Below are positions 1 through 64,000 of a stretch of 64,000 nt of DNA, piece after piece. The stretch's first letter is position 1, and each line of letters starts with the position of its first letter. Both the position numbers and the translations under genes were made by a program. Below the pieces are notes generated by a model. The model did no database searches. It saw only the letters and a program-made list of their open reading frames with translations, and was not told the DNA's origin. This DNA is from Brachycybe producta. Its lineage: Eukaryota; Arthropoda; Diplopoda; Playtdesmida; Andrognathidae. Location: NCBI GenBank assembly GCA_036925085.1, contig JAUPFP010000018.1:4008885-4072884 (forward strand), read 5' to 3'.

Positions 1-163
1 GCAAACCTCGAGATTACCGATGGAGTCGGAAAATCGGTACAGACGCGAGGTTAGTTATGCAGCTGCATAGTCGACCGTCCCCTAGGGGCAGAAGGCAGAG
101 TGGCTCTGGCTACAGAGGTGCGAAGCTGTAGCTTGAGCAAAGATTCTTTGTTGGAGGAAGACA
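1..163. other. Left edge of the gypsy element, leader region
   Basis: This short GC-richer stretch precedes the first gag-like reading frame. I see no LTR end or primer-binding site in it, so the 5' LTR, if any, lies left of the window. Confidence 0.3.
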
Positions 164-1679
164 TTGTGGACGATGTTCCACGGGGCCAACATTGACGGTC
201 TCCCTGGAGAATCTTCAGTGGAAGTCGGCAGTGGGGCCGATGGTGATCTCAGTGGGCTTGGCGCTCTGCCTCGGCCGAGTGTCCATGTTTTCACCACCGC
301 CCCCTTAGTCGGACATGGCGGTCAACTCCTTAGAGAAATGGTGGAAGTCCCGGACGAGACTACTCGGGAGGCATGGGCCTATTTGGCTACGCTCTCCAAG
401 CAGCAACTCGTGGAGATTGCCTACGGGATAGATGTCCTTCGGTTAGAAGGATGGCTGTTCCGGTCGGTGATTGAACCGTGGATTGTTCCACGGTTCTCAC
501 TGTCACCCGTGTGGGAAACCGCACGGAGGGAGGCATTGCCGATGCAAGCCCGGCTGGTATCTCTGCGGGAAGAGACCAGGCCGATTCCTAGCGGAAATGG
601 TCGGGGAATTCCTCCCGCATCCGGACAGCACCCGAGGGTTCACATTGTGATACCCTTGGAAGCTGAATCTGTGTCTGATACTTCGGGGAACAGGAGCAGG
701 CAGCCTCGCAGGGTTAGTGCAGCTTCCTGGGATGCCCGCTCCCATGGTTCCTGCAGAGGTTCAGGCATTTGGGTTCTTTAACCCAGTCCACTCATTTGTC
801 CATTATGATGGTCGAGAGGATATGGTGCCTTTCCTCTGCATGTTCGAAGCAAAGGCTCGGGCACAGCACTAGATGGATGAGTCCAGGTACAGCTACTTTA
901 CGTACCTGCTGGATGGTCCGACAGAAGAGTATTACACCCAGTTGGTGGAAACTCTTCCGGACCTCACCTGGGCAGAACTGAAGGAGGCTATGAGTAGCTG
1001 ATTTAGTTCGGGCAATCAGGCTCGTGTCTGCTTCTCGGAATTCGAGACGATGAAGCAGGGTATGCACGAGTCTGTGCAAGTGTTCTATTGGTGGTTCTCT
1101 GAACTGTCAGAACGTGTCTCTCCTGGAGAAAATGAGAGCTGTCAGGTTATTCATTTTAAATGGAAGCTCCTGACAGACATCACCGATCAATTGATCCGGT
1201 GTCAGGACAAAACGATAGAAGCATATGCTCATAGGGCACAGCTTGTTGAAGCCGATTTGCTGACGGCGGGTAAATTACCCGCCCGTACACGAGTGGTTCC
1301 TCAGGACTGGGCTAACGTCCAGTCCTCTGTTTCCAAAGCTAGCTCTGGGAGCTCTGCCAGAGCTTCTTCGAACCAACCAGGTGCGAAGGCCGCTGCACTA
1401 TCCAAGTTGGACAAAGCAGTAGCCAAGACCGGCGGTAAGAAGAAGTGGGCAAGCTCCGGTGGAGGACAGCTGGTGGTAATGCCTTGGAGTACGGACCATG
1501 GTTCAGGAGGATCACTCCAGCGATTAGGTCCGTGTTACGGGTGCCAACAAATGGGGCACCTGAAACGGGACTGTCCGCATGCTATGGCAAAGGGACAAGT
1601 TGCCAGAGTGATGCCTGGTGAAAGCCAGAAGCTCCAGCCAATGCCTGGCTTAGCGCCGGTGTGGCTGGAGGGTTGCTAG
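164..1679 (+). pseudogene. gag: Ty3/gypsy-like gag (capsid and CCHC nucleocapsid), broken
   Basis: This is a decayed retrotransposon gag, which would form the particle shell and bind element RNA. An open frame at 164-781 gives an N-terminal region. The reading then shifts frame at about 690-780 into a capsid-like segment (about 750-1250) containing FFNPVHSFVHYDG and YFTYLLDGP. That segment is interrupted by in-frame stops near 869 and 999. The last part (1050-1679) ends in a zinc knuckle, CYGCQQMGHLKRDC, at 1533-1574, with C-x2-C-x4-H-x4-C spacing. The protease follows downstream in the usual gypsy order. At least one frameshift and two stops make it non-functional. The start is uncertain; 164 is the first ATG of the frame. 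Confidence 0.75.
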
Positions 1680-2967
1680 TACCTGGCCACTATCTGTGAT
1701 GGTTAGTTCTACTACCGAGCCATGGAGTATGACGAAGAGAAGGCTTCGTTAAACCGCCGCCAGTCACCACCGAACTGAATGGTGAGCGACCGGTAATGTT
1801 TGAAAGCTCAGGTGCCCGACATAGTCAGTGTTCTGAACAAGGGACTTACCTCCGGGTGGTCTCCAAGTATGTGGATGTCCTGCAGAAGGCAGGGGTGCCT
1901 CTGGCGAGGTCTGCAGACCCAGACGTTACCAGTTGAGTATTTCCAATGCCATGCTCCACATTGGAAGCCATGTGCACCCAGTTGGATAACTGGTTCGCCC
2001 CCTCACCCTATATGCCTAGTGGTGAGGTGCTGGATCGTGCGGTCATCGAGCAGGCAGGAGGAGTTGGTGTGCCCCTACCTTCTGCCAGGCCTGGGAAGTC
2101 TCTGGTTTGTGAGACTGGGTCCCAAACTTCTGCACATCTGGAATTACTGTCCGGTGTGTATGGTAAGGTGGAAGGGATGCAGGAGTTCGATTGTGGGAAC
2201 CGACGGGTTCTTATTCCTGAACTTCAGAGCTGACCTTATGACAGGGGTTCACCACAAGTGTGGGTGTCGATTGATGATTGTCGCTTGGAGATGATCGTCG
2301 ACACCGGGGTCGATGTCTCGGTCTTGAGTATGAGGGTGGCACAAGTGATGGAGTTGCCCACTGAGGATCTAGCAGTTCCAGCCTCGCTTCGTGGCATGGG
2401 CGGGCACTCCATCGAGGTTGTAGGTATTGCAAAGTGGCTCTCCTTTTGGTGAAAGGAGAGTGCGATGCATTGTTAGGCGTTGATCATGCTGCACGCTTTG
2501 GCTTGATGGTGGATGTTGTGCACCGAAAAGTCTATTTCCGGCAGGATGTCTGGACCGCACATCCAGACACCCTTCTAGCTGCACTCACTGATCAAGTGCT
2601 TGGGAAAACTGTGGAGGTGGAACCATTTCCACTGCCGATACCTGAGGCTTTGCCTCAGAGATGGTAACTCCCAGAGATCCCGCCAGCACTCGAGAAGGTT
2701 GACGGGTGGGTGACACTTGTCTCACTAGAGCTGCCCGAGAACAGAGTTCCGATCTGGAGTGGGGAAGTTTGTTCCCTGCGACTGAGAGATAACGTATGGC
2801 TACCAGCCCATGTACGACGTGTCATATCTGTGTTGCTAGTAGAGCATGCCGGCCCTGGCCAGCTGCTTCTCGTGGATTCATGCTGTAAAGCATTAGGTGA
2901 ACGTGGTTTGTTGGCTGTGGCAGGAATTGCCCAAGCCAACAGGTCGGACGAGTACGATATCTAACTT
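1680..2967 (+). pseudogene. pol: Gypsy pol, aspartic protease region, broken
   Basis: This is the retropepsin-type protease that would cut Gag and Pol. The active-site triad DTG is at 2300-2308 in the context MIVDTGVDVSVLS. A downstream hydrophobic stretch, DALLGVDHAARFGLMVD (about 2460-2510), fits the second half of the fold, but lies in a different frame, so there is a frameshift near 2440. The 1800-2233 interval holds several short frames with no domain I can name, probably a gag-pol spacer. From 2710 to 2964 the frame GEVCSLRLRDNVWLPAHVRR resembles the linker before gypsy reverse transcriptase. Multiple stops separate the pieces. Confidence 0.65.
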
Positions 2968-4645
2968 AAGAATGTGGGGAATGCACCTATTGCCCTGGAA
3001 ACAGGGGAGGGTGTGCCCACAGCTCAACTGTGCAGGCTGCCCTTGTGGTAGAGCTGGACGAGCCATCTGAGTTGAGAGGGGGACGCCCCGATAATGTAAC
3101 GGTTCGACCAGGGGAGGCCATGTCAAAGTTGCGAGGAGCATCCAGAAACGGATGCCGAGTCCTCAACGTAACGACGGCTCCTACTCTCAAAGAGTGTCTT
3201 AAGATTGGTTTCAATCTGAAGCCTGATGAGGCAAGACAGCTTCGGGAGTTACTACTGGAATGCCGAAATCATTTTGTGTTTGACTGTACGGAGTTGGGTG
3301 AAACCTCTCTTGTCGAACATACGATTGATACCGGTGGGCAACCTCCAGTGCGAGAAGGATTGCATCAAACTGCTCCAGCGGCCAGAATGATCGAGAAGGA
3401 AGAGGTGGCGAAAGATGTTGGATGCAGGGGTTATCCGACCTTCGCGTAGTCCTTACGCGATCTATCTTGCTTGTTTGCAAGAAGGATGGTGGCTTTTGTT
3501 TTTGTGTGGACTACTGGAAACTGAATGCCCAGACTAAGCTGGATCAGTATCCTTTACCTCGCATCGATGATGCACTCGATTCGTGGGCCGGTGTGAAGTT
3601 GTATGCAACCTTAGACCTGGCTAGTGGTTACTGGCAGGTTCGGATGGCTGAGCCAGACATTGAGAAGACAGCATTCACTTGCTCTCAAGGTCTGTATGAG
3701 TTTCGAAAAATGCCTTTTGGACTCTAATGCTCCAGCCACAATGCAGAGAGCACTAGACATCTTATTGGCAGGACACAAGTGGGAGTCTTGTCTGGTGTAC
3801 CTGGACGATATTGTCATCTTTGGGAACACTTTTGAGCAGTTCCTCGAGAGACTCTCCACTGTCCTTGGACTGTTACGAGGGGCGGAGCTGAAACTCCAGC
3901 CAAAGAAATGTTTCTTTGGCTTTGACAAAGTTCGTTATTTCGGTCACGTAGTGAGTGCCGAGGGAGTTGTTCCGGACCCGGATCTCGTAAGAGCAGTCCA
4001 GGAGGTTGATGTCCCGATGACAGTGACAGGCATCCAAAGTTTTCTTGGATTGGCTGGTTACTATCGGAGGTTCATCAAGGACTTTGCCAAGGTGGCAAGG
4101 CTTTTGCATAATCTGACAAAGAAAGGATGTGTCCTTCGAGTGGTCTGATCAGTGCAAACTAGTGTGTGTTCGGTTAAAGGCATTTTTAACCGAAGCGGCG
4201 GTATTCACCATGTACGATCCTCATGGTGAGATAATGATACATACCGATGCTAGTGGGTACGGCTTGGGTGTCGTAGTCGACCAGAAGTTACTGGAGGACA
4301 AGTTCCCCCGTGTTCTGGCTTACGCAAGCCGGCTCATGAAAAAAGTGGAAACACGGTATTCTGTCACCGAGCAGGAGTGCTTGGCGATCATGTTTGCCGT
4401 GGGTAAATTTCGTCCTTACCTCTTTAACTGAGAGTTTGTGATCATAACAGATCACCATGCTCTTTGCTATCTACAGACAGCCAAGAACCTGCAAGGCATG
4501 TAGGGGCTTTTTTAGATGCAATTACAAGAGTACCTGTTCAAGGTTCAGTACAAGAAGGGGACACACTCCTCGAGGACGCTGATGCTTTAAGTCGGTATCC
4601 TGTGTGTGATGTGGCGGACCTTTCTTTTTCTGAACATGTCGAAAC
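2968..4645 (+). pseudogene. pol: Gypsy pol, reverse transcriptase and RNase H, broken
   Basis: The enzyme would copy element RNA into cDNA and remove the RNA strand. Visible RT blocks, in order, are KPDEARQLRELLLECRNHF (about 3220), FCVDYWKLNAQTKLDQYPLP (about 3505-3560), LYATLDLASGYWQVRM and the catalytic YLDD box at 3798-3809. FLGLAGYYRRFI (about 4045) marks the connection to RNase H. RNase H blocks are IHTDASGYGLGVVV (about 4230), EQECLAI and, after a stop at 4429, TDHHAL (about 4450). Frameshifts occur near 3435, 3725 and 4130. The segment ends where a solo LTR is inserted at 4646, just after an ALSRYP motif typical of the end of gypsy RNase H. Confidence 0.85.
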
Positions 4646-5438
4646 TGTGGCAACCTGGTCTGCTCCAATTTTAATTTTGATGGAGCAGACGAATTTCCCT
4701 ATGGTGGTCTGCCTGACAGCTACAGTTGGCTGTTGGGACGGACGCCATTTTGGTGCCAGCAGACCTCTCACCATGAAGTCTATGGGTGAGAGGTCAGAAG
4801 TGACCTCTGTCCCCTCCAGGTGGAGTTGCCTGGAGGTTTCCTGTGGCCTAGTCAACCACAGGATCTGGGCAGTTGGTTGTAGGCTGAGCTAGGGACTAGA
4901 CCTGTGGGTGGAGGTCAGGGAGACCTCCACTGTCCAGCATCTGGACCTTCTTCTTTTGTGCCTTTGGCCTGTGGGCCTTTGTATATATTTATGGGGGCTT
5001 GGCTGGTAGAAGTTTACCAGCCAAGTTGTGCGAATATTATCACTGCCATCTTAATCATCTTTTACATCGTAAGTGAATAAATCACTTTTTACTTCATCTT
5101 ACTTTGTGTCGTGTCTTTTCTTGGGGAGTACCGCGAGGGGGGGTGGGTTTCTGGTTAGGGAAACTCCACCGTCCTATTTCCGACTTGTTTCGGCCGGTCC
5201 TCGTGTCGGCTCGCGGTAGAACCGGTGTTCTACCGCGATATTCTCGGCGTGGCGGCATGGTCTTTCGTCATGTCCGCCGGGGGTGGCTCCTGGAGCCGAC
5301 ACAACTCAAGGAGCACCGTGCGGGAGACGGCTACGGGTATGGTCCCGTCCCCGTGAGGAGCCGGTTGAGCGGTAAGTTTTACGCCGTTTTTGGGGTGAAC
5401 TTACTGGGGTTATTGTAACGGTCCGGCGGGACGTTACA
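4646..5438 (+). mobile_element. Solo LTR (family 1) inserted in gypsy pol
   Basis: The 793-bp insert starts TGTGGCAACC and ends GGGACGTTACA. It is flanked by 4-bp duplications AAAC (4642-4645 and 5439-5442), and the pol reading frame resumes immediately after it. An AATAAA signal sits at 5076-5081. A related copy lies at 29177-29959. No internal retrotransposon region remains, so this is an LTR-LTR recombination product. Confidence 0.85.
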
Positions 5439-5442
5439 AAAC

Positions 5443-6663
5443 TGATGTAGGTGAGATGATTTACCGAGTCTGGCTCGAGGTGATTGGGTCAAGGAGCAAG
5501 CAGCCAATGGCTGGTGTTCCAAAGTGGTGAAGAAAATCACCACTGACCCCAACTCGAACCTGAGGTTCAAGTTTGTGATGGCAGACGAACCGATGTATGC
5601 CATCAGGTCCATCCAGGATCGGTTAAGAACTGTACTGGTAGTTCTGGCGTCATGCATGGCTTTCTGTTTGAGGAATCTACATGACACTCCCAAAGCTGGT
5701 CACTTCGGGATGTTTAAGACCTGCCAGAGACTGTGCTCACGCTTCTACTGGATTGGTATGAAGCAAGACACAGCTGAATACGTTGTTGTGTTTGGTATGT
5801 CAGAGAGTGACAGTTCGCACGAAGTCAGGGATTTCTCCAACCCATCGTGCCGAAGTACCCAGTTCATACCTGGGGAATAGACTTCATTGGGCCATTTCCT
5901 GCCTCTGTGGGTGGAGCCACCTATGTGCTTATCATGGTTGACTACTTCACCAGATATGGTGTGGCAAGGGCGGTACGAAGGGCCATGGCCGCTTGTGTTG
6001 TGAAGTTCCTGAAGGACGAGATCCTTTTGGTGTATGGCACACCGAAAGCTCTTGTCTTGGATCGTTGGTCCCAGTTCTTCAGCAAAGTCCTGCTGAAGTT
6101 TCGGGAGTGCTATAACAGCACATCACTTCACGACGGCATACCATCCGCAAGCAAATGGGCTTACGGAGCATATGAACAAAACCGTAATGGAAACCATCAA
6201 GAAGGAGCGGTATGACTCCGGTGGAGTGCAGCCCCCCCTATATTCACCTGGTGCACAGGTGTGGATTAGAGACCAAGCTGGGAAGCTCGGTCAGGTAAAG
6301 AAGTGGAATTTAGCTTACAAAGCTGAAAGGGGAATGGTTGTTTCGTAGTATTCCGACCTGGTCTACGAAGTAGAATTCGTAGATGGGTATGGGCGGAAGG
6401 TGCACGACCGGTTTCATGTAGACAATTTGAAATCGTACGTGAAACCGACCGTGAGGGAGGAGGATAGGCTTGGAGCCACTGACACCTCCTCCGATGCAGG
6501 CAACAATGTGGATGCTAAATCGAAGGCTTCGGCAGAGAGTAAGGTGACTCCGGTGCCAAAGCTACCGTCCGTTTCTTCGCAGGAGTCTACTGACTCTGAG
6601 GCGGATAACCCCCTCCACCTCAGTATAATTTCTGTCTGCGGAGACCGAGGGTGTTTGAGGTGA
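5443..6663 (+). pseudogene. pol: Gypsy pol, integrase, broken
   Basis: This is the continuation of the pol gene after the solo LTR. It encodes the enzyme that joins cDNA to host DNA. The N-terminal zinc domain is seen as HDTPKAGHFGMFKTC (about 5680) followed, one frame over, by CLVCQRVTVRTKSG (about 5790). The catalytic core shows WGIDFIGPFPASVGG with the first Asp (about 5870) and LVLDRWSQFFSKVLLKF with the second (about 6055). The third acidic residue is in a frameshifted stretch near 6160. A C-terminal block GAQVWIRDQAGK (about 6250) and HDRFHVDNLKSY (about 6402) resemble the usual gypsy integrase tail. The last open piece (6400-6663) ends in a Ser/Asp-rich extension. Confidence 0.8.
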
Positions 6664-6957
6664 GTGGGTTTTCCCCTAGGATTGGGCTTGATACTCTCCA
6701 GGGTACTCTCAATGGGCCCCTGCCTTGGTGGGAGAGGTCTGGTCATCCGCTAGTTTGGGCGGATGGCTGGGAGAGGAGAGAGCCAGACTTGCCCACGTGT
6801 TGGGACTGCCACATTTTCGAGGAAAACAAACGGTGACCCACCGTAGCTTGTCTGTCTCTAGGCCTGAGAGAATCAGACCACGGACAGAGAAATCTGTCCG
6901 TAAAATCTTCTGTTACCGTCAGTGAGACGGTAAGTCTCTTCCCACCACAGCCAGTCT

Positions 6958-7431
6958 GTGCATAAGGAGATTCACCGTGTGTCTGCCCCTAAAAAGGCAG
7001 ACAACGGTAACATTTCCATGGTGACCATGGATGAGGCGGCTAAAGATGTTTTAGCCGCTACAACACGGTCATTAGCTGCTAAGACGGTGGATTTAGTGGC
7101 TAGGTGTGATATCGTTTATATTATTAAACAAAGGATGCCGGCCACGCAATTTTCACGTAGAAAATTGAAAATTCACCGAGAAAAGCGACGCAAAAGACTG
7201 GCTGGAGTGGAAACCTTGAAGAAAGTAAGTCCCTGTAAGGGAATCTCTTTTTCCTGCCTGTTGGCAGTTATTTTTTACTGTTTGGCAGTGTGTTATTTGG
7301 TCATTGACGGAATACACACGTGGTGGATGTGGTTTAGTCGCCATGACTGTTGCCATGATGGTATAACCACAGCAGAAAGCACTTTTCTGACTGGTTCTGC
7401 CCAGCGTTGCCCTTGGGGAAACCCAAGTTAG
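6958..7431 (+). CDS. Hypothetical ORF with one hydrophobic segment, 3' of pol
   Basis: I do not recognise this 157-residue open frame. It has a basic stretch (KIHREKRRKR, about residues 69-78) followed by a hydrophobic span, SCLLAVIFYCLAVCYLVI, that could be a membrane helix. A Cys/His/Trp-rich end follows. It lies where some gypsy-like elements carry a third, envelope-like frame. The N-terminal two thirds show no signal peptide, cleavage site or other envelope feature, so that reading is only positional. It may equally be chance coding in the element's 3' untranslated part. Confidence 0.25.
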   Translation: MHKEIHRVSAPKKADNGNISMVTMDEAAKDVLAATTRSLAAKTVDLVARCDIVYIIKQRMPATQFSRRKLKIHREKRRKRLAGVETLKKVSPCKGISFSCLLAVIFYCLAVCYLVIDGIHTWWMWFSRHDCCHDGITTAESTFLTGSAQRCPWGNPS

Positions 7432-7463
7432 ACAGTGTTTAGACGGTGGGAACTAGGAAGAGA

Positions 7464-7718
7464 GTGGTTTTGACCGTCCGAAGGCGGTGAAACATGGTTT
7501 CCACCGTGACTTATCTACTTTGGATGGTGGAATCGGTCATTCGCACGGTGAAAATCCGTGGAATGCCATTTCTGGCCGTTCAAACGGGGGAAAAGTGGTT
7601 TTCACTGTCCAAAGGCAGTGAATCATGGTTTTGAGCGTGATTTACTGACTTTGGACGGTGGAAACGGGAATTCACACGGTGAAAACCCATGGAATTCACT
7701 TTTCTATGGTTGGAAGTT
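7464..7718 (+). repeat. Two diverged tandem copies of a ~131-bp unit
   Basis: Both units start GTGGTTTT (7464 and 7595) and share AAACATGG/AATCATGG, GTGACTTA/GTGATTTA, TTTGGA-GGTGGAA and CACGGTGAAAA in the same order. The array lies in the non-coding 3' part of the gypsy element. Confidence 0.7.
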
Positions 7719-8312
7719 GTTTCTAACCATGTTTTCCTTCTTTTTCAAATCCACCATGAATGAAAAGAGGAAGAGCGACAGTGGGAGCCGCTGACAATCT
7801 GCCTCCCTCAGCCCGTTGCATCCTGGGGATGCCGAGCTGTTAGAGTCGGAGGGCTCCCGATCACTTGCAGGGTGTGAAGCGGCTGACGCTGATGGTGAAT
7901 CGATGGGTTCTCCGTTGGCAGAGGCCGTGAAAAGTCCACGACCTGCCCAGTCGACTTCGACAGGTCTCAGAGCCTTCTGCGGCAGGTATCCGTAGTCTCC
8001 CTCCAGGTAAACGGCTGCTACCACCGTTCAGTCGGTGGCGGCGGTAGTTCCTCTGGCTGGTGAACCTGCAGAGGCAGGTTCGGACAGTGGGACAGCCGCT
8101 ACCGGTGTGGTAACCTCTAGTAACCCTGAATCCGCATCTCTGTCTGTTCACCACCTTCCAAACACTGGTCTAGGGTGGTGGAGGACAGTGAGGATGTCTC
8201 CTTGGGAGCATCCTTGGTCATTTAGACGGAGATGGAGATGAAAACTACCATGGATTCGGTAGTGGATACCTCCAAGCTGTGGAGGAGTCGTGACCGCTCT
8301 TCAGAGAACTCG
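7719..8312 (+). other. Degenerate Ala/Ser/Gly/Glu-rich reading frame
   Basis: From about 7830 to 8240 one frame reads as a low-complexity acidic protein (for example EGSRSLAGCEAADADGESMG and VVPLAGEPAEAGSDSGTAAT), with two stops near 7995-8010. It may be another retroelement frame or an unrelated relic. I cannot assign it. It is cut by the mariner-like insertion that begins at 8313. Confidence 0.2.
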
Positions 8313-8740
8313 AAGTACAAGCAAACGGTTTTCACCAATTTGTAGCCACAATCAAAAAGTTTTTTTTCCTGCCCGGTTTTCCATCCCGTAAACAGTCCAG
8401 GCGGCGCTTCGGTCATCAACATTGGCTTGAGTCACAGTTGATCGCCCAGTTCTTTTCAAATCTCCAACACTACCAGTCTCTTTAAACTTCAGATACCACT
8501 GTTTAATGCTTTTAACATCTAGTGGTTCTCGTCAATATTGAGTTATAAAGTTTCGCCGAATCATAGTTGCCAATTTCGTTTCATGAAACCACAAAACATA
8601 TTGCGCTTTCTCCTGCAATGACGCCATTTTGGTTTTGATAACCGCAGCGCCGCCTGGACTGTTTATTTGCTAGAAAACCGGGCAGGAAAAGAACTTTATG
8701 AGTGTGGCTACAAATAGGTGAAAACCGTTTGCTTGTACTT
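8313..8740 (-). mobile_element. Mariner/Tc1-like deletion derivative with long TIRs
   Basis: The outer ~108 bp form inverted repeats (8313-8420 against 8631-8740). Both contain GCAAACGGTTTTCACC, a TTTGTAGCCACA block, CCTGCCCGGTTTTC and CAGTCCAGGCGGCGCT when read inward. The interior encodes only the N-terminal DNA-binding part of a transposase on the minus strand, so this is a non-autonomous copy. The outermost matched bases include TA on both sides, as expected for this superfamily, but the exact TA pair is ambiguous. Confidence 0.75.
8417..8626 (-). pseudogene. Transposase N-terminal helix-turn-helix fragment (mariner type)
   Basis: Reading leftward from an ATG at 8626-8624, about 70 codons give MIRRNFITQY, an in-frame stop, then KSIKQWYLKFKETGSVGDLK and RTGRSTV. 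This is the paired-like HTH pattern found at the N-terminus of mariner/IS630-type transposases, which binds the TIRs. The whole DDE/D catalytic domain is missing: the frame runs straight into the left TIR. One stop codon interrupts the fragment. A functional product is excluded. Confidence 0.7.
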
Positions 8741-9035
8741 GCATAGCTTGTCCACAGTGGATTTTTGTAATCAGGGAAAGACTTTATGGACACCCTGTAT
8801 TATACCGTATGTTTACTTGTCCATTTAAAGGGAAAAATTTGCTTGATTCTCGGCTGATTTTCCGAAATGTGTTTCCCCCTTTAGAATACGTTTTCCACAT
8901 ATTTTGAGAATTAGTGAACTGATGAAACAGAAAACTATAAAATAATTGTTTATCACGTAAAGATTTTTCATGAAAAGTCCCAGGATGAAATACTGACGAT
9001 ACAAGGAAGGGGGTGCGCACATGCCCCCCATTTTA
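8741..9035. other. No feature seen
   Basis: This is AT-rich unique-looking sequence between the mariner-like element and the first MITE. Short minus-strand frames (8784-9031) show no recognisable domain. Confidence 0.4.
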
Positions 9036-9217
9036 AACAGACGTTTGCTCCGCCCTTTTTATGACGAACGGCAACTTCTAATTTGTTGGTTATGTAGTCT
9101 GACGTTGAAAAGGGCGGAGCATGTGACGTCAGACTACATAACGAACCAATTAGAAGTTGTATTCGTCATAAAAAGGACCGAGCAAACGTCTGTTTATCCC
9201 GTTTTCTAATTGCCTGT
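9036..9217. mobile_element. Mutator-like MITE, family A (left end lost)
   Basis: A near-palindrome in which CAAACGTCTGTTTATCCCG near the right end is matched at the left by ACAGACGTTTGCTCCGCCC. The right terminus reads TCTAATTGCCTGT as in intact family-A copies at 41036 and 43289; the left terminal ~20 bp are missing. The centre holds AAAGGGCGGAGCATGTGACG and TCAGACTACATAAC. Confidence 0.75.
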
Positions 9218-9400
9218 CACATAGTCCCCATACAACTATCTTAATTTAACCTAACCTTCCGAGTTTTTCTACTGTTGTTCCGACCCGTTCTGCCGTTCAT
9301 CAAAATAGAACCCCCCACCCCCTGAAACCAAGGGGTAGGATTCGACTGATTTTGGGATTTTCTTTTCGAGTCAGTTAAATAATTTTTTGCTGGCCACTTC

Positions 9401-9593
9401 ACAGGCATGTGTGCGCAGCTTCAGAATTTCTTTGGCCCCGCCCTTTTATGAGCGTCAGATCAAATATCAACCAATCAGAAACAAAAAAGGGCGGGGCATG
9501 TGACATCAGACCTAGTAACAAATAATCAGAAATTCATGATGCTCATAAAAGGGCAAGGCCAAAGAAATTCTGAAGCTGTGCACAGATGCCTGT
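9401..9593. mobile_element. Mutator-like MITE, family B, with 9-bp TSD
   Basis: The 193-bp element begins ACAGGCATGTGTGCGCAGC and ends CACAGATGCCTGT, with inverted CTTCAGAATTTCTTTGGCC arms. It is flanked by perfect 9-bp direct repeats GGCCACTTC (9392-9400 and 9594-9602). The same element and TSD occur at 38369-38589, so insertion preceded the segmental duplication. Confidence 0.85.
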
Positions 9594-9866
9594 GGCCACT
9601 TCTACCTTCCAGACTGCCCTTGCCTATACTAATGCTGAGAAATAGCATGGATCATGAGGACGTCTATATAGACGAATGGTGAAGCCCAGGCCTTTCTACC
9701 AAATGTAGTCATTTTCATGTTTTGCCTTTGTCATCCTATAAAATAGTACTGCGGATCGCCCCTGGCAACTCTTGCTTCTTTTGTTGCAATTAAGCGTTTT
9801 AATTAAGCACTTTGAATTTGTAAAATGAAAACAAACGAATTGTTTACTTGTTTCTATTCCTTACAG

Positions 9867-10028
9867 ACCGTTTTCAGTGCTGAAATGGCAGAATATACTC
9901 CTGATGCAATTATTGAAGGACGTGGGGGACTCCTTTCTTTACTGCTTATTCCAATAATTATTATTGGCGCCGTCTTGATATCTTGCTGTTTGTGTGTGTT
10001 GTCAGGGTTTACTTGCGGCGTCAGCTAA
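9867..10028 (+). CDS. Exon 2 of small membrane protein gene, copy 1
   Basis: This is the second exon of a tiny gene family I do not recognise from known proteins. It follows a strong acceptor, TTTCTATTCCTTACAG, and reads in phase 0: TVFSAEMAEYTPDAIIEGR, then a hydrophobic helix LLIPIIIIGAVLISCCLCV, then a short tail and stop TAA. It encodes 53 residues, nearly identical to copy 2 (39495) and clearly homologous to copy 3 (47110), which differs by a whole-codon indel. No matching exon 1 is visible upstream in this window; the duplication boundary at about 9219 falls inside the intron. It may therefore be an orphan exon unless exon 1 lies beyond the gypsy element. Confidence 0.65.
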   Translation, partial: TVFSAEMAEYTPDAIIEGRGGLLSLLLIPIIIIGAVLISCCLCVLSGFTCGVS

Positions 10029-10200
10029 GGGTGATGGTCATTGTTTCGCGATTTTTTCTCTTTCAATTATGCACCATCAACATTAAACACACGCAAAAAC
10101 AAAATCGTAAGAAAGTTAATCACGGTACTATGTGTACTAAAATGGTTTATGGAAAATATATATTCTGCACTAACTGAAAAATTTGTCAATTAAAAACACT

Positions 10201-10206
10201 AATAAA
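10201..10206 (+). terminator. Polyadenylation signal of small gene copy 1
   Basis: AATAAA lies 173 nt after the stop codon, in a CACTAATAAAC context conserved in copy 2 (39820) and degraded to AATAAG in copy 3. Confidence 0.55.
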
Positions 10207-10565
10207 CATCTTTCCTAATATGCAAAGATAAGATAAGCTGCAATGTGATTTTTGTTGGTTGAAATTTATTACAGTAATTACGTAATTATCATTTCGGTTT
10301 TGAATTTGCATAACCCTGAACATAAATAACGTGAATAAATGATATTGAGCATAAAATTGACATTGAAGGAAATTCAACTCTACTAACCTGCACCACAGAA
10401 TAAAAAGTTATAAAGAAGAGAAACTCGAGCATTTTTCGTTGACAAGACTTTCTTTTGCGCATGTGCGGCGGCAACACTGACATTTGTTTGATGTTTCTCT
10501 TAGTTTTGGGCACCGCCATCTGTAAACTGGGTAATGAAAAGGATCTCCATCCTCAAGTGAGTAAA

Positions 10566-10770
10566 TGCAGGTAATTAGAAATCGGAACAAACAGAAGTTG
10601 GCTCCGCCCTTTTTATGAAGACCGGCAACTTCTAATTGTTTGGTGTGTGATTCGACGTTGAAAAGGGCGGAGCATGTGACGTCAGACTACATAACCAACC
10701 AATTAGAAGTTGCATTCGTCATAAAACGGGCGGAGCCAACTTCTGTTTGTCCCGATTTCTAATTGCATGT
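10566..10770. mobile_element. Mutator-like MITE, family A
   Basis: A near-perfect fold-back with arms AATTAGAAATCGG-ACAAACAG and GAAGTTGGCTCCGCCC, and a TGACGTCA-containing centre. It is absent at the equivalent place in copy B (about 40165), so it moved after the segmental duplication. The terminal bases are slightly decayed, and I could not read a clean TSD. Confidence 0.75.
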
Positions 10771-11203
10771 GTTAGTTGATCAATGCACTTGAATTCATTT
10801 GACATGAACGCGAATTGAACGTTTAAACTTATAGTTGATTTCATTCAGATGATTAGCTGACATGAATTATTGGGTTTATATGTACAATTCGCGTTCATAT
10901 CAAATCAAGTGAGTTGACCAGCTTGTGTAAACGCAGCTATTTAGATCATATACCGATTCTGCCCCTAGTTCGATCAAGTAACCGGTTAAACTAAAACTTC
11001 CTGATAAGAACTATGATAAAGATTCGCCTATACCAACTCTGCCCCCAGTTTAAAGATGGCGACTTCCTGCTTGACTTCCTGTCAACAGCAACATCAAAGG
11101 ATCCGACAAAGAGTTTCCCTTCTGTATAACTTTTTATTCTGTGCCTGCACTACTATACCCTTAGCCCATGCATAGGGGTACACGGACCATGAGCCATAGG
11201 AGC

Positions 11204-11344
11204 ACAAGCAGTTGTGCCCAGCACTAGAATTTTTTTGGCCCCACCCTTTTATGAACGTCATCAATTTTAATTGGTTTGTTACTTGGTCTGATGTCATAAA
11301 AGGGCGGTGCAAACAAAATTCTAGTGCTGGGCACAGACGCCTGT
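11204..11344. mobile_element. Mutator-like MITE, family C, with 8-bp TSD
   Basis: The 141-bp palindromic element starts ACAAGCAGTTGTGCCCAGC and ends GGGCACAGACGCCTGT, with CACTAGAATTTT arms. It is flanked by direct repeats ATAGGAGC (11196-11203 and 11345-11352). Copy B carries the same element at 40604 with its right end deleted. Confidence 0.75.
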
Positions 11345-12006
11345 ATAGGAGCTAGCTGCTAAAAGACAGTGGATCCAAGACGACTCAGCAGTTTATCCCA
11401 GGAAAGTCATGTTTCACAATGAGAGTTTTACCCAAAGTCTGTGTTGGTCCCAAGGTTTATTGTAGGTGCCCTAAAGTACCTTCTTAATTAAAAAAAACTT
11501 CAAAATGAATCGGTATTTGGTAGAAACTTGCAATTTCAGATAGATGCGCCACCAAACAATCTGAATGGGAATTAAAGAAATAAAAAGAATACTCCTCTAC
11601 TTGAAAAATATTGACATATCGATATTTAAGCTTTTTGCCTGTGTTGTCATGCCCTCACATTACTTTTAACTCCCTATTCAAATACATGTATTCTCTATTG
11701 ATTTCAAAGTACTATGGATTGAATATTTGAATTATACCACCTGCCACGTGGCCAGAGGTGTGCGCCATAACATATGTATCGGCAGCGGTGGCTAGCGAGG
11801 GTAAATACTAGCAGGGACGTACTGGCCCGGGTGGCAAGATGGCAAATGCCACTTGCACCGGTCCTTCCAGGTGCCGGTGTGTCAAACATTTACTTTTATT
11901 CAATGTCGAGTGATGCAAGTAATATGTGTTTAGATATGCTTTAATAAAACTGTATCACCTACATTTTTGTAATTTAAGCTAATTTTTAACAGCACATTAA
12001 AATATA

Positions 12007-13760
12007 AGTAGTATAGGAAAAGTCATTTCTGGGTCACTTTCTCCCATAGGCTACTATAGAACACAAATATTTGAGCACCACATTCCAATTTCCCATAGAC
12101 TATCATTGAGTCATTTCTGCATGACTTGTTTTAAGGCCAACCAGTTTATAAGCTATAGAGGCATACCATAATCTTTTTTTAATGCCTCATCACAACAAAA
12201 AGAGAAAAAACTTTGACCTAGTTTTCATGGAGGGAAAAAAAGGATAGTCAACAGCATGTTTTTTCTACCTCTTTGTTTTTAACTCATAATTTTGTGACGG
12301 ACCTTTTTCCGTTAGTAGAATCTGCTCTTTTTGGTTAATACGAGCGAGTTTACACTCGTATTGATAGTGGTTGGCTAGGCCACTAATTCTACTGGCCCGG
12401 GAGGACTAGACCAATATAACGTCTATTTTATGTCCTCACTAGTCTCTGGCAAAAGACTTCACAGTCTTGAGGATCTTTAATCTCTGTATCTCTCGGACTT
12501 TCGTCCGTAAATCTGCCCTAAGAATCGTGTAAAAATATACTCACTTGTACGCTGCAGGTTTGCACCTGTTGGGACCTTTTTGATGTATCCAAAGAAGGTG
12601 AAGACCTGCAAAAACGATGAATTTCACAATCGCGGAGTTCAAGTTTCGAATAATAAACACCACTGGTTTAAAATAGAAAATCGAAGGTTTATTTCGTAGA
12701 TATGAACAAGAATAGCGAACTGGTTTTTTATACACACACATAAAAATATCCCTTTAGAAAATATAAGTTAAATCGAAAAAATAAAAGAACCTGGCCAAAA
12801 ATGGGCATAGGTTCGGTCTGTTAAAATCTTCTCAAAAAGCGTTTTTTGACATTAAAAACGTACTCTTTATATACCCTGAGAATCCACAAGTCGGATTCTC
12901 AGGGCATAATTCAATAATTGGTTAAAACAATATTTTGGACCAAATGGACCAATCAAAGGATTGATCCACTTGTCCAAAACCATGATTCATCTCCTGTTGT
13001 CACACATAGGTGACAACAGAAGAAATCAAAACAAAATCAAACTTAAAACGAATAACATGAGGGGGGAACGAAAAGGTCAGATTGTTATTTCATCACATAT
13101 GATATCTGGGTCACTTGGTACCAAAAGTACCGAGTGGCCCAGAAGCCAAATAAAGTACAGGGTGACGTTAACCCCGAAAAAAAACGCAAACGCTAAAGAG
13201 CGGAAATAAGCGGCGGGCCCAAACGTCTCAATTTATTTTCTGCTTAAATAAATTCTATAAAAAGAAATAACAAAGCAAGGTTATTTGACCACTTATTTTT
13301 TATACAATTCATGATCATAAAAAACTTGTTTATTTATGCACTTTCTGTACTGTAATTTTTATGTATTGAATGTAAGTCGTTCAATTCTTTGAGCTGAAAT
13401 ATAATATTGTATTCTTGTCTACACCACTTCTTCATTTTTTTCATGCCTCATAGAATAACTACGACGTCATTTCTACGACATGGCAATCAGTGGCAATGCA
13501 GTGCTTCACAAAATAGTTAATTACACATTCTTTTGATAAAAGGGAAAAAAGGATAGTCAAAAACACTTTTTGTACCTCCTGTTTTTAATTAATTTATTTC
13601 CTGTTTATTAAATAAATTTTATAAAGAAAAATAAAGCAAGGTTACTTGTCCACTTATTCGTTTTATGATACATTTACCATTCATGACTACAAAACTTAAG
13701 TTTATTTGTTTACACACTTTCTGTACTATACTTTATATATTGAAAGTAAGCCATTTTATT
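12007..13760 (+). repeat. Polinton left TIR with internal sub-repeats
   Basis: This mirrors 19900-21237 in inverted orientation. It contains sub-repeats: the AAGGATAGTCAA / CTCATAATTTATTTCCTGC / GCAAGGTTA-TTG-CCACTTATT series appears twice (12240-13400 and 13540-13740). A solo LTR (12293-13230) splits the first unit. Confidence 0.75.
12293..13230 (-). mobile_element. Solo LTR (family 2) inside the Polinton TIR
   Basis: The 938-bp insert reads TGTGACGGACC at its left and AAACGTCTCA at its right end, with ATTT duplicated on both sides (12289-12292 and 13231-13234). The other TIR (about 20960) keeps the unoccupied sequence. A related copy in the opposite orientation lies at 58280-59300. Confidence 0.85.
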
Positions 13761-14136
13761 CAATGCTATGAAGATTTTGCCCTAGCTGGTTAAAAATAAA
13801 TGTTTCAATATTATTTTTAGTTTATTTCACAAACTTCTTTATAATAAGAAACATTTTTCTGTTTTTAAAAATGTCTTTTTAAATAGGTTTTAAAGTTTTT
13901 TTTTAAAATTACCTTAAAACAGCTAACTAAAACAATTGATAAGATTGCTATTGTTATTATTTTTTTGTTTGTTTCATTTCTATTTTCTATATATAATGTC
14001 TTTCAAGGTCTTGACCTACTTTTTATATTCTACATTGATGTCTTTCATGGCCTTGAATTACTTTCTATTATTGGTGTTTTGTTTTAATATCTGAGCCTTT
14101 ATTGGTCAATATTTTTCATTAAGGTAGCTAGTTTAG

Positions 14137-14372
14137 TATAAAAAGATTAAAATTTTATCATAGAATCCACATACCATCTTTTATTCTGAAATCTTCACAG
14201 TGAAGACTGTCTATTGACATTTGATCATCTTGCTTTCTGCAAAAATCAACACTTCACAAATTATTTTACTGTGAATTGCTGTTAAAATCAACACTTCACA
14301 ACATTTTTTTACTGTGACTACCGTTAAAATCAACACTTCAGAAATTTATTTGCTGTGGCTACTGTTCAAATT
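14137..14372 (+). promoter_or_regulatory. TATA box and three 43-bp repeats before the Polinton genes
   Basis: TATAAAAA at 14137-14144 is followed by three direct copies of a ~43-bp unit starting AAAATCAACACTTCA (about 14242, 14285 and 14328). The first spliced ORF starts at 14478. This is the likely promoter and leader of the rightward genes. No experimental support is available. Confidence 0.45.
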
Positions 14373-14477
14373 ACAAATTCTTTCTTTTGCTCTGGTTGGT
14401 TGCTGTTATTTTTGCCCTGTGTAAGACAGTGTTCGTCAAAAACTGATCATCTATAACATCAAAAACAACTTAACACA

Positions 14478-15088
14478 ATGCAGGATAATCAAGATATCAT
14501 TGGTGAGTATGGATTTTTTATACTAAAAGTCATATAGTTGATAATAGCCATTTTACAAATCCCTTCTACATTTCTACCATTTTTATTTGATGAGGAATTT
14601 TCCTTTATGATAGTTAAAACATACACATTTTCAAATTTCACAAAGTAGCCAATATCGTTTCTTAGAAAAAATTCTGAAAACATATTCATAGACTTGACGT
14701 AGAAACGGCAGCAACTGGCCGAAAGACAGCTGCACCAAAATCTGAAGTTGCAAAACATCAAGCAAAGGCAATCGGTGATGCGATGCCATCTTCAGCTGTA
14801 GCGGAAGACATGATCAAAGAATGGTTTGGACGTCACCTCAGTAACTCGGAGGAAAAGAACACTTTACCAGACTTCAAAGTTCACGAAACTATCCCCGTTG
14901 AGGACAACTGGAAACTACGTATTCTCGAAAGTAATGAAAATTGGTTCATCAACATTTGTAAATATAGCATAGAAAATAAATTTACTAAAGGGGCTTGTAT
15001 TCCAGTTCATATTTACCCCCAATTAATCACCAAACTTAATCAAGTTCCTACTGTTTTGGGTAAATTAGGATTTGATTTTGAAAAATGA
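14478..15088 (+). CDS. Polinton-encoded ORF of unknown function, probably two exons
   Basis: The long open piece is 14783-15088. An upstream ATG (14478) begins nine codons that end at a consensus donor TTGGTGAGTATGG. An acceptor GACGTAG at about 14698 would restore the downstream frame with an intron of about 196 bp. I recognise no domain; the product would be small, mixed-charge and soluble. Its TGA (15086-15088) overlaps the ATG of the next frame (15085) as ATGA, a compact arrangement. It could also be an N-terminal part of the polymerase polyprotein. Confidence 0.4.
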
Positions 15089-17787
15089 GCTGTTTCATAT
15101 GTGGGCCTATCAAAGAAAAATGCAATCTATGCAATTCACAATTTAATACTAAAACGGAATCGTTAACCCATTTAAATAACATTCACAACATATTTTTACC
15201 CGATTCTTTTGTTGTACATAAAACGTGATTTGGGGGTTTATTAGTTACATTAAAACACATGAGTGGGAATAATATTCAGGATCCTAGGGGATATTTTCAA
15301 CATGTCTATAACAATGTTATGAATTTGTTGGAGGGATGCCAAGCAAGCCAAAAATCATTTATGAAAACAATGAGGCAATAATGACTTAAGAAACCAATGA
15401 TTCTTATTTTTGTAGTAATATGAAACTTATTATGCATCACTCAGAAATAAAACAGTACTTGCGAGAATGTGAAATGCAAGTCTTAGACACAATAGAAGCT
15501 TTCATTAATAGATGTTCGGGTTGGGTGATCGATTCCATCGAAGATGTAGAAATCAAAATTGGCAAATACAGACCATTTAAAAAAGGATGTTCGGGGAAAC
15601 TTCCCGTTTCATTAAAAAATAAGAAATCTATTTTAAATATCACATCTAAAGATGCCAAATATTTTTTATGGTGTATATTAGCTCATTTGCATCCAGTTGC
15701 ATGGGACAACAATCCAAATAGATTAAGTCACTATAAGAAATTAGAAGGCTCACTGGATACATCCATGCTTGAATACCCCGTTGCCTTAAACCAAATTTCA
15801 AAATTTGAAATTGCAAATAATCTCAAAATTAATGTTTTCAGCTACGGTAAATTTGTGGTTCCTCTTCAGTTAAGTAGCTCCAACTCAAATAGAGAAATAA
15901 ATCTTCTTCATGACAAACATTACTTTCTCATTCGAAATATTGCTCGATTAATGGGTCATGATGGTTTAAACAAAAAATGTTTTTTGCTTACGATGCTGCC
16001 AAAGGTTTAAAGTTGAAAGCGCTTTAGAAAGGCATTGCCCCATGTGCAAAGAGCGTAAAATGGCCAAAATTCGTTTACCGAGCAAAGAGGATTGTTTTAA
16101 AATTTAACGAGTTTCATAAAGCCTTGCGTTGCCCTTATGTAGCTTATTTTGATTTCGAAAGCCTCATCCAAAAAGTCAGTGACCCAACTCAAAATCCGAG
16201 CACCTCCTATACCAAAACCATCCAAAAAGACGAAGCTTGCTCGTCATCTTATGTTATCGTTGATTATCACAGTAAGGTTGTAGCTCACAAATGTAAAAGG
16301 TCCCAAGATCCTGCTTATGAACTTGTCATGGCCTTACGAGAGAAAGCCAGTGAATTGTTGAAATCGGCCCCATTAGAGCCTATGGTCATGACGAACGAAG
16401 ACGAGGAAAACTTTCAGAAAGCCACCCATTGCTACGCTTATCAGTCATTTCTGTTGCCAGCCACAGATATGCAAATGCGAACAATCCCTATCTAAATGAT
16501 TATGATCCATGATCTTATTTAGCCTATTGGGATTACAATTCCTTGTATGCTACGGCGATGTGCGAGCCCATGCCCATGAAAGATTTTTGTTGGTTAGATG
16601 AAAATGAGATCAAAACTTTCGACATTCATTCCATAAATTCAGATGACAAACAGTGATACATATTAGAAGTGGATGTCGATTATCCCACAGATTTACATTT
16701 TGATCATAGTGACTACCCTCTTTGTCCAGAAAGACTCGATATTCACCTCGATATGCTATCTCCTTATGCTAAAGACCTTCTAAAAAAGTAAAAGGAAAAG
16801 AACCCAAAAACTATAAGACAAAGAAACTCGCACCAAATCTTTATCATAAAAAAATTGTTATTCATGCTAGAAATTTACAATGTTACTTAAACCTGGTGAT
16901 GAAATTAATCAAAATTCATCGTGTTCTTTCTTTTACCCAAGGCAAGTGGTTAAAGCCCTATATAGAATTTAACATTGCCACGCGTAAGCTGGCAAAAGAT
17001 GATTTCGAAAAAGACTTTTTCAAGGAAAAAATCAAAGAAAAAAAAGAAACCAAAGAAAAAAAATTAATTCCGAACTCGTTAATGAAAAAAACGCTGTCTA
17101 AAATTACTCAGTCGCATAAATTAAGACTCATTTCACATTATCAATAAGAACCTCACTGTTTTTAAAATGAAAAAAATGGTCCATTTATTTTAACAAACCA
17201 TTGTATACGGGGTTTTACTGTACTAGAAATATCGAAGCTGTTCATGTATGAATTTTATTATTATGTTCTGAAATCAAATTATCCCAGAAATAAAATTGAA
17301 ATTGTTGTATACTGATACGGATAGTTTCATCATGCATATTCAAACGAAAGATTTGTACCATGACATGTAGCGTTACCAATACCATTTGGATACGAGTGAC
17401 TATCCAAAAAGTCACTTTCTGCACTCTCTTAAAAACAAAAAAGTTAGGGGAAAATTTAAAGATGAAATGAATGGTGAACCTATTTCGGAATTTGTGGCCC
17501 TAAAATCTAAAATGTATTCTGTACTGTTAAATAGCCATAAGTATAAATGTAAAGCAAAAAAGGTATTAAGAAATAAATCGTTAAATCTCACTTCAATCAT
17601 GATATGTACATTGAATCTTTGCATCAGTCTATTCTGAATAGGGTGATTCAACGACTAATCATGTCTAAAATGCATGACGTTTATAATCTAGAAGTGAACA
17701 AAATCAGTCTTACCGCATTCGATGATAAACGTTATATTGAGAATAATGGAATTACTACCCTCGCTTATGGCTATTTTTCAATATAAA
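15085..17787 (+). pseudogene. Protein-primed family B DNA polymerase (Polinton type), broken
   Basis: This gene would replicate the linear element using a terminal protein primer. A C2H2-type finger, CNLCNSQFNTKTESLTHL, lies near 15120. An N-terminal block typical of the viral/Polinton PolB group spans 15420-16010 (GWVIDSIEDVEIKIGKY, FLWCILAHLHPV). The exonuclease motif YFDFES lies near 16145. The palm motif A region is WDYNSLYATAM (about 16528), motif C is YTDTDS (17308-17325), and the end shows ISLTAFDDKRYIENNG and TLAYGY (about 17705-17770). Distance and sequence between the exonuclease and palm suggest an internal deletion of exonuclease motifs II and III. Several stops and frameshifts are present. 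Confidence 0.85.
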
Positions 17788-17855
17788 CAAAATTTAGATG
17801 AAATCATTTGTTGTTCATTATAGAACCTACCATACTGGTTAAGAGATTCAGCAAA

Positions 17856-18232
17856 ATGAGTGTTATCTCCAAGAAAATGAGGGGGGGTACGATTTGTTTT
17901 CTACTGTGGACTGCACTATTAAAACTGGAGCTATAGCACTTTGCGACAGACTAAACCCTCGCTTTGCCGTATGATTGTTATGGAAGACTTGCACCGAGAT
18001 CAGGTCCCGTGCTTCATTTTGGCCTCGATGTTTTGGCCGGAGTCGTTGATTCTGGCTACAGGGGGCCTATTAAAGTTATGTTAATAAACTTTGGAAATCA
18101 TATTTCCATTAAAACGGGGTATAGAATTGCGCAATCATTTTTGAGAAAATATATCCCAATGTAGAATTTGTTGAGAAAGAACTTCCCCCAAGCACTCGTG
18201 GTGAACTTGGTTTTGGTTCTACAGGAAAATAA
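17856..18232 (+). pseudogene. dUTPase, broken
   Basis: dUTPase converts dUTP to dUMP and keeps uracil out of new DNA. Four of the five conserved trimeric-dUTPase motifs can be read in order: GYDLFSTVD (about 17886), GRLAPRSG (about 17982), GLDVLAGVVDSGYRG (about 18022) and RGELGFGSTG (about 18198, the C-terminal P-loop-like motif). A KTGYRIAQ stretch fits motif IV. The length is close to a normal dUTPase. Frameshifts occur at a seven-G run (17880-17887), near 17945 and near 18160. It follows PolB in the same direction, consistent with a replication cassette. Confidence 0.8.
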
Positions 18233-18953
18233 ATATTTACTCGTCAATGTAGTCTTATAAATGTTTATTCATAAATGTATCCATCCCATAATGTTACATA
18301 TACTTGTTTTAATATATTAACTTTATATAAATAGTATAATAATACATGTATTGAAATGGTGAAGGTTAAATAAAATTGTGATTAAAAAGCATACAGTGGT
18401 AAATAAATTTTTAGGCTATAATTAATAAATTCGTGAACAATTTTATCATTTCGTAAATAATTTCAGCGATGAAATACAGAAATGATACTTTTCATAGATA
18501 CATTAGAACATCTTAAAATAGAATACAACGTACAATATTGGCCACATACGGCCGTTCTCGAATGTTGGAGTCTACGCGCACTGTAAGTCCAGGAGAGACT
18601 GTTTCTTGTGATGAACTGATTTATCTCGTCCGTCATTGGCTTCATTCCAAACTGTCGAAATATTCAGCCATTCCATTATTAAAATAAATAGCGATCCAGT
18701 GAGACATACCTAAGGTTGGAGAATCTGAAGATTTCGTCAATGAGTAGATATTGCATCATCGCAATCCTTTCACGAAGAATTTATACCCGTGGATTATTCC
18801 ATTTCATTCCATTCCGAGGGGTGTAGGTAAATCAAGAACTTGTCGAAACAAGACTAGACATGTTTAGACTTGTCCGAACCTGTCTCGATGAATCATTTCC
18901 AAAGGGGCGTATCTATAAATCATGGGCTTGTAAACAGACATGTTGAGTCATGT
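18233..18953. other. Intergenic Polinton DNA between convergent genes
   Basis: AT-rich sequence with AATAAA-like signals on both strands (for example AAATAAATATTT at 18227) where the rightward dUTPase and the leftward Bcl-2-like frame converge. A 60-codon minus-strand frame (18463-18645) has no recognisable domain. Confidence 0.4.
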
Positions 18954-19625
18954 TTACTCATGAAACCTCACCTTTCTTAAACCGGAAGTTATTAAGAGAA
19001 TAGGTTTATCCATAATGGTATTCTCATAACTTGACAAGATTAGAATTTTTAAAAGTTGACTGTGTTTAGCAATCAAGAAATTTGACCGAGGAATGCTCAT
19101 ACGGGAGTCGTACCCCATTTTTTTCATCCGTAATAATAAGTAAAACAAGGTGCTAATCATTAGTAATTGCAGAACCACACGAACAAAATGACTCACAGGG
19201 GCCTGAGGAGATGTGCAGACATCGTACATGGCATCCCATGATCCATTATCTCCAAACCACGATGCTGATAACTTGATCACGTACTTGCCGATATGCACTG
19301 CCATTGCTTCCTCGAATCCAGATCTTGCCAGTTAGAGGACGAGTGTGTAAGCCACTATAATTTTACCGAATGAAGGTGATCCTTGATAAACTTCTTCCAA
19401 CAAGGTTAATTCTTGGTTCAAATTTGAAACTGTTTTTAAAGTTGTTGCTATGAATTCAAAGACTTGAATATCCTTAATTTGAGCTTGTTCAGGGAGTTCC
19501 TAAATCTTTCGTGAAAAGTTCGAATTCACACTTTCGCACGATTGTTTGGCCCTACAAAACACATCAATGGCAATTTTAGTAGAAACCTGCATGTTGAATA
19601 CTGCCTTTTCATTCGGGAAAGCTAT
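18954..19625 (-). pseudogene. Bcl-2-like apoptosis regulator, broken
   Basis: Read on the minus strand, one frame runs from about 19625 to 18954 with two in-frame stops (near 19500 and 19335). It contains a BH1-like SFGKIIVAYTLVL, then about 25 residues later a strong BH2-like motif WFGDNGSWDAMYDV. A hydrophobic C-terminal segment, VVLQLLMISTLFYLLL, resembles a tail anchor. Order, spacing and length (about 200 codons) fit the Bcl-2 family, which acts at mitochondrial membranes to control cell death. A BH3 motif is not clear. The gene is leftward, convergent with dUTPase, and lies inside the TIRs, so it is element cargo. An unrelated membrane protein with a chance BH2-like motif is the main alternative. 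Confidence 0.6.
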
Positions 19626-19899
19626 CCACAGTGAATAAAAACTAAGAGCTCCTTAGAAAGTTAATGGTCTTGATGAGGTAGAAAGGCTAATCTAGGAGAT
19701 ACAATCTCATCCATATGAAATAGTCAACCTCTATTATAATTCAGCCAATTTTTTATTTCTTTCTCATAATTAAAACTAGAAACAATGAGTTAAAAATAGG
19801 TTAGAACAACAATTTTTTTCTTTAGCAATTTAACACTGTACTACTATACAATGAATTGACCTTGGCTGCTATGCTTGAATGAATTATAGTTTAGCCGAT

Positions 19900-21237
19900 T
19901 GTTTTATTTCTTTCTCTTTATAATTATGGCTGCTATGCTTGAGAGGTGACATTGTAATGTGGTGTGGAAAAAAGACATTGGAATATGGTACTGAAAATGA
20001 GCCTCCAATACTAGTCTATGGTAAAATGTGGCATAGAAATGACTCAATGTTATTCTATGAGGCATGAAAAAAATGAGGAAGACGTGGTGTAGACAAGAAT
20101 ACAATATTATATTTCAGCTCAAAGAATTGAATGACTTACATTCAACACATAAAACTACAGTACAGAAAGTGCATAAATAAACAAGTTTTTTATGATCATG
20201 AATTGTATAAAAAATAAGTGGTCAAGTAACCTTACTTTGTTATTTCTCTTTATAGAATTTATTTAAGCAGGTAATACATGTAAACTATGAGTTAAAAACA
20301 AAGAGGTAGAAAAAACATGCTTGTTGACTATCCTTTTTTCTCTCCATAAAAACTGGGTAAAAGTTTTTCTCTCTCTTTGTTATGATGAAGCATGATAATT
20401 AGTGTAGATATGTCTTTATAGCTTATAAACTGGTTGGCCTTAAAACGAATGATGCAGAACTGACTCAATGAGAGGCTATGGAAGATTAGAATGTGGTGCT
20501 CAAATTGTGCCTCCAATAGTAGTCTATGAGAAAAAGTGGCATAGAAATGACTCAATGTTATTCTGAGGCATGAAAAAATGAGGAAAAAGTGGTGTAGACA
20601 AGAATACAATATTATATTTTAGCTCAAAAAATTGAACTTACCTTCAATACATAAAAACTACAGTACAGAAAGTGTGTAAACAAACAAGTTTTTATGATCA
20701 TAAATTGTATAAAAAATAAGTGGACAAGTAACCATGCTTTTTTACTGTCGAAAAAGCGTCTGCCGATCCCGGTCGGTTAGGACCCGGCATGGGGATGGGC
20801 AACCCCGGGCCCACTTTTGACCTACCGTAGTCAAAAGTGGACCGACCTTGGTCAAAAGTGACTACGGGTGCTATAGGTTGGGTAATGGTAAAAAGAGTTA
20901 CGCCTCAGGGGAGTAAACCCCAGACAAAATTATGACTTTGTTTATTCTCTTTATAGAATTAATTTAAGCAGGAAATAAATTATGAGTTAAAAACAAAGAG
21001 ATACAAAAAACATGCTGTTGACTATCCTTTTTCCCCTCCATGAAAACTAGGTCAAAGTTTTTTCTCTTTTTGTTATGATGAGGCATTAAAAAAGATTATG
21101 GTATGCCTCTATAGCTTATAAACTGCAGAAATGACTCAATGATAGTCTATGGGAGATTGGAATGTGGTGCTCAAAATGTGTGTTCTATAGTAGTCTATGG
21201 GAGAAAGTGACCCAGAAATGACTTTTCCTATACTACT
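19900..21237 (-). repeat. Polinton right TIR with about three sub-repeat units
   Basis: The inverse of 12007-13760. Sub-units beginning near 19960, 20440 and 21120 share ATAGAAATGACTCAATG-type, GTGGTGTAGACAAGAATAC and GTACAGAAAGTG blocks. The outermost ~290 bp match the left TIR very closely. Confidence 0.75.
20731..20932. repeat. ~200-bp GC-rich insertion in the right TIR
   Basis: The insert interrupts the unit at ACCATGCTTT; the equivalent sequence in other units runs uninterrupted. It is far more GC-rich than its surroundings and contains hairpin-forming CACTTTTGAC / GTCAAAAGTG pairs (20811-20870). The right side, GGGGAGTAAACCCCAG, is also a small palindrome. I cannot assign it; a SINE-like retroposon is possible. 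Confidence 0.45.
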
Positions 21238-21549
21238 AATATACAATTCTAACTATACTGTATTACACAAAAATTAAAAAAGTTATAGGCTAAACAACTC
21301 AATAGGAGCCTAACAAAATTGGAGATGTTCTTGAAACTGCGAGTCATCGAAAAACCTCTTAAAACTGGAACGCCATTATGAACCTCTCAAAGCTAAGAAG
21401 CTCCTTTAGCATATAGAAATCGTGAAGCCCTGGGAAACTTCTCAAAATTGGCTGGACCTCGAATCTGTTTCGTAACTGTGAAAAGTACATTTACATTTAC
21501 CAAAATTTAAAAAACTACTTGGATTTTATACATGTTTACACGTATCATG
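21238..21549 (+). repeat. Segmental duplication copy A, between Polinton and LTR element
   Basis: This is collinear with 41652-41827 and surroundings (AGTTATAGGCTAAACAAC, GAGATGTTCTTGAAACTG). Some 21340-21480 sequence is absent from copy B. No gene is seen. Confidence 0.7.
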
Positions 21550-22235
21550 TGTAACACCCTGTAAATCGTGATCCCGCCAAAACCATAGCCTGGGGGGTAA
21601 ACAACTCTCAACCGTCCCTCCCTCCTCTCTGACTCACCTTTCTGACTCATGCCCAAGCGGCGGATTGATACATAAAGGACCATGGTCACTTGGACCTGGT
21701 TACACCTCGCAGGTGTACACAGGTCCAAGGTATAAAAGGACCATGTTCCTCTTTGTTCCTCAGTTCTTTCCTTTGCCTGTTTTTGAGATAAATTCCAAAT
21801 CATGGGCCTGAGGATTCACCGTTAGTATTTTACTATTCACCCTTGTATCTGTACTTCTTACAAGGAATGAATAAAAGTGTTGTAACAAGAAGTAGCGTTG
21901 TCTTTATGTTTATGTAAATAACTTCTCTTCAGAGGCCGGAGGTTTCATAGGGCAGGAGCTATACGATTCTCAGCAGCTACAACATCTTCTCTAGTCGGAA
22001 TACCGATGGAGAAGATGTATATCAGCATCAACCGGAAGAGAGAGAGATGGCCGCCACTCTCCTGCATCGATTTCACCCCCATGCAGAAGAGTGACTACAA
22101 TCTATCTCCATCCAGCTCTCTCTACAGCTCGGATCTTCTCTGTGCAGGTGTCATACTGCTCAGAGAAAAAACGAAAAATAGAAAATGTCATCTAAAGGTT
22201 GGTAATAAAATATTGGTTGATGTCAAAAGCTCACA
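21550..22235 (+). repeat. 5' LTR
   Basis: Starts TGTAACACCCTG and ends AAGCTCACA. It contains the TATA box TATAAAA (21731-21737) and AATAAA (21870-21875), giving U3, R and U5 order. Confidence 0.9.
21689..21737 (+). promoter_or_regulatory. Hairpin next to the LTR TATA box
   Basis: CTTGGACCT (21689-21697) pairs with AGGTCCAAG (21721-21729), and inside it TACACCT pairs with AGGTGTA. TATAAAA begins two bases after the hairpin. Versions of this arrangement are recognisable in the LTRs at 35335-35385 and, on the minus strand, at 42905-42960. Confidence 0.6.
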
Positions 22236-22237
22236 TT

Positions 22238-22253
22238 TGGTGGAGGTGCGGGG
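22238..22253 (+). promoter_or_regulatory. Primer-binding site, tRNA-Ala type
   Basis: TGGTGGAGGTGCGGGG lies two bases after the 5' LTR. It is complementary to the 3' acceptor end expected for a eukaryotic tRNA-Ala (ending CACCTCCACCA). This is where minus-strand cDNA synthesis would start. The isoacceptor assignment is from general knowledge of tRNA ends. Confidence 0.65.
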
Positions 22254-22339
22254 TATAGCTCCATCTGCCTTCTCCGACCTGTAAACAGAAGCCGTCCTTT
22301 GTCCTAAGTCTCGTGATTGTGCCCCACGAGGCTTCGTCC

Positions 22340-22720
22340 GTCCTTTCTATGTTGGAGCCACGTATGGAGACCCTCGATAGCGTCAAAGTCAACCGCGTGG
22401 CGCCTGTCTGTAAAACCGCGTATGGAGACCCTCGATCACGTCAAAGTCAACCGCGCGGCGTCCTTTGTGTTGGAACCACGTGTGGAGACCCTCGATCACG
22501 TCAAAGTCGACCACGTGGCGCCGTTTGTAAAACCGCGTATGGAGGCCCTCGATCACGTCAAAGCCAACCGCATGGCGTCCTTTGTGTTGGAACCACGTAT
22601 GGAGGCCCTCGATAGCGTCAAAGCCAACCGCGTGGCGCCTTTTTATGTTGGGACCATGTATGGAGGCCCTCGATCACGTCAAAGCCAACCGCATGGTACC
22701 GTTTTTGTGGAATCGCGAAA
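22340..22720 (+). repeat. ~60-bp minisatellite in the LTR element leader
   Basis: About six units carry CACGTCAAAG-CAACCGC-TGGCG and GTATGGAG-CCCTCGAT, alternating two spacer types (GTTGGAACCACG and GTAAAACCGCG). Open frames across it in several phases (22313-22778) are by-products of the repeat. Confidence 0.8.
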
Positions 22721-25687
22721 GAGACTTGTGGCTACACACACCACGTGTCGACCGCGCGATTCTGTGTCCTGTCCTTAGAGACACATGTTAAAGGAACTGC
22801 TGCATCGACATCCATCAAGCACGTGGGCAACACCTTGGTAGTAGTTCTTTGACACATGTGTTTCCGTCCGTGTTTTTGTATTTTATGTTTCCATTATCAT
22901 CACCCACTTTCACCTTTGTTCTTCTTTAATTTTCAAAGTGAAACCCACACCACGTGGGCAACACTTTAAACACATTCTTTTTACTCTCCGAGAGGAGTTT
23001 GCAGTCTCATTATGAGATGAGCAAACAAATCTCATCTACTAATCTATCCACCTATTAATAGGCTTTTAAAAGGACGTGTGTGTCTTTTAAAATGTCCTAT
23101 TATCTTCACTCTTCATCTTTAATTTTCAAGCAAGATTCTCCCTAACTCTATCTCATTGTTAGGGGGCTTACAAGCTTAAAACACACTTTTTCTAGCCACG
23201 TGGGACTTTCTTGTCCCCCCTTTTCTTTGTTCTTTGTTTTTACACTTGTGTTTCCCTTGGGACCCTCTATGTCCCAAGTCATGTCCTTCAGTTTCTTCAT
23301 CATCATCACCTCAATGCATCATCACATGAACTTTCTCCATTGGACAGCACTGAAGCCCGGCCGCCATCTTGGATCGACCGGACACTCTTCAAAAAGCGCC
23401 AACGGAGCGGTTTTTCGCTCCATGTGACTCATTGTTGTACCTTCTCTCATCTTTTTGTGTCCTCTTCTCTTCTCTTCTCTTCCAGAGGGTTGCACTCACG
23501 CGCCCCCTGGCGGAGTTCCTCTTGTTAGAGAAAACTTCTCTTTTTCTTTGAATTTTCTCTCTTTTTGTGTCTTTCTCCTGGCCACCATAAAAACGTGCCC
23601 CGGAGGAACTTTTCAATCATCAATTTTTGGACATTGTAATAAACTGACCGGAAGTGGCCACCACAGCGCCACCTACGGACTTCTTCATTCTACTCAACAT
23701 AGTCCCTCATTGGGCACTGACTCTGTCTTTTTCATCCAGAGCCATCCAGCAGTGAGGACTCAAAATTTCTACAGTCTGAACATTTCTTCTGGTTCACCAA
23801 GCATTTAGCTTGTTGAACACACTTCCATTTCTACACTGTTTTACTTTTAATAAAACTAAATTAAAACTTTTGATGTGCGGGCACCGCACCTAAGTTTTAA
23901 ACTTTCAAAGTAAAACAGCTTTCTTTTCTTGCTTCTTTGGAGAGTTCAGCCATCTTGAACTTCTCCTTTGTTTGTGCATTTAAAAAGTTCAGCCATCTTG
24001 AACTTTTTGTTCTTTGTGCGTTCTTTACACACACACTCTTCATTCTTGTTTCCAAGTAAAACTAAAAGTGCGGGCACCGCGCTCTAGCTTTACTCTTCGT
24101 ATTGCTTGCCTCTTCGTCAGGCAACTGCAATACACTTTCATTTCTAATTCACTTTCCGCAGTGCAATTTCGATTGGGTGGTGCACCACGCTCGGGATTGT
24201 ATTGTACCTCTGCTGTTTCTCTATTGAGGCTTTTTGGAATTCTCGCAACCTCCACGTGGTCGCCAAATACCACGTGTCGAGAGAGATCCTTCTAAAATCT
24301 GACACTCAATAGAGAACTCACGACGCTACACCAGTTGGGAACCAAAACTCGTCACACGCCCAACTGAGAACACGATCAACACGATACAACCATCACCACA
24401 CTAACGGAGTGAACGGCCACTTCGTTATACACGTCACCAGCTTAGGTAATCTATCGTTACTCAGTGTATAAGAGTACGATAGTGTCGGTTGCCGACAAGC
24501 ACTAAATTACCGACGCACAGTGACAACACCGACCTACAAACTGAACGAGTCCCATCATACTGGAACCGAAAAGTATAGCTCAGAGTGTACTCGAGAACCC
24601 TCGGAGCTGCACACAACGACTTGGACTTCGCCGGACTCGTTCATCATCGCACATTCACAGGACGTTCAAAAGAAAAATCAAGAGCCATAAAAGGGTCAGC
24701 AAAAGAAAAACACCGTGCTCCCCTTTATTATGGACGGACGTCATTGACCATGCTGTTGACAGTAGAAGGATAGAAACTTCAAAGAGACAATTGCTCTGGG
24801 GGCCAGACCAATGCACTGGGACTTCAAAGAAAAAAAACAAACAACAAAAACTGCTGGCCATAAACAAATAAAAAAGGAAGAAAATCAGTTTTGAGGATTT
24901 TGTGAGAGCGGACACCTTCAATTAAAAAATAAAATTGAAGAACCTGTCACCCTCTCAATTAAGATCGAATTGTGGGACACCAACTCCTGTCCCACTCCCC
25001 CCTAAAAATAATAACAAACAGCAAGGTACATTAGTAACCTTGCTGACCTATTCTTTCCAAAAAAGGCATTAAGGAAAAGAAGGGGAGAAAGTTAATGGGC
25101 AACTTCACACCTCGGTGTGAAATAAAATAACGGCCCTTCTCCCTCGAGATTCCTTAGTCCTTTTGTTTATCTAAAAATAATAAACAGGACCGACTCTGAT
25201 AAGAATTAGATCAACACCTCTCACATCTAATGTCGGTGGGACAACCCCCACCCCCAATAAAGTCGTGAAGAAACCAATTAGAGTAAGGTGTCTTATTCAA
25301 AAAGGGGCCGGCCCTTCTAACTTTTAAAATTAAATAAGAAAAATGACCAAACTTGGTCAATTACCACTCGATTTGCTCTCTTCAAAGAAGCACTCGTTTT
25401 TGTTCATCTCTTTATGCTCGATCTTCTGCAATCCTCAAATCTTCAATCTACTTCTGTGCCAAGTTCCAAATTTTAATTTCGAACTTCTTCAGTTTTTGTT
25501 GTCAATCCAAAGCTTGAGTGCCACCTTCAAGCCTTTGAACTCACATGCAGTGCATCAGACTTCAGAACTTTTTGGATCTCTTGGAATAATAACAGAGTGA
25601 TCGGGGACCGATTTCTGTTCTTATTTGGAAGTAATCACCAGCAGCGGGACTTTTGAAAAAGTAAGAACTTTTAAACTCTTAAGAAAT
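22721..25687 (+). other. Long leader of the LTR element, no gene recognised
   Basis: About 3 kb with short frames only. It contains pyrimidine-rich tracts (23440-23580) and repeated phrases such as GTGCGGGCACCGC (about 23875 and 24070) and AGTTCAGCCATCTTGAACTT (about 23945 and 23987). No RT, protease or known RNA is visible. A packaging or dimerisation role is conceivable but not shown. Confidence 0.4.
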
Positions 25688-27865
25688 ATGCCAGGTAGAG
25701 GCTCATGGAGAGGAGGCAGAATGATGTCTGCCTCTTCTAGTGAAGATGAGACGGAGAGTGGAACGGCGGGGACCGCTGAACCCCTCTCTCAATCTACCTG
25801 CCAGCTACAAAGGACGGGCGCCGCCAGTGCGCCAATAACGAGAAGAGAGTCGCCAAACATAATAGATAGGCGCCGCACCTCCTCCGAACCGGAGAATTTC
25901 CACCGGCGTGGGGAGAAGCGCCTAAAAGCAAGCTTCAAGCGACCTGCCAATGTCGGGCGCGAAGGGAAGCCTGCTGCTCCAAGCAGCATCGTCCCCTTCG
26001 ACGTCACGACATCAAAACACTACTGGGAGGAGCGGGAAGACCGCATCGATATCAACATCATGGCATGGGGGGTTAACCAGGCGTTCCGCGATAGCATCGC
26101 GCCTGGTCAACCCATTCCGGGTGGAGCTGAAGCAAGAGGGAAGCGTGGGGGAGGCGGATCTGTGCCTTCCCCCCTCGAAGACCTCCACTTGGAGCTGCAG
26201 AGGGAGGCTGCCCTTCGTCAGGCAGCCAGAGATAAAAAGGAAGGGGAGGACAATCTAGCGTACCTCCGTGCGGTTTGCGCCCGCCTTGTCGAGCTGGGCT
26301 TACCATGTACGGCGCAACTCCCGAAGGAGGAGCTCCTGCGAATCGAGGCCCGACTCCAAGAAACCGCCCGAGTTACGTCGTCAGCTACGTCATCATCTCC
26401 ATCCTCAAACTCGCCAGCAACCCTGACAACTGGCCTCTCCACATCTCCTTCTCCACCCATAATGCCACCAGAGCCTTTCCAACACTGCTCACCGGTGCCG
26501 TCAATCACTCCGCCGCCTCCTCCTCATACACCATTATCATCACCACCAACTTCCCGATGTGCCACGCCTCCACGCAGCGAGGCCGCCACACCAACTCCGA
26601 CTCCAAAGTTACCTTCCATAGTGGTGGTCCCCCAACCTGTTCGTGTTCAGGTTCCCACTGGGGCTCGCCCCAAGGAGCCTCAACAGTCCTACAGGGGCCA
26701 CCACTCTTCTCGAGACTCTCTTCAACGGCCACAGCCACGTCGCTCTTCGCCACGTGGTTCCCATCCTTCGCCCCGACGCCGACCCGACGGAAGAAGTCAG
26801 CAGGAACAACGTGGTTCCTCTGGACGCGGCCTTCCACCGCGTAATAACTTCGACCCAAGGGTCAGGCAAGATCTACAGGATCACCGAGTCCGACTGGACC
26901 GCGACCATCGCTATGAAACTCGGGGCCCACCTAATCGGGTCCCGCCTCGCTCCCCTCCTCCGCCACCTCCGGGCCGCCCTTCTGGACGACCTACGCCTAC
27001 ACCTTTGATGCCGCCACCTTCCGCCGAGCGTGCCGCGTTCTTGAAAAAACAGAAGGCCATCACAAACCTTCTGCAAGACGTCATGCAACAGGGAGGTGAC
27101 CCCATGGAAGCACTGGGCCGTGCACCAGGAAGTGCCAAGCCACTGGAGGCGCTGAGCAGGAAGTCAGCATCAAAGCGACTACGTCAGCGGGTCCGCGATA
27201 TGGCCCGGTCCGCCTTACGCCATGCCAGGCCTATCGCGGGCGCATCAGTTTCTCTGGAACCTGCGGCTCCAACACCAGCCCGACCAGCCGCACCGCCCAC
27301 TGTACCCCATGCCGGGGCTACTCTGGGGCGGTTACCGCTGGATCGTCCGTTCCGTGCAGCCACCTCCGGCGAGAGGTTGCTCAACAATCGGTGGGTCACT
27401 TGGCAGCGCGAAGTGCGCTCTGCCAATACCCTTTACGTAGGACACTTCTCTTTGGAGGAAGGGTTCCCCCGTCTGGACCTCCCTCCCCGGGAGCGATATG
27501 TCGTGGGACTCTCCCGCCTAACAAGTGTCCTCGTCACCATCGTCTTCCCAAGAAGACGGATTGTTGAAACCATCAGTTTCGCCGGAGATGCCATCGATGA
27601 AGCCACGGAAGCCCTTTTGGGAGCTTTCGTCAACTCCGTCTTTGGACTGCCAGCTGGACAGACGTTCCGCACCAGTCGTCACTACATTCCGGAACCGGAT
27701 CCTCGTTACCGAATCGCCATCTTGTGGGACGCCGCTTGGGCTACACTGTACAACAAGCGGTCCTCCCGTAAGATTATCGGGGACCGGGATATCTTCAATA
27801 TCTTCCACCGGGATCTACCTGACGACCAGGGACAATGGCTGTCTGCCGCATCCAGCTACCGATGA
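25688..27865 (+). CDS. Orphan 725-residue protein of the LTR retrotransposon
   Basis: This is the only long intact frame of the element, in the position of gag. I chose the first ATG (25688, MPGRGSWRGGRMMSASSSED); the frame is open upstream to 25625 but has no ATG there. Order: an Arg/Gly/Ser-rich N-terminus; a charged, probably helical stretch at about residues 164-230 (LHLELQREAALRQAARDKKE); a long Pro/Ser/Thr- and Arg-rich low-complexity middle (about 231-430); a short helical block with LLQDVMQQGGDPMEALG; a basic block; and an ordered-looking C-terminus (about 550-725) with RYVVGLSRLTSVLVTIVFP and PRYRIAILWDAAWATLYNKR. There is no CCHC knuckle, protease or RT motif. Its base composition is much richer in GC than the rest of the window. 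It may be a divergent Gag or a captured host or viral gene. No function can be assigned. Confidence 0.7.
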   Translation: MPGRGSWRGGRMMSASSSEDETESGTAGTAEPLSQSTCQLQRTGAASAPITRRESPNIIDRRRTSSEPENFHRRGEKRLKASFKRPANVGREGKPAAPSSIVPFDVTTSKHYWEEREDRIDINIMAWGVNQAFRDSIAPGQPIPGGAEARGKRGGGGSVPSPLEDLHLELQREAALRQAARDKKEGEDNLAYLRAVCARLVELGLPCTAQLPKEELLRIEARLQETARVTSSATSSSPSSNSPATLTTGLSTSPSPPIMPPEPFQHCSPVPSITPPPPPHTPLSSPPTSRCATPPRSEAATPTPTPKLPSIVVVPQPVRVQVPTGARPKEPQQSYRGHHSSRDSLQRPQPRRSSPRGSHPSPRRRPDGRSQQEQRGSSGRGLPPRNNFDPRVRQDLQDHRVRLDRDHRYETRGPPNRVPPRSPPPPPPGRPSGRPTPTPLMPPPSAERAAFLKKQKAITNLLQDVMQQGGDPMEALGRAPGSAKPLEALSRKSASKRLRQRVRDMARSALRHARPIAGASVSLEPAAPTPARPAAPPTVPHAGATLGRLPLDRPFRAATSGERLLNNRWVTWQREVRSANTLYVGHFSLEEGFPRLDLPPRERYVVGLSRLTSVLVTIVFPRRRIVETISFAGDAIDEATEALLGAFVNSVFGLPAGQTFRTSRHYIPEPDPRYRIAILWDAAWATLYNKRSSRKIIGDRDIFNIFHRDLPDDQGQWLSAASSYR

Positions 27866-28268
27866 GGCCAGGTCCGGCGGGATTACCCCCCCGTACGGTT
27901 CATGGACCCAGGATCCTCCCCACCCTCCGCAGCAGGGATAGCTGCGCGCCACATGTACTCATGTGGTTGCCACCCATCCGGGTGGCAGTATCGAAAAAAT
28001 TTATAAAAAATAAAATACGTTGCAACTGTCCTGTTTCTTTAAAATTTCAATAGCGGCTCGCCACTCAGCGAGCATTAATTATCTTTGTTTTATGCTTTCA
28101 GCCTTTTTCAATTTTTAGGGGCGCTGACACTTCGGTGCCAGTGCCTTTCCATAACCACCTCTGTACACGGTAAGTCCTCAGCCACCCATGTCTCCCCGCT
28201 GCGTAACTTGAAAACCTTCCACCCTTGGCTGGAGTACGAGGACGTACTCCAAGCAAAGTTGGAGGGTA
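27866..28268 (+). other. 3' untranslated part of the LTR element
   Basis: No further gene is seen. The segment ends CAAAGTTGGAGGGTA directly before the 3' LTR; the purine-rich TTGGAGGG is a weak candidate polypurine tract. Confidence 0.4.
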
Positions 28269-28954
28269 TGTAACACCCTGTAAATCGTGATCCCGCCAAA
28301 ACCATAGCCTGGGGGGTAAACAACTCTCAACCGTCCCTCCCTCCTCTCTGACTCACCTTTCTGACTCATGCCCAAGCGGCGGATTGATACATAAAGGACC
28401 ATGGTCACTTGGACCTGGTTACACCTCGCAGGTGTACACAGGTCCAAGGTATAAAAGGACCATGTTCCTCTTTGTTCCTCAGTTCTTTCCTTTGCCTGTT
28501 TTTGAGATAAATTCCAAATCATGGGCCTGAGGATTCACCGTTAGTATTTTACTATTCACCCTTGTATCTGTACTTCTTACAAGGAATGAATAAAAGTGTT
28601 GTAACAAGAAGTAGCGTTGTCTTTATGTTTATGTAAATAACTTCTCTTCAGAGGCCGGAGGTTTCATAGGGCAGGAGCTATACGATTCTCAGCAGCTACA
28701 ACATCTTCTCTAGTCGGAATACCGATGGAGAAGATGTATATCAGCATCAACCGGAAGAGAGAGAGATGGCCGCCACTCTCCTGCATCGATTTCACCCCCA
28801 TGCAGAAGAGTGACTACAATCTATCTCCATCCAGCTCTCTCTAAAGCTCGGATCTTCTCTGTGCAGGTGTCATACTGCTCAGAGAAGAAACGAAAAGTAG
28901 AAAATGTCATCTAAAGGTTGGTAATAAAATATTGGTTGATGTCAAAAGCTCACA
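28269..28954 (+). repeat. 3' LTR
   Basis: Same length as the 5' LTR with about three differences (CTCTAAAGCTC for CTCTACAGCTC, and two changes near GAGAAGAAACGAAAAGTAG). The near identity implies very recent insertion. Confidence 0.9.
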
Positions 28955-30350
28955 CATGATGTATGGTGCTATATTTAAAAAAATATTGCGAATTTGTTTG
29001 GCTCACTTTGCTTGCCACTAAAATAAATATATATACTCTATATTGGAAGGGTAACAAAGTGACGATGCCGGTTATTGCCGACCTATAATTTTTTAGCCAG
29101 TACGTGCCTGAATACTAGCGGCGGCAGCGACTAATGGTGTTTATACCATTCATACTTATCAATGCTATGCAGCTATTGTGGCAACCTGGTCTGCTCAATT
29201 TTAATTTTTTTGATTGAGCAGACGAATTCCCTATGGTGGTCTACCAGACAGCTACAGTAGGCTGTTGGGACGGACGCCATTTTGGTGCCAGCAGGCCTCT
29301 CACCATGAAGTCTATGGGTGAGAGGTCAGATGTGACCTCTGTCCCCTCCAGGAGGAGTTGCCTAGAGGTTTCCTGTGGCCTGGTCAGCCACAGGATCTGG
29401 GCAGTTGGTTGTAGGCTGTGGATGTGACCAGACCTGTGGGTGGAGGTCAGGGTGACCTCCACTGTCCGGCATTTGGGTCTTTGCTTTTGTTTTTGCCTTT
29501 GGCCTTTTACTTTGTATAAAGTGCTTCTGGGCTGGTCAAACGGGCCAGCCCTTTTCTGTAAATAACGTCATATAATCATCAATCGCCGTAAGTGTAATTA
29601 AACACATTTATTGCATCTTACTTTGTGTGTCGTGTTTTTCTTGGGAGTTTACCGCGGGAGGGTGGGTTGCCGGGCTGGGTTCAATGCCACCGTCCACCTC
29701 CGGCCTCTTTCGGCCGGTATATCGTGTCGGCTTGCGGTGAAACAGGAGTTCCACCGCGATATTCTTGGAGAGGCAGCGTTTTACCGTCGTGTATCACCGT
29801 CGAGGGAAGCTCCGCGCCAACACCACCCAAGGGGTGCACCGTGGGAGAGGCGGCTGCGGGTACGGTCCCATCCCCGTCGTCGGAGCTCTGTCACCGGTAA
29901 GTAAGGGCGTTTTGCGTTTTTATTTACCGCGCATTGTAACGGTCCGGCGGGACGTTACACTAGGTTGCACATATCGATATATCGAATATATTATCGTTTC
30001 GTTCGTATGGTAGTTTTTGTAACAAAAGCAACCAAAAAATAATTGAATTCGGCAGCCGCCAGTCCCATGCCAGCGGCGAGTGGCAGCGGTTAAAAAAAAA
30101 GGCCAGGTGGCAAGCGGCAGCATTTACAGCTTCAAAAACACTGGTGGCGGCATTTTCGCCTCTATGCCACACAGCTCTACACATGGCTCCCAAGTTTATT
30201 GAAAAGATGTATTGAGTTTAATATGAGTAGGCAATACATGTATTTCATTAAGGAATTATGGAAATGTGAGGTGACAACACTTGCCACTAAATAAAGGGGG
30301 CGACTAGTTTTTAGAAATTTAAAATGTCGTTGTTTGGTGAGTCACAAGAT
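28955..30350 (+). repeat. Segmental duplication copy A, right part
   Basis: Collinear with 41824-42325 (GTAACAAAGTGACGATGCCG, TACTAGCGGCGGCAGCGACT, CACATATCGATATATCGAAT, GCCGCCAGTCCCATGCCAGC), interrupted by a solo LTR at 29177-29959. No gene is seen. Confidence 0.8.
29177..29959 (+). mobile_element. Solo LTR (family 1)
   Basis: Starts TGTGGCAACCTGG, ends GGGACGTTACA, 783 bp, closely related to 4646-5438. Flanks are CTAT (29173-29176) and CTAG (29960-29963), a 4-bp TSD with one change. The empty counterpart is at about 41972 in copy B. Confidence 0.85.
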
Positions 30351-30766
30351 TTGGTATAGAATTCAACTGGGACACATTTTAAGTCCCGTCTAGGTCTCAT
30401 AAAACCTTTGTGCCGACCCTAATTTATTTTTTTAACAATCACACGAGAACAAACTCCCAGAACTAGCATTAGCCCAGTGGTATTTGCAGTGAGCATGCGC
30501 ATTGCCATCTTATAGTTTTATATAGAAAAGTGATTGCAGATTTGCATTAGCAGCGCTATCTATTGATCACCAATGGGAACTGCCGATGAGACATTCACTA
30601 CAGGAGCCCTAGGAAGTCGCCGAAAATTAACAAAATTAAATTAAAATTAATAAAATTAAATTAATTTGGCGTTTTTTGTGCACAGGTCTCAATATAGTGA
30701 GATACTATTGATAAATATATTACTTACATGTAGGTTTGGTTAGTTTAGGTACAGTTACCTAACCTA
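30351..30766. other. No feature seen
   Basis: AT-rich sequence with short AATTAAATTAA-type tracts near 30630-30665 that leads into the minisatellite. Confidence 0.4.
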
Positions 30767-31157
30767 ACCTAAGTCAATGTATTGAGATACTAAGTCAATG
30801 TATTGCGATACTAAGTCAATATATAGAGAAACTAAGTCAATATATAGAGAAACTAAGTCAATATATAGAGAAACTAAGTCAATATATAGAGAAACTAAGT
30901 CAATATATGGAGATACTAAGTCAATATATGGAGATACTAAGTCAATACATGGAGAAACTAAGTCAATACATGGAGATACTAAGTCAATATATGGAGATAC
31001 TAAGTCAATACATGGAGATACTAAGTCAATACATGGAGATACTACGTCAATATATGGAGATACTACGTCAATATATGGAGATACTACGTCAATATATGGA
31101 GATACTACGTCAATATATGGAGATACAAAGTCAATATATGGAGATACCAAGTCAACG
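30767..31157. repeat. 21-bp minisatellite, about 18 copies
   Basis: The unit is CTAAGTCAATATATGGAGATA with graded variants (ATGTATTGCG, ATATAGAGAA, TACATGGAGA, CTACGTCA). Because 21 is a multiple of 3 and the unit lacks stops, both strands are open (for example 30798-31172 plus, 30764-31150 minus). Those frames are not genes. Confidence 0.95.
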
Positions 31158-31184
31158 ACAACGAAAGGTTAAATATAATTTTGA

Positions 31185-32400
31185 CATTAAGGGACTGCAT
31201 CGCAAAATTACTTCAATAAATCTTCACAAAGAGTACTGGTACTGTTTTTCAATTCAGCCATTAGAACCATGTTAAAATCCACACAGTCGCGCCACAATAT
31301 GTTTATTTTTCATATTTAAAGTTGTCCAATATTAAGTTTTCAAAATGCAATGTGCACCTTAAATATATGCTGATCAAGTGATAGAATCTTAGACTATTAC
31401 TTTACTGGACTGGCAACTCCCGAAATTTTGTGTTTGACAGTTTTGCATCGTTGTTTTCCAAGTGTCGCCTCTAGCTGGACTATGGTATATGAACTTGATA
31501 GTAAAAGTCAAGTTTTGGACGAGTTCATTTTGTAGTTATTTAGGGTGTATTTTTATATATTAGTATAAAAAGTATGGCCATGAAGAACTACATTGGCAAT
31601 TAGAAATCGGGAGGGACGAACAGAAGTTAGCTCCACCCTTCTTATGACGAACGCATCTTCTAAATGGTTGGTTATGTACTATGACGTCATATCAATCAAC
31701 ATCGAACCACACACAAAAAAAACAGATTTTCACTCCGATTTTCTGTAAAAAATAATGCACCAGACGGAGCTGGCATCACTTTTGCCTAAGAACATGCATT
31801 CAACGCATTAACATAGAGAAGATAGGGAGTTGCCAGTCCAGTAAAGTAATAGTCTAAGATAGAATGACAAAAAATTGGTAAGTGCGGTTATATTTTTAAA
31901 AACTGTTTCAAAATCACGAATTTCTAAGAGTACGAGTACGCGCGCTCATAAGAAAAAAACATCCATGTTGATAAAAATACCTAAAATAAATTTAAAAAAA
32001 ACAGAAAAAAACATCCAATGTTGATAAAAATACCTAAACGAAATGTGGTTTACGTGTGTGTTAATGGATGTTTTTTTCTTATTTGGGCGTACTCAATGGA
32101 ATTTAACATAAGAGTTAGAAATTCGCGATTTTGAAATACTTTTTAAAAATCTAACCACACTTACCAATTTTTTGTCATTATATCACTCGATCAGCATATA
32201 TTTAAGGTGCATATTGCACTTTGAAAACTTGATATTGGACAAAGTTTAAATATGAAAAATAAACATATTGCTGCGACTGTGTATTTTAAAAATTAACATA
32301 AAAAATGGTAATTTTTAAAATACACAGTCGCGACGGCAATATGTTTATCTTTTATATTTAAAGTTGTCCAATATTAATATTGGGTCTATGGGCTCAATAG
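31185..32400. repeat. Long fold-back repeat, family D
   Basis: The left arm (31185-31387 continued at 31866-31990) and inverted right arm (32080-32400) share AAAGTTGTCCAATATTAAG, CAATGTGCACCTTAAATATA and TTGGTAAGTGCGGTTATA. A 471-bp element has inserted in the left arm. Further copies are at 44860, 59385, 61400 and 62268. Confidence 0.75.
31388..31858. mobile_element. 471-bp TIR element with 7-bp TSD
   Basis: Perfect 34-bp inverted ends start CTTAGACTATTACTTTACTG. They are flanked by ATAGAAT on both sides (31381-31387, 31859-31865). The uninterrupted fold-back copies at 45050 and 62815 (GTGATAGAAT-AC) show the empty site. It contains a nested Mutator-like MITE family A fragment (31592-31712). 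No coding capacity. The superfamily is not assigned; a 7-bp TSD is uncommon. Confidence 0.85.
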
Positions 32401-32743
32401 AAAAACGATTTGTTTTAAAAAGGCCTTAAGTGTGGGGAGTCGGGGGTTGGGTGAACACAAAAGTAAATTGTGAGCATTGTAAGATTTAAAATATGTTAAG
32501 AAAACTTAAAATAAATAAAAAAAAATTATGCATATTAATATTCGCATTTGAAAAATGAGTATCTTGCAATCGGATTATGCCCTACCATGATAGTGATAAA
32601 ATGTGTTGAATTGGATTGAGAAAGGTAAAAGTGTAGCACATTGAAAATTTGGTTCACTTTGGTTAAGTGTTTCACATTATTTAACTACGAGCATATGGCA
32701 GCCAGGTGATCCATATTCCACCCAAAGTTTGTGAACATATCGC
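32401..32743. other. No feature seen
   Basis: Unique-looking AT-rich sequence with no long frame. Confidence 0.4.
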
Positions 32744-32866
32744 CAGTGGCGTAGGTAGGTTTCGTTGCGCCCCTCCCCTCCCGCTGCCCCCCACTGCTTA
32801 AAACATTGCACCCCAAAAATGCGCCCTCCAAACCTCCCCCTGTGGGTCCCCCCAGCTACGCCCCTG
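32744..32866. mobile_element. Short C-rich MITE with CAGTGGCGTAG ends
   Basis: Left end CAGTGGCGTAGGTAG, right end AGCTACGCCCCTG, strongly C-rich on this strand. Similar CAGTGGCGTAGC-type termini belong to non-autonomous hAT-like elements in many animals. No clean TSD could be read. Confidence 0.5.
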
Positions 32867-32989
32867 CATTATTTCCCCCCATTCTGTATACGTGTCATTA
32901 GTGACAATGATCTACAAAAAATCAAACAGTAAAAAGATTTGGACAGGTGGCTAGTTGATTTTACTTTATAATCTTGTCATTATTAAAAT

Positions 32990-33205
32990 ATGAAAACAAA
33001 GTAAATAAACAAGCTAGTGTATAATAATTCAGTAGCCAACTCATATTCCAAAGCCTAAATGGTGATTCACATCCGCTCAATCCTTACGACCCCCATATAT
33101 AACCAACTATGAGTTAGTCAAATTAATTAAATAGATTATCCGATTTTGGCAATACACATCTATGCTCATCCGAATCCTTTTTTTGAATCAAAAATGCAAT
33201 TCAAT
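32990..33205 (+). promoter_or_regulatory. Promoter and 5' leader of small gene copy 2
   Basis: About 210 bp are conserved with 43890-44094 (AACAAGCTAG-GTATAATAAT, AAAGCCTAAATGGT-ATTCAC, CCAACTATGAGT, TTAAATAGATTATC, CATCCGAATC). A TATA-like ATATATAA lies at 33095-33102, about 100 nt before the ATG. Conservation of both promoter and signal-peptide exon argues that the unit is a gene. Confidence 0.5.
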
Positions 33206-33253
33206 ATGATTTTCAAAGTTATGGCATTCTGTCTTTTGATTGTCTTCATTCAG
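33206..33253 (+). CDS. Exon 1 (signal peptide) of small membrane protein gene, copy 2
   Basis: Sixteen codons, MIFKVMAFCLLIVFIQ, form a classic short signal peptide core. They end exactly at a splice donor CAG|GTTAGT in phase 0. The matching exon 2 is at 39495-39662, giving an intron of about 6.2 kb filled with repeats. The intron's 3' part (38960-39360) is homologous to the intron of copy 3 (44200-44820), which links the two exons. The predicted protein is 71 residues: signal peptide, about 20-residue acidic segment, one membrane helix, Cys-rich tail. I do not recognise the family. Confidence 0.6.
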
Positions 33254-33305
33254 GTTAGTAAAATTTAAAAAAAATACTGCAATTGGGGTTGTATTTTACG
33301 CTTAT

Positions 33306-33306
33306 C

Positions 33307-33339
<33 letters not shown>

Positions 33340-33440
33340 AATTAGCAATAGTAGTAGTAGTAGTAGTAGTAGTAGTAATAGTAGTAGTTGTAGTAGTAGT
33401 AGTAGTAGTTGTATTAGTACAGTAGTAGTAATAATAATAA
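33306..33440. repeat. (TAG)n microsatellite
   Basis: An imperfect trinucleotide array with TAA and TTG interruptions, in intron 1 of small gene copy 2. The poly-Ser/Val and poly-Leu frames across it are artefacts. Confidence 0.95.
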
Positions 33441-33672
33441 TAACAATAATGACGAAAAGTTTGCATAAATCTAATTGCAAAAAAAGAATAATCACAGAGT
33501 CATACCCTCTTTTTGAGTACAACTGTGATACTATTTAAGTGTTAAATGTGCAAAAATAGCTCGTTTAGCTAAACAAATAAAGTTGCATATAAGATAAAGA
33601 TGGCATAAAATTGTTTAAAAATACACTTTGTCGGCAAAATAACCAAACAAAGAGTTTCTATATAGGCAACAC

Positions 33673-34318
33673 TAGGGCTTCCATTATCTGTTTTATCGTT
33701 ACCGGTAAACCGGTATTACCAGTCTATTTTGTTACATCGGTATTACCGGTAAATTGACTCTTCATTACCGTTTTTTTTGGTAAAAATTGTTTAAATTAAT
33801 TTGGTTAAAAGAATTGACCAATATTTAAGAACCACTGAGTTTAAAATTAAAATTTTCACATAATTATGCGTAGAAACCAATAGTTTTTTTTTTTCAAAGA
33901 GTGAAGTCAAAAAAATGGTATTCGTATGCACTTGTAACCGTTTACGAATGTCGCAGTGAGGTCCTAACGTAAATGTTCGTACAGTTGAAATGCTTTCTGT
34001 GCATTATATATACCGTACATACTTAGGTGCTAAATTAACGCAACATCTTCATTTGTTACGCTTGGGACATATAAAACAATTATTATGTATAAAAATATTT
34101 AAAAAAAAAGTGACATTCAGAAAAAAAAAAATAAAAAAAATTGGAATTTGCATCCAGACAAAATAGATAAATTTATTTAGAAATAGAAAAATTTACATTC
34201 ATTTTAATTTTTTTTTTAACATGGGAAATTTTTTTTTCAATTTTTGAGGTTTTTTTTACAGCACTTATTAAAGTTTTTGCTTTAAAGTGCTATAAAGTGA
34301 CTGGTAATGGAAACCCTA
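33673..34318. mobile_element. MITE with TAGGG-TTCCATTA ends
   Basis: Left end TAGGGCTTCCATTATC and right end TAATGGAAACCCTA are inverted repeats about 646 bp apart. The left inner part has several ACCGGTAA / TTACCGGT palindromes. The ends suggest a hAT-like non-autonomous element, but flanking 8-mers do not match. Confidence 0.45.
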
Positions 34319-34435
34319 TTCTACGCTGAATTGTATTCATTGTGCAATTTCTATTTCTGCTTCTAATGAGTATATGACTAGAAAATGCAAAATATTTGAA
34401 AACATTTGGTACCAGTATATGCTTACAATGCATTA

Positions 34436-35838
34436 TGTAACACCCAGTAACTCATGATCCCGCCAAAACCATAGCCTGTGTAACGACCCGATTCCGTCGC
34501 CACAACACTCAGGCAAAACTGCCCCGTCTCACCTGCCGCTGAACTCCCTTGCGACGGGATCCTAGCGCTGGCTAGCCCTCCTCTTGTCTGTCCGTGTTCA
34601 CGGGTAGCGCTGGACGAGAGTTCCTCCCGCAAGTCGATGGTGAATTACCGCCAACCGAACTGAGAATCCACGGTAAATCCCCGATGGATCTTACTGAGGA
34701 TACAGCGTGAAGCACCGGCCAAAAATGGCGGTTACGGGACGGCGTTGGTGACTCTGTTCCCCCACCAAAAACCCCCACTCTCCCATGGTGACTTCCCCAA
34801 TTATCAATACAAATAATTAACACGGACACAGTGTGCAGTTAAATAAAAACAATAATATATTTATTCAAATGAAAGACTTACTGAATTAATAGCAATACTC
34901 TGCTGGACATCTTGTCCAGCAGGTAAACACATGAATCACCCAATAAGGCACAATCAGCAAACAAAGAAGAGGATGATGGTGGCCATCTTGGCCACCCACA
35001 ATACAAAGAACACAACCAAACACATGCACTCAGCATGACGGGTCAAACACACTGCCCAGTATATAATGGCCGCCGCCATTATATACCCCCAGGCTGCTCC
35101 ACCTGGGGGTTGGCAGTGACATTTGCTGGCCTTTCTGTCGTCTGCCGGGCAGCCTACTTTAGCCAGCCTAGCAGACGACAACAGGAGATTTAGTTCTGCT
35201 CCCAGAAGGAACAAAACTGGGTCGTTACACCTGGGTGGTAAACAACTCCTGCTTGTCCCTCCCTCCCTCTCTGACTCATACTTCTGACTCATACTGAAGT
35301 GGCAGATTGATACTCTTAGGACCATGGTTGGTCACTTGGACCTGGTTGCACCTCGTAGGTGTACACAGGCCCAAGGTATAAAAAGACCATGTTACTCTTT
35401 GTTCTTCATCCACTCTTAATCAACTTTTGTACTACGTTACATTTTATATCCGTATCACATCATGGGCCCGTGGACGCACCTTTGATCATATATATTCATT
35501 CTTGTAATGTTCATGTTTCTCGACAAGAATGAATAAAAGTGTTTACAATAAGAAACTACGTTGTCTATCGTCTGGAAACTAATCCTTCTCTAGGCAAGCC
35601 GGAGACACCACAAGGCAAGGAGGCATCGAGATCCTGAGGAGTCAGTGAGGAGCAACAACATCTTCCAACAGAGAAGGAAGATGTACATCAATGGCGGCCT
35701 GAAGAAATGGTCACCATCCTTCTGTGCAGATTACACCCTTATACAGAAGGATGATCACAATCCATCACCATCCGGTTACTTCTATAGCTCGAATCTTCTC
35801 TGTGCAGTCACCTTCATGAGGTCGCCATAAAGCTCACA
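34436..35838 (+). mobile_element. Solo LTR (21550 family) with nested LTR
   Basis: Starts TGTAACACCCAG and ends AAAGCTCACA, with 4-bp duplications ATTA (34432-34435 and 35839-35842). It is interrupted by another LTR at 34479-35229. The distal part keeps the TATA-box hairpin (35335-35385) and the GAATGAATAAAAGTG polyadenylation region. Confidence 0.85.
34479..35229 (-). mobile_element. Nested solo LTR (family 3)
   Basis: 751 bp with inverted ends TGTAACGACCC / GGGTCGTTACA and a 4-bp TSD CCTG (34475-34478, 35230-35233). On the minus strand it has a TATA-like GGTATATAATGG and then AATAAATATA, so it is oriented leftward. Confidence 0.8.
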
Positions 35839-35871
35839 ATTAAATGTTGATTCTGACAAAATACCTTTTCA

Positions 35872-36852
35872 TGGGGTGTAGGACATTTGCCCTAAAGGAA
35901 CATTTGCCGTAAAGCTATTTAACCTAAAGGGACATTTTGCCCTAAAACCATTTAACCTAAAGATACATCTTGCCCTAAAACCATTTGACCTAAAGATACA
36001 TCTTGCCCTAAAACCATTTGACCTAAAGCGACATCTGCCCTAAAACCATTTGTCCTAAATGGACATCTGCCCTAAAACAATGTCCTAAATGGACATCTGC
36101 CCTAAAACAATGTCCTAAATGGACATCTGCCCTAAAACAATGTCCTAAATGGACATCTGCCCTAAAACAATGTCCTAAATGGACATCTGCCCTAAAACAA
36201 TGTCCTAAATGGACATCTGCCCTAAAACAATTTGTCCTAAATGGACATCTGCCCTAAAACAATTTGTCCTAAAGCGACATCTGCCCTAAAACAATTTGTC
36301 CTAAAGGGACATTTGCCCTAAAACAATTTGCCCTAAAGGGACACTTGCCCTAAAGGGACACTTGCCCTAAAGGGACACTTGCCCTAAAGGGACACTTGCC
36401 CTAAAGGGACACTTGCCCTAAAGGGACACTTGCCCTAAAAGGACATTTGCTCTAAAGGGACATTTGCCATAAAGGGACACTTGCCCTAAAGGGACACTTG
36501 CCCTAAAAGGACATTTGCTCTAAAGGGACATTTGCCATAAAGGGACACTTGCCCTAAAGGGACACTTGCCCTAAAGGGACACTTGCCCTAAAAGGACATT
36601 TGCTCTAAAGGGACATTTGCCATAAAGGGACACTTGCCCTAAAACCACTCGCCCTAATCAGTATTGTAAATTTTGTCATTTGGCATTTTTGTGCGCCTGT
36701 GGCATGCAGAACCTATTTAACATATACTTCATCGAAAGACACTAAACCGTATGAAAAGAGAGAAGAAAAAACAATTTTGGGCAAATGTTCTATAGGGAAA
36801 ACGGTTTTAGGACAAATGTCCCTTTATAGCAAATGTCTATATCCCGTTTTCA
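35872..36852. repeat. Fold-back element with minisatellite arms (CCCTAAA type)
   Basis: The left arm is an array of GACATTTGCCCTAAAACCATT-like units. It includes five to six near-perfect 30-bp copies (36066-36235, TGTCCTAAATGGACATCTGC) and a run of 17-bp GGGACACTTGCCCTAAA units (36340-36650). After a spacer with ACTAAACCGTATGAAAAGAG the right arm is a short inverted array ending AAATGTCTATATCCCG. Related elements: 37372, 53103, 57505. Confidence 0.8.
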
Positions 36853-37371
36853 TGAAGTAATACTCTTCAAATAAAGCAATTAACAACCAAATTACGCCAA
36901 AAAATTAGAACTATTTAAGGCATAAGGATATGGTAACCCTATCCTTCAGGCGCGACTGTGACTCACGAGTAACGACCACAACTGCAGTCTTTTGAATCAA
37001 TAGTCACGTTCACGCCCCACCGTGATGCATCTTATGCGCCTCGCGACCGAGATGAGGGAGAGTTTCCTGATGCTAGTATCGTCTGTAGGTAGACAAAGCA
37101 AGAAAACAACAACCATAAATAAACTCGGCATATAAACCCTTCTAAAATCGCGTCTGCGTCTACACTGCACTCTGACCAGTATAGACGCAGACACACAATA
37201 GAGACGCCAACTGCACACTCTGGTGGCCGAACGCATTTGCATCAAAAGAACTACTCAGATAAAGAACTATTGAATCCAGTTCGGTCTCTGGTCGCAGTTG
37301 CCGTTCGCACTTCACAGACACACCTGAAGAATGCTATCTTTAGAAGATCTCGACCTCCCGAACAAAATACA
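36853..37371. other. Spacer between two minisatellite fold-backs
   Basis: A GC-richer stretch (36950-37330) with a minus-strand frame at 36997-37245 that has no recognisable domain. Nothing else is seen. Confidence 0.35.
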
Positions 37372-37885
37372 CCTTATCTCGGGTTATAGACACCTGCCCT
37401 AAAGAGACATCACCTAAAGCCATTTGCCCTAAAAGAGTATATTTGCCCTAAAACCATTTGACAAAAAGGGCCATTTGCCCTAAAACCACTTGGCCAAAAG
37501 CGACATTTGTTCTAAAACAACCTACCCTAAAAGGATATTTGCCCTAAAACAACTTGCAATTAAAGAATATTTGCCCTGAAACCACTTTTTCTCTCTTTTC
37601 ATACAGTTTAGTGTCTTTCGGTGCAGTATGTTAAATGGGGTCTGCACACCGCAAGCACACAAATAATGCCAAATGACATTTAGTGTTGATTACTGCAATG
37701 TCCCTTTAGGGCAAATGTCCCTTTAGAGCAAATAATTTTAGGGCAAATGTTCCTTTAGAACAAATGATTTTAGGGCAAGTGTCTTTTGGGCAAATGTCCC
37801 TTTTGGACACATGGTGTTATGGCAAATATTTTTAGGGCAAGTGTTCATAGGTCAAATGTCTGTAGGACAAATGTCACACCATCTT
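37372..37885. repeat. Second minisatellite fold-back element
   Basis: The left array starts TCGGGTTATAGACACCTGCC; the centre is the inverse of the 36700 spacer (TTTTCATACAGTTTAGTGTC); the right array is inverted (CCCTTTAGGGCAAATG) and ends AGGACAAATGTCACACC. It has the same architecture as 35872-36852 in the opposite orientation. Confidence 0.75.
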
Positions 37886-38377
37886 TTCTTAAGCATGGGA
37901 GATCTATTTTGAGATGTCTTCTGTTTAAAAATGTGCATTGTGCATGATTTGAAAGAAAGAGCAATCAATTCAAGATGTCACACATAAAATTTCATTCATT
38001 AGGTTTGTTTTTGTTTAATCGATATTTTTAAACTAATTTGCATATTAATTTGCATACTGATTGTTAATATTGCATGAACCTAAGGACAAAGTGAGTTGTA
38101 TTCACAGGTGACACTAAACAAGCAACAAATTGAAGAAGTGCCAAATTTGATGGGCTGCGCCACCCGCCGCTCCCCCCGCCCAGTCCCCATGCAACAATAT
38201 TAATTTAACTAAACTTAACCTTCCAACTTTTTTCTACTGTTGTTCCGACTTTTCCAACCATTGTTCCGAGCCGTTCTGCCGTTCATCAAAATAGAACCCA
38301 CACCCCTAAAACCAAGGGGGTAGGGTTCGAGTCATTTTCGGATTCTATCAGTCAAATAATTTTTCACTGGCCACTTC

Positions 38378-38580
38378 ACAGGCATGTGTGCGCAGCTTCA
38401 GAATTTTTTTGGTCTTGCCCTTTTATGAGCATTAAACCAAATATTAACCAATTAGAAACAAATAAAAAGGGCGGTGCATGTGACATCAGACCCAGTAACA
38501 AACCAAATATAAATTCATGACGCGGGGGGGGGGCAAAGGGCGGGGTCAAAGAAAGTCTGAAGATGTGCACAGATGAATGT
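38378..38580. mobile_element. Mutator-like MITE, family B
   Basis: Orthologous-by-duplication to 9401-9593 and retaining the same 9-bp TSD GGCCACTTC (38369-38377, 38581-38589). A G-run (38523-38533) is private to this copy. Confidence 0.8.
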
Positions 38581-38606
38581 GGCCACTTCTTCTTCCAGAC
38601 CGCCCT

Positions 38607-38800
38607 ACATGCATCGGTAGACAGCTTCAGAATTGCTTTGGCCTCGCCCTTTTATGTGCGTCATCAATTTCTAATTGGTTTGTTACTGGATCTGGTGTCA
38701 CATGCCCCGCCCTTTTTATTTCTAATTGGTTGATATTTGGTCTGAAGGTCATAAAAGGGCGGAGTCAAGGAAATTCTGCAGCTGTTTAGAGGTGTCTGTG
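38607..38800. mobile_element. Mutator-like MITE, family B variant
   Basis: A palindromic element with ACAGCTTCAGAATTGCTTTGG and GGAAATTCTGCAGCTGT arms, absent at the equivalent place in copy A (about 9617). Boundaries are approximate. Confidence 0.6.
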
Positions 38801-39494
38801 ACCTCCTTTGCCTACTAATGCTGAGAAATAGCATGAATCACGAGGACGTCTATAGGCGAAGGCCAAGCCCAGGCCTTTTTACCCATGCATTGGCATGCAA
38901 AATATTCATTTTCATGTTTTGCCTTTATCATCCTTTAAGAGCCTAGATCCACGTCCATCTTGTTGTTTTGAGCAGACGACAACAAGACAAATGAGTGTTC
39001 TTATATGGTGTTAACTAAAACTGCAAGAAATCGCCTCACAATCGCTCAATTAAAATACAGTAAAGTGCAAAATGCAATAAAAAGTATTGTTCTTTAATTG
39101 CTCGATTTAAATAATTTTTGAACAAGGTTCAAAATCGTTGGTTTTATTTTACCCCATGTTAAATCCCATTTGATCAAAAACCGTCCCACAAACATTTGAA
39201 AAAAAAAAAATCGTTAAAAACGATTTAGAAAAATAACAAAAAAATTAGCACGTGCATTAACATACATCAGTATGAAACCTGGAGAAAAACGTTAAAAAAA
39301 ACGTTTTTCAATCAAAAACGATCGCAGCACCTACATTTTGAACTAAACACTGCATCTAATCTCTTAAAACAATACTGGGTGATCGCATCTGGCAACAGTT
39401 GCTTCTTTTGTTGCAATTAAGCGTTTTAATTGAGCACTTTGAATTTGCAAAATAAAAACAAACAAATTTTTTTACTTGTTTCTATTCCTTACAG

Positions 39495-39662
39495 ACCGTT
39501 TTCAGTGCTGAAATGGCAGAATATACTCCTGATGCAATTATTGAAGGACGTGGGGGCCTCCTTTCTTTACTGCTTATTCCAATAATTATTATTGGCGCAA
39601 TCTTGATATCTTGCTGTTTGTGTCTATGTGCAGGGTGTAGCGGCAGCGTCAGCTCAGCCTGA
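39495..39662 (+). CDS. Exon 2 of small membrane protein gene, copy 2
   Basis: After acceptor TTTCTATTCCTTACAG the phase-0 frame encodes 55 residues and a TGA stop: an acidic segment (SAEMAEYTPDAIIEGRG), a hydrophobic helix (LLSLLLIPIIIIGAILIS), then CCLCLCAGC and a Ser-rich end. The Cys cluster directly after the helix is the kind of site that is palmitoylated in many membrane proteins (inference). It is almost identical to copy 1 (9867). It joins in frame to exon 1 at 33206. Confidence 0.65.
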   Translation, partial: TVFSAEMAEYTPDAIIEGRGGLLSLLLIPIIIIGAILISCCLCLCAGCSGSVSSA

Positions 39663-39819
39663 TGTAATTGCTTCGCGATTTTTTGTCTTTCAATTATGCA
39701 CCATAAACACATGCAAAAACAAAATCGTAAAAAAGTTAATCACGGTACTATGTGTACTAAAATGGTTTACGGAAAATATATACTCAGCACTAACTGAAAA
39801 ATGTGTCAACTAAAACACT

Positions 39820-39825
39820 AATAAA
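39820..39825 (+). terminator. Polyadenylation signal of small gene copy 2
   Basis: AATAAA 158 nt after the stop codon, in the conserved CACTAATAAACGTC context. Confidence 0.55.
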
Positions 39826-40603
39826 CGTCTTTCCTAATATGCAAGGATAAGATAAGCTGCAATGTAATTTTTGTTGGTTGAAATTTATTGCAGTAATTAC
39901 GTAATTATTATTTCGGGTTGAATTTGCATAACCTTGAACATAAATAATATTGAGCATAAAATTGACATTGAAGGAAATTCAACTCGACTATATCTGCAAC
40001 ACAGAATAAAAAGTTAAACAGAAGAGAAAACTCGAGCATTTTTCGTTGACAGAGTTTCTTCTGCGCATGTGCGGCGGCAACAATGACTTTTGTTTGATGT
40101 CTCTCTTATTTTTGGGCGCCGCCATCTTGAAACAGGGTAATGAAAAAGATCTCCCTCCTCAAGTGAGTTAATCAATGCACTTGAATTCATTTGACATGAA
40201 CGCGAATTGAACGTCTATACTCATACTTGATTCCACTCAGATGATAAGCTGACATGAATTATTATTACGTAATTATTATTATATCGCGTTCATGTCAAAT
40301 CAAATCAAGTGAGTTGACCAACTTACTTGGCTCGTGTAAAAACAGCTATTTAGATCATATACCGATTCTGTCCTAGTTCGATCAAGTAACCGGTTAAACT
40401 AAAACTTCCTGATAAGTTCTATGTTAAAGATACCAACTCTGCCGCCAGTTTAAAGATGGCGACTTCCTGCTTGACTTCCTGTCAACAGCAACATCAAAGG
40501 ATCCGACAGAGAATTTCCCTTCTGTATAACTTCTTATTCTTTGCCTGTACTACTATACCCTTAGCCCATGTGTAGGGGTACACGGAGCATGAGCCATAGG
40601 AGC

Positions 40604-40730
40604 ACAAGCAGTTGTGCCTAGCACTAGAATTTTTTTGCCCCACCCTTTTATGAGCGTCATCAATTTCTAATTGGTTTGTTACTTGGTGTGACGTCATAAA
40701 AGGGCGGGGAAAACAAAATTCTAGTGCTGG
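40604..40730. mobile_element. Mutator-like MITE, family C, right end deleted
   Basis: The same insertion as 11204-11344 (ACAAGCAGTTGTGCC, CACTAGAATTTT), but the right terminal repeat after GTGCTGGG is missing. Confidence 0.7.
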
Positions 40731-41035
40731 GAGCTAGCTGCTAAAAGACAGTGGATCTAAGACGACTCAACAGTTTATCCCAGGAATGTCATGTTTCACA
40801 ATGAGATTTGCCCAAAGTCACGTGACAAGTACCTGTGTCATGTTGGTCCCAAAGTTTATTGCAGGTGCCCCATCTACCTCTATTTACGGTTTAAAGAGAC
40901 CATTTACTTCTAGAAACTTCTACTTAAAATTATAAAGAGACTTACCTTTTGATTGTAAAAATGATGTTTATTTTTTTAAAAGTACCTTCTCAATTAAAAA
41001 ACTTCAAAATGAATCGGTATTTGGTAGAAACTTGC

Positions 41036-41240
41036 ACAGGCAGTTAGAAATAGGGGAGAACTTCAGTTGCCTCCGCCTTGTTATGACGACCGGCAACTTC
41101 TAATTGGCTGGCCATGTAGTCTGACGTTGAAAAGGGCGGAGTATGTGACGACAGACTACATACCCAGCCAATTAGAAGTTGCCCGTCGTCATAACAAGGG
41201 CGGAGCCAACTGAAGTTGTGACCGATTTCTAACTGCCTGT
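41036..41240. mobile_element. Mutator-like MITE, family A, intact with 9-bp TSD
   Basis: 205 bp, starts ACAGGCAGTTAGAAAT and ends ATTTCTAACTGCCTGT, fully palindromic. Flanks are perfect GAAACTTGC repeats (41027-41035, 41241-41249); copy A has the single unoccupied GAAACTTGC at 11523-11531. Confidence 0.9.
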
Positions 41241-42560
41241 GAAACTTGCAATTTCAGATAGATGCGCCACCAAACAACATGAATACGAACTAAAACACAA
41301 AAAAGTATACTCCTCTACTCGAAAAATATCGACATATCGATATTTAAGCTTTTCGCTCACATTACTTTTAACTCCCTATTCAAATATATGTATTCTCTAT
41401 TGATTTAATATTTGAATTATACCACCAGCCACGTGGCCACAGGTGTGCGCCATAACATATGGATCGTCGGCGGTGGCGGACGAGGGTAAATACTAGCAGG
41501 AACGTACTGGCCCGGGTGGCAAGATGGCAAATGCCACTTTACTTTTATACAATGTCGAGTGATGCAAGTAATATGTGTTTAGATATACGTTTTAATAAAA
41601 CTGTAACACCTACATTTTTGTAATTTAAGCTAATTTTTAACAGCACATTAAAATATACAATTCTAACTATACTGTATTACAAGAAAATTAAAAAAGTTAT
41701 AGGCTAAACAACCCAATAGGAGCCTAACAAAATTGGAGATGTTCTTGAAACTGTGAGTTAAAAGTAAATTTACATTTACAAAAATTTAAAAACTACTTCG
41801 ATTTTATACGTGTTTTCATGTATCATGATGTATGGTGCTATATTGGAAGGGTAACGAAGTGACGATGCCAGATATTGCCGACCTAGAATTTTGTAGCCAG
41901 TACATGCCTGAATACTAGCGACGGCGGCAACTAACGGCGTTCATACGGTTCATACTTATCAATGCCACGCAGCGAGGGATGCACATATCGATATATCGAA
42001 TGGTAGTTTTTGTAACAAAAGCAACCAAAAAATAATTGAATACGGCAGCCGCCAGTCCCAAGCCAGTGGCGAAGTGGTAGCGGTTTTTTTAAAAAAAAAA
42101 AAGGCCAGGCAGCAAGTGGCGGCATTTTCAACTTCAAAAACACCAGCTTCCACACGTGGCTCTTGAGTTGATTGGAAAGATGTATTGAGTTTAATATGAC
42201 TTGGGAATAAATGTATTTGATTAAGGAATTATGGAAATGTGAGGTGACAACATTTGCCACCAAATTGAGGGTGAGACTAGTTTTTAGTTTTTAGAAATTT
42301 AAAATGGCGTTGTTTGGTGACTAATAAAAGTCGTTTCATTTTTAATTTTTTTTTATAAAATTTTCATGACTTATTTTTAATTTTAAAAATAACTTTGGCA
42401 ATTGTTGGGAAAGTCTTGAACAGTCTTCAACAAAAAAATGTTTGGGGGTAATGGTCTCTCTAAGTTACAGTAATTCAATTTTTAAAGAAACAACACATCG
42501 AAAAACACAAAGCTAGAGATACGGCTGCAAAGCTGACAGCAGGTCATGTAATGACACATG

Positions 42561-43127
42561 TATAACAATGTAGAGCTCTTGTTACGGGGCTCAGGTGTAG
42601 AATTTCTTAGCTCGAGCAGATACCGCTTTTCACTAAAAGACTTTATTGTAATACAACCCGAGTCCAATCGGTGCCGGGTCGTTCTCCAGGATATTTCGTG
42701 TTATCGACGTTGCGTCTGAAAGGAATAGTTGAACAGGCGAGATGAATGCAGATTGACGTTGATACTTATTTTATTACACTCAATCATCGAAATGTAATAG
42801 AACAGGGAAGAGTTACGGGTGTGGCGTGCTTTAGCCACTGGACCATTGAATGAGTTGATTTACTTCATGTTTCGATATCAGAGAATGGACCCCGAGTGTC
42901 TCGAAACATAGTCTTTTATACCTAGGGCCTGTGTACATCCCTGTAGGTGTACCCATGCCCCATGGACCATGCGTCGACGGGTAGCCATCCGCCAATACCG
43001 GAACCAGGATGTGTCTCGAAGCTTTGGGGTTTCCAAGAGGGAGGGAAGGGACAGAAATACGTCCCTTACATCCCCAGGGACCCCCAGGCTAGGGGAAGGG
43101 TAAAAAGATGAAATACAGGGTGTTACA
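42561..43127 (-). mobile_element. Diverged solo LTR (21550 family), minus strand
   Basis: The right edge CAGGGTGTTACA is the inverse of TGTAACACCCTG. Inside, on the minus strand, are CCTAGGTATAAAAGAC and a GTAATAAAAT signal. CATG flanks both proposed ends (42557-42560, 43128-43131); the inner end has lost its canonical TG, so that boundary is tentative. Confidence 0.6.
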
Positions 43128-43288
43128 CATGTGACAGCTCAATACTCATATAGATCCAGGAACCTTAATTTGAACCTATCTACAAGCAAAAATGGCGGAA
43201 ATTGCTTTAACACTAGATCTATGTATTGCCTAACCTATATAACAACAACCTATGTTAAAATCAACATTCTCTTTATACATGTGTTTAA

Positions 43289-43494
43289 ACAGGCAATTAG
43301 AAATCGGGACATACAGAAGTTGGCTCCGCCCTTTTTATAAAGACAGGCAACTTGTAATTGGTTGGTTATGTAGTCTGACGTCACATGCTCGGCCCTTTTC
43401 AACGTCGAACCCCGCAACAAACCAATTAGAAGTTGCTGGTCGTCATAAAAAGCTCGGAGACAACTTCTGTTTGTCTCGATTTCTAATTGCCTGT
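43289..43494. mobile_element. Mutator-like MITE, family A, intact with 9-bp TSD
   Basis: 206 bp, starts ACAGGCAATTAGAAATCGGG and ends GATTTCTAATTGCCTGT. Flanks are perfect TGTGTTTAA repeats (43280-43288, 43495-43503). Confidence 0.9.
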
Positions 43495-43889
43495 TGTGTT
43501 TAATGTTTGCCCGGAAAACGATTTGCATACTCGTATTCATCTCAACAAGATCATTCTAACAACCTGGGCTTTTATTTTATTTGGCGAAGGTCTACTATTC
43601 TTATTATGTCATACATTTTCAGAATAATAAAAATTGAAATTTGGAAATATTTCTTCTCTCAATTTGTTCCATCCGTATATAAAAATCCTAAAATTTAGCC
43701 CGTTTTTGTTAGTACATCGTCATGTAAAATTCCAATGCTTGGCAATAATGATTTCAAAAATGAACCAATTTGTAAATGAGTTTGAAACAGATGGCAAAAT
43801 GTTCTGCTTGTGTTTTTTTAGTTGATATGAGTTCTGTGATATAGTGTTGACTTTATAAAGTTGTCCATTATTTATATAAAAACGATAAA

Positions 43890-44094
43890 TGAAATAAACA
43901 AGCTAGAGTATAATAATTCGGTGACGAACTCATTTTTCTAAAGCCTAAATGGTAATTCACATCCGGTACGGATTAGAATCAACATAAAACCAACTATGAG
44001 TCAGTCCCATAATAAATTAAATAGATTATCATTTCAATAGCACGCATCTATTCATCCGAATCTGTTGTTCGATCGAAAAGAGGCCTAATTCAAT
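43890..44094 (+). promoter_or_regulatory. Promoter and 5' leader of small gene copy 3
   Basis: Homologous to 32990-33205 up to the ATG. The TATA-like box of copy 2 is here ACATAAAACC, so expression strength may differ. Confidence 0.45.
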
Positions 44095-44142
44095 ATGATT
44101 TTCAAAGTTATTGCATTCGGACTTTTGGTTTTCTTCATTCAG
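44095..44142 (+). CDS. Exon 1 (signal peptide) of small membrane protein gene, copy 3
   Basis: Sixteen codons, MIFKVIAFGLLVFFIQ, end at donor CAG|GTTAGT in phase 0. Exon 2 lies at 47110-47268 (intron about 3.0 kb). Compared with copy 2, the changes are conservative hydrophobic substitutions, as expected for a signal peptide under selection. The predicted product is 68 residues. Confidence 0.6.
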
Positions 44143-44859
44143 GTTAGTTAAAAGTTTCGAAAATTACTTCAACTTGGATCTAATTTAAGAGCTGTTGCTT
44201 TGAGCAGACAAGGAGACAAATGAGTGTTACTATAGAGTGTTACTAAACTTGCAAGAAATCGCCTCACAATCGCTCAATTAAAATACAGGAAAGCGCAAAA
44301 TGCAATAAAAAGTATTGTTCTTTACGTGCTCAATTTATATATTTTTTGAAAAGGTCCTTCTATTTTTAAACAACGTTCAAAACCGTTCGTTTTTTTATTC
44401 CATTTTAAATCCCATTGGATCAAAAACCGTCCCACAAACATTTGAAAAATTCTCGTTAAAAAAGATCTAGAAGAATAACAAAATAATTAGCACATACTTT
44501 CATGTATTGGCTTCACGATGTTTCCTTTTCATAAATTTTGAAACGGTCCTTCTATTTTTAATAACGTTTAAAATCGTACGTTTTTTAACGCCATGTTAAA
44601 TCCCGTAGGGCCAAAAAACCATTCCATAAACATTTGAAAAACTCTCGTATAAAATGACTTAGAACAATAACAAAAAATTAGCACGTGTCTGAATGTATTG
44701 GCTTCACGATGTTTCCTTTTTACAAGGTTAACACGTGAACTTATTTTTATATTAATTATTATGTGACTTCGAACCTGGAAAAAAAACGTTAAAAAAAAAC
44801 TTTTTCAATCAACAACGACCGCAGGGCCTAAATTCGGAGAAATTTTGAATTAAACGCTA
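44143..44859 (+). other. Intron of small gene copy 3, paralogous to intron of copy 2
   Basis: 44200-44820 matches 38960-39360 (AAGAAATCGCCTCACAATCG, AATGCAATAAAAAGTATTG) with an internal duplication (TAGCACGT / GGCTTCACGATGTTTCCTTT at 44488-44530 and 44681-44725). No gene is seen. Confidence 0.6.
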
Positions 44860-45570
44860 TAAAAGGCTACATCGCAAAATCACTTCGAAAAAAAAATTCC
44901 GCAAAGAGCACTAGCATCGTTTATCTATTGAGCCCATAGACACAATGTTAAGGAAAAAATGTTCATTTTTAAAATAAACAGTAGTCGCCGCAATATGTTT
45001 ATTTTTCATATTTAAAGTTGTCCAATATTAAATTTTCGAGTGATAGAATTACAAAAAAATTGGTAAGTGCGGTTATATTTTTAAAAACTATTTCAAAATC
45101 GCGAATTTCTAACTCTTATGTTAAACTCCATTGAGTACGCCCAAATACGAAAAAACATCCATTAAAATGCTCGTAAAAATGCATTTAAATAATTTTTAAA
45201 AACGACAGTGAAGCTAACACATTGGCGCACGTGCTGATTTTTTTTCTGTTTTTTTTTATTTTATGAGCATTTTAATGGATATAAATATTTGTTTACGAGC
45301 TCGTACTCAATGTTAGAGTTAGAAATTCGCGATTTTTTCGTTATTCTATCACTCGATCAGCATATAACTAAGGTGCACATGGCACTTTGAAAACTTAATA
45401 TTGGACAACTTTAAATATGAAAAAATAAACATATTGCCACGACTGTGTATTTTAAAAAATTACATTTTTTCTTTAACATTGGGTGTAATTGCTCAATAGA
45501 AAAACGATGCCAGCGCTCTTTGCGAAGATTTTTCGAAATAATTTTGTGATGCAGCCTCTCAAAAAACAAT
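44860..45570. repeat. Long fold-back repeat, family D, most complete copy
   Basis: Arms of about 330 bp (44870-45180 against 45250-45565) around a centre with ACATTGGCGCACGTGCTGAT. Arm landmarks are CTATTGAGCCCATAGA, AAAGTTGTCCAATATTAA and TCCATTGAGTACGCCCAAA. Confidence 0.8.
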
Positions 45571-46599
45571 CTTAAGACACACTTAACTATGAAAGCCGCA
45601 GAAAATATAATAAAAGTTAATTGACAAAATTCTGCTGAATAAAAGTGAAAATGTAGGAAATATTTGAAACAGGAAAATAATTTCACTGGCTGCGTGTACA
45701 TTACATTTTTTCAAAACATTTTTGCCCACAATTTTAAAATTGCAAAATATGACACGGTTATGGTGGGAGAAAAATTAAAATAAAACCAAGTGGGTGGGGT
45801 TCTAGACATTTACGGATTTTCTTTGGGCCAGGTAAATATTTTTTTTTTGGGCCACGTTTTCTCCCAGTGCTCCCTAGTCCTGCCTATATATATATAAAGC
45901 CGAGACACATCATAGCGCCGTCTATTGATGAATGACCACTATTTAAGAGCTGTCATCTACCTATGATATGAAACAATACAGCAGGTTCCCCTGAAAACCC
46001 CTCTTATGAATCCTAGTTTGAATACAGACTATACTTCAAATTTCTAATATAGACAGTCTTTTTCTGGTCCAGGTGGTAACGTGGCAAATGCCGCCTGCTC
46101 ATGTCCTTCTATGCGCCAATGTACTGAACGTTCACTTTCATACATCGCTGACTGGTGCTCGTAACTTGCCAGCAATGGCGCAACGGGCTAAGAGGGCTGA
46201 CGCCCCCAGGACTTAAAATCTCTCGTGGCCCTTCATATTTCTCCCCTGGAGATATCAAATACTTATTTAAAATTTAATTAGCCTCTCTCAGACCAGAATC
46301 CAAGTTGTGCTACTACATGCCAGCATTAGCCTCTCGAAATTGCGAGGGTACCAGGATGTTTTGTAAACTTCGAAGCCCCCAGATGCCTTTCTAAATTTGA
46401 AAGCCCCCGAGAGCTTCTCCACACTCTGTAGCCACAAAGCCTCTCAAAACTAAGAAAACTGGAACTGTAAATCCCTCAGAAACTCTCATAATTGGGTGGC
46501 CCTCGTGAGCCTCTCGTAACTCAAATTTAAATTTATGTTTACCAAAAGTTATATAACAGGAAGCTTTTCTTGCATTCATACGAGTACTATAGGAACTTA
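45571..46599. other. No gene seen
   Basis: Mixed sequence within intron 1 of copy 3, with a T-run at 45839-45848 and a short (AT)n at 45888. Small frames have no recognisable domains. Confidence 0.4.
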
Positions 46600-47031
46600 A
46601 GAAGAGTTAGCTTTGAACCCGGATTGCCTGAGTGGCCTGTTGTTGAGCCGGCAGGGTCGTTTCTCTTTGACACACCTACATCTTCTTGACGAGAAATAAT
46701 AAGTAGACAAGATGGCAAAATGATTGTAGAACACTTGTAATTTATCACGAATCCACAAAGTTGCAATAATGGATTACAATAACATTAATGAGACATTCTG
46801 GGTGCCTGGCACTTTATACCCATGGGTGCCGGTATACCTTGAGAGGTAAACCGGCACCCAAGTTTCCGGACACCTTTCCCTAGTGTCATCCGCCTATCGC
46901 CATGCGGGGAAGGATGGAGTGTCCACCAACAGGTAAAGAGGTGAAGGAGGATGGAGGAGGATGAGGTCAATGAACTCGACTGAACACTCAAATATGGAGA
47001 CCTGTGACACCATAATAAGTGTGGTGTCACA
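46600..47031 (-). mobile_element. LTR-like repeat with terminal hairpin, minus strand
   Basis: On the minus strand it begins TGTGACACCA, followed after 9 bases by TGGTGTCACA (47003-47031), a palindromic terminus. A GGGTATAAAGTGCC TATA box lies at about 46810. The left boundary is approximate and no TSD was confirmed. Confidence 0.4.
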
Positions 47032-47109
47032 GTTAACAACTATTTAAATTTCAAATGTGTTTACACTTTTTATGCTATTTTAAAAAAAAAATGTTTCTAT
47101 TCCTTACAG

Positions 47110-47268
47110 GCCGTAATCAGTGCTGAAATTGCTGAATATAATCCTGCTGCACTCGAAGGACGTTTGGGACCCCCTTCTATGCTGCTTATTCCATTAATTA
47201 TTGCGGGCGCCGGGCTAATATCGATTGTTTTGTGTGTATTTACAGTGTGTTCCCACCTAACACCATGA
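47110..47268 (+). CDS. Exon 2 of small membrane protein gene, copy 3
   Basis: Acceptor TTTCTATTCCTTACAG, phase 0, 52 residues and TGA: AVISAEIAEYNPAALEGR, then a membrane helix (MLLIPLIIAGAGLISIVLCV) and a short tail. It differs from copies 1 and 2 by many substitutions but keeps the frame, with a one-codon indel (AAL versus DAII), the Glu residues, EGR and the helix. That pattern is what purifying selection on a coding exon produces. The Cys-rich tail is reduced. The polyadenylation signal is AATAAG at about 47384. Confidence 0.65.
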   Translation, partial: AVISAEIAEYNPAALEGRLGPPSMLLIPLIIAGAGLISIVLCVFTVCSHLTP

Positions 47269-48006
47269 TGCCAAAAACAGGATTGTGACAAAGTTAATCA
47301 CAGTTATTACATGCACTCAAAATGGTTTATGGAAAATACTGTATACAGTCTGCACTGGCGTAAAATTTATCAATTAAAACACTAATAAGATATCTTGCAT
47401 AACATGGAAGTTAATTCATGTGACACCCAATACTAGTGGTGTCATGTCTGTACTACCTTGTATAAACTATAATTATAATTTCAGCTGTTTTAAACTTGTT
47501 CTTTGAGATTGATAACTATATCATCTCCCTTCCTTCCAGTTTATCTCTTTACATAGAAAATGGGTCGCTTTTATTTGCTTTTATTGCTGTTGATAATACA
47601 GATGTTTGTGACGTTGCTTGAGACATCACATGAAAGGATAATTCACCTATCCGTGTGCCCGTCTACAGCGTAACATTGGCATGGCCTGACACGCCTATAA
47701 AAGGCGGTAAATTAAAATATCAACCGTTCTTTAGTGATCGTTTTGGCATCTGGGTCCTATTTCATAAAGGTGTTACCTGAGTAATAGCCACCTTGATTTA
47801 GTAAAAGTGAGAAAAAGCTGTTTCATAATGAAAGTATTGTAGAAGAATCCCTTATACCACAGTCAACAGTGAATTACTAGGATACTTTTTCACAAAACAT
47901 TTTCTTATCATGGTAAAGTAAATATACTACAATTAACCTACCATAGAGTAAATAGCTTTTTTGTTTCATAAAATAAAGAACGGTATATTATTAAACCACA
48001 GTAAAG
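47269..48006. other. 3' flank of small gene copy 3, no other gene seen
   Basis: Contains a short palindrome TGACACC...GGTGTCA (47422-47445) like the LTR terminus at 47003, and AT-rich inverted motifs near 47760-48000. No long frame. Confidence 0.35.
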
Positions 48007-48255
48007 ATGGTGTTTACTACCTATTGCTTGCTAGTTCCAGACAACAGATCATTGTTAAATGGAATTCTTACTAGAAACCCCCGTATATCTAGAAATGGCC
48101 ATCTAAAGGCTATTAGAGAAATAGGAGCTAGAACTGATGCATATTTGTGGTCTTTCTTTCCAAATGTATTTAGACTATGGAATGCTCTCCCAGCACATAG
48201 TTCTGGTTTAGGACAGGTTCAATTTGACGATGATGTCTATGCCTCGTGTCAATGA
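48007..48255 (+). pseudogene. LINE ORF2 C-terminal remnant
   Basis: The 82-codon frame contains AYLWSFFPNVFRLWNALP, a motif typical of the very C-terminus of CR1/L2/Jockey-like non-LTR retrotransposon proteins downstream of RT. Everything upstream is lost, as expected from 5'-truncated insertion. Confidence 0.6.
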
Positions 48256-48759
48256 CAACCATTTGTGATTGGCAATTGTTCTTGTCCTTGTGTAAACAGC
48301 TTATGGTTGTACAGTGGGTGGAAAATTTTTGTTTCTTGTTCATTTTGTTTTTAAAAATAGAACTTTATCCAAGAAAAGGTTTGTTAAAAAAGTTGTTTGT
48401 TCCCTTAAACAAGGGACCCTTTTATGATCCCTAAAAGACATTATAGTTCTATGCTATTATAGCGTGATCCTTATTTTTTTTAAAAACAAAGTGAACAACA
48501 CCCAAGATTTTTCCACCCAACTATTATACAACCCAACTCAAAACCAAGGTATCTTTTTTTGTTTGGATGACTGTATGTATCTCTTTAGTCTGTGTTATGA
48601 ACTTATATGGTGTTCGCACAATTTAAATGTTTTCAGTTCATTAACTGTTTTCTTTCATTTGTTGTTTATGATAAACAAAGAATGAAAGAAAATGAACTGA
48701 ACACTTTTTTTCAGCTTATATTTTCATTTTGATAGACTAAACAAAATCACTTTTTTTGG
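48256..48759. other. No gene seen
   Basis: T-rich sequence following the LINE remnant; possibly its 3' untranslated region. Confidence 0.35.
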
Positions 48760-48802
48760 CCAATGGGGGGTCCGGACCCCTCGGACCCCCCCCCTTAAAT
48801 CC
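48760..48802. mobile_element. hAT-like MITE terminus
   Basis: CCGGACCCCTCGG, a C-run, then AAATCCGCCACTG, the inverse of a CAGTGGCGGATTT terminus common in non-autonomous hAT elements. The partner end was not found. Confidence 0.35.
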
Positions 48803-49049
48803 GCCACTGTATACACAGGTCCAAACCTATAAGAACACCGCATTTTTCTTGGTTCGATGTCCACTTCTGTCTTTCAAATTCATTCATGCTTGTCACGTTG
48901 ATTTTTATCCATTACAATGGGCCTGTGGACACTTCAACTTTAATTGTAACTGATCATCTTTGTCTTCTTGTGTTTTAACAAAGATGAATAAGTGTTTTAC
49001 AAGCATTGTCTTTTGTTCCTTAATTATTCTCCTTGGAACAATCGGAGGC
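48803..49049 (+). mobile_element. Left part of a diverged LTR split by the hAT element
   Basis: ACACAGGTCCAAACCTATAA, TGGGCCTGTGGACAC, AAAGATGAATAAGTGTTTTA and AACAATCGGAGG follow the order of the 21550-family LTR. It continues at 52027 after the hAT transposon. Confidence 0.6.
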
Positions 49050-49185
49050 AGGGCCTAAAATTTTTTATAATTCAGACTGCACATTATTAAAAAAAATTAT
49101 TAATTCTTTAAAAAAAGTTTATACAATTGGTCCACATATTTATTATGTGGGCCTACTTAAACATGAATACGGTAAAAAACAAATC

Positions 49186-51519
49186 TCAAAACTTTACTTT
49201 ACAAGCCATGTCATCTACCCGCTCTTTTCGTATATTTGAAAATACATGTTGAAACCATTCCTGTTCTGTTGCCTTGGTACATATTTTCGCATGCCTCGCT
49301 TTCACCTTTAACCATCTAGTAACAGCTGGGTTAGGGTCAAATTCTGATAATGATGGCATGTTAACTCTGACATGAAGTGAATTTTTTATAGTTTGTGGTG
49401 CAAGAGAAGTACGATCATAGGTTTTCAAGATGTTATAGTAGGAAATAAGTCTCTCCACATCAGCACTGTGAGGCTTTGCCACAATTACACGTGAAACAGA
49501 GGTATAAAGTGTCTTCCACGAGTCAACTTGCAATAATAACTGCAAAACTTCAGGTTCAGATGTTCTTCTGCCATTGATTCGAACATCAGTGGCAGCTTCA
49601 CGGTAAGAAGCTGCAAAGTCCAATAACTGAAAATCTCGGCAGATCAGATTGTAGCACTTCCGTAAATCGTCATCAGATACATCATCACATATGCACTCTA
49701 ATGGTTTTAAATGGTCCCATTCAGTTGTGTCCAGCCTATACTTTAAAAAATTCACAATAGATTCAATAGTATCATTCCGAACTGCTTCATACATTCGCAA
49801 GTCACTTATATATGAATGATGATTTTTTCTGCGGCGTGATGGTTCATGAAGACTAACTCCATGAAACTGGTAGGTGTTCGAGGTTTTTTCTGGTTCCTGA
49901 TTTGGCATAGTCACAACAGACGAGTCAAATAGTTCTCCCCAACCACCAAGAAGATGAGATGTTTGTAAATCTTCAATAGAAGTCATCAACTTCTCACTAG
50001 CCACTTTAATGTCAAAAATGATAACTGTGTCACCTTGTATTTGCTTCTGGAAGCGTGTGTATAGAAATCCGAGGTCAGTCAAAAAACAAAGTAACTTAAG
50101 TTTGCTGTAATCGGTGAGCATCTTCAAATAGCCTTCTGCTACATGATCCTTTTCACTTGTTTTAAGTTGAAAATACTTAACTAACACTCGCCAGCTTCGA
50201 AGAACAGCAACAAGAAGAGAATACGTAAATTCTGTCCATCTCACCTCAAAGTATTTTGGGATGTGCAATACTGTCAGATTTTCTTCTTTGGCAATCTTTT
50301 TAAGTTCTTTTGTACGAAGTCCAGATTGATGGAAGTAGGTTGAAATTGCTACACAACTTTCGATTATCTTTTTGACCTCCACTACATTTGAGGTTAAACT
50401 TTCCCATGCCAGTGCACTACGATGTACAGCACACCAGATTTTCATGAATGGTGAATTTACATCATTTCTTTTTTTGTCGGCTTGTAGGTATGCCCATAGC
50501 CCTTTTCTTTCACCAGAATTTATACTGGCTCCATCCGTTACGATTGATGTCATAACAGGTATCAAATCATCCCATTTAATTAAGCGTTCCACTGCATGTT
50601 TCACAGCTTTATAATAGCCTTCTGCACCACGGTCATTTGGTTCTTCAAATCCAAGAAACAGTAGTTCAATATTTCCTTCTTTTGTTACAATTTTTGCCAT
50701 GACATGAATATTGTCAATTTGCATACGATCGACAGAACCATCTACTCGAAGTGAAACTGCCAGACAATTTTTCAATTTTTCTTGGATTCTGTTAATGTCT
50801 GCTTCAACAATGCATGATAGGAGCTCTTTGTGGCTTGTAGGATTCACATATTGAAGGACTCCTTCTTTTGGACAGTAAGTTTCAAAAGGTGTTGTTGAAT
50901 CAAATTCTTGACCTTTAAGATTTGCTACTTCACGTGATGGCCATGACCAGGCACTGAGAGTACCACGTTTTGCATCATTGTAGACAGTACAAATGAATCT
51001 GGCCATTTTGTTTGCAAGTTGACGGTTTTGAACTGATATTATCCGATTCAGGGGAGCTTCTTTTTCTTTCTCAACTTCAGATAATTTTTTCAAATGATCT
51101 ACTTGCATACATTGCAGGTGCATGGATGACATGAGATGCTTTTCCAAAAGTAACTTACGTGGCACTGTACCTGCTTCTGTGCAGATTGGTGGTACATGAT
51201 TCTTCTGCACAGCATGTATCATTACTGTTTTTTGATTTCTAAAGCAAATTGAACATCGCACCATTCTTCTTCCTTTGTTTTGAAGTTTTTCAAAACATTT
51301 GTCCAAGTTTAAAGATGGCTTTGGTTCCATTGCTGACACTCCAAAATCATCAGCATCAATTTCATCAGCAAAGTTTGAAGAATCACTACACCCGCTAGTA
51401 GAATTAGTTGTTGATGTGCTACTATCCTTACATATTTGTTTTCCAATTGATTCCAAATCATCTACAGCTTTTCTTTTACTAGCTGTGGCATTTGTGTTTT
51501 TTAACAACCATCGATCCAT
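49186..51519 (-). CDS. hAT-superfamily transposase, intact (777 aa)
   Basis: The enzyme cuts the element out and joins it to new sites, leaving 8-bp duplications. A zinc finger lies at residues 89-134 (C-x2-C ... H-x5-H, RCSICFRNQK and LEKHLMSSMH). The RNase H-like catalytic core shows LRVDGSVDR (Asp260), IVTDGASINSG (Asp329) and WCAVHRSAL (Cys363/His366). A long helical insertion follows, then the C-terminal hAT dimerisation region with SADVERLISYYNIL (Glu689). The three acidic residues match the expected D-D-E order. It resembles vertebrate KIAA1586/ZBED-type hAT-derived proteins in motif style (from general knowledge). No stops or frameshifts. The ATG at 51519 is the first in frame. Confidence 0.88.
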   Translation of the reverse strand: MDRWLLKNTNATASKRKAVDDLESIGKQICKDSSTSTTNSTSGCSDSSNFADEIDADDFGVSAMEPKPSLNLDKCFEKLQNKGRRMVRCSICFRNQKTVMIHAVQKNHVPPICTEAGTVPRKLLLEKHLMSSMHLQCMQVDHLKKLSEVEKEKEAPLNRIISVQNRQLANKMARFICTVYNDAKRGTLSAWSWPSREVANLKGQEFDSTTPFETYCPKEGVLQYVNPTSHKELLSCIVEADINRIQEKLKNCLAVSLRVDGSVDRMQIDNIHVMAKIVTKEGNIELLFLGFEEPNDRGAEGYYKAVKHAVERLIKWDDLIPVMTSIVTDGASINSGERKGLWAYLQADKKRNDVNSPFMKIWCAVHRSALAWESLTSNVVEVKKIIESCVAISTYFHQSGLRTKELKKIAKEENLTVLHIPKYFEVRWTEFTYSLLVAVLRSWRVLVKYFQLKTSEKDHVAEGYLKMLTDYSKLKLLCFLTDLGFLYTRFQKQIQGDTVIIFDIKVASEKLMTSIEDLQTSHLLGGWGELFDSSVVTMPNQEPEKTSNTYQFHGVSLHEPSRRRKNHHSYISDLRMYEAVRNDTIESIVNFLKYRLDTTEWDHLKPLECICDDVSDDDLRKCYNLICRDFQLLDFAASYREAATDVRINGRRTSEPEVLQLLLQVDSWKTLYTSVSRVIVAKPHSADVERLISYYNILKTYDRTSLAPQTIKNSLHVRVNMPSLSEFDPNPAVTRWLKVKARHAKICTKATEQEWFQHVFSNIRKERVDDMACKVKF

Positions 51520-51654
51520 TTCACTTAAAAGGTAAAATTGTTAATTAACCAAAAGTAAAAAAAGAAACTGCACACTCTTCAATTTCTTAATTTAAGTGCT
51601 GAAGCATGAAATGTGTTTTGGGAATGCCCCTCAACATCTAGAATGGGGTAATCA

Positions 51655-51770
51655 AAACAGGATGTGACCAAAACAGGATGTGACCAAAACAGGATGTGAC
51701 CAAAACAGGATGTGACCAAAACAGGATGTGACCAAAACAGGATGTGACCAAAACAGGATGTGGTGGAACA
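51655..51770. repeat. 16-bp tandem repeat inside the hAT element
   Basis: About seven near-perfect copies of AAAACAGGATGTGACC between the transposase start and the right TIR. Subterminal repeats are transposase-binding sites in other hAT elements (for example plant Ac); here that role is inference. Confidence 0.85.
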
Positions 51771-52026
51771 AAAGGACCACATTTCACAGCTAAGTTAGGC
51801 TGTGACAGTGTGACCCACTTCCAAGAAGTCTAAAATTAAAAACAGACAACTCCATTCAAAAACCATAATTTAGAATGCATTTATTTGATTAAATTCAAAG
51901 TTAAAAATAAATTTCAATTTATCTAAAAAAATATTTTTTATACTACACACTTTCAAATTTCAGCCTGCACATTTTGAAATTCGAACTGCACAAAGTGTGT
52001 CGGGGTACACACAATTTTAGGCCCTG

Positions 52027-52330
52027 ATCGGAGGCACCATAGGACAAGAAGGTAAAAGAACCCCATAGGAAGAAAAGCGACGAGACAATCCAGAAGCAGG
52101 TGGTGACCACGTTTCTGAAGAATCACACCCATCGTTCATCCATTGCTATACATCTACTTTGGGCTCTCCAGCCTTCTTTGTATGGTAACCATACAATAGA
52201 GGAAGGTATGCGAGTCAACGATTAGCGGAAATCAGGCATCATCGCAGAGTCGTATGCGAGTAAACGACCAGAATTCTCACAATTTGCACAACTAGTAACG
52301 TAAATAACATAGATATTATGATATTGCGGA
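52027..52330 (+). mobile_element. Right part of the LTR split by the hAT element
   Basis: Resumes with ATCGGAGGCACCATAGGACA and continues TCACACCCATCGTTCATCC. Its 3' boundary is unclear. Confidence 0.5.
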
Positions 52331-52993
52331 CAATATTTTACATTGAAAGTAACACCTATGTATTATATTATTGAGGTATTTGTGAATTAACTTCGTTATG
52401 CCAACAAGATCCCTACTTCAAAAGTCATAAAGTAATAAAATTTTAGTGACTTTTTAAGTCTTTTTTTCTAAACCCTTTTCTATATATTTAATATATTTAT
52501 ATATATATAATATATTTAAATCAGGAGTAGATAGATTTTTAATGATTAATTCTAGGTTATCAAAAATCATATATATATAGCATTAAAATTCATTTGTATT
52601 CATCTTGGTTAATTACTTAGTGAGTGTTAACAGCTTCAGTGAAACGTCTTGTCATTTTTAATGTACGTCTCTGACCGAGATCGGAATCATGGAAATGATG
52701 GAAAGAGCGCACTGATTTTTTACATTTTTGTATTTGTTACACCTCGATTGAATGAGTGTTTTGTTAACGAAGAATGTAGACTATATGAATTTTATTTAGC
52801 AGGTTGCCTGCTTTGGTCTAAAGCAATTAGATAAACCCTATCCTAAATTTTCTCTCACAGAGATGAGTATGGTGTGGACAGTTGTCCACCCGTGACAGGA
52901 GACACGAGGAGGGTGACGTGACCATACATGGTTAACATGCCAATAAACATTCTAGATTTAGGGAAATGTTTCCTATTCAAGGTGGTCGTATGA
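52331..52993. other. AT-rich sequence, no gene seen
   Basis: Contains a (TA)-rich stretch at 52480-52530. Nothing else recognisable. Confidence 0.4.
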
Positions 52994-53569
52994 TTAGAGG
53001 TGGGACAAATCCCAAACTTTCTCGAATCCGAATTCGAATCCTAAAAGGTTCTCGAATCCCTCGAATCCTTCATATAAAAATCCTATATTATTCATGAAGA
53101 AGATACAATTGGGTGTGCGACATTTGTACTAAAGGGCAAATGGCATACTCCACCGAAATATACTAAACCGTACGCATAGAGAGAACAAAAAAGTGGTTTT
53201 ATGGCAAATGGCTTTAGGACAAATGTCCATAGGGCAAGTGTCTATATCGCAAATGTCTATAACCCGATACAAATAAATGAAATAATATTAAATATTAAAT
53301 TATTAATAATAAAAAAGTGTGGCACTCAGGGTCGCCACAAGATGATATTGGTGATCCGGGTACCACCGAAATTGAAACGATCGCTGTTTTTTTTTGTTAG
53401 TGATCGCTTCTATTGGACGTCGATAAAGTTAAAACTAATTTTACCAAAGTTTTTAAGTTTTTTTAAGGTATCGATTCGAAAGACAAAAAAGTGCGAGGAA
53501 TCGAGTTTTCGAATCTCGAATATTTTTCTAGATTTGCTGAATTCGAGGATTCGAATGGCCCATCCCTAG
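52994..53569. mobile_element. hAT-like MITE with GATTCGAAT-rich ends
   Basis: Left end TAGAGGTGGGACAAAT followed by CTCGAATCCGAATTCGAATC; right end GGATTCGAATGGCCCATCCCTA. TA-GGG-TGGG ends suggest hAT. Flanking 8-mers CGTATGAT and GAAATGAT match only in part. It carries a small minisatellite fold-back (53103-53271, ACTAAACCGTACGCATAGAG). Confidence 0.5.
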
Positions 53570-54039
53570 AAATGATATAATCGGTGGTCAATTGAGGGCA
53601 CAGGTGAAGGTGTATGTGGAGCATCACACAAGTTTCCAAAAATCAGAAGAAGAAGAAAAAACAAATTGCCCAATATGGCATGAACATACTGTACCTCTTG
53701 CATACCCATGGTTTAAGAGCCTACAGGGGAAAAAAACTTACAAAAATCTTCGCATGTGGGCGCTTCTGTAGCTGTGACGTCAACATGTGGCAAAAAAATC
53801 AATTATGATACACTTTTGTTCTCTTATCGATGGATAGAAGTGAGTATATTTTAATAACGACTCTTTTTTGGGTAAATATGCACTACTGAAAAAAGGAAGA
53901 GCAACTTTTGATCTACAATGGTGAGTAACTTGAGTCGTATACAATTAGCGGTCAAATTTTAGGGTATCATGAAACTTATGGTTAGTGGGAAATTTAGATC
54001 CTATAAAATGTATAAACGGAGGAGCTTTTGTCGCCTATG
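53570..54039. other. No gene seen
   Basis: Includes a 64-codon frame (53614-53808) without recognisable features. Confidence 0.35.
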
Positions 54040-54432
54040 GGATTTAACATGAGCTAAAGAAGTACGAGATTTTAAAATGAAATTAAAAATAGAAAAACTA
54101 ATTATAAATTTTTACCAACGTATCACTAGATGAGCAATATTGTTATGTACATATTGCGATTTGAATTTTGAAAATCACAATTTTTGTTGCAGAAAACAAA
54201 TCATTTGCCTGAACCATGTATTTTTCAAATAGGAATTTAACATAGGCTAAAAAATATGAGATTTTAAAGCAAAATTAAAAATAGAAAAACTAATTATAAA
54301 TTTTTACCAACGTATCACTAGATGAGCAATATTGTTATGTACATATTGCAATTTGAATTTTGAAAATAACAATTTTCATTGCAGAAAACAAAACATTTGT
54401 CTGAACCATCTATTTTTTAAAATAGGAATTTC
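54040..54432. repeat. Direct tandem duplication of a ~190-bp unit
   Basis: Both halves share AAATAGAAAAACTAATTATA, ACCAACGTATCACTAGATGA and GCAATATTGTTATGTACATA, in the same order and orientation. Confidence 0.85.
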
Positions 54433-55059
54433 TCTTTCTCATTGGCTTCAATGGCTTAGCTGTGGGGCGCCACTAAACGGCGAAAAGTGGAACTATAACT
54501 GTCATCTGCAAATATTCAAAATGGCGTCACACATATAGGCTCTTAAGTTTGAATACATGAGTGACATTGATCAATATTGCTTCAAAACACGATTTAGGTT
54601 AACACAAAAGACAATATTTGCACAGTCACTTGCTTCTAGTAATGCCGCTACTTCTCAGGTCACGTCATAGCTTATAAAAACAAACAATACATGTCATGAA
54701 ACTATCAAATTCTACAAAAATATTGAAACGCACCTCCCCCCTTTGGGGTTAACTTCGTATTTAAAAAAAAGATAAACTGTATTTCATCAAGTCACAAATG
54801 CTTCAAATTTATCAAAGAATGCCATGCCATTATTGACTGATGTATGTATAAAGATGAATTAGTGCTGTCCAAATGACCAGCTCGGATATTATAATATAAT
54901 CTTTACCTGCTTGGAAGAGAGCAATTGCTTAGTTTGCACTCTTATTTAAAGAGACCTCCAGAAATTTATTTTCAAAATATTGTCAAGATTTACCCAACGA
55001 CTGTCAGAACGATTGTTAAATTTTAAAATAAGTCAATAAAACCATAAAAAACTTAAAAA
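54433..55059. other. No gene seen
   Basis: AT-rich, with no frame above 60 codons that is interpretable. Confidence 0.35.
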
Positions 55060-55320
55060 TGAAAGTGACTTTTTATGAGTCACCAAACTACGCCATTTTA
55101 AATTTCCAAAAACGAAAGTCTCCCCCCATTTTTGTGGCAAAGGTCACGTCATATCTCCAGAATTCCTTAATTAAATAAATGTATTCTCTATTCATATTCA
55201 ACTCAATACAACCTTTCAGTGGAATAATTCAAATATTAAATCCATAGTACTTTGTAATGAAAGTAATGTGAGCTGGTGACAACACATCAGAATTCGAGTA
55301 GAGGAGTAGACATTGGGGGA
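55060..55320 (-). repeat. Third, inverted and diverged partial copy of the segmental duplication
   Basis: On the minus strand it matches the 42180-42320 block (GTTTGGTGACT, AATTTAAAATGGCGT) and then the 11640-11730 block (ATTCAAATA-, AAAGTACTATGGATT). The intermediate sequence is deleted. Confidence 0.55.
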
Positions 55321-55974
55321 GCATCTATCTGATAAACTTCATTTACATGCAGTCAACTGAATTTTAATTTTTTAAATTATATTAAGACGTTGTGGCACTG
55401 ACAAGCTTGTAAAAACAACACAGATGGCGTTAAAATAGCTCCATGTGAGTCTATGGCAATTAAATAAAATTTACATAGCAGATGGAACTTTATGTTAATT
55501 ATGCATTTGGCCATTGTTTTCGGCACTTTTGAATTAAACATAATTAAAAAATAATCAATTAATTATGTGGTTGCACTTTTATATGGTTATGACTAGAACT
55601 AAATTAGTTATTTGAATTTGAATTTGGTGTATTTCACGTCCTACGGACTTTAACATAGAGCAGTGAAATACATTTCAGAACTACATGAATCACACAACAT
55701 CTACACAATGTACATTAAATCTAATGATTGTTTCACATAGCTAGGTTAATAAAGAATTGTGTGGCATGTTTGGTTTGTTTCATTTTAGTGTAAAATTAAT
55801 TGTAAAATACATTTAACAAAACAACACATTTTTACTTATTTTTTGTAGTCTTATTGTTATCTGACAACAATTCCTACGTTTGTGATGTCATTTGGCACCA
55901 GATTTAAACTACAACTTAAAAACTGAACATGAAAACTATTATATACAATGTATACTGTATATTAAGCCAGGTCT
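55321..55974. other. No gene seen
   Basis: AT-rich unique-looking sequence. Confidence 0.35.
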
Positions 55975-56477
55975 GTGTATGTGTGTGTGTGTGTGTGTGT
56001 GTTTAATGCTGTACAAACCTTGAAGCACATCGGAATTTATATAAATTTAAATGAATAAATGAACTGCTTTTTTTCTCAAGGTCAAGGAGAGGGGAAAAGG
56101 TTGGAAAATGTAGAAGGGGGAGAGAGAAACATGGAGGGGGAAAAAGTGGGAGGGGTGACTGAAATTAAAATGAAAGGAGTAAAAAAAGAACAAACGACGC
56201 GCATGCGCACACCAGAGAAAATGAAAAACTCATTTTCTCTTTCAAATATAAAAAGGGGAGGGAATAATAGTAGCAAAATTAAACTAAAGTTTATCACAGG
56301 CGATTGTGCCCAGCATTAGAATTTCTTTTCCTCCGCCCTTTTATGAATGTCATCAATTTCTAATTGGTTTGTTACTTGGTCTGATGTCATAAAAGGGCGG
56401 AGGAAAAGAAATTCTAATGGTGGGCACAATTGCCTGTGAATTTTGCTCCCGTCATTTATGACGGGTTGCCCCACTAG
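55975..56477 (+). mobile_element. Non-autonomous Helitron-like element
   Basis: The 3' end has the hairpin CCCGTCATTTATGACGGG (56448-56465) and, 8 nt later, CTAG (56474-56477) followed by T. Hairpin plus CTRR and an A|T target is the established Helitron 3' signature. The body (56020-56210) is repeated in inverse orientation at 59840-60070. The left end lies near a (TG)n at 55978-56002; the 5' terminus was not identified. Confidence 0.6.
56296..56437. mobile_element. MITE family C copy inside the Helitron-like element
   Basis: ACAGGCGATTGTGCCCAGC to GGGCACAATTGCCTGT with AGCATTAGAATTTC arms. No matching 9-bp TSD is seen, and its right arm is shared with the MITE-free copy at 59845, so the relation of the two elements is unclear. 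Confidence 0.6.
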
Positions 56478-56505
56478 TTTAATAAATGTTTTCTGAGAAA
56501 TATAT

Positions 56506-56910
56506 TTGTTACTGTCAATCTGCTGCTTGCCTAGGCAATCTTGCTGCAATGTATGGAATCCTCACTCTGTCACACACACTCATTCAATTGAAATGGTTCA
56601 GCATAAGGCAGCTAGGTTTGTTTGTGGCAGGCACAAATTTACAGATAATGTCACTGAGATGCTGACAGTGCTGCAATGGCATAGTTTGGCACATCGCATG
56701 GCTAAGTTAAGTTTGAAATTGTTTGGAAAAATTACACGTGGTGATTGTCCTAAACCACAGTCCAGTGATATTCATAAAGCACTGTATATGGGCAGGGCTG
56801 ACCACTCTAAGAAAATTAGGGAGATTTTTGCTAGGAAAGATTCATATTATTGGTCTTTTTTCCTAGAGTTATAAGACAATGTAACTCTCTTCCTGAGGCA
56901 GTGGTGAATG
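56506..56910 (+). pseudogene. LINE ORF2 C-terminal remnant
   Basis: The frame contains WNPHSVTHTHSIEMVQHKAA then RFVCGRHKF and MLTVLQWHSLAHRMAKLSLK, the conserved region following RT in CR1/Jockey-like elements (IE.VQ..AARF pattern). After a frameshift near 56868 the SYYWSFF end continues as CNSLPEAVVN. It is 5' truncated. Confidence 0.7.
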
Positions 56911-57504
56911 GGGATACTTTTGTTTTGTGGGATTGACATTTGTATATTTGTATATTCCTATTTCGTCAATCAATGTGCAAAATCACTAACTTCAGGCAAT
57001 TTGCAAAGTCCTTAATGATTCAAGCAATGTGCCAAATTTCTAACTCTTCAGTAAATGTGCAAAATTTCTAACTTCTCAGGTAATATGGAAAATCTAACTT
57101 TTCAGGCAATGTGCAAAATTTATCTGTGTTCTTTAGTTAGGTGATGTTTTGTTAAATTAAGCTTGTTGCAGGGGGTTGGGGATGCAGGCTCGAGCTTTGA
57201 TGCAGAACTACGTCTTTTTTCTCGATAGATATGGGGTGTCATGACCTGCGAGGCTGTGTCAAGAAATCGTAAATAATTTCAAATGCTCATTATTTCAAAA
57301 CTATTCAAGATACATGTATTACAATGAGTGTGGTGGCATTGGATAGATAAAAGATGAAAGTTTCATGTGGTAATGCACGTGTCACTGGCAACAGTTTTGG
57401 AGAAAAGTGTACACTGTGCAATTGCCACCACATTAACAATTGGTAATGACAAATTGTGAATTTGCTAAGTATGTCTTTTACAAACTGTTGAATTCACTTG
57501 TGTT
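56911..57504. other. No gene seen
   Basis: Contains four loose repeats of CAGGCAATGTGCAAAATTTCTAA (56965-57120). Otherwise nothing recognised. Confidence 0.4.
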
Positions 57505-57950
57505 ACTAATCGGGATTTGCCCTAGAGACACTTACCCTGAACCCATTTGCTCTAAAACTGTTTGACCTGAAACCAGTTTGACCAGAAACCGGTTTGACCA
57601 GAAACTGGTTTGACCTAAAACCATTTGACCTAAAACGGACCTAAAACCATTTGACCTAAAACATACCTAAAAACCCCTTTGACCTAGAACCATTTGCCCT
57701 AAAACCATTTGACCTAAAACTGTTTGACCTAAAAACCGTTTGACCTAAAAACCATTGTTATGCATCTATACCAAAGATTCCCGAGTCGAGACTGAGTGTG
57801 TTCCTACTCGAGGAGTGAGGAGGGCCACGTTCGGCCCCATCTAAAACAACCATTTGCCCTAAAACTGTTTGACCTAAAACCATTAGAAAAATGTCCATTT
57901 AGGGTAAATGATTTTAGTGCAAATGTCCCTTTAGGGCAAGTGGTTTTAGA
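57505..57950. repeat. Minisatellite fold-back element (CCCTAAA type) with insert
   Basis: Array of TTTGACCTAAAACCA units (57540-57755), interrupted by the 95-bp repeat, then resumed and closed by the inverse TTTAGGGCAAGTGG (57900-57950). Starts ATCGGGATTTGCCC, like the terminus at 37372. Confidence 0.75.
57755..57849. repeat. 95-bp dispersed repeat, copy 1
   Basis: Identical by eye to 61064-61158. It contains GGGCC-ACGTTC-GGCCC and CGAGT...ACTCG hairpin arms. It is inserted in a minisatellite array; AACCATT lies on both sides but is also part of the array. Confidence 0.8.
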
Positions 57951-57984
57951 GCCATATGCCAGTTTATTTTTTGTTAAATGTGTA

Positions 57985-58255
57985 TGCACATGTACACAGG
58001 TGTATGCACCATTGCACATGTATGCATGTGCACACATGTGTACCCACATGTAAGCACATGCACACATTTTCATGCACATGTAAACATGTGTACCCAAATG
58101 TAAGCACATGCACACATTTTCATGCACATGTAAACATGTGTACCCACATGTAAGCATATGCACACATTTTCATGCACATGTAAACAAACATGTGTACACA
58201 TGCATACACACATTTACATGTGCACACACATGCAAATGTATGCACATGGACATGT
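57985..58255. repeat. ACATG-rich tandem repeat
   Basis: ~50-bp units with CATGCACATGTAAACATGTG and TACCCA-ATGTAAGCA, about four copies. Cys/His-rich frames across it (57804-58163 minus, 57956-58314 plus) are artefacts. Confidence 0.85.
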
Positions 58256-58279
58256 ACTATACTTATGGACATGTACTAT

Positions 58280-59300
58280 TGCGACGTTTTGGGGCCCGCC
58301 CGTTTTTAATTTAATTTAGTGCCGTTTTTGTTTTGGGTTTCATAATTTTCTAGGCACTGTGTATTTTGTAGCTTCTGGGCCACTCGGTACTAATAAGTAC
58401 TGATTGACCCAGATTCTATTTTTAACTTGACCTTATGGTTCTCCCCTCTTTACCATTGTATTATCCTTCCACATGAGTGGATTCTTATCACTTTTTAATT
58501 TGAAGTTGTTGACGTTTTTTCCCCCTTTTAATTAAAAGGGTGACATCTAATATTTTGGTGACCACTGGGTCAATCGTATTTGATTGGCCAGTTGGGTTTT
58601 TACTTTTGTTTTTGCACAATCAGGGGATACTGAGAAAGTGTTCTCAGTATCCTCTTTTTGGGTATAAATAGCCGTGTTTTTGTATGTAATTTAAGCATTC
58701 TTAAAGCATTTTTAAAACAGAGAATCTATGCCCAAATTGGGATAGATTTCGAAAGATTCATTGAAAAGCATTCTTTAAAGATCGAACCTATGCCCAATTT
58801 TGGCTAGGTTCTTGCACTATTTTCAAGTATTACTATTTTCAAGTGTTGTGTTCAACCAGTTCGATTATTTTATGTTTCATACGGAATAAAACTTCGATTT
58901 TACTTTAACTAAACTGGTGTTTTTGGATTATTCTTTTCGCGTTGAATATTTCTAAACGCGATTTTCATCATTATATTGCAGATATTATATTTGGATTATA
59001 TTTGGATACTTCAAGGCTCCAACCAGGTGCAAACCTGCAACGCAAGATTGTAAGTATATTTCACACGATTCTTAGGGCAGATTTACAGACGAAAGTCCAA
59101 GAGATACAGAGATTAAAGATCCTCAAGACTGTGAAGTCTTTTGCCAGATACTAGTGAGGACATAAAATAGACATTATATTGGTGTAGTCCTCCCGGGCCA
59201 GTAGAATTAGTGACCTAGCCACTCACTATCAATACGAGTGTAAACTCGCTCGTATTAACTTAAAAGAGCAAATTCTACTAGTGGAAAAAGGTCTGTCACA
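58280..59300 (+). mobile_element. Solo LTR (family 2)
   Basis: 1,021 bp, starts TGCGACGTTTTGGGGCCCGC, ends GGTCTGTCACA, with a CTAT duplication on both sides (58276-58279, 59301-59304). It contains GGGTATAAATAGCC (about 58670) and GGAATAAAAC (about 58884). Related to 12293-13230. Confidence 0.88.
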
Positions 59301-59384
59301 CTATACTTATTTTAAAAGATATTAACATTACCCTTGCTTTTATTACACATTCATGTTTCTCTTAATTTTGCAGCTAAAGATCGA

Positions 59385-59660
59385 ATAATCGGAGTTCGAG
59401 AGTTCAAAGCCACTTTAAGAGGTTACATCGCAAAATTACTTCAAAAAATCTCTGCAAAGAGCGCTAAGCATCGTTTTTCTATTGAGCCCATAGACCCAAT
59501 GTTAAAGAAAAATGTTAATTTTTAAAATATACAGTCGTGGCAATACGTTTATTTTTCATATTTAAAGTTGTCCAATATTAAGTTTTCAAAGCGCAATGTG
59601 CACCTTAAGTATATGCTGATCGAGTGTGGTTATATTTTTAAAAACTATTTCAAAATGGCG
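59385..59660 (+). repeat. Single arm of fold-back family D
   Basis: TTACATCGCAAAATTACTTC, CTATTGAGCCCATAGA and AAAGTTGTCCAATATTAAG as in the 44860 copy; the opposite arm is missing. Confidence 0.65.
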
Positions 59661-59809
59661 AATTTCTAAAACCTAGTACACACCTGATAATTTAAATGCA
59701 TTTAAATAATAAACGTGTTCTACAGAGCCCTGTGAAGGGCAAACAAATAATATGTCGAATTCCATTTATTCAGTTAATAATATCAAAATATTAGGTTAAT
59801 ACTTAAACA

Positions 59810-60110
59810 CTAGTGGGGTAACCCGTCATAAAAGACGGGAGCAAAATTCACAGGCAATTGTGTGCATGCACATCGTTTTTTTCCTTTTTTTACTCCTTTC
59901 ATTTCAATTTCCGTCACCCCCTCCCACTTTTCTCTCTCCCTTCTACACTTTTCAACCTTTCCCACTCTCCAATTTAATATCATGGGGTTCTTGGATGGGA
60001 AGAGTTCAACATATAGTTGACCTTGAGAAAAAAACGGTTCATTTATTTAAATTTATATAAATTCCGACACAGCGTTAGTTCCCTCACACACACACACACA
60101 CACAGATTTG
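59810..60110 (-). mobile_element. Helitron-like element, minus strand
   Basis: CTAG (59810-59813) with the hairpin CCCGTC / GACGGG (59822-59839) is the inverse of the 56477 terminus; the body matches 56020-56210 inverted. It ends near a (CA)n at 60085. Confidence 0.55.
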
Positions 60111-60112
60111 GG

Positions 60113-60248
<136 letters not shown>

Positions 60249-60389
60249 AAATAATAATAATTTATATAAACTATTGACAAAATATTGATTTAGTATTTCA
60301 ATTTAAAATATTAATTTAGTATTTCAATTTAAAATATTAATATAGTAATTAAATTTAAAATATTAATGTAGTATTTCAATTTAAAATAT

Positions 60390-61390
60390 TGTGACACACT
60401 GTATCTGCATACTTGTGGAACACTTCGTAGAAATTCCCTTATTTCAGAATGGCACCACATTGAGCACAGATGTCCAGACTTGGGTGGGCAGAATTCCTTA
60501 GCAATTTGAAGAACCAAGACAAACTGTGAGAAATTGGGAAAAGAGTCCCAAAATGCCTTTCCTTAAAAGGTAATATTCTCAGCCTAGGGCAATGAATGGC
60601 CCAGTTGGCCTGTCATTGAGCCCTGAGGTGACAGTTGCCCCTCCCTGAGACAGAACGAAAGTGCCATGCCACTTATGTTTGAGGACAGTTAGTTCCGAAT
60701 AGAGATTTGAAGAGAACAGTACGAGTTATAGAGTTTGAATATTCTGTTATAGAGTTAACAAAGTGTGAAGTTTCAGAGAGTAATTCTGAACTTAAGAGTG
60801 AATGTAATATTCGAAAGTTTACTAGAAAATTGTATCATAAATTTGAATGATTATAAACATGTAATAGTGCAAAGTTGTTATATAAAGAAACCTTTTATAC
60901 CTCATAAAAGTGTTGTGTAAGTTTATTTTCCAACAGTGAAAATAACAAAGGAAGAGACTTTATAGCCTACACCTTCAGCACCAATAAAGGCACTCAGAAA
61001 TCTTCTGAGTCCCTCTCATTGGCACCTTCAGACAAGGCTAAAGAGGAGCAGGATCATCTAAGTTTGTTATGCATCTATACCAAAGATTCCCGAGTCGAGA
61101 CTGAGTGTGTTCCTACTCGAGGAGTGAGGAGGGCCACGTTCGGCCCCATCTAAAACAAAAAGGTCTTTTTGTGGGCCTTTAAAACGACTGTACGTGAGAC
61201 TGTGTGATCGGTAAAGTGCCTGAACTATCAGACTGTCGTGTGTGGTTAAACCAGGGGCTGGTTCAGAGCCAGCACCATCACATAGTGGTGGTGCAAAAGG
61301 GCCAGCCTCGCCACCATATTAATAATAAAGAAATTTTTTATTTGGTTCGTGTCCTTAACTGGGTTCCGTATAATTCACCTAAACACATTT
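60390..61390 (+). mobile_element. Probable LTR-like repeat containing the 95-bp unit
   Basis: Starts TGTGACACACTG and has a TTTTATACCTCATAAAAGTG core and AATAAAG near 61325. The right end is uncertain and no TSD was confirmed, so this is a tentative call based on composition and start. Confidence 0.35.
61064..61158. repeat. 95-bp dispersed repeat, copy 2
   Basis: Identical by eye to 57755-57849 (starts TTGTTATGCATCTATACC, ends CCCCATCTAAAACAA) while the surrounding sequences are unrelated. Confidence 0.8.
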
Positions 61391-61399
61391 AACTTGAAT

Positions 61400-61830
61400 T
61401 CATTTAGCACATTGAGTACACCCAAATACGAAAAAAATCCATTAAAATGTTGGTAAAAATAAATAAAAATAATTTTAAAATACCACAATTAAACCACAGT
61501 GAAACCAACACATTGGCGCACGTGCTGATTTTTTTAAAATTATTTTTACGAGCAATTTAATGAATGTTTTTTTCTTATTTGGGCGTACTCAATGGAGTTT
61601 AACGTAAGAGTTTGAAATTCGCGATTTTGAAATAGTTTTTAAAAAATATAAACGCACTTACCAATTTTTTTTGTCATTTTATCACTCAATCAGCATATAT
61701 TTCAGGTGCACATTGCACTTTGAAAACTTAATATTAGACAACTTTAAATATGAAAAATAAACCTATTGTCGCGATTGTGTATTTTAAAAATTAACATTTT
61801 TTTATAAAAAAAACACAAGTGTCAAGATTT
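61400..61830. repeat. Fold-back family D, partial copy
   Basis: ACATTGGCGCACGTGCTGAT centre (61508), right arm with GGGCGTACTCAATGG and AACTTAATATTAGACAACTT. Most of the left arm is truncated. Confidence 0.65.
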
Positions 61831-62142
61831 CTATTGCTGTTTGTTAGTTGTTATAATGTTATCAGTAATAATGAACACTAACTTAAGAAACTACTAGCCT
61901 TATTATACTAGCTTTCATTTCCAAAATTAACCCTTGTTTACCTGACATACACATTACACTGGTACATGTAAAGCACCAAAGTTGAATAACAAAAAAAGAT
62001 ATTGGCAACAACACCTGTGTTTTATGTAAATAACGCTTTTCCATCTAGGATTTGTAGATCTATGTAAGATTATAAATGAATCTAATTCATGTATCAAACA
62101 TTCTAAGGAACAGTGAACAGAGTTTAACGGAACAGGTTCAAT
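61831..62142. other. Upstream region of small gene copy 4
   Basis: Not obviously homologous to the promoters at 32990 and 43890 except for the final GTTCAATATG context. No other feature seen. Confidence 0.3.
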
Positions 62143-62196
62143 ATGATTTCCAAAACCACAATAATTACTTTGTCTATTTTGATTATCTTCATTCAG
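62143..62196 (+). CDS. Exon 1 (signal peptide) of small membrane protein gene, copy 4
   Basis: Eighteen codons, MISKTTIITLSILIIFIQ, end at TTCATTCAG|GTTAGT in phase 0, as in copies 2 and 3. The ATG context CAATATGATTTC is shared. It is the most diverged signal peptide yet keeps length class, hydrophobicity, phase and donor. Exon 2 is not in the remaining 1.8 kb, so it should lie to the right of this window if the gene is intact. Confidence 0.5.
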
Positions 62197-62267
62197 GTTA
62201 GTACAAGTCAAACTGGACATACATTTGCTGGTGATATTATTAACAATTTAAGGTGGTTTTAAAGTCA

Positions 62268-62947
62268 AAACAATACTCGAACACTGATTATTCTGTCTTT
62301 CAGGTGAAAAATGAAGAGAGAAAAAAATGAATATATTTTAGAAACTAAAAGAGAAGCTCAATCATTAAGGGTATTTTCATGTCGATATCTTTCAAAATAA
62401 GCTTTTTGTTTGAGTTTTAAATTTAAGCAGACGATATTGTTTTATTATTTCAGTCTATGTAAAAAGTTTATATTGAAATAAATGAGTATGAAAAATACCC
62501 TTAAGGGGTTCAGCTATACCCTTCAAGTTTCTAAAACACATTCAGATATTCTCTTCATTTTGCACCTGAAAAACAGAATAATCAGAGTTCGAGAGGCGCG
62601 TTTAAATTTTCAATTTGACGCGATTTTTTAGCCGAAAATAAGTTCTATCATCTGTAAGTGGTTACATTACAAAAATACTTCGAAAACTCTTCGCATAGAG
62701 AGCTAGCATCATTTTTCTATGAAGCCCATAGAAATATATTTTTCATATTTAAAGTTGTCCAATATTAAGTTTTCAAAGTGCAATGTGCACCTTAAATATA
62801 TGCGGATCGAGTGATAGAATGACGAAAAATTGGTAAGTGCGGTTTTATTTTTATAAACCTACTTCAAAATTGCGAATTTCTAACTCTTATGTTAAACTCC
62901 ATTGACTACGCCCAAAAAAGAAAAAAAAAAATCCATTAAAATACTCG
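62268..62947. repeat. Fold-back family D, with outer palindrome
   Basis: 62268-62350 (CTCGAACACTGATTATTCTG) is inverse to 62525-62595 (CAGAATAATCAGAGTTCGAG), followed by the usual family D arm to 62947, where an LTR-like insert begins. Confidence 0.65.
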
Positions 62948-64000
62948 TGTTACCTGTAGAATTCAGGTAACAAAATCTCATACTTTTTATTTTTTATTTT
63001 TGTGTAGACATATAATACATAAACCAGTTCCTCCTCTTTCCCCCCCCCTTTTTTTGTTTTTACCCAAACAAACACACAAAAGAAAAAAACCGCCACTTGA
63101 AAGAAATAGGCCTATCCAAAACCTTACTGTAGGCTAAACATAAATTTTTAAAAGCAAAAATGCTCCCCTCTCAAAAAACTTTTAAAGAAACAAAATTCTC
63201 CCCTATTTAAACTTAAAAAATCTCATTTATTACCCCTCCTTCTTAAAATTCATTGTGCTTCTTAACTTACCTTCATTATATAACCCCTGTTGACTTTTAT
63301 CCCCCTTCCTCTTCTCTTGAAAATACCCAGACAAGAGAACTGTCTGGAGAATGAGGAAACAAACAAAATTCCCCCCTCACAGCCCTAGGCCACCTAGCAA
63401 CCCAAACAAACAAGACCAAAACAGCCCAGTTCACACAAAAAACCCAGACAGGAAGTAAATAATAAAAAATAATTTTTGTATGTGTATGATGAAGAAACAT
63501 GTAGAATCTATGCCCCAACATAGATCTTGCATGGTTCTTTATGTATTTTAATATGTATGTGTCTACAAATTATGTAAATTAACCATTAACCAATGGGAAG
63601 CCTCCAGTGCCAGCCTATGGAGGCCATTTCCTATAAAATGGCCAAAAGTTGGTTCAGAAAATTATTAGGACTTTGGCTTTTCAGCCATCTACACTAGAGA
63701 CTTCTCAGCAGTGAATCTTCTACTAGGTAAGAGTATTTGAAGGAGACATATATCTGAGCACTGGTTTCCAAATCACTGGAGTACTGTGGTTCAGACTGTG
63801 TCTAATCAAAATATTGCTTAACTACACCTTGAGAAAGGATAGCTAACCTGATTTTTGCAGTCTATCATTGGGGTACTGTGGTGCTGAAGGTTTCCTTTCC
63901 TTTGGAGTACTGTTAGGCCTAAAAGTTTCCATTTGGAGTACTATAGAAACTATTGGTTTCCATTTATTTGGAGTACTGTAGTGACTATTGGTTTCCATAC
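62948..64000 (+). mobile_element. LTR-like element with terminal hairpin, cut by window end
   Basis: Starts TGTTACCTG, which pairs with CAGGTAACA 7 nt later. It interrupts the fold-back arm after ATTAAAATACTCG. It contains CCTATAAAATGGCC (about 63631) as a TATA box. From about 63750 a loose ~40-bp repeat with GGAGTACTGT and GGTTTCCAT runs to the window edge. The right end is not visible. Confidence 0.5.

Follow-up and report, generated by a model that had tools for sequence, protein, structure and literature searches.

CD52-type mini GPI proteins are encoded by small genes and combine a signal peptide, about a dozen mature residues, and a hydrophobic C-terminus; CD52 is glycosylated and is not part of a large cluster. 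In frog skin, the antimicrobial precursors of the temporin, brevinin, and palustrin types form multigene families with a conserved signal, an acidic propiece, and a hypervariable C-terminal peptide, and the peptides are described as cationic, amphipathic, and charge-balanced with the propiece (PMC7106915, available portion). Spider venom precursors carry a Processing Quadruplet Motif (PQM), an Arg with Glu at -2 to -4, and unambiguous PQMs are reportedly rare outside spiders, according to the available portion of the source (PMC6832493). Ant ectatotoxin (aculeatoxin) clusters show tandem duplication and transposable elements, and 24 of the 36 clustered loci have a coding sequence in two exons. 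Their signal and propeptide are more conserved, and mean piN/piS is about 1 in the toxin genes, as given in the accessible part of PMC12465672.

The predicted genes in and around a 64,000-nucleotide stretch of the genome of the millipede Brachycybe producta (the window) form a tandemly expanded, undescribed family of small two-exon genes with at least 19 members, more than the two copies first described. COX1 places the genome among millipedes (best match Abacion, 90%), and an ascidian origin was rejected both on COX1 and on the mitochondrial code, in which AGA is read as Ser. Fifteen complete two-exon genes have been assembled and 19 second exons found so far, all confined to one 0.73-Mb stretch of a single contig (C18) in the 295-Mb genome. 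Eight whole-genome protein searches, which score only the best candidates and could let distant copies elsewhere escape, gave 40 matches, 39 of them on C18 between 3.33 and 4.06 Mb; the remaining one, on C3, contains a stop and has an E of 1.6. The family matches lie beyond chance: in 264 kb, a profile built from 13 exon-2 peptides, nine of which came from the searched DNA, picked out 14 six-frame ORFs at E<=1.3e-6, including five new ones. The next-best match had an E of 0.4. Across 200 kb of the cluster outside the window, exon 1s and exon 2s, 11 of each, follow one another in strict alternation, and no exon 1 with an ATG was found on the other strand of the same 200 kb. Introns span 0.6-16 kb. 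Exon-2 identity drops with gene-order distance (r=-0.29; 7 of 5000 permutations as low), and the closest relative is the adjacent gene for 10 of the 19 exon 2s.

The protein-database search with W1, one of the window genes, gave no candidate. The family alignment, built from 13 of the first 14 genes assembled, without B10, gave 4737 candidates in the protein database, none with E<=10. The Pfam matches, eight in all, were weak and each came from a single one of 13 members (best E 0.0072, FtsK_4TM), and PDB gave no significant match, with a single one at E 0.42. The searches made revealed no homology to known toxin precursors, and no described family of this sort was noticed in the literature, among the matches listed. 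The first-pass annotation, made from the letters of the window, had described an undescribed, duplicating two-exon family, and this description holds.

Splicing the exons of W1 and W2 (Table 1) gives the 71- and 68-aa products that had been proposed, and both genes use the donor CAG|GTTAGT, the acceptor TTTCTATTCCTTACAG, and phase 0. The CCLCLCAGC tail, earlier assigned to the second copy, belongs to the first (exon at 39495). An in-frame ATG at 33194 could give W1 four extra residues. No partner exon 2 for the unpaired exon 1 was found as far as C18:4077000, which lies 4,116 bases beyond the window. Scanning the window for Rfam families and tRNAs yielded nothing useful. Paralogy of the upstream and 3' sequences, also claimed initially, was borne out: W2 upstream DNA with exon 1 (331 bp upstream) matches three places in the genome, all inside the cluster, and the 3' flanks can be aligned along some 140 bp at 76-78%, that of W2 aligning to W0 10094-10225. 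In 13 of 14 genes, the stop is followed within 400 bp by AATAAA or ATTAAA, although such motifs count for little where the DNA is AT-rich. Paralogy of the introns was rejected; the similar stretch is a genome-wide dispersed repeat, with 2502 first-look candidates, of which 40 were scored and gave 58 matches. The first-pass annotation also held that exons lying only inside transposons would count against the family. A transposon origin of the exons was rejected, since they were found only on C18 at 3.33-4.06 Mb in the searches made, whereas the neighboring repeat is found throughout the genome.

Table 1. Features of the gene family in and beside the window (window positions unless a contig is named).
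Feature	Position	Strand	Remarks
W0 exon 1	C18:4002560-4002607		some 6.3 kb outside the left window edge; intron 16,143 bp
W0 exon 2 with stop	9867..10028	+	third gene, overlooked in first reading
W1 upstream region	32960..33205	+	paralogous to W2 upstream; 78% with exon 1 included
W1 exon 1	33206..33253	+	most of signal peptide, MIFKVMAFCLLIVFIQ
Dispersed repeat in W1 intron	38961..39251	+	outside gene proper; also in W2 intron, 44193-44493
W1 exon 2 with stop	39495..39662	+	signal end, acidic segment, E-G-R, hydrophobic stretch, Cys-rich tail
W1 3' flank	39714..39845	+	aligns to W2 47272-47410
W2 upstream region	43847..44094	+	paralogous to W1 upstream
W2 exon 1	44095..44142	+	MIFKVIAFGLLVFFIQ
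W2 exon 2 with stop	47110..47268	+	
Unpaired exon 1	62143..62196	+	MISKTTIITLSILIIFIQ, donor GTTAGT; overlooked in first reading

The family proteins are 62-103 aa long and comprise a signal peptide, an acidic segment, and a hydrophobic C-terminal stretch. The signal peptide is interrupted by the phase-0 intron, and all the rest lies in exon 2. The acidic segment (13-18 residues) ends in Arg and is preceded by a site typical of signal cleavage, A|E in every gene but one, which has A|V. This Arg, whose position was picked by an expression demanding an acidic residue shortly before it, has Glu at -2 to -4 in 18 of 19 exon 2s, the exception being L051 (FDLR, without Glu). The stretch that follows runs for 28-39 residues (70 in B10) to the C-terminus and is nearly uncharged. 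Its net charge is -1 to +2, being 0 in 11 of 15 genes and positive in two, and nine of the 15 have no charged residue in it. The signal-like exon 1, acidic segment, and hydrophobic stretch of the initial description stand, and its mini-membrane protein is one of two competing readings.

The two parts of the protein evolve differently. In five disjoint, author-chosen pairs, dN/dS is 0.37 for signal plus acidic segment (Fisher p=2e-5) versus 1.04 for the hydrophobic part; dN is 0.17 versus 0.52 (p=3e-12), and dS is similar (0.46 versus 0.50). Over three alignment settings and two pair sets, the ratio ranges from 0.40 to 0.56 for the signal, 0.29 to 0.47 for the acidic segment, and 0.81 to 1.04 for the hydrophobic part, with the same direction in all six combinations; in the second pair set, the bootstrap upper limits for signal and acidic segment reach 0.91-1.04. 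Whole-gene dN/dS in 25 single pairs is below 1 in 22, 1.0 in one, and above 1 in two, and the prepro part of pair B3-B6 has a ratio of 1.15. Mean pairwise identity over 91 pairs is 0.47 for the signal (shuffled, 0.20), 0.48 for the acidic segment (0.25), and 0.34 for the hydrophobic part (0.30). A conserved prepro part is therefore joined to a faster-evolving C-terminal region, as in classical antimicrobial precursors. A dN/dS near 1 had been named at the outset as evidence against the family; the prepro value speaks for the genes, and that of the hydrophobic part falls on the other side.

A fraction of 0.71 of the possible nonsynonymous changes in the hydrophobic part leave it non-polar, so a ratio near 1 there means near-free change within that limit, or a rate above it. 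A constraint on composition only, as for any anchor, could also yield such a ratio. The sequence of this part varies freely and its high hydrophobicity is kept: an open frame with KD19>=2.6 survived in 1.8% of trials of simulated neutral decay (d=0.4), compared with 14 of 14 genes. The W0 and W1 tails differ at 11 of 43 sites, and the flanks at 49 of 641 (p=6e-4). This difference was not taken as clearly due to positive selection, since synonymous sites are also raised (dS 0.27, codons 51 to end); gene conversion or a local cluster of mutations would explain it equally well.

The favored, tentative explanation is that these genes encode small secretory-pathway prepropeptides with a membrane-active hydrophobic product. 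The signal peptide would be removed, and the acidic segment would act as a propiece, keeping the greasy segment in solution, or inactive, within the lumen. The conserved E-x-R ahead of the hydrophobic stretch suggests propeptide cleavage, and a protease cutting after it would free a peptide able to insert into membranes. The product would most likely be a secreted host-defense or gland peptide whose diversification is favored. From the sequence comparisons, the family appears to evolve in the pattern typical of defense-peptide precursors, which fits the secreted or membrane effector of the first-pass annotation; its receptor-tail suggestion is unsupported. Its antimicrobial-type suggestion is weakened in the classical form, since the hydrophobic part is mostly of zero net charge, and the net positive mature peptide of classical cationic antimicrobials was not found. 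This lack of cationic character counts against a prepropeptide, and the balance of charge between propiece and product is not significant (rho -0.37, p=0.18). The reported scarcity of unambiguous PQMs beyond spiders and the missing Glu of L051 also weigh against it.

The KD19 maxima (2.66-3.78, hydropathy only) and the predicted structure of W1 exon 2 (one helix over residues 12-54; mean pLDDT 69.8, three sequences) suit a membrane helix equally. Uncleaved single-pass mini-membrane proteins are accordingly a possible, if somewhat less convincing, alternative. The signal would be removed, the acidic head would lie outside, and the helix would span the membrane; Cys near the end could be lipid-modified, and the protein would regulate a membrane partner. 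A helix-length hydrophobic segment in 14 of 14 genes and the Cys-rich ends of several members agree with such proteins. However, it is the acidic head and Arg that are conserved, not the helix, which varies freely, and B10 has 70 hydrophobic residues. The topology of membrane proteins follows the positive-inside rule, and the arrangement here runs counter to it: the Arg would be on the outer side, and K/R follows the Arg motif in only four of 15 genes, never past residue 13 of the hydrophobic part. A signal and a helix-length segment, as in type I membrane proteins, are thus present, and the expected charge bias is not.

It is rather improbable that the genes encode GPI-anchored acidic minipeptides resembling CD52, in which the hydrophobic end would be an attachment signal and the cell-surface product would have about 14 residues. 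The conserved acidic segment, the degenerate hydrophobic end reaching the stop, and the Gly, Ala, or Ser directly after Arg in nine of 15 genes are in line with GPI attachment, but the hydrophobic segments are long and very hydrophobic (KD19 up to 3.78; B10), and the window genes end in polar or Cys-rich tails. Still less probable is that the acidic segment is the product, a 13-18 residue signaling peptide freed after Arg, with the hydrophobic end as carrier anchor. This segment has the lowest dN/dS and a conserved Arg at its end; against this, the end lacks a dibasic or amidation signal, and a single hormone would not usually have 19 divergent genes. Non-functional copies, either decaying duplicates or transposon-spread exons, could be suggested by the repeats within and beside the genes and by the exon 1 without a partner. 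This is highly implausible, given that 15 spliced frames are open and keep conserved sites, that the prepro part is under purifying selection, that the exons were found in this cluster only, and that open hydrophobic frames are rare in the neutral simulation.

The prepropeptide explanation can be extended, more doubtfully, to a millipede effector array in which E-x-R processing frees nearly charge-free, very hydrophobic peptides that have diversified while remaining greasy. If true, the array would represent a class of membrane-acting secreted peptides separate from both the cationic antimicrobials and the Cys-knot toxins, in a little-studied arthropod lineage, and prepro-type selection on an uncharged product would broaden the notion of such peptides. 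If the genes encode mini-membrane proteins instead, the array would exemplify membrane micropeptides that turn over rapidly. Genes so short, split by introns of such length, may well be missed by annotation pipelines, so the pairing of exon 1 and exon 2 signals could be used elsewhere.

Compared with the CD52 type, the millipede genes share the signal peptide, short mature part, hydrophobic C-terminus, and small gene, but they form a large cluster and no match was found. The frog precursors, as portrayed in the accessible part of PMC7106915, share the signal, acidic propiece, hypervariable product, and multigene family, whereas the millipede product is nearly uncharged and its charge balance is not significant. 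They also belong to another phylum, and no sequence match was found. With the spider precursors, the family shares a signal and an acidic propeptide that ends in Arg with Glu at -2 to -4 ahead of the product, and 18 of 19 exon 2s conform to the PQM as defined in the available text of PMC6832493. However, the spider products are cationic or Cys-rich (PMC6832493), while their millipede counterparts, which a putative cleavage would release, are hydrophobic with little charge. In the ant ectatotoxin genes, exon 1 encodes the signal and propeptide, whereas the millipede intron splits the signal and exon 2 has the rest; both are arthropod gene clusters with tandem duplication, transposable elements, two coding exons, a more conserved prepro part, and a ratio of about 1 (piN/piS in the ant toxin genes), as far as the available portion of PMC12465672 describes them.

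Both spliced genes proposed by the first-pass annotation were recovered exactly on re-reading, with products of 71 (copy 1, W1) and 68 (copy 2, W2) amino acids. The CCLCLCAGC tail had been assigned to copy 2 and belongs to copy 1. The proposed paralogy of the introns was also mistaken, as the sequence common to both belongs to a repeat dispersed through the genome; it had 2502 first-look candidates, and 40 of them were scored. The 331 bp of upstream DNA plus exon 1 from W2 align to W2 itself, to W1, and to a third genomic site left of the window, which supplies exon 1 for a further gene, W0. For an unpaired exon 1 at 62143, no partner exon 2 was found as far as position 4077000 of C18, the contig on whose plus strand the window spans 4008885-4072884.

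Features of the window (window coordinates)
Feature	Position	Strand	Remarks
W0, exon 2	9867-10028		exon 1 left of window
W1, exons 1 and 2	33206-33253, 39495-39662		copy 1
W2, exons 1 and 2	44095-44142, 47110-47268		copy 2
Retroelement remains	3615-4148, surrounding 1-5400		one ORF matches reverse transcriptase (RVT_1, E 5.5e-10)
700-bp direct repeat	21550-22249, 28269-28969		98.9% identity; flanks ~6 kb
754-codon open frame	25601-27865		between the direct repeats; no Pfam match
Tandem array	30769-31155		21-bp unit x18.4, 95%
Satellite-like arrays	35881-36643, 37441-37875, 57889-57949	both orientations	GGACATTTGCCCTAAAG-type unit; two within the W1 intron
784-codon open frame	49186-51540	-	no Pfam match at E<=10; presumably a hAT-type transposase-derived protein, from its appearance by eye
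Tandem array	51653-51762		16-bp unit x6.9, 100%

In the region of the retroelement remains, the segment 4646-5438 is repeated at 29177-29959 (78%). Elsewhere in the assembly, COX1 on contig C442 (15,359 bp) translates well under the invertebrate mitochondrial code, in which AGA specifies Ser and ATA Met. Among the best 8000 database candidates, which were those scored, its closest match is Abacion (Diplopoda, 90%), followed by Antrokoreana (Diplopoda, 89%) and six other millipedes (87-88%), then by a house centipede (87%) and insects (86%); the source is thus most probably a millipede. Further COX1 copies, nearly full-length and fragmentary, occur in large contigs (C1:12697416-12698753; C17 at ~3.33 and 4.00-4.03 Mb) and represent either mitochondrial DNA inserted into nuclear chromosomes or artefacts of the assembly.

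Whole-genome protein searches with eight family members as queries (295.3 Mb, 442 contigs) gave 40 scored matches, many recurring between searches. All but one of these lie on C18 between 3.33 and 4.06 Mb; the remaining match, on contig C3, contains a stop (E 1.6). Distant copies may exist elsewhere in the genome, since the best candidates alone were scored. An exon-2 profile built from 13 peptides was run on six frames of the window plus 200 kb from C18, a figure that includes 10 kb of N. It identified 14 ORFs at E<=1.3e-6, nine already in the profile and five new, and the next match had an E of 0.4. Eight exon 1s, three of them from the window and five from the 200 kb, were used to derive a weight matrix for the end of exon 1 and its donor. 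In the 200 kb this matrix found 13 plus-strand sites, 11 with an in-frame ATG, including six outside the training set; none of three minus-strand sites had an ATG. The 11 exon 1s and 11 exon 2s in the 200 kb alternate perfectly, which random order gives about once in 705,000. In total, the family comprises 15 complete genes, four further exon 2s (L004, L005, L008, and L051), and the unpaired exon 1. Two of the 19 exon 2s (L005 and L008) are on the minus strand. Identity among the 19 falls with gene-order distance (r=-0.29, as low in 7 of 5000 permutations), and the closest relative is the adjacent gene for 10 of them, as would be expected from tandem duplication with some rearrangement.

In the assembled genes, exon 1 contributes 45-57 coding bases, which cover the greater part of the signal peptide and finish on a complete codon. 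Introns span 640 bp to 16.1 kb. Exon 2 begins with the few last signal residues up to an A|E site (A|V in member X10). The acidic segment that follows has 13-18 residues, a net charge of -1 to -5, and a terminal Arg, with Glu at -2 to -4 of this Arg in 18 of 19 exon 2s (L051 is the exception). From Arg to stop, the hydrophobic part has 28-39 residues (70 in member B10) and is rich in Leu (24%), Ile (16%), Val (15%), and Gly (13%). Charged residues are absent from it in nine of 15 genes and number one or two in the other six; several members have Cys-rich ends.

The segments diverge at different rates. In Nei-Gojobori counts over five disjoint, author-chosen pairs (W0-W2 and, among members B1 to B9 on C18, B3-B6, B4-B7, B8-B9, and B1-B2), which take codons as independent and without gene conversion among paralogues, the signal and acidic segment have a dS of 0.46 and a dN of 0.17, and the hydrophobic part a dS of 0.50 and a dN of 0.52. 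With codons taken as independent, nonsynonymous divergence differs between the two (p=3e-12), whereas synonymous divergence is alike (p=0.79). When the alignment was varied over three settings and another set of pairs was added, dN/dS was 0.40-0.56 (signal), 0.29-0.47 (acidic), and 0.81-1.04 (hydrophobic); in the added set, the upper bootstrap limits of the signal and acidic segments rose to 0.91-1.04. The signal peptide acts as an internal control, being hydrophobic as well, yet far less changed. Whole-gene dN/dS is below 1 in 22 of 25 pairs. The exceptions (B5-B6, 1.0; B3-B5, 1.1; B3-B6, 1.54) and the B3-B6 ratio of 1.15 over signal and acidic segment count against a simple picture. Between W0 and W1, the opening 120 bases of exon 2 show just 3 differences, and the final 43 coding bases show 11, roughly three times the rate in the intron and 3' flank (49 of 641). 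In simulated neutral decay from four family genes, an open frame with a segment hydropathy (KD19) >=2.6 persisted in 10% of trials at d=0.2, 1.8% at 0.4, 0.25% at 0.7, and 0.05% at 1.0. From sequence, these genes very probably form a functional protein-coding family.

Among 14 proteins (91 pairs), mean identity exceeds that of shuffled sequences by 0.27 in the signal, 0.23 in the acidic segment, and only 0.04 in the hydrophobic part, which is thus kept more in composition than in sequence. Cleavage at the E-x-R motif that ends the acidic segment is about an even prospect. The strongest rival is an uncleaved mini-membrane protein. AlphaFold2 predicts a single helix for W1 exon 2 (three sequences; residues 12-54, mean pLDDT 69.8, 91 at residues 31-40), which would suit a membrane helix and a helical peptide equally. 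For members with plain hydrophobic ends, GPI anchoring is possible.

The copy 1 protein-database search gave no candidate, and when 13 of the 14 genes available by that stage were aligned and used as query, databases including uniref and nr yielded 4737 candidates, none at E<=10. Pfam gave no match for the two window proteins and only eight weak, single-member matches for family members (best E 0.0072); the PDB gave one match (E 0.42). No description of the family was found in databases of annotated proteins or among the top-ranked open-access papers.

A defence-type role is a tentative suggestion, somewhat less probable than cleavage. Being uncharged, the family product lacks one of the features that define classical antimicrobial peptides. 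For 119 proteins of the ozadene, antibacterial, antifungal, or antiviral properties are reported (PMC7523956). No sequence match to frog, spider, or ant precursor families was found in the protein-database, Pfam, and PDB searches. The layout fits that of prepropeptide families, with a conserved signal, a conserved acidic segment ending in E-x-R, a free-running product, and a tandem cluster. Similar layouts are described for frog antimicrobial precursors (PMC7106915), spider precursors with the Processing Quadruplet Motif, an Arg with Glu at -2 to -4 (PMC6832493), and ant ectatotoxin clusters (PMC12465672).
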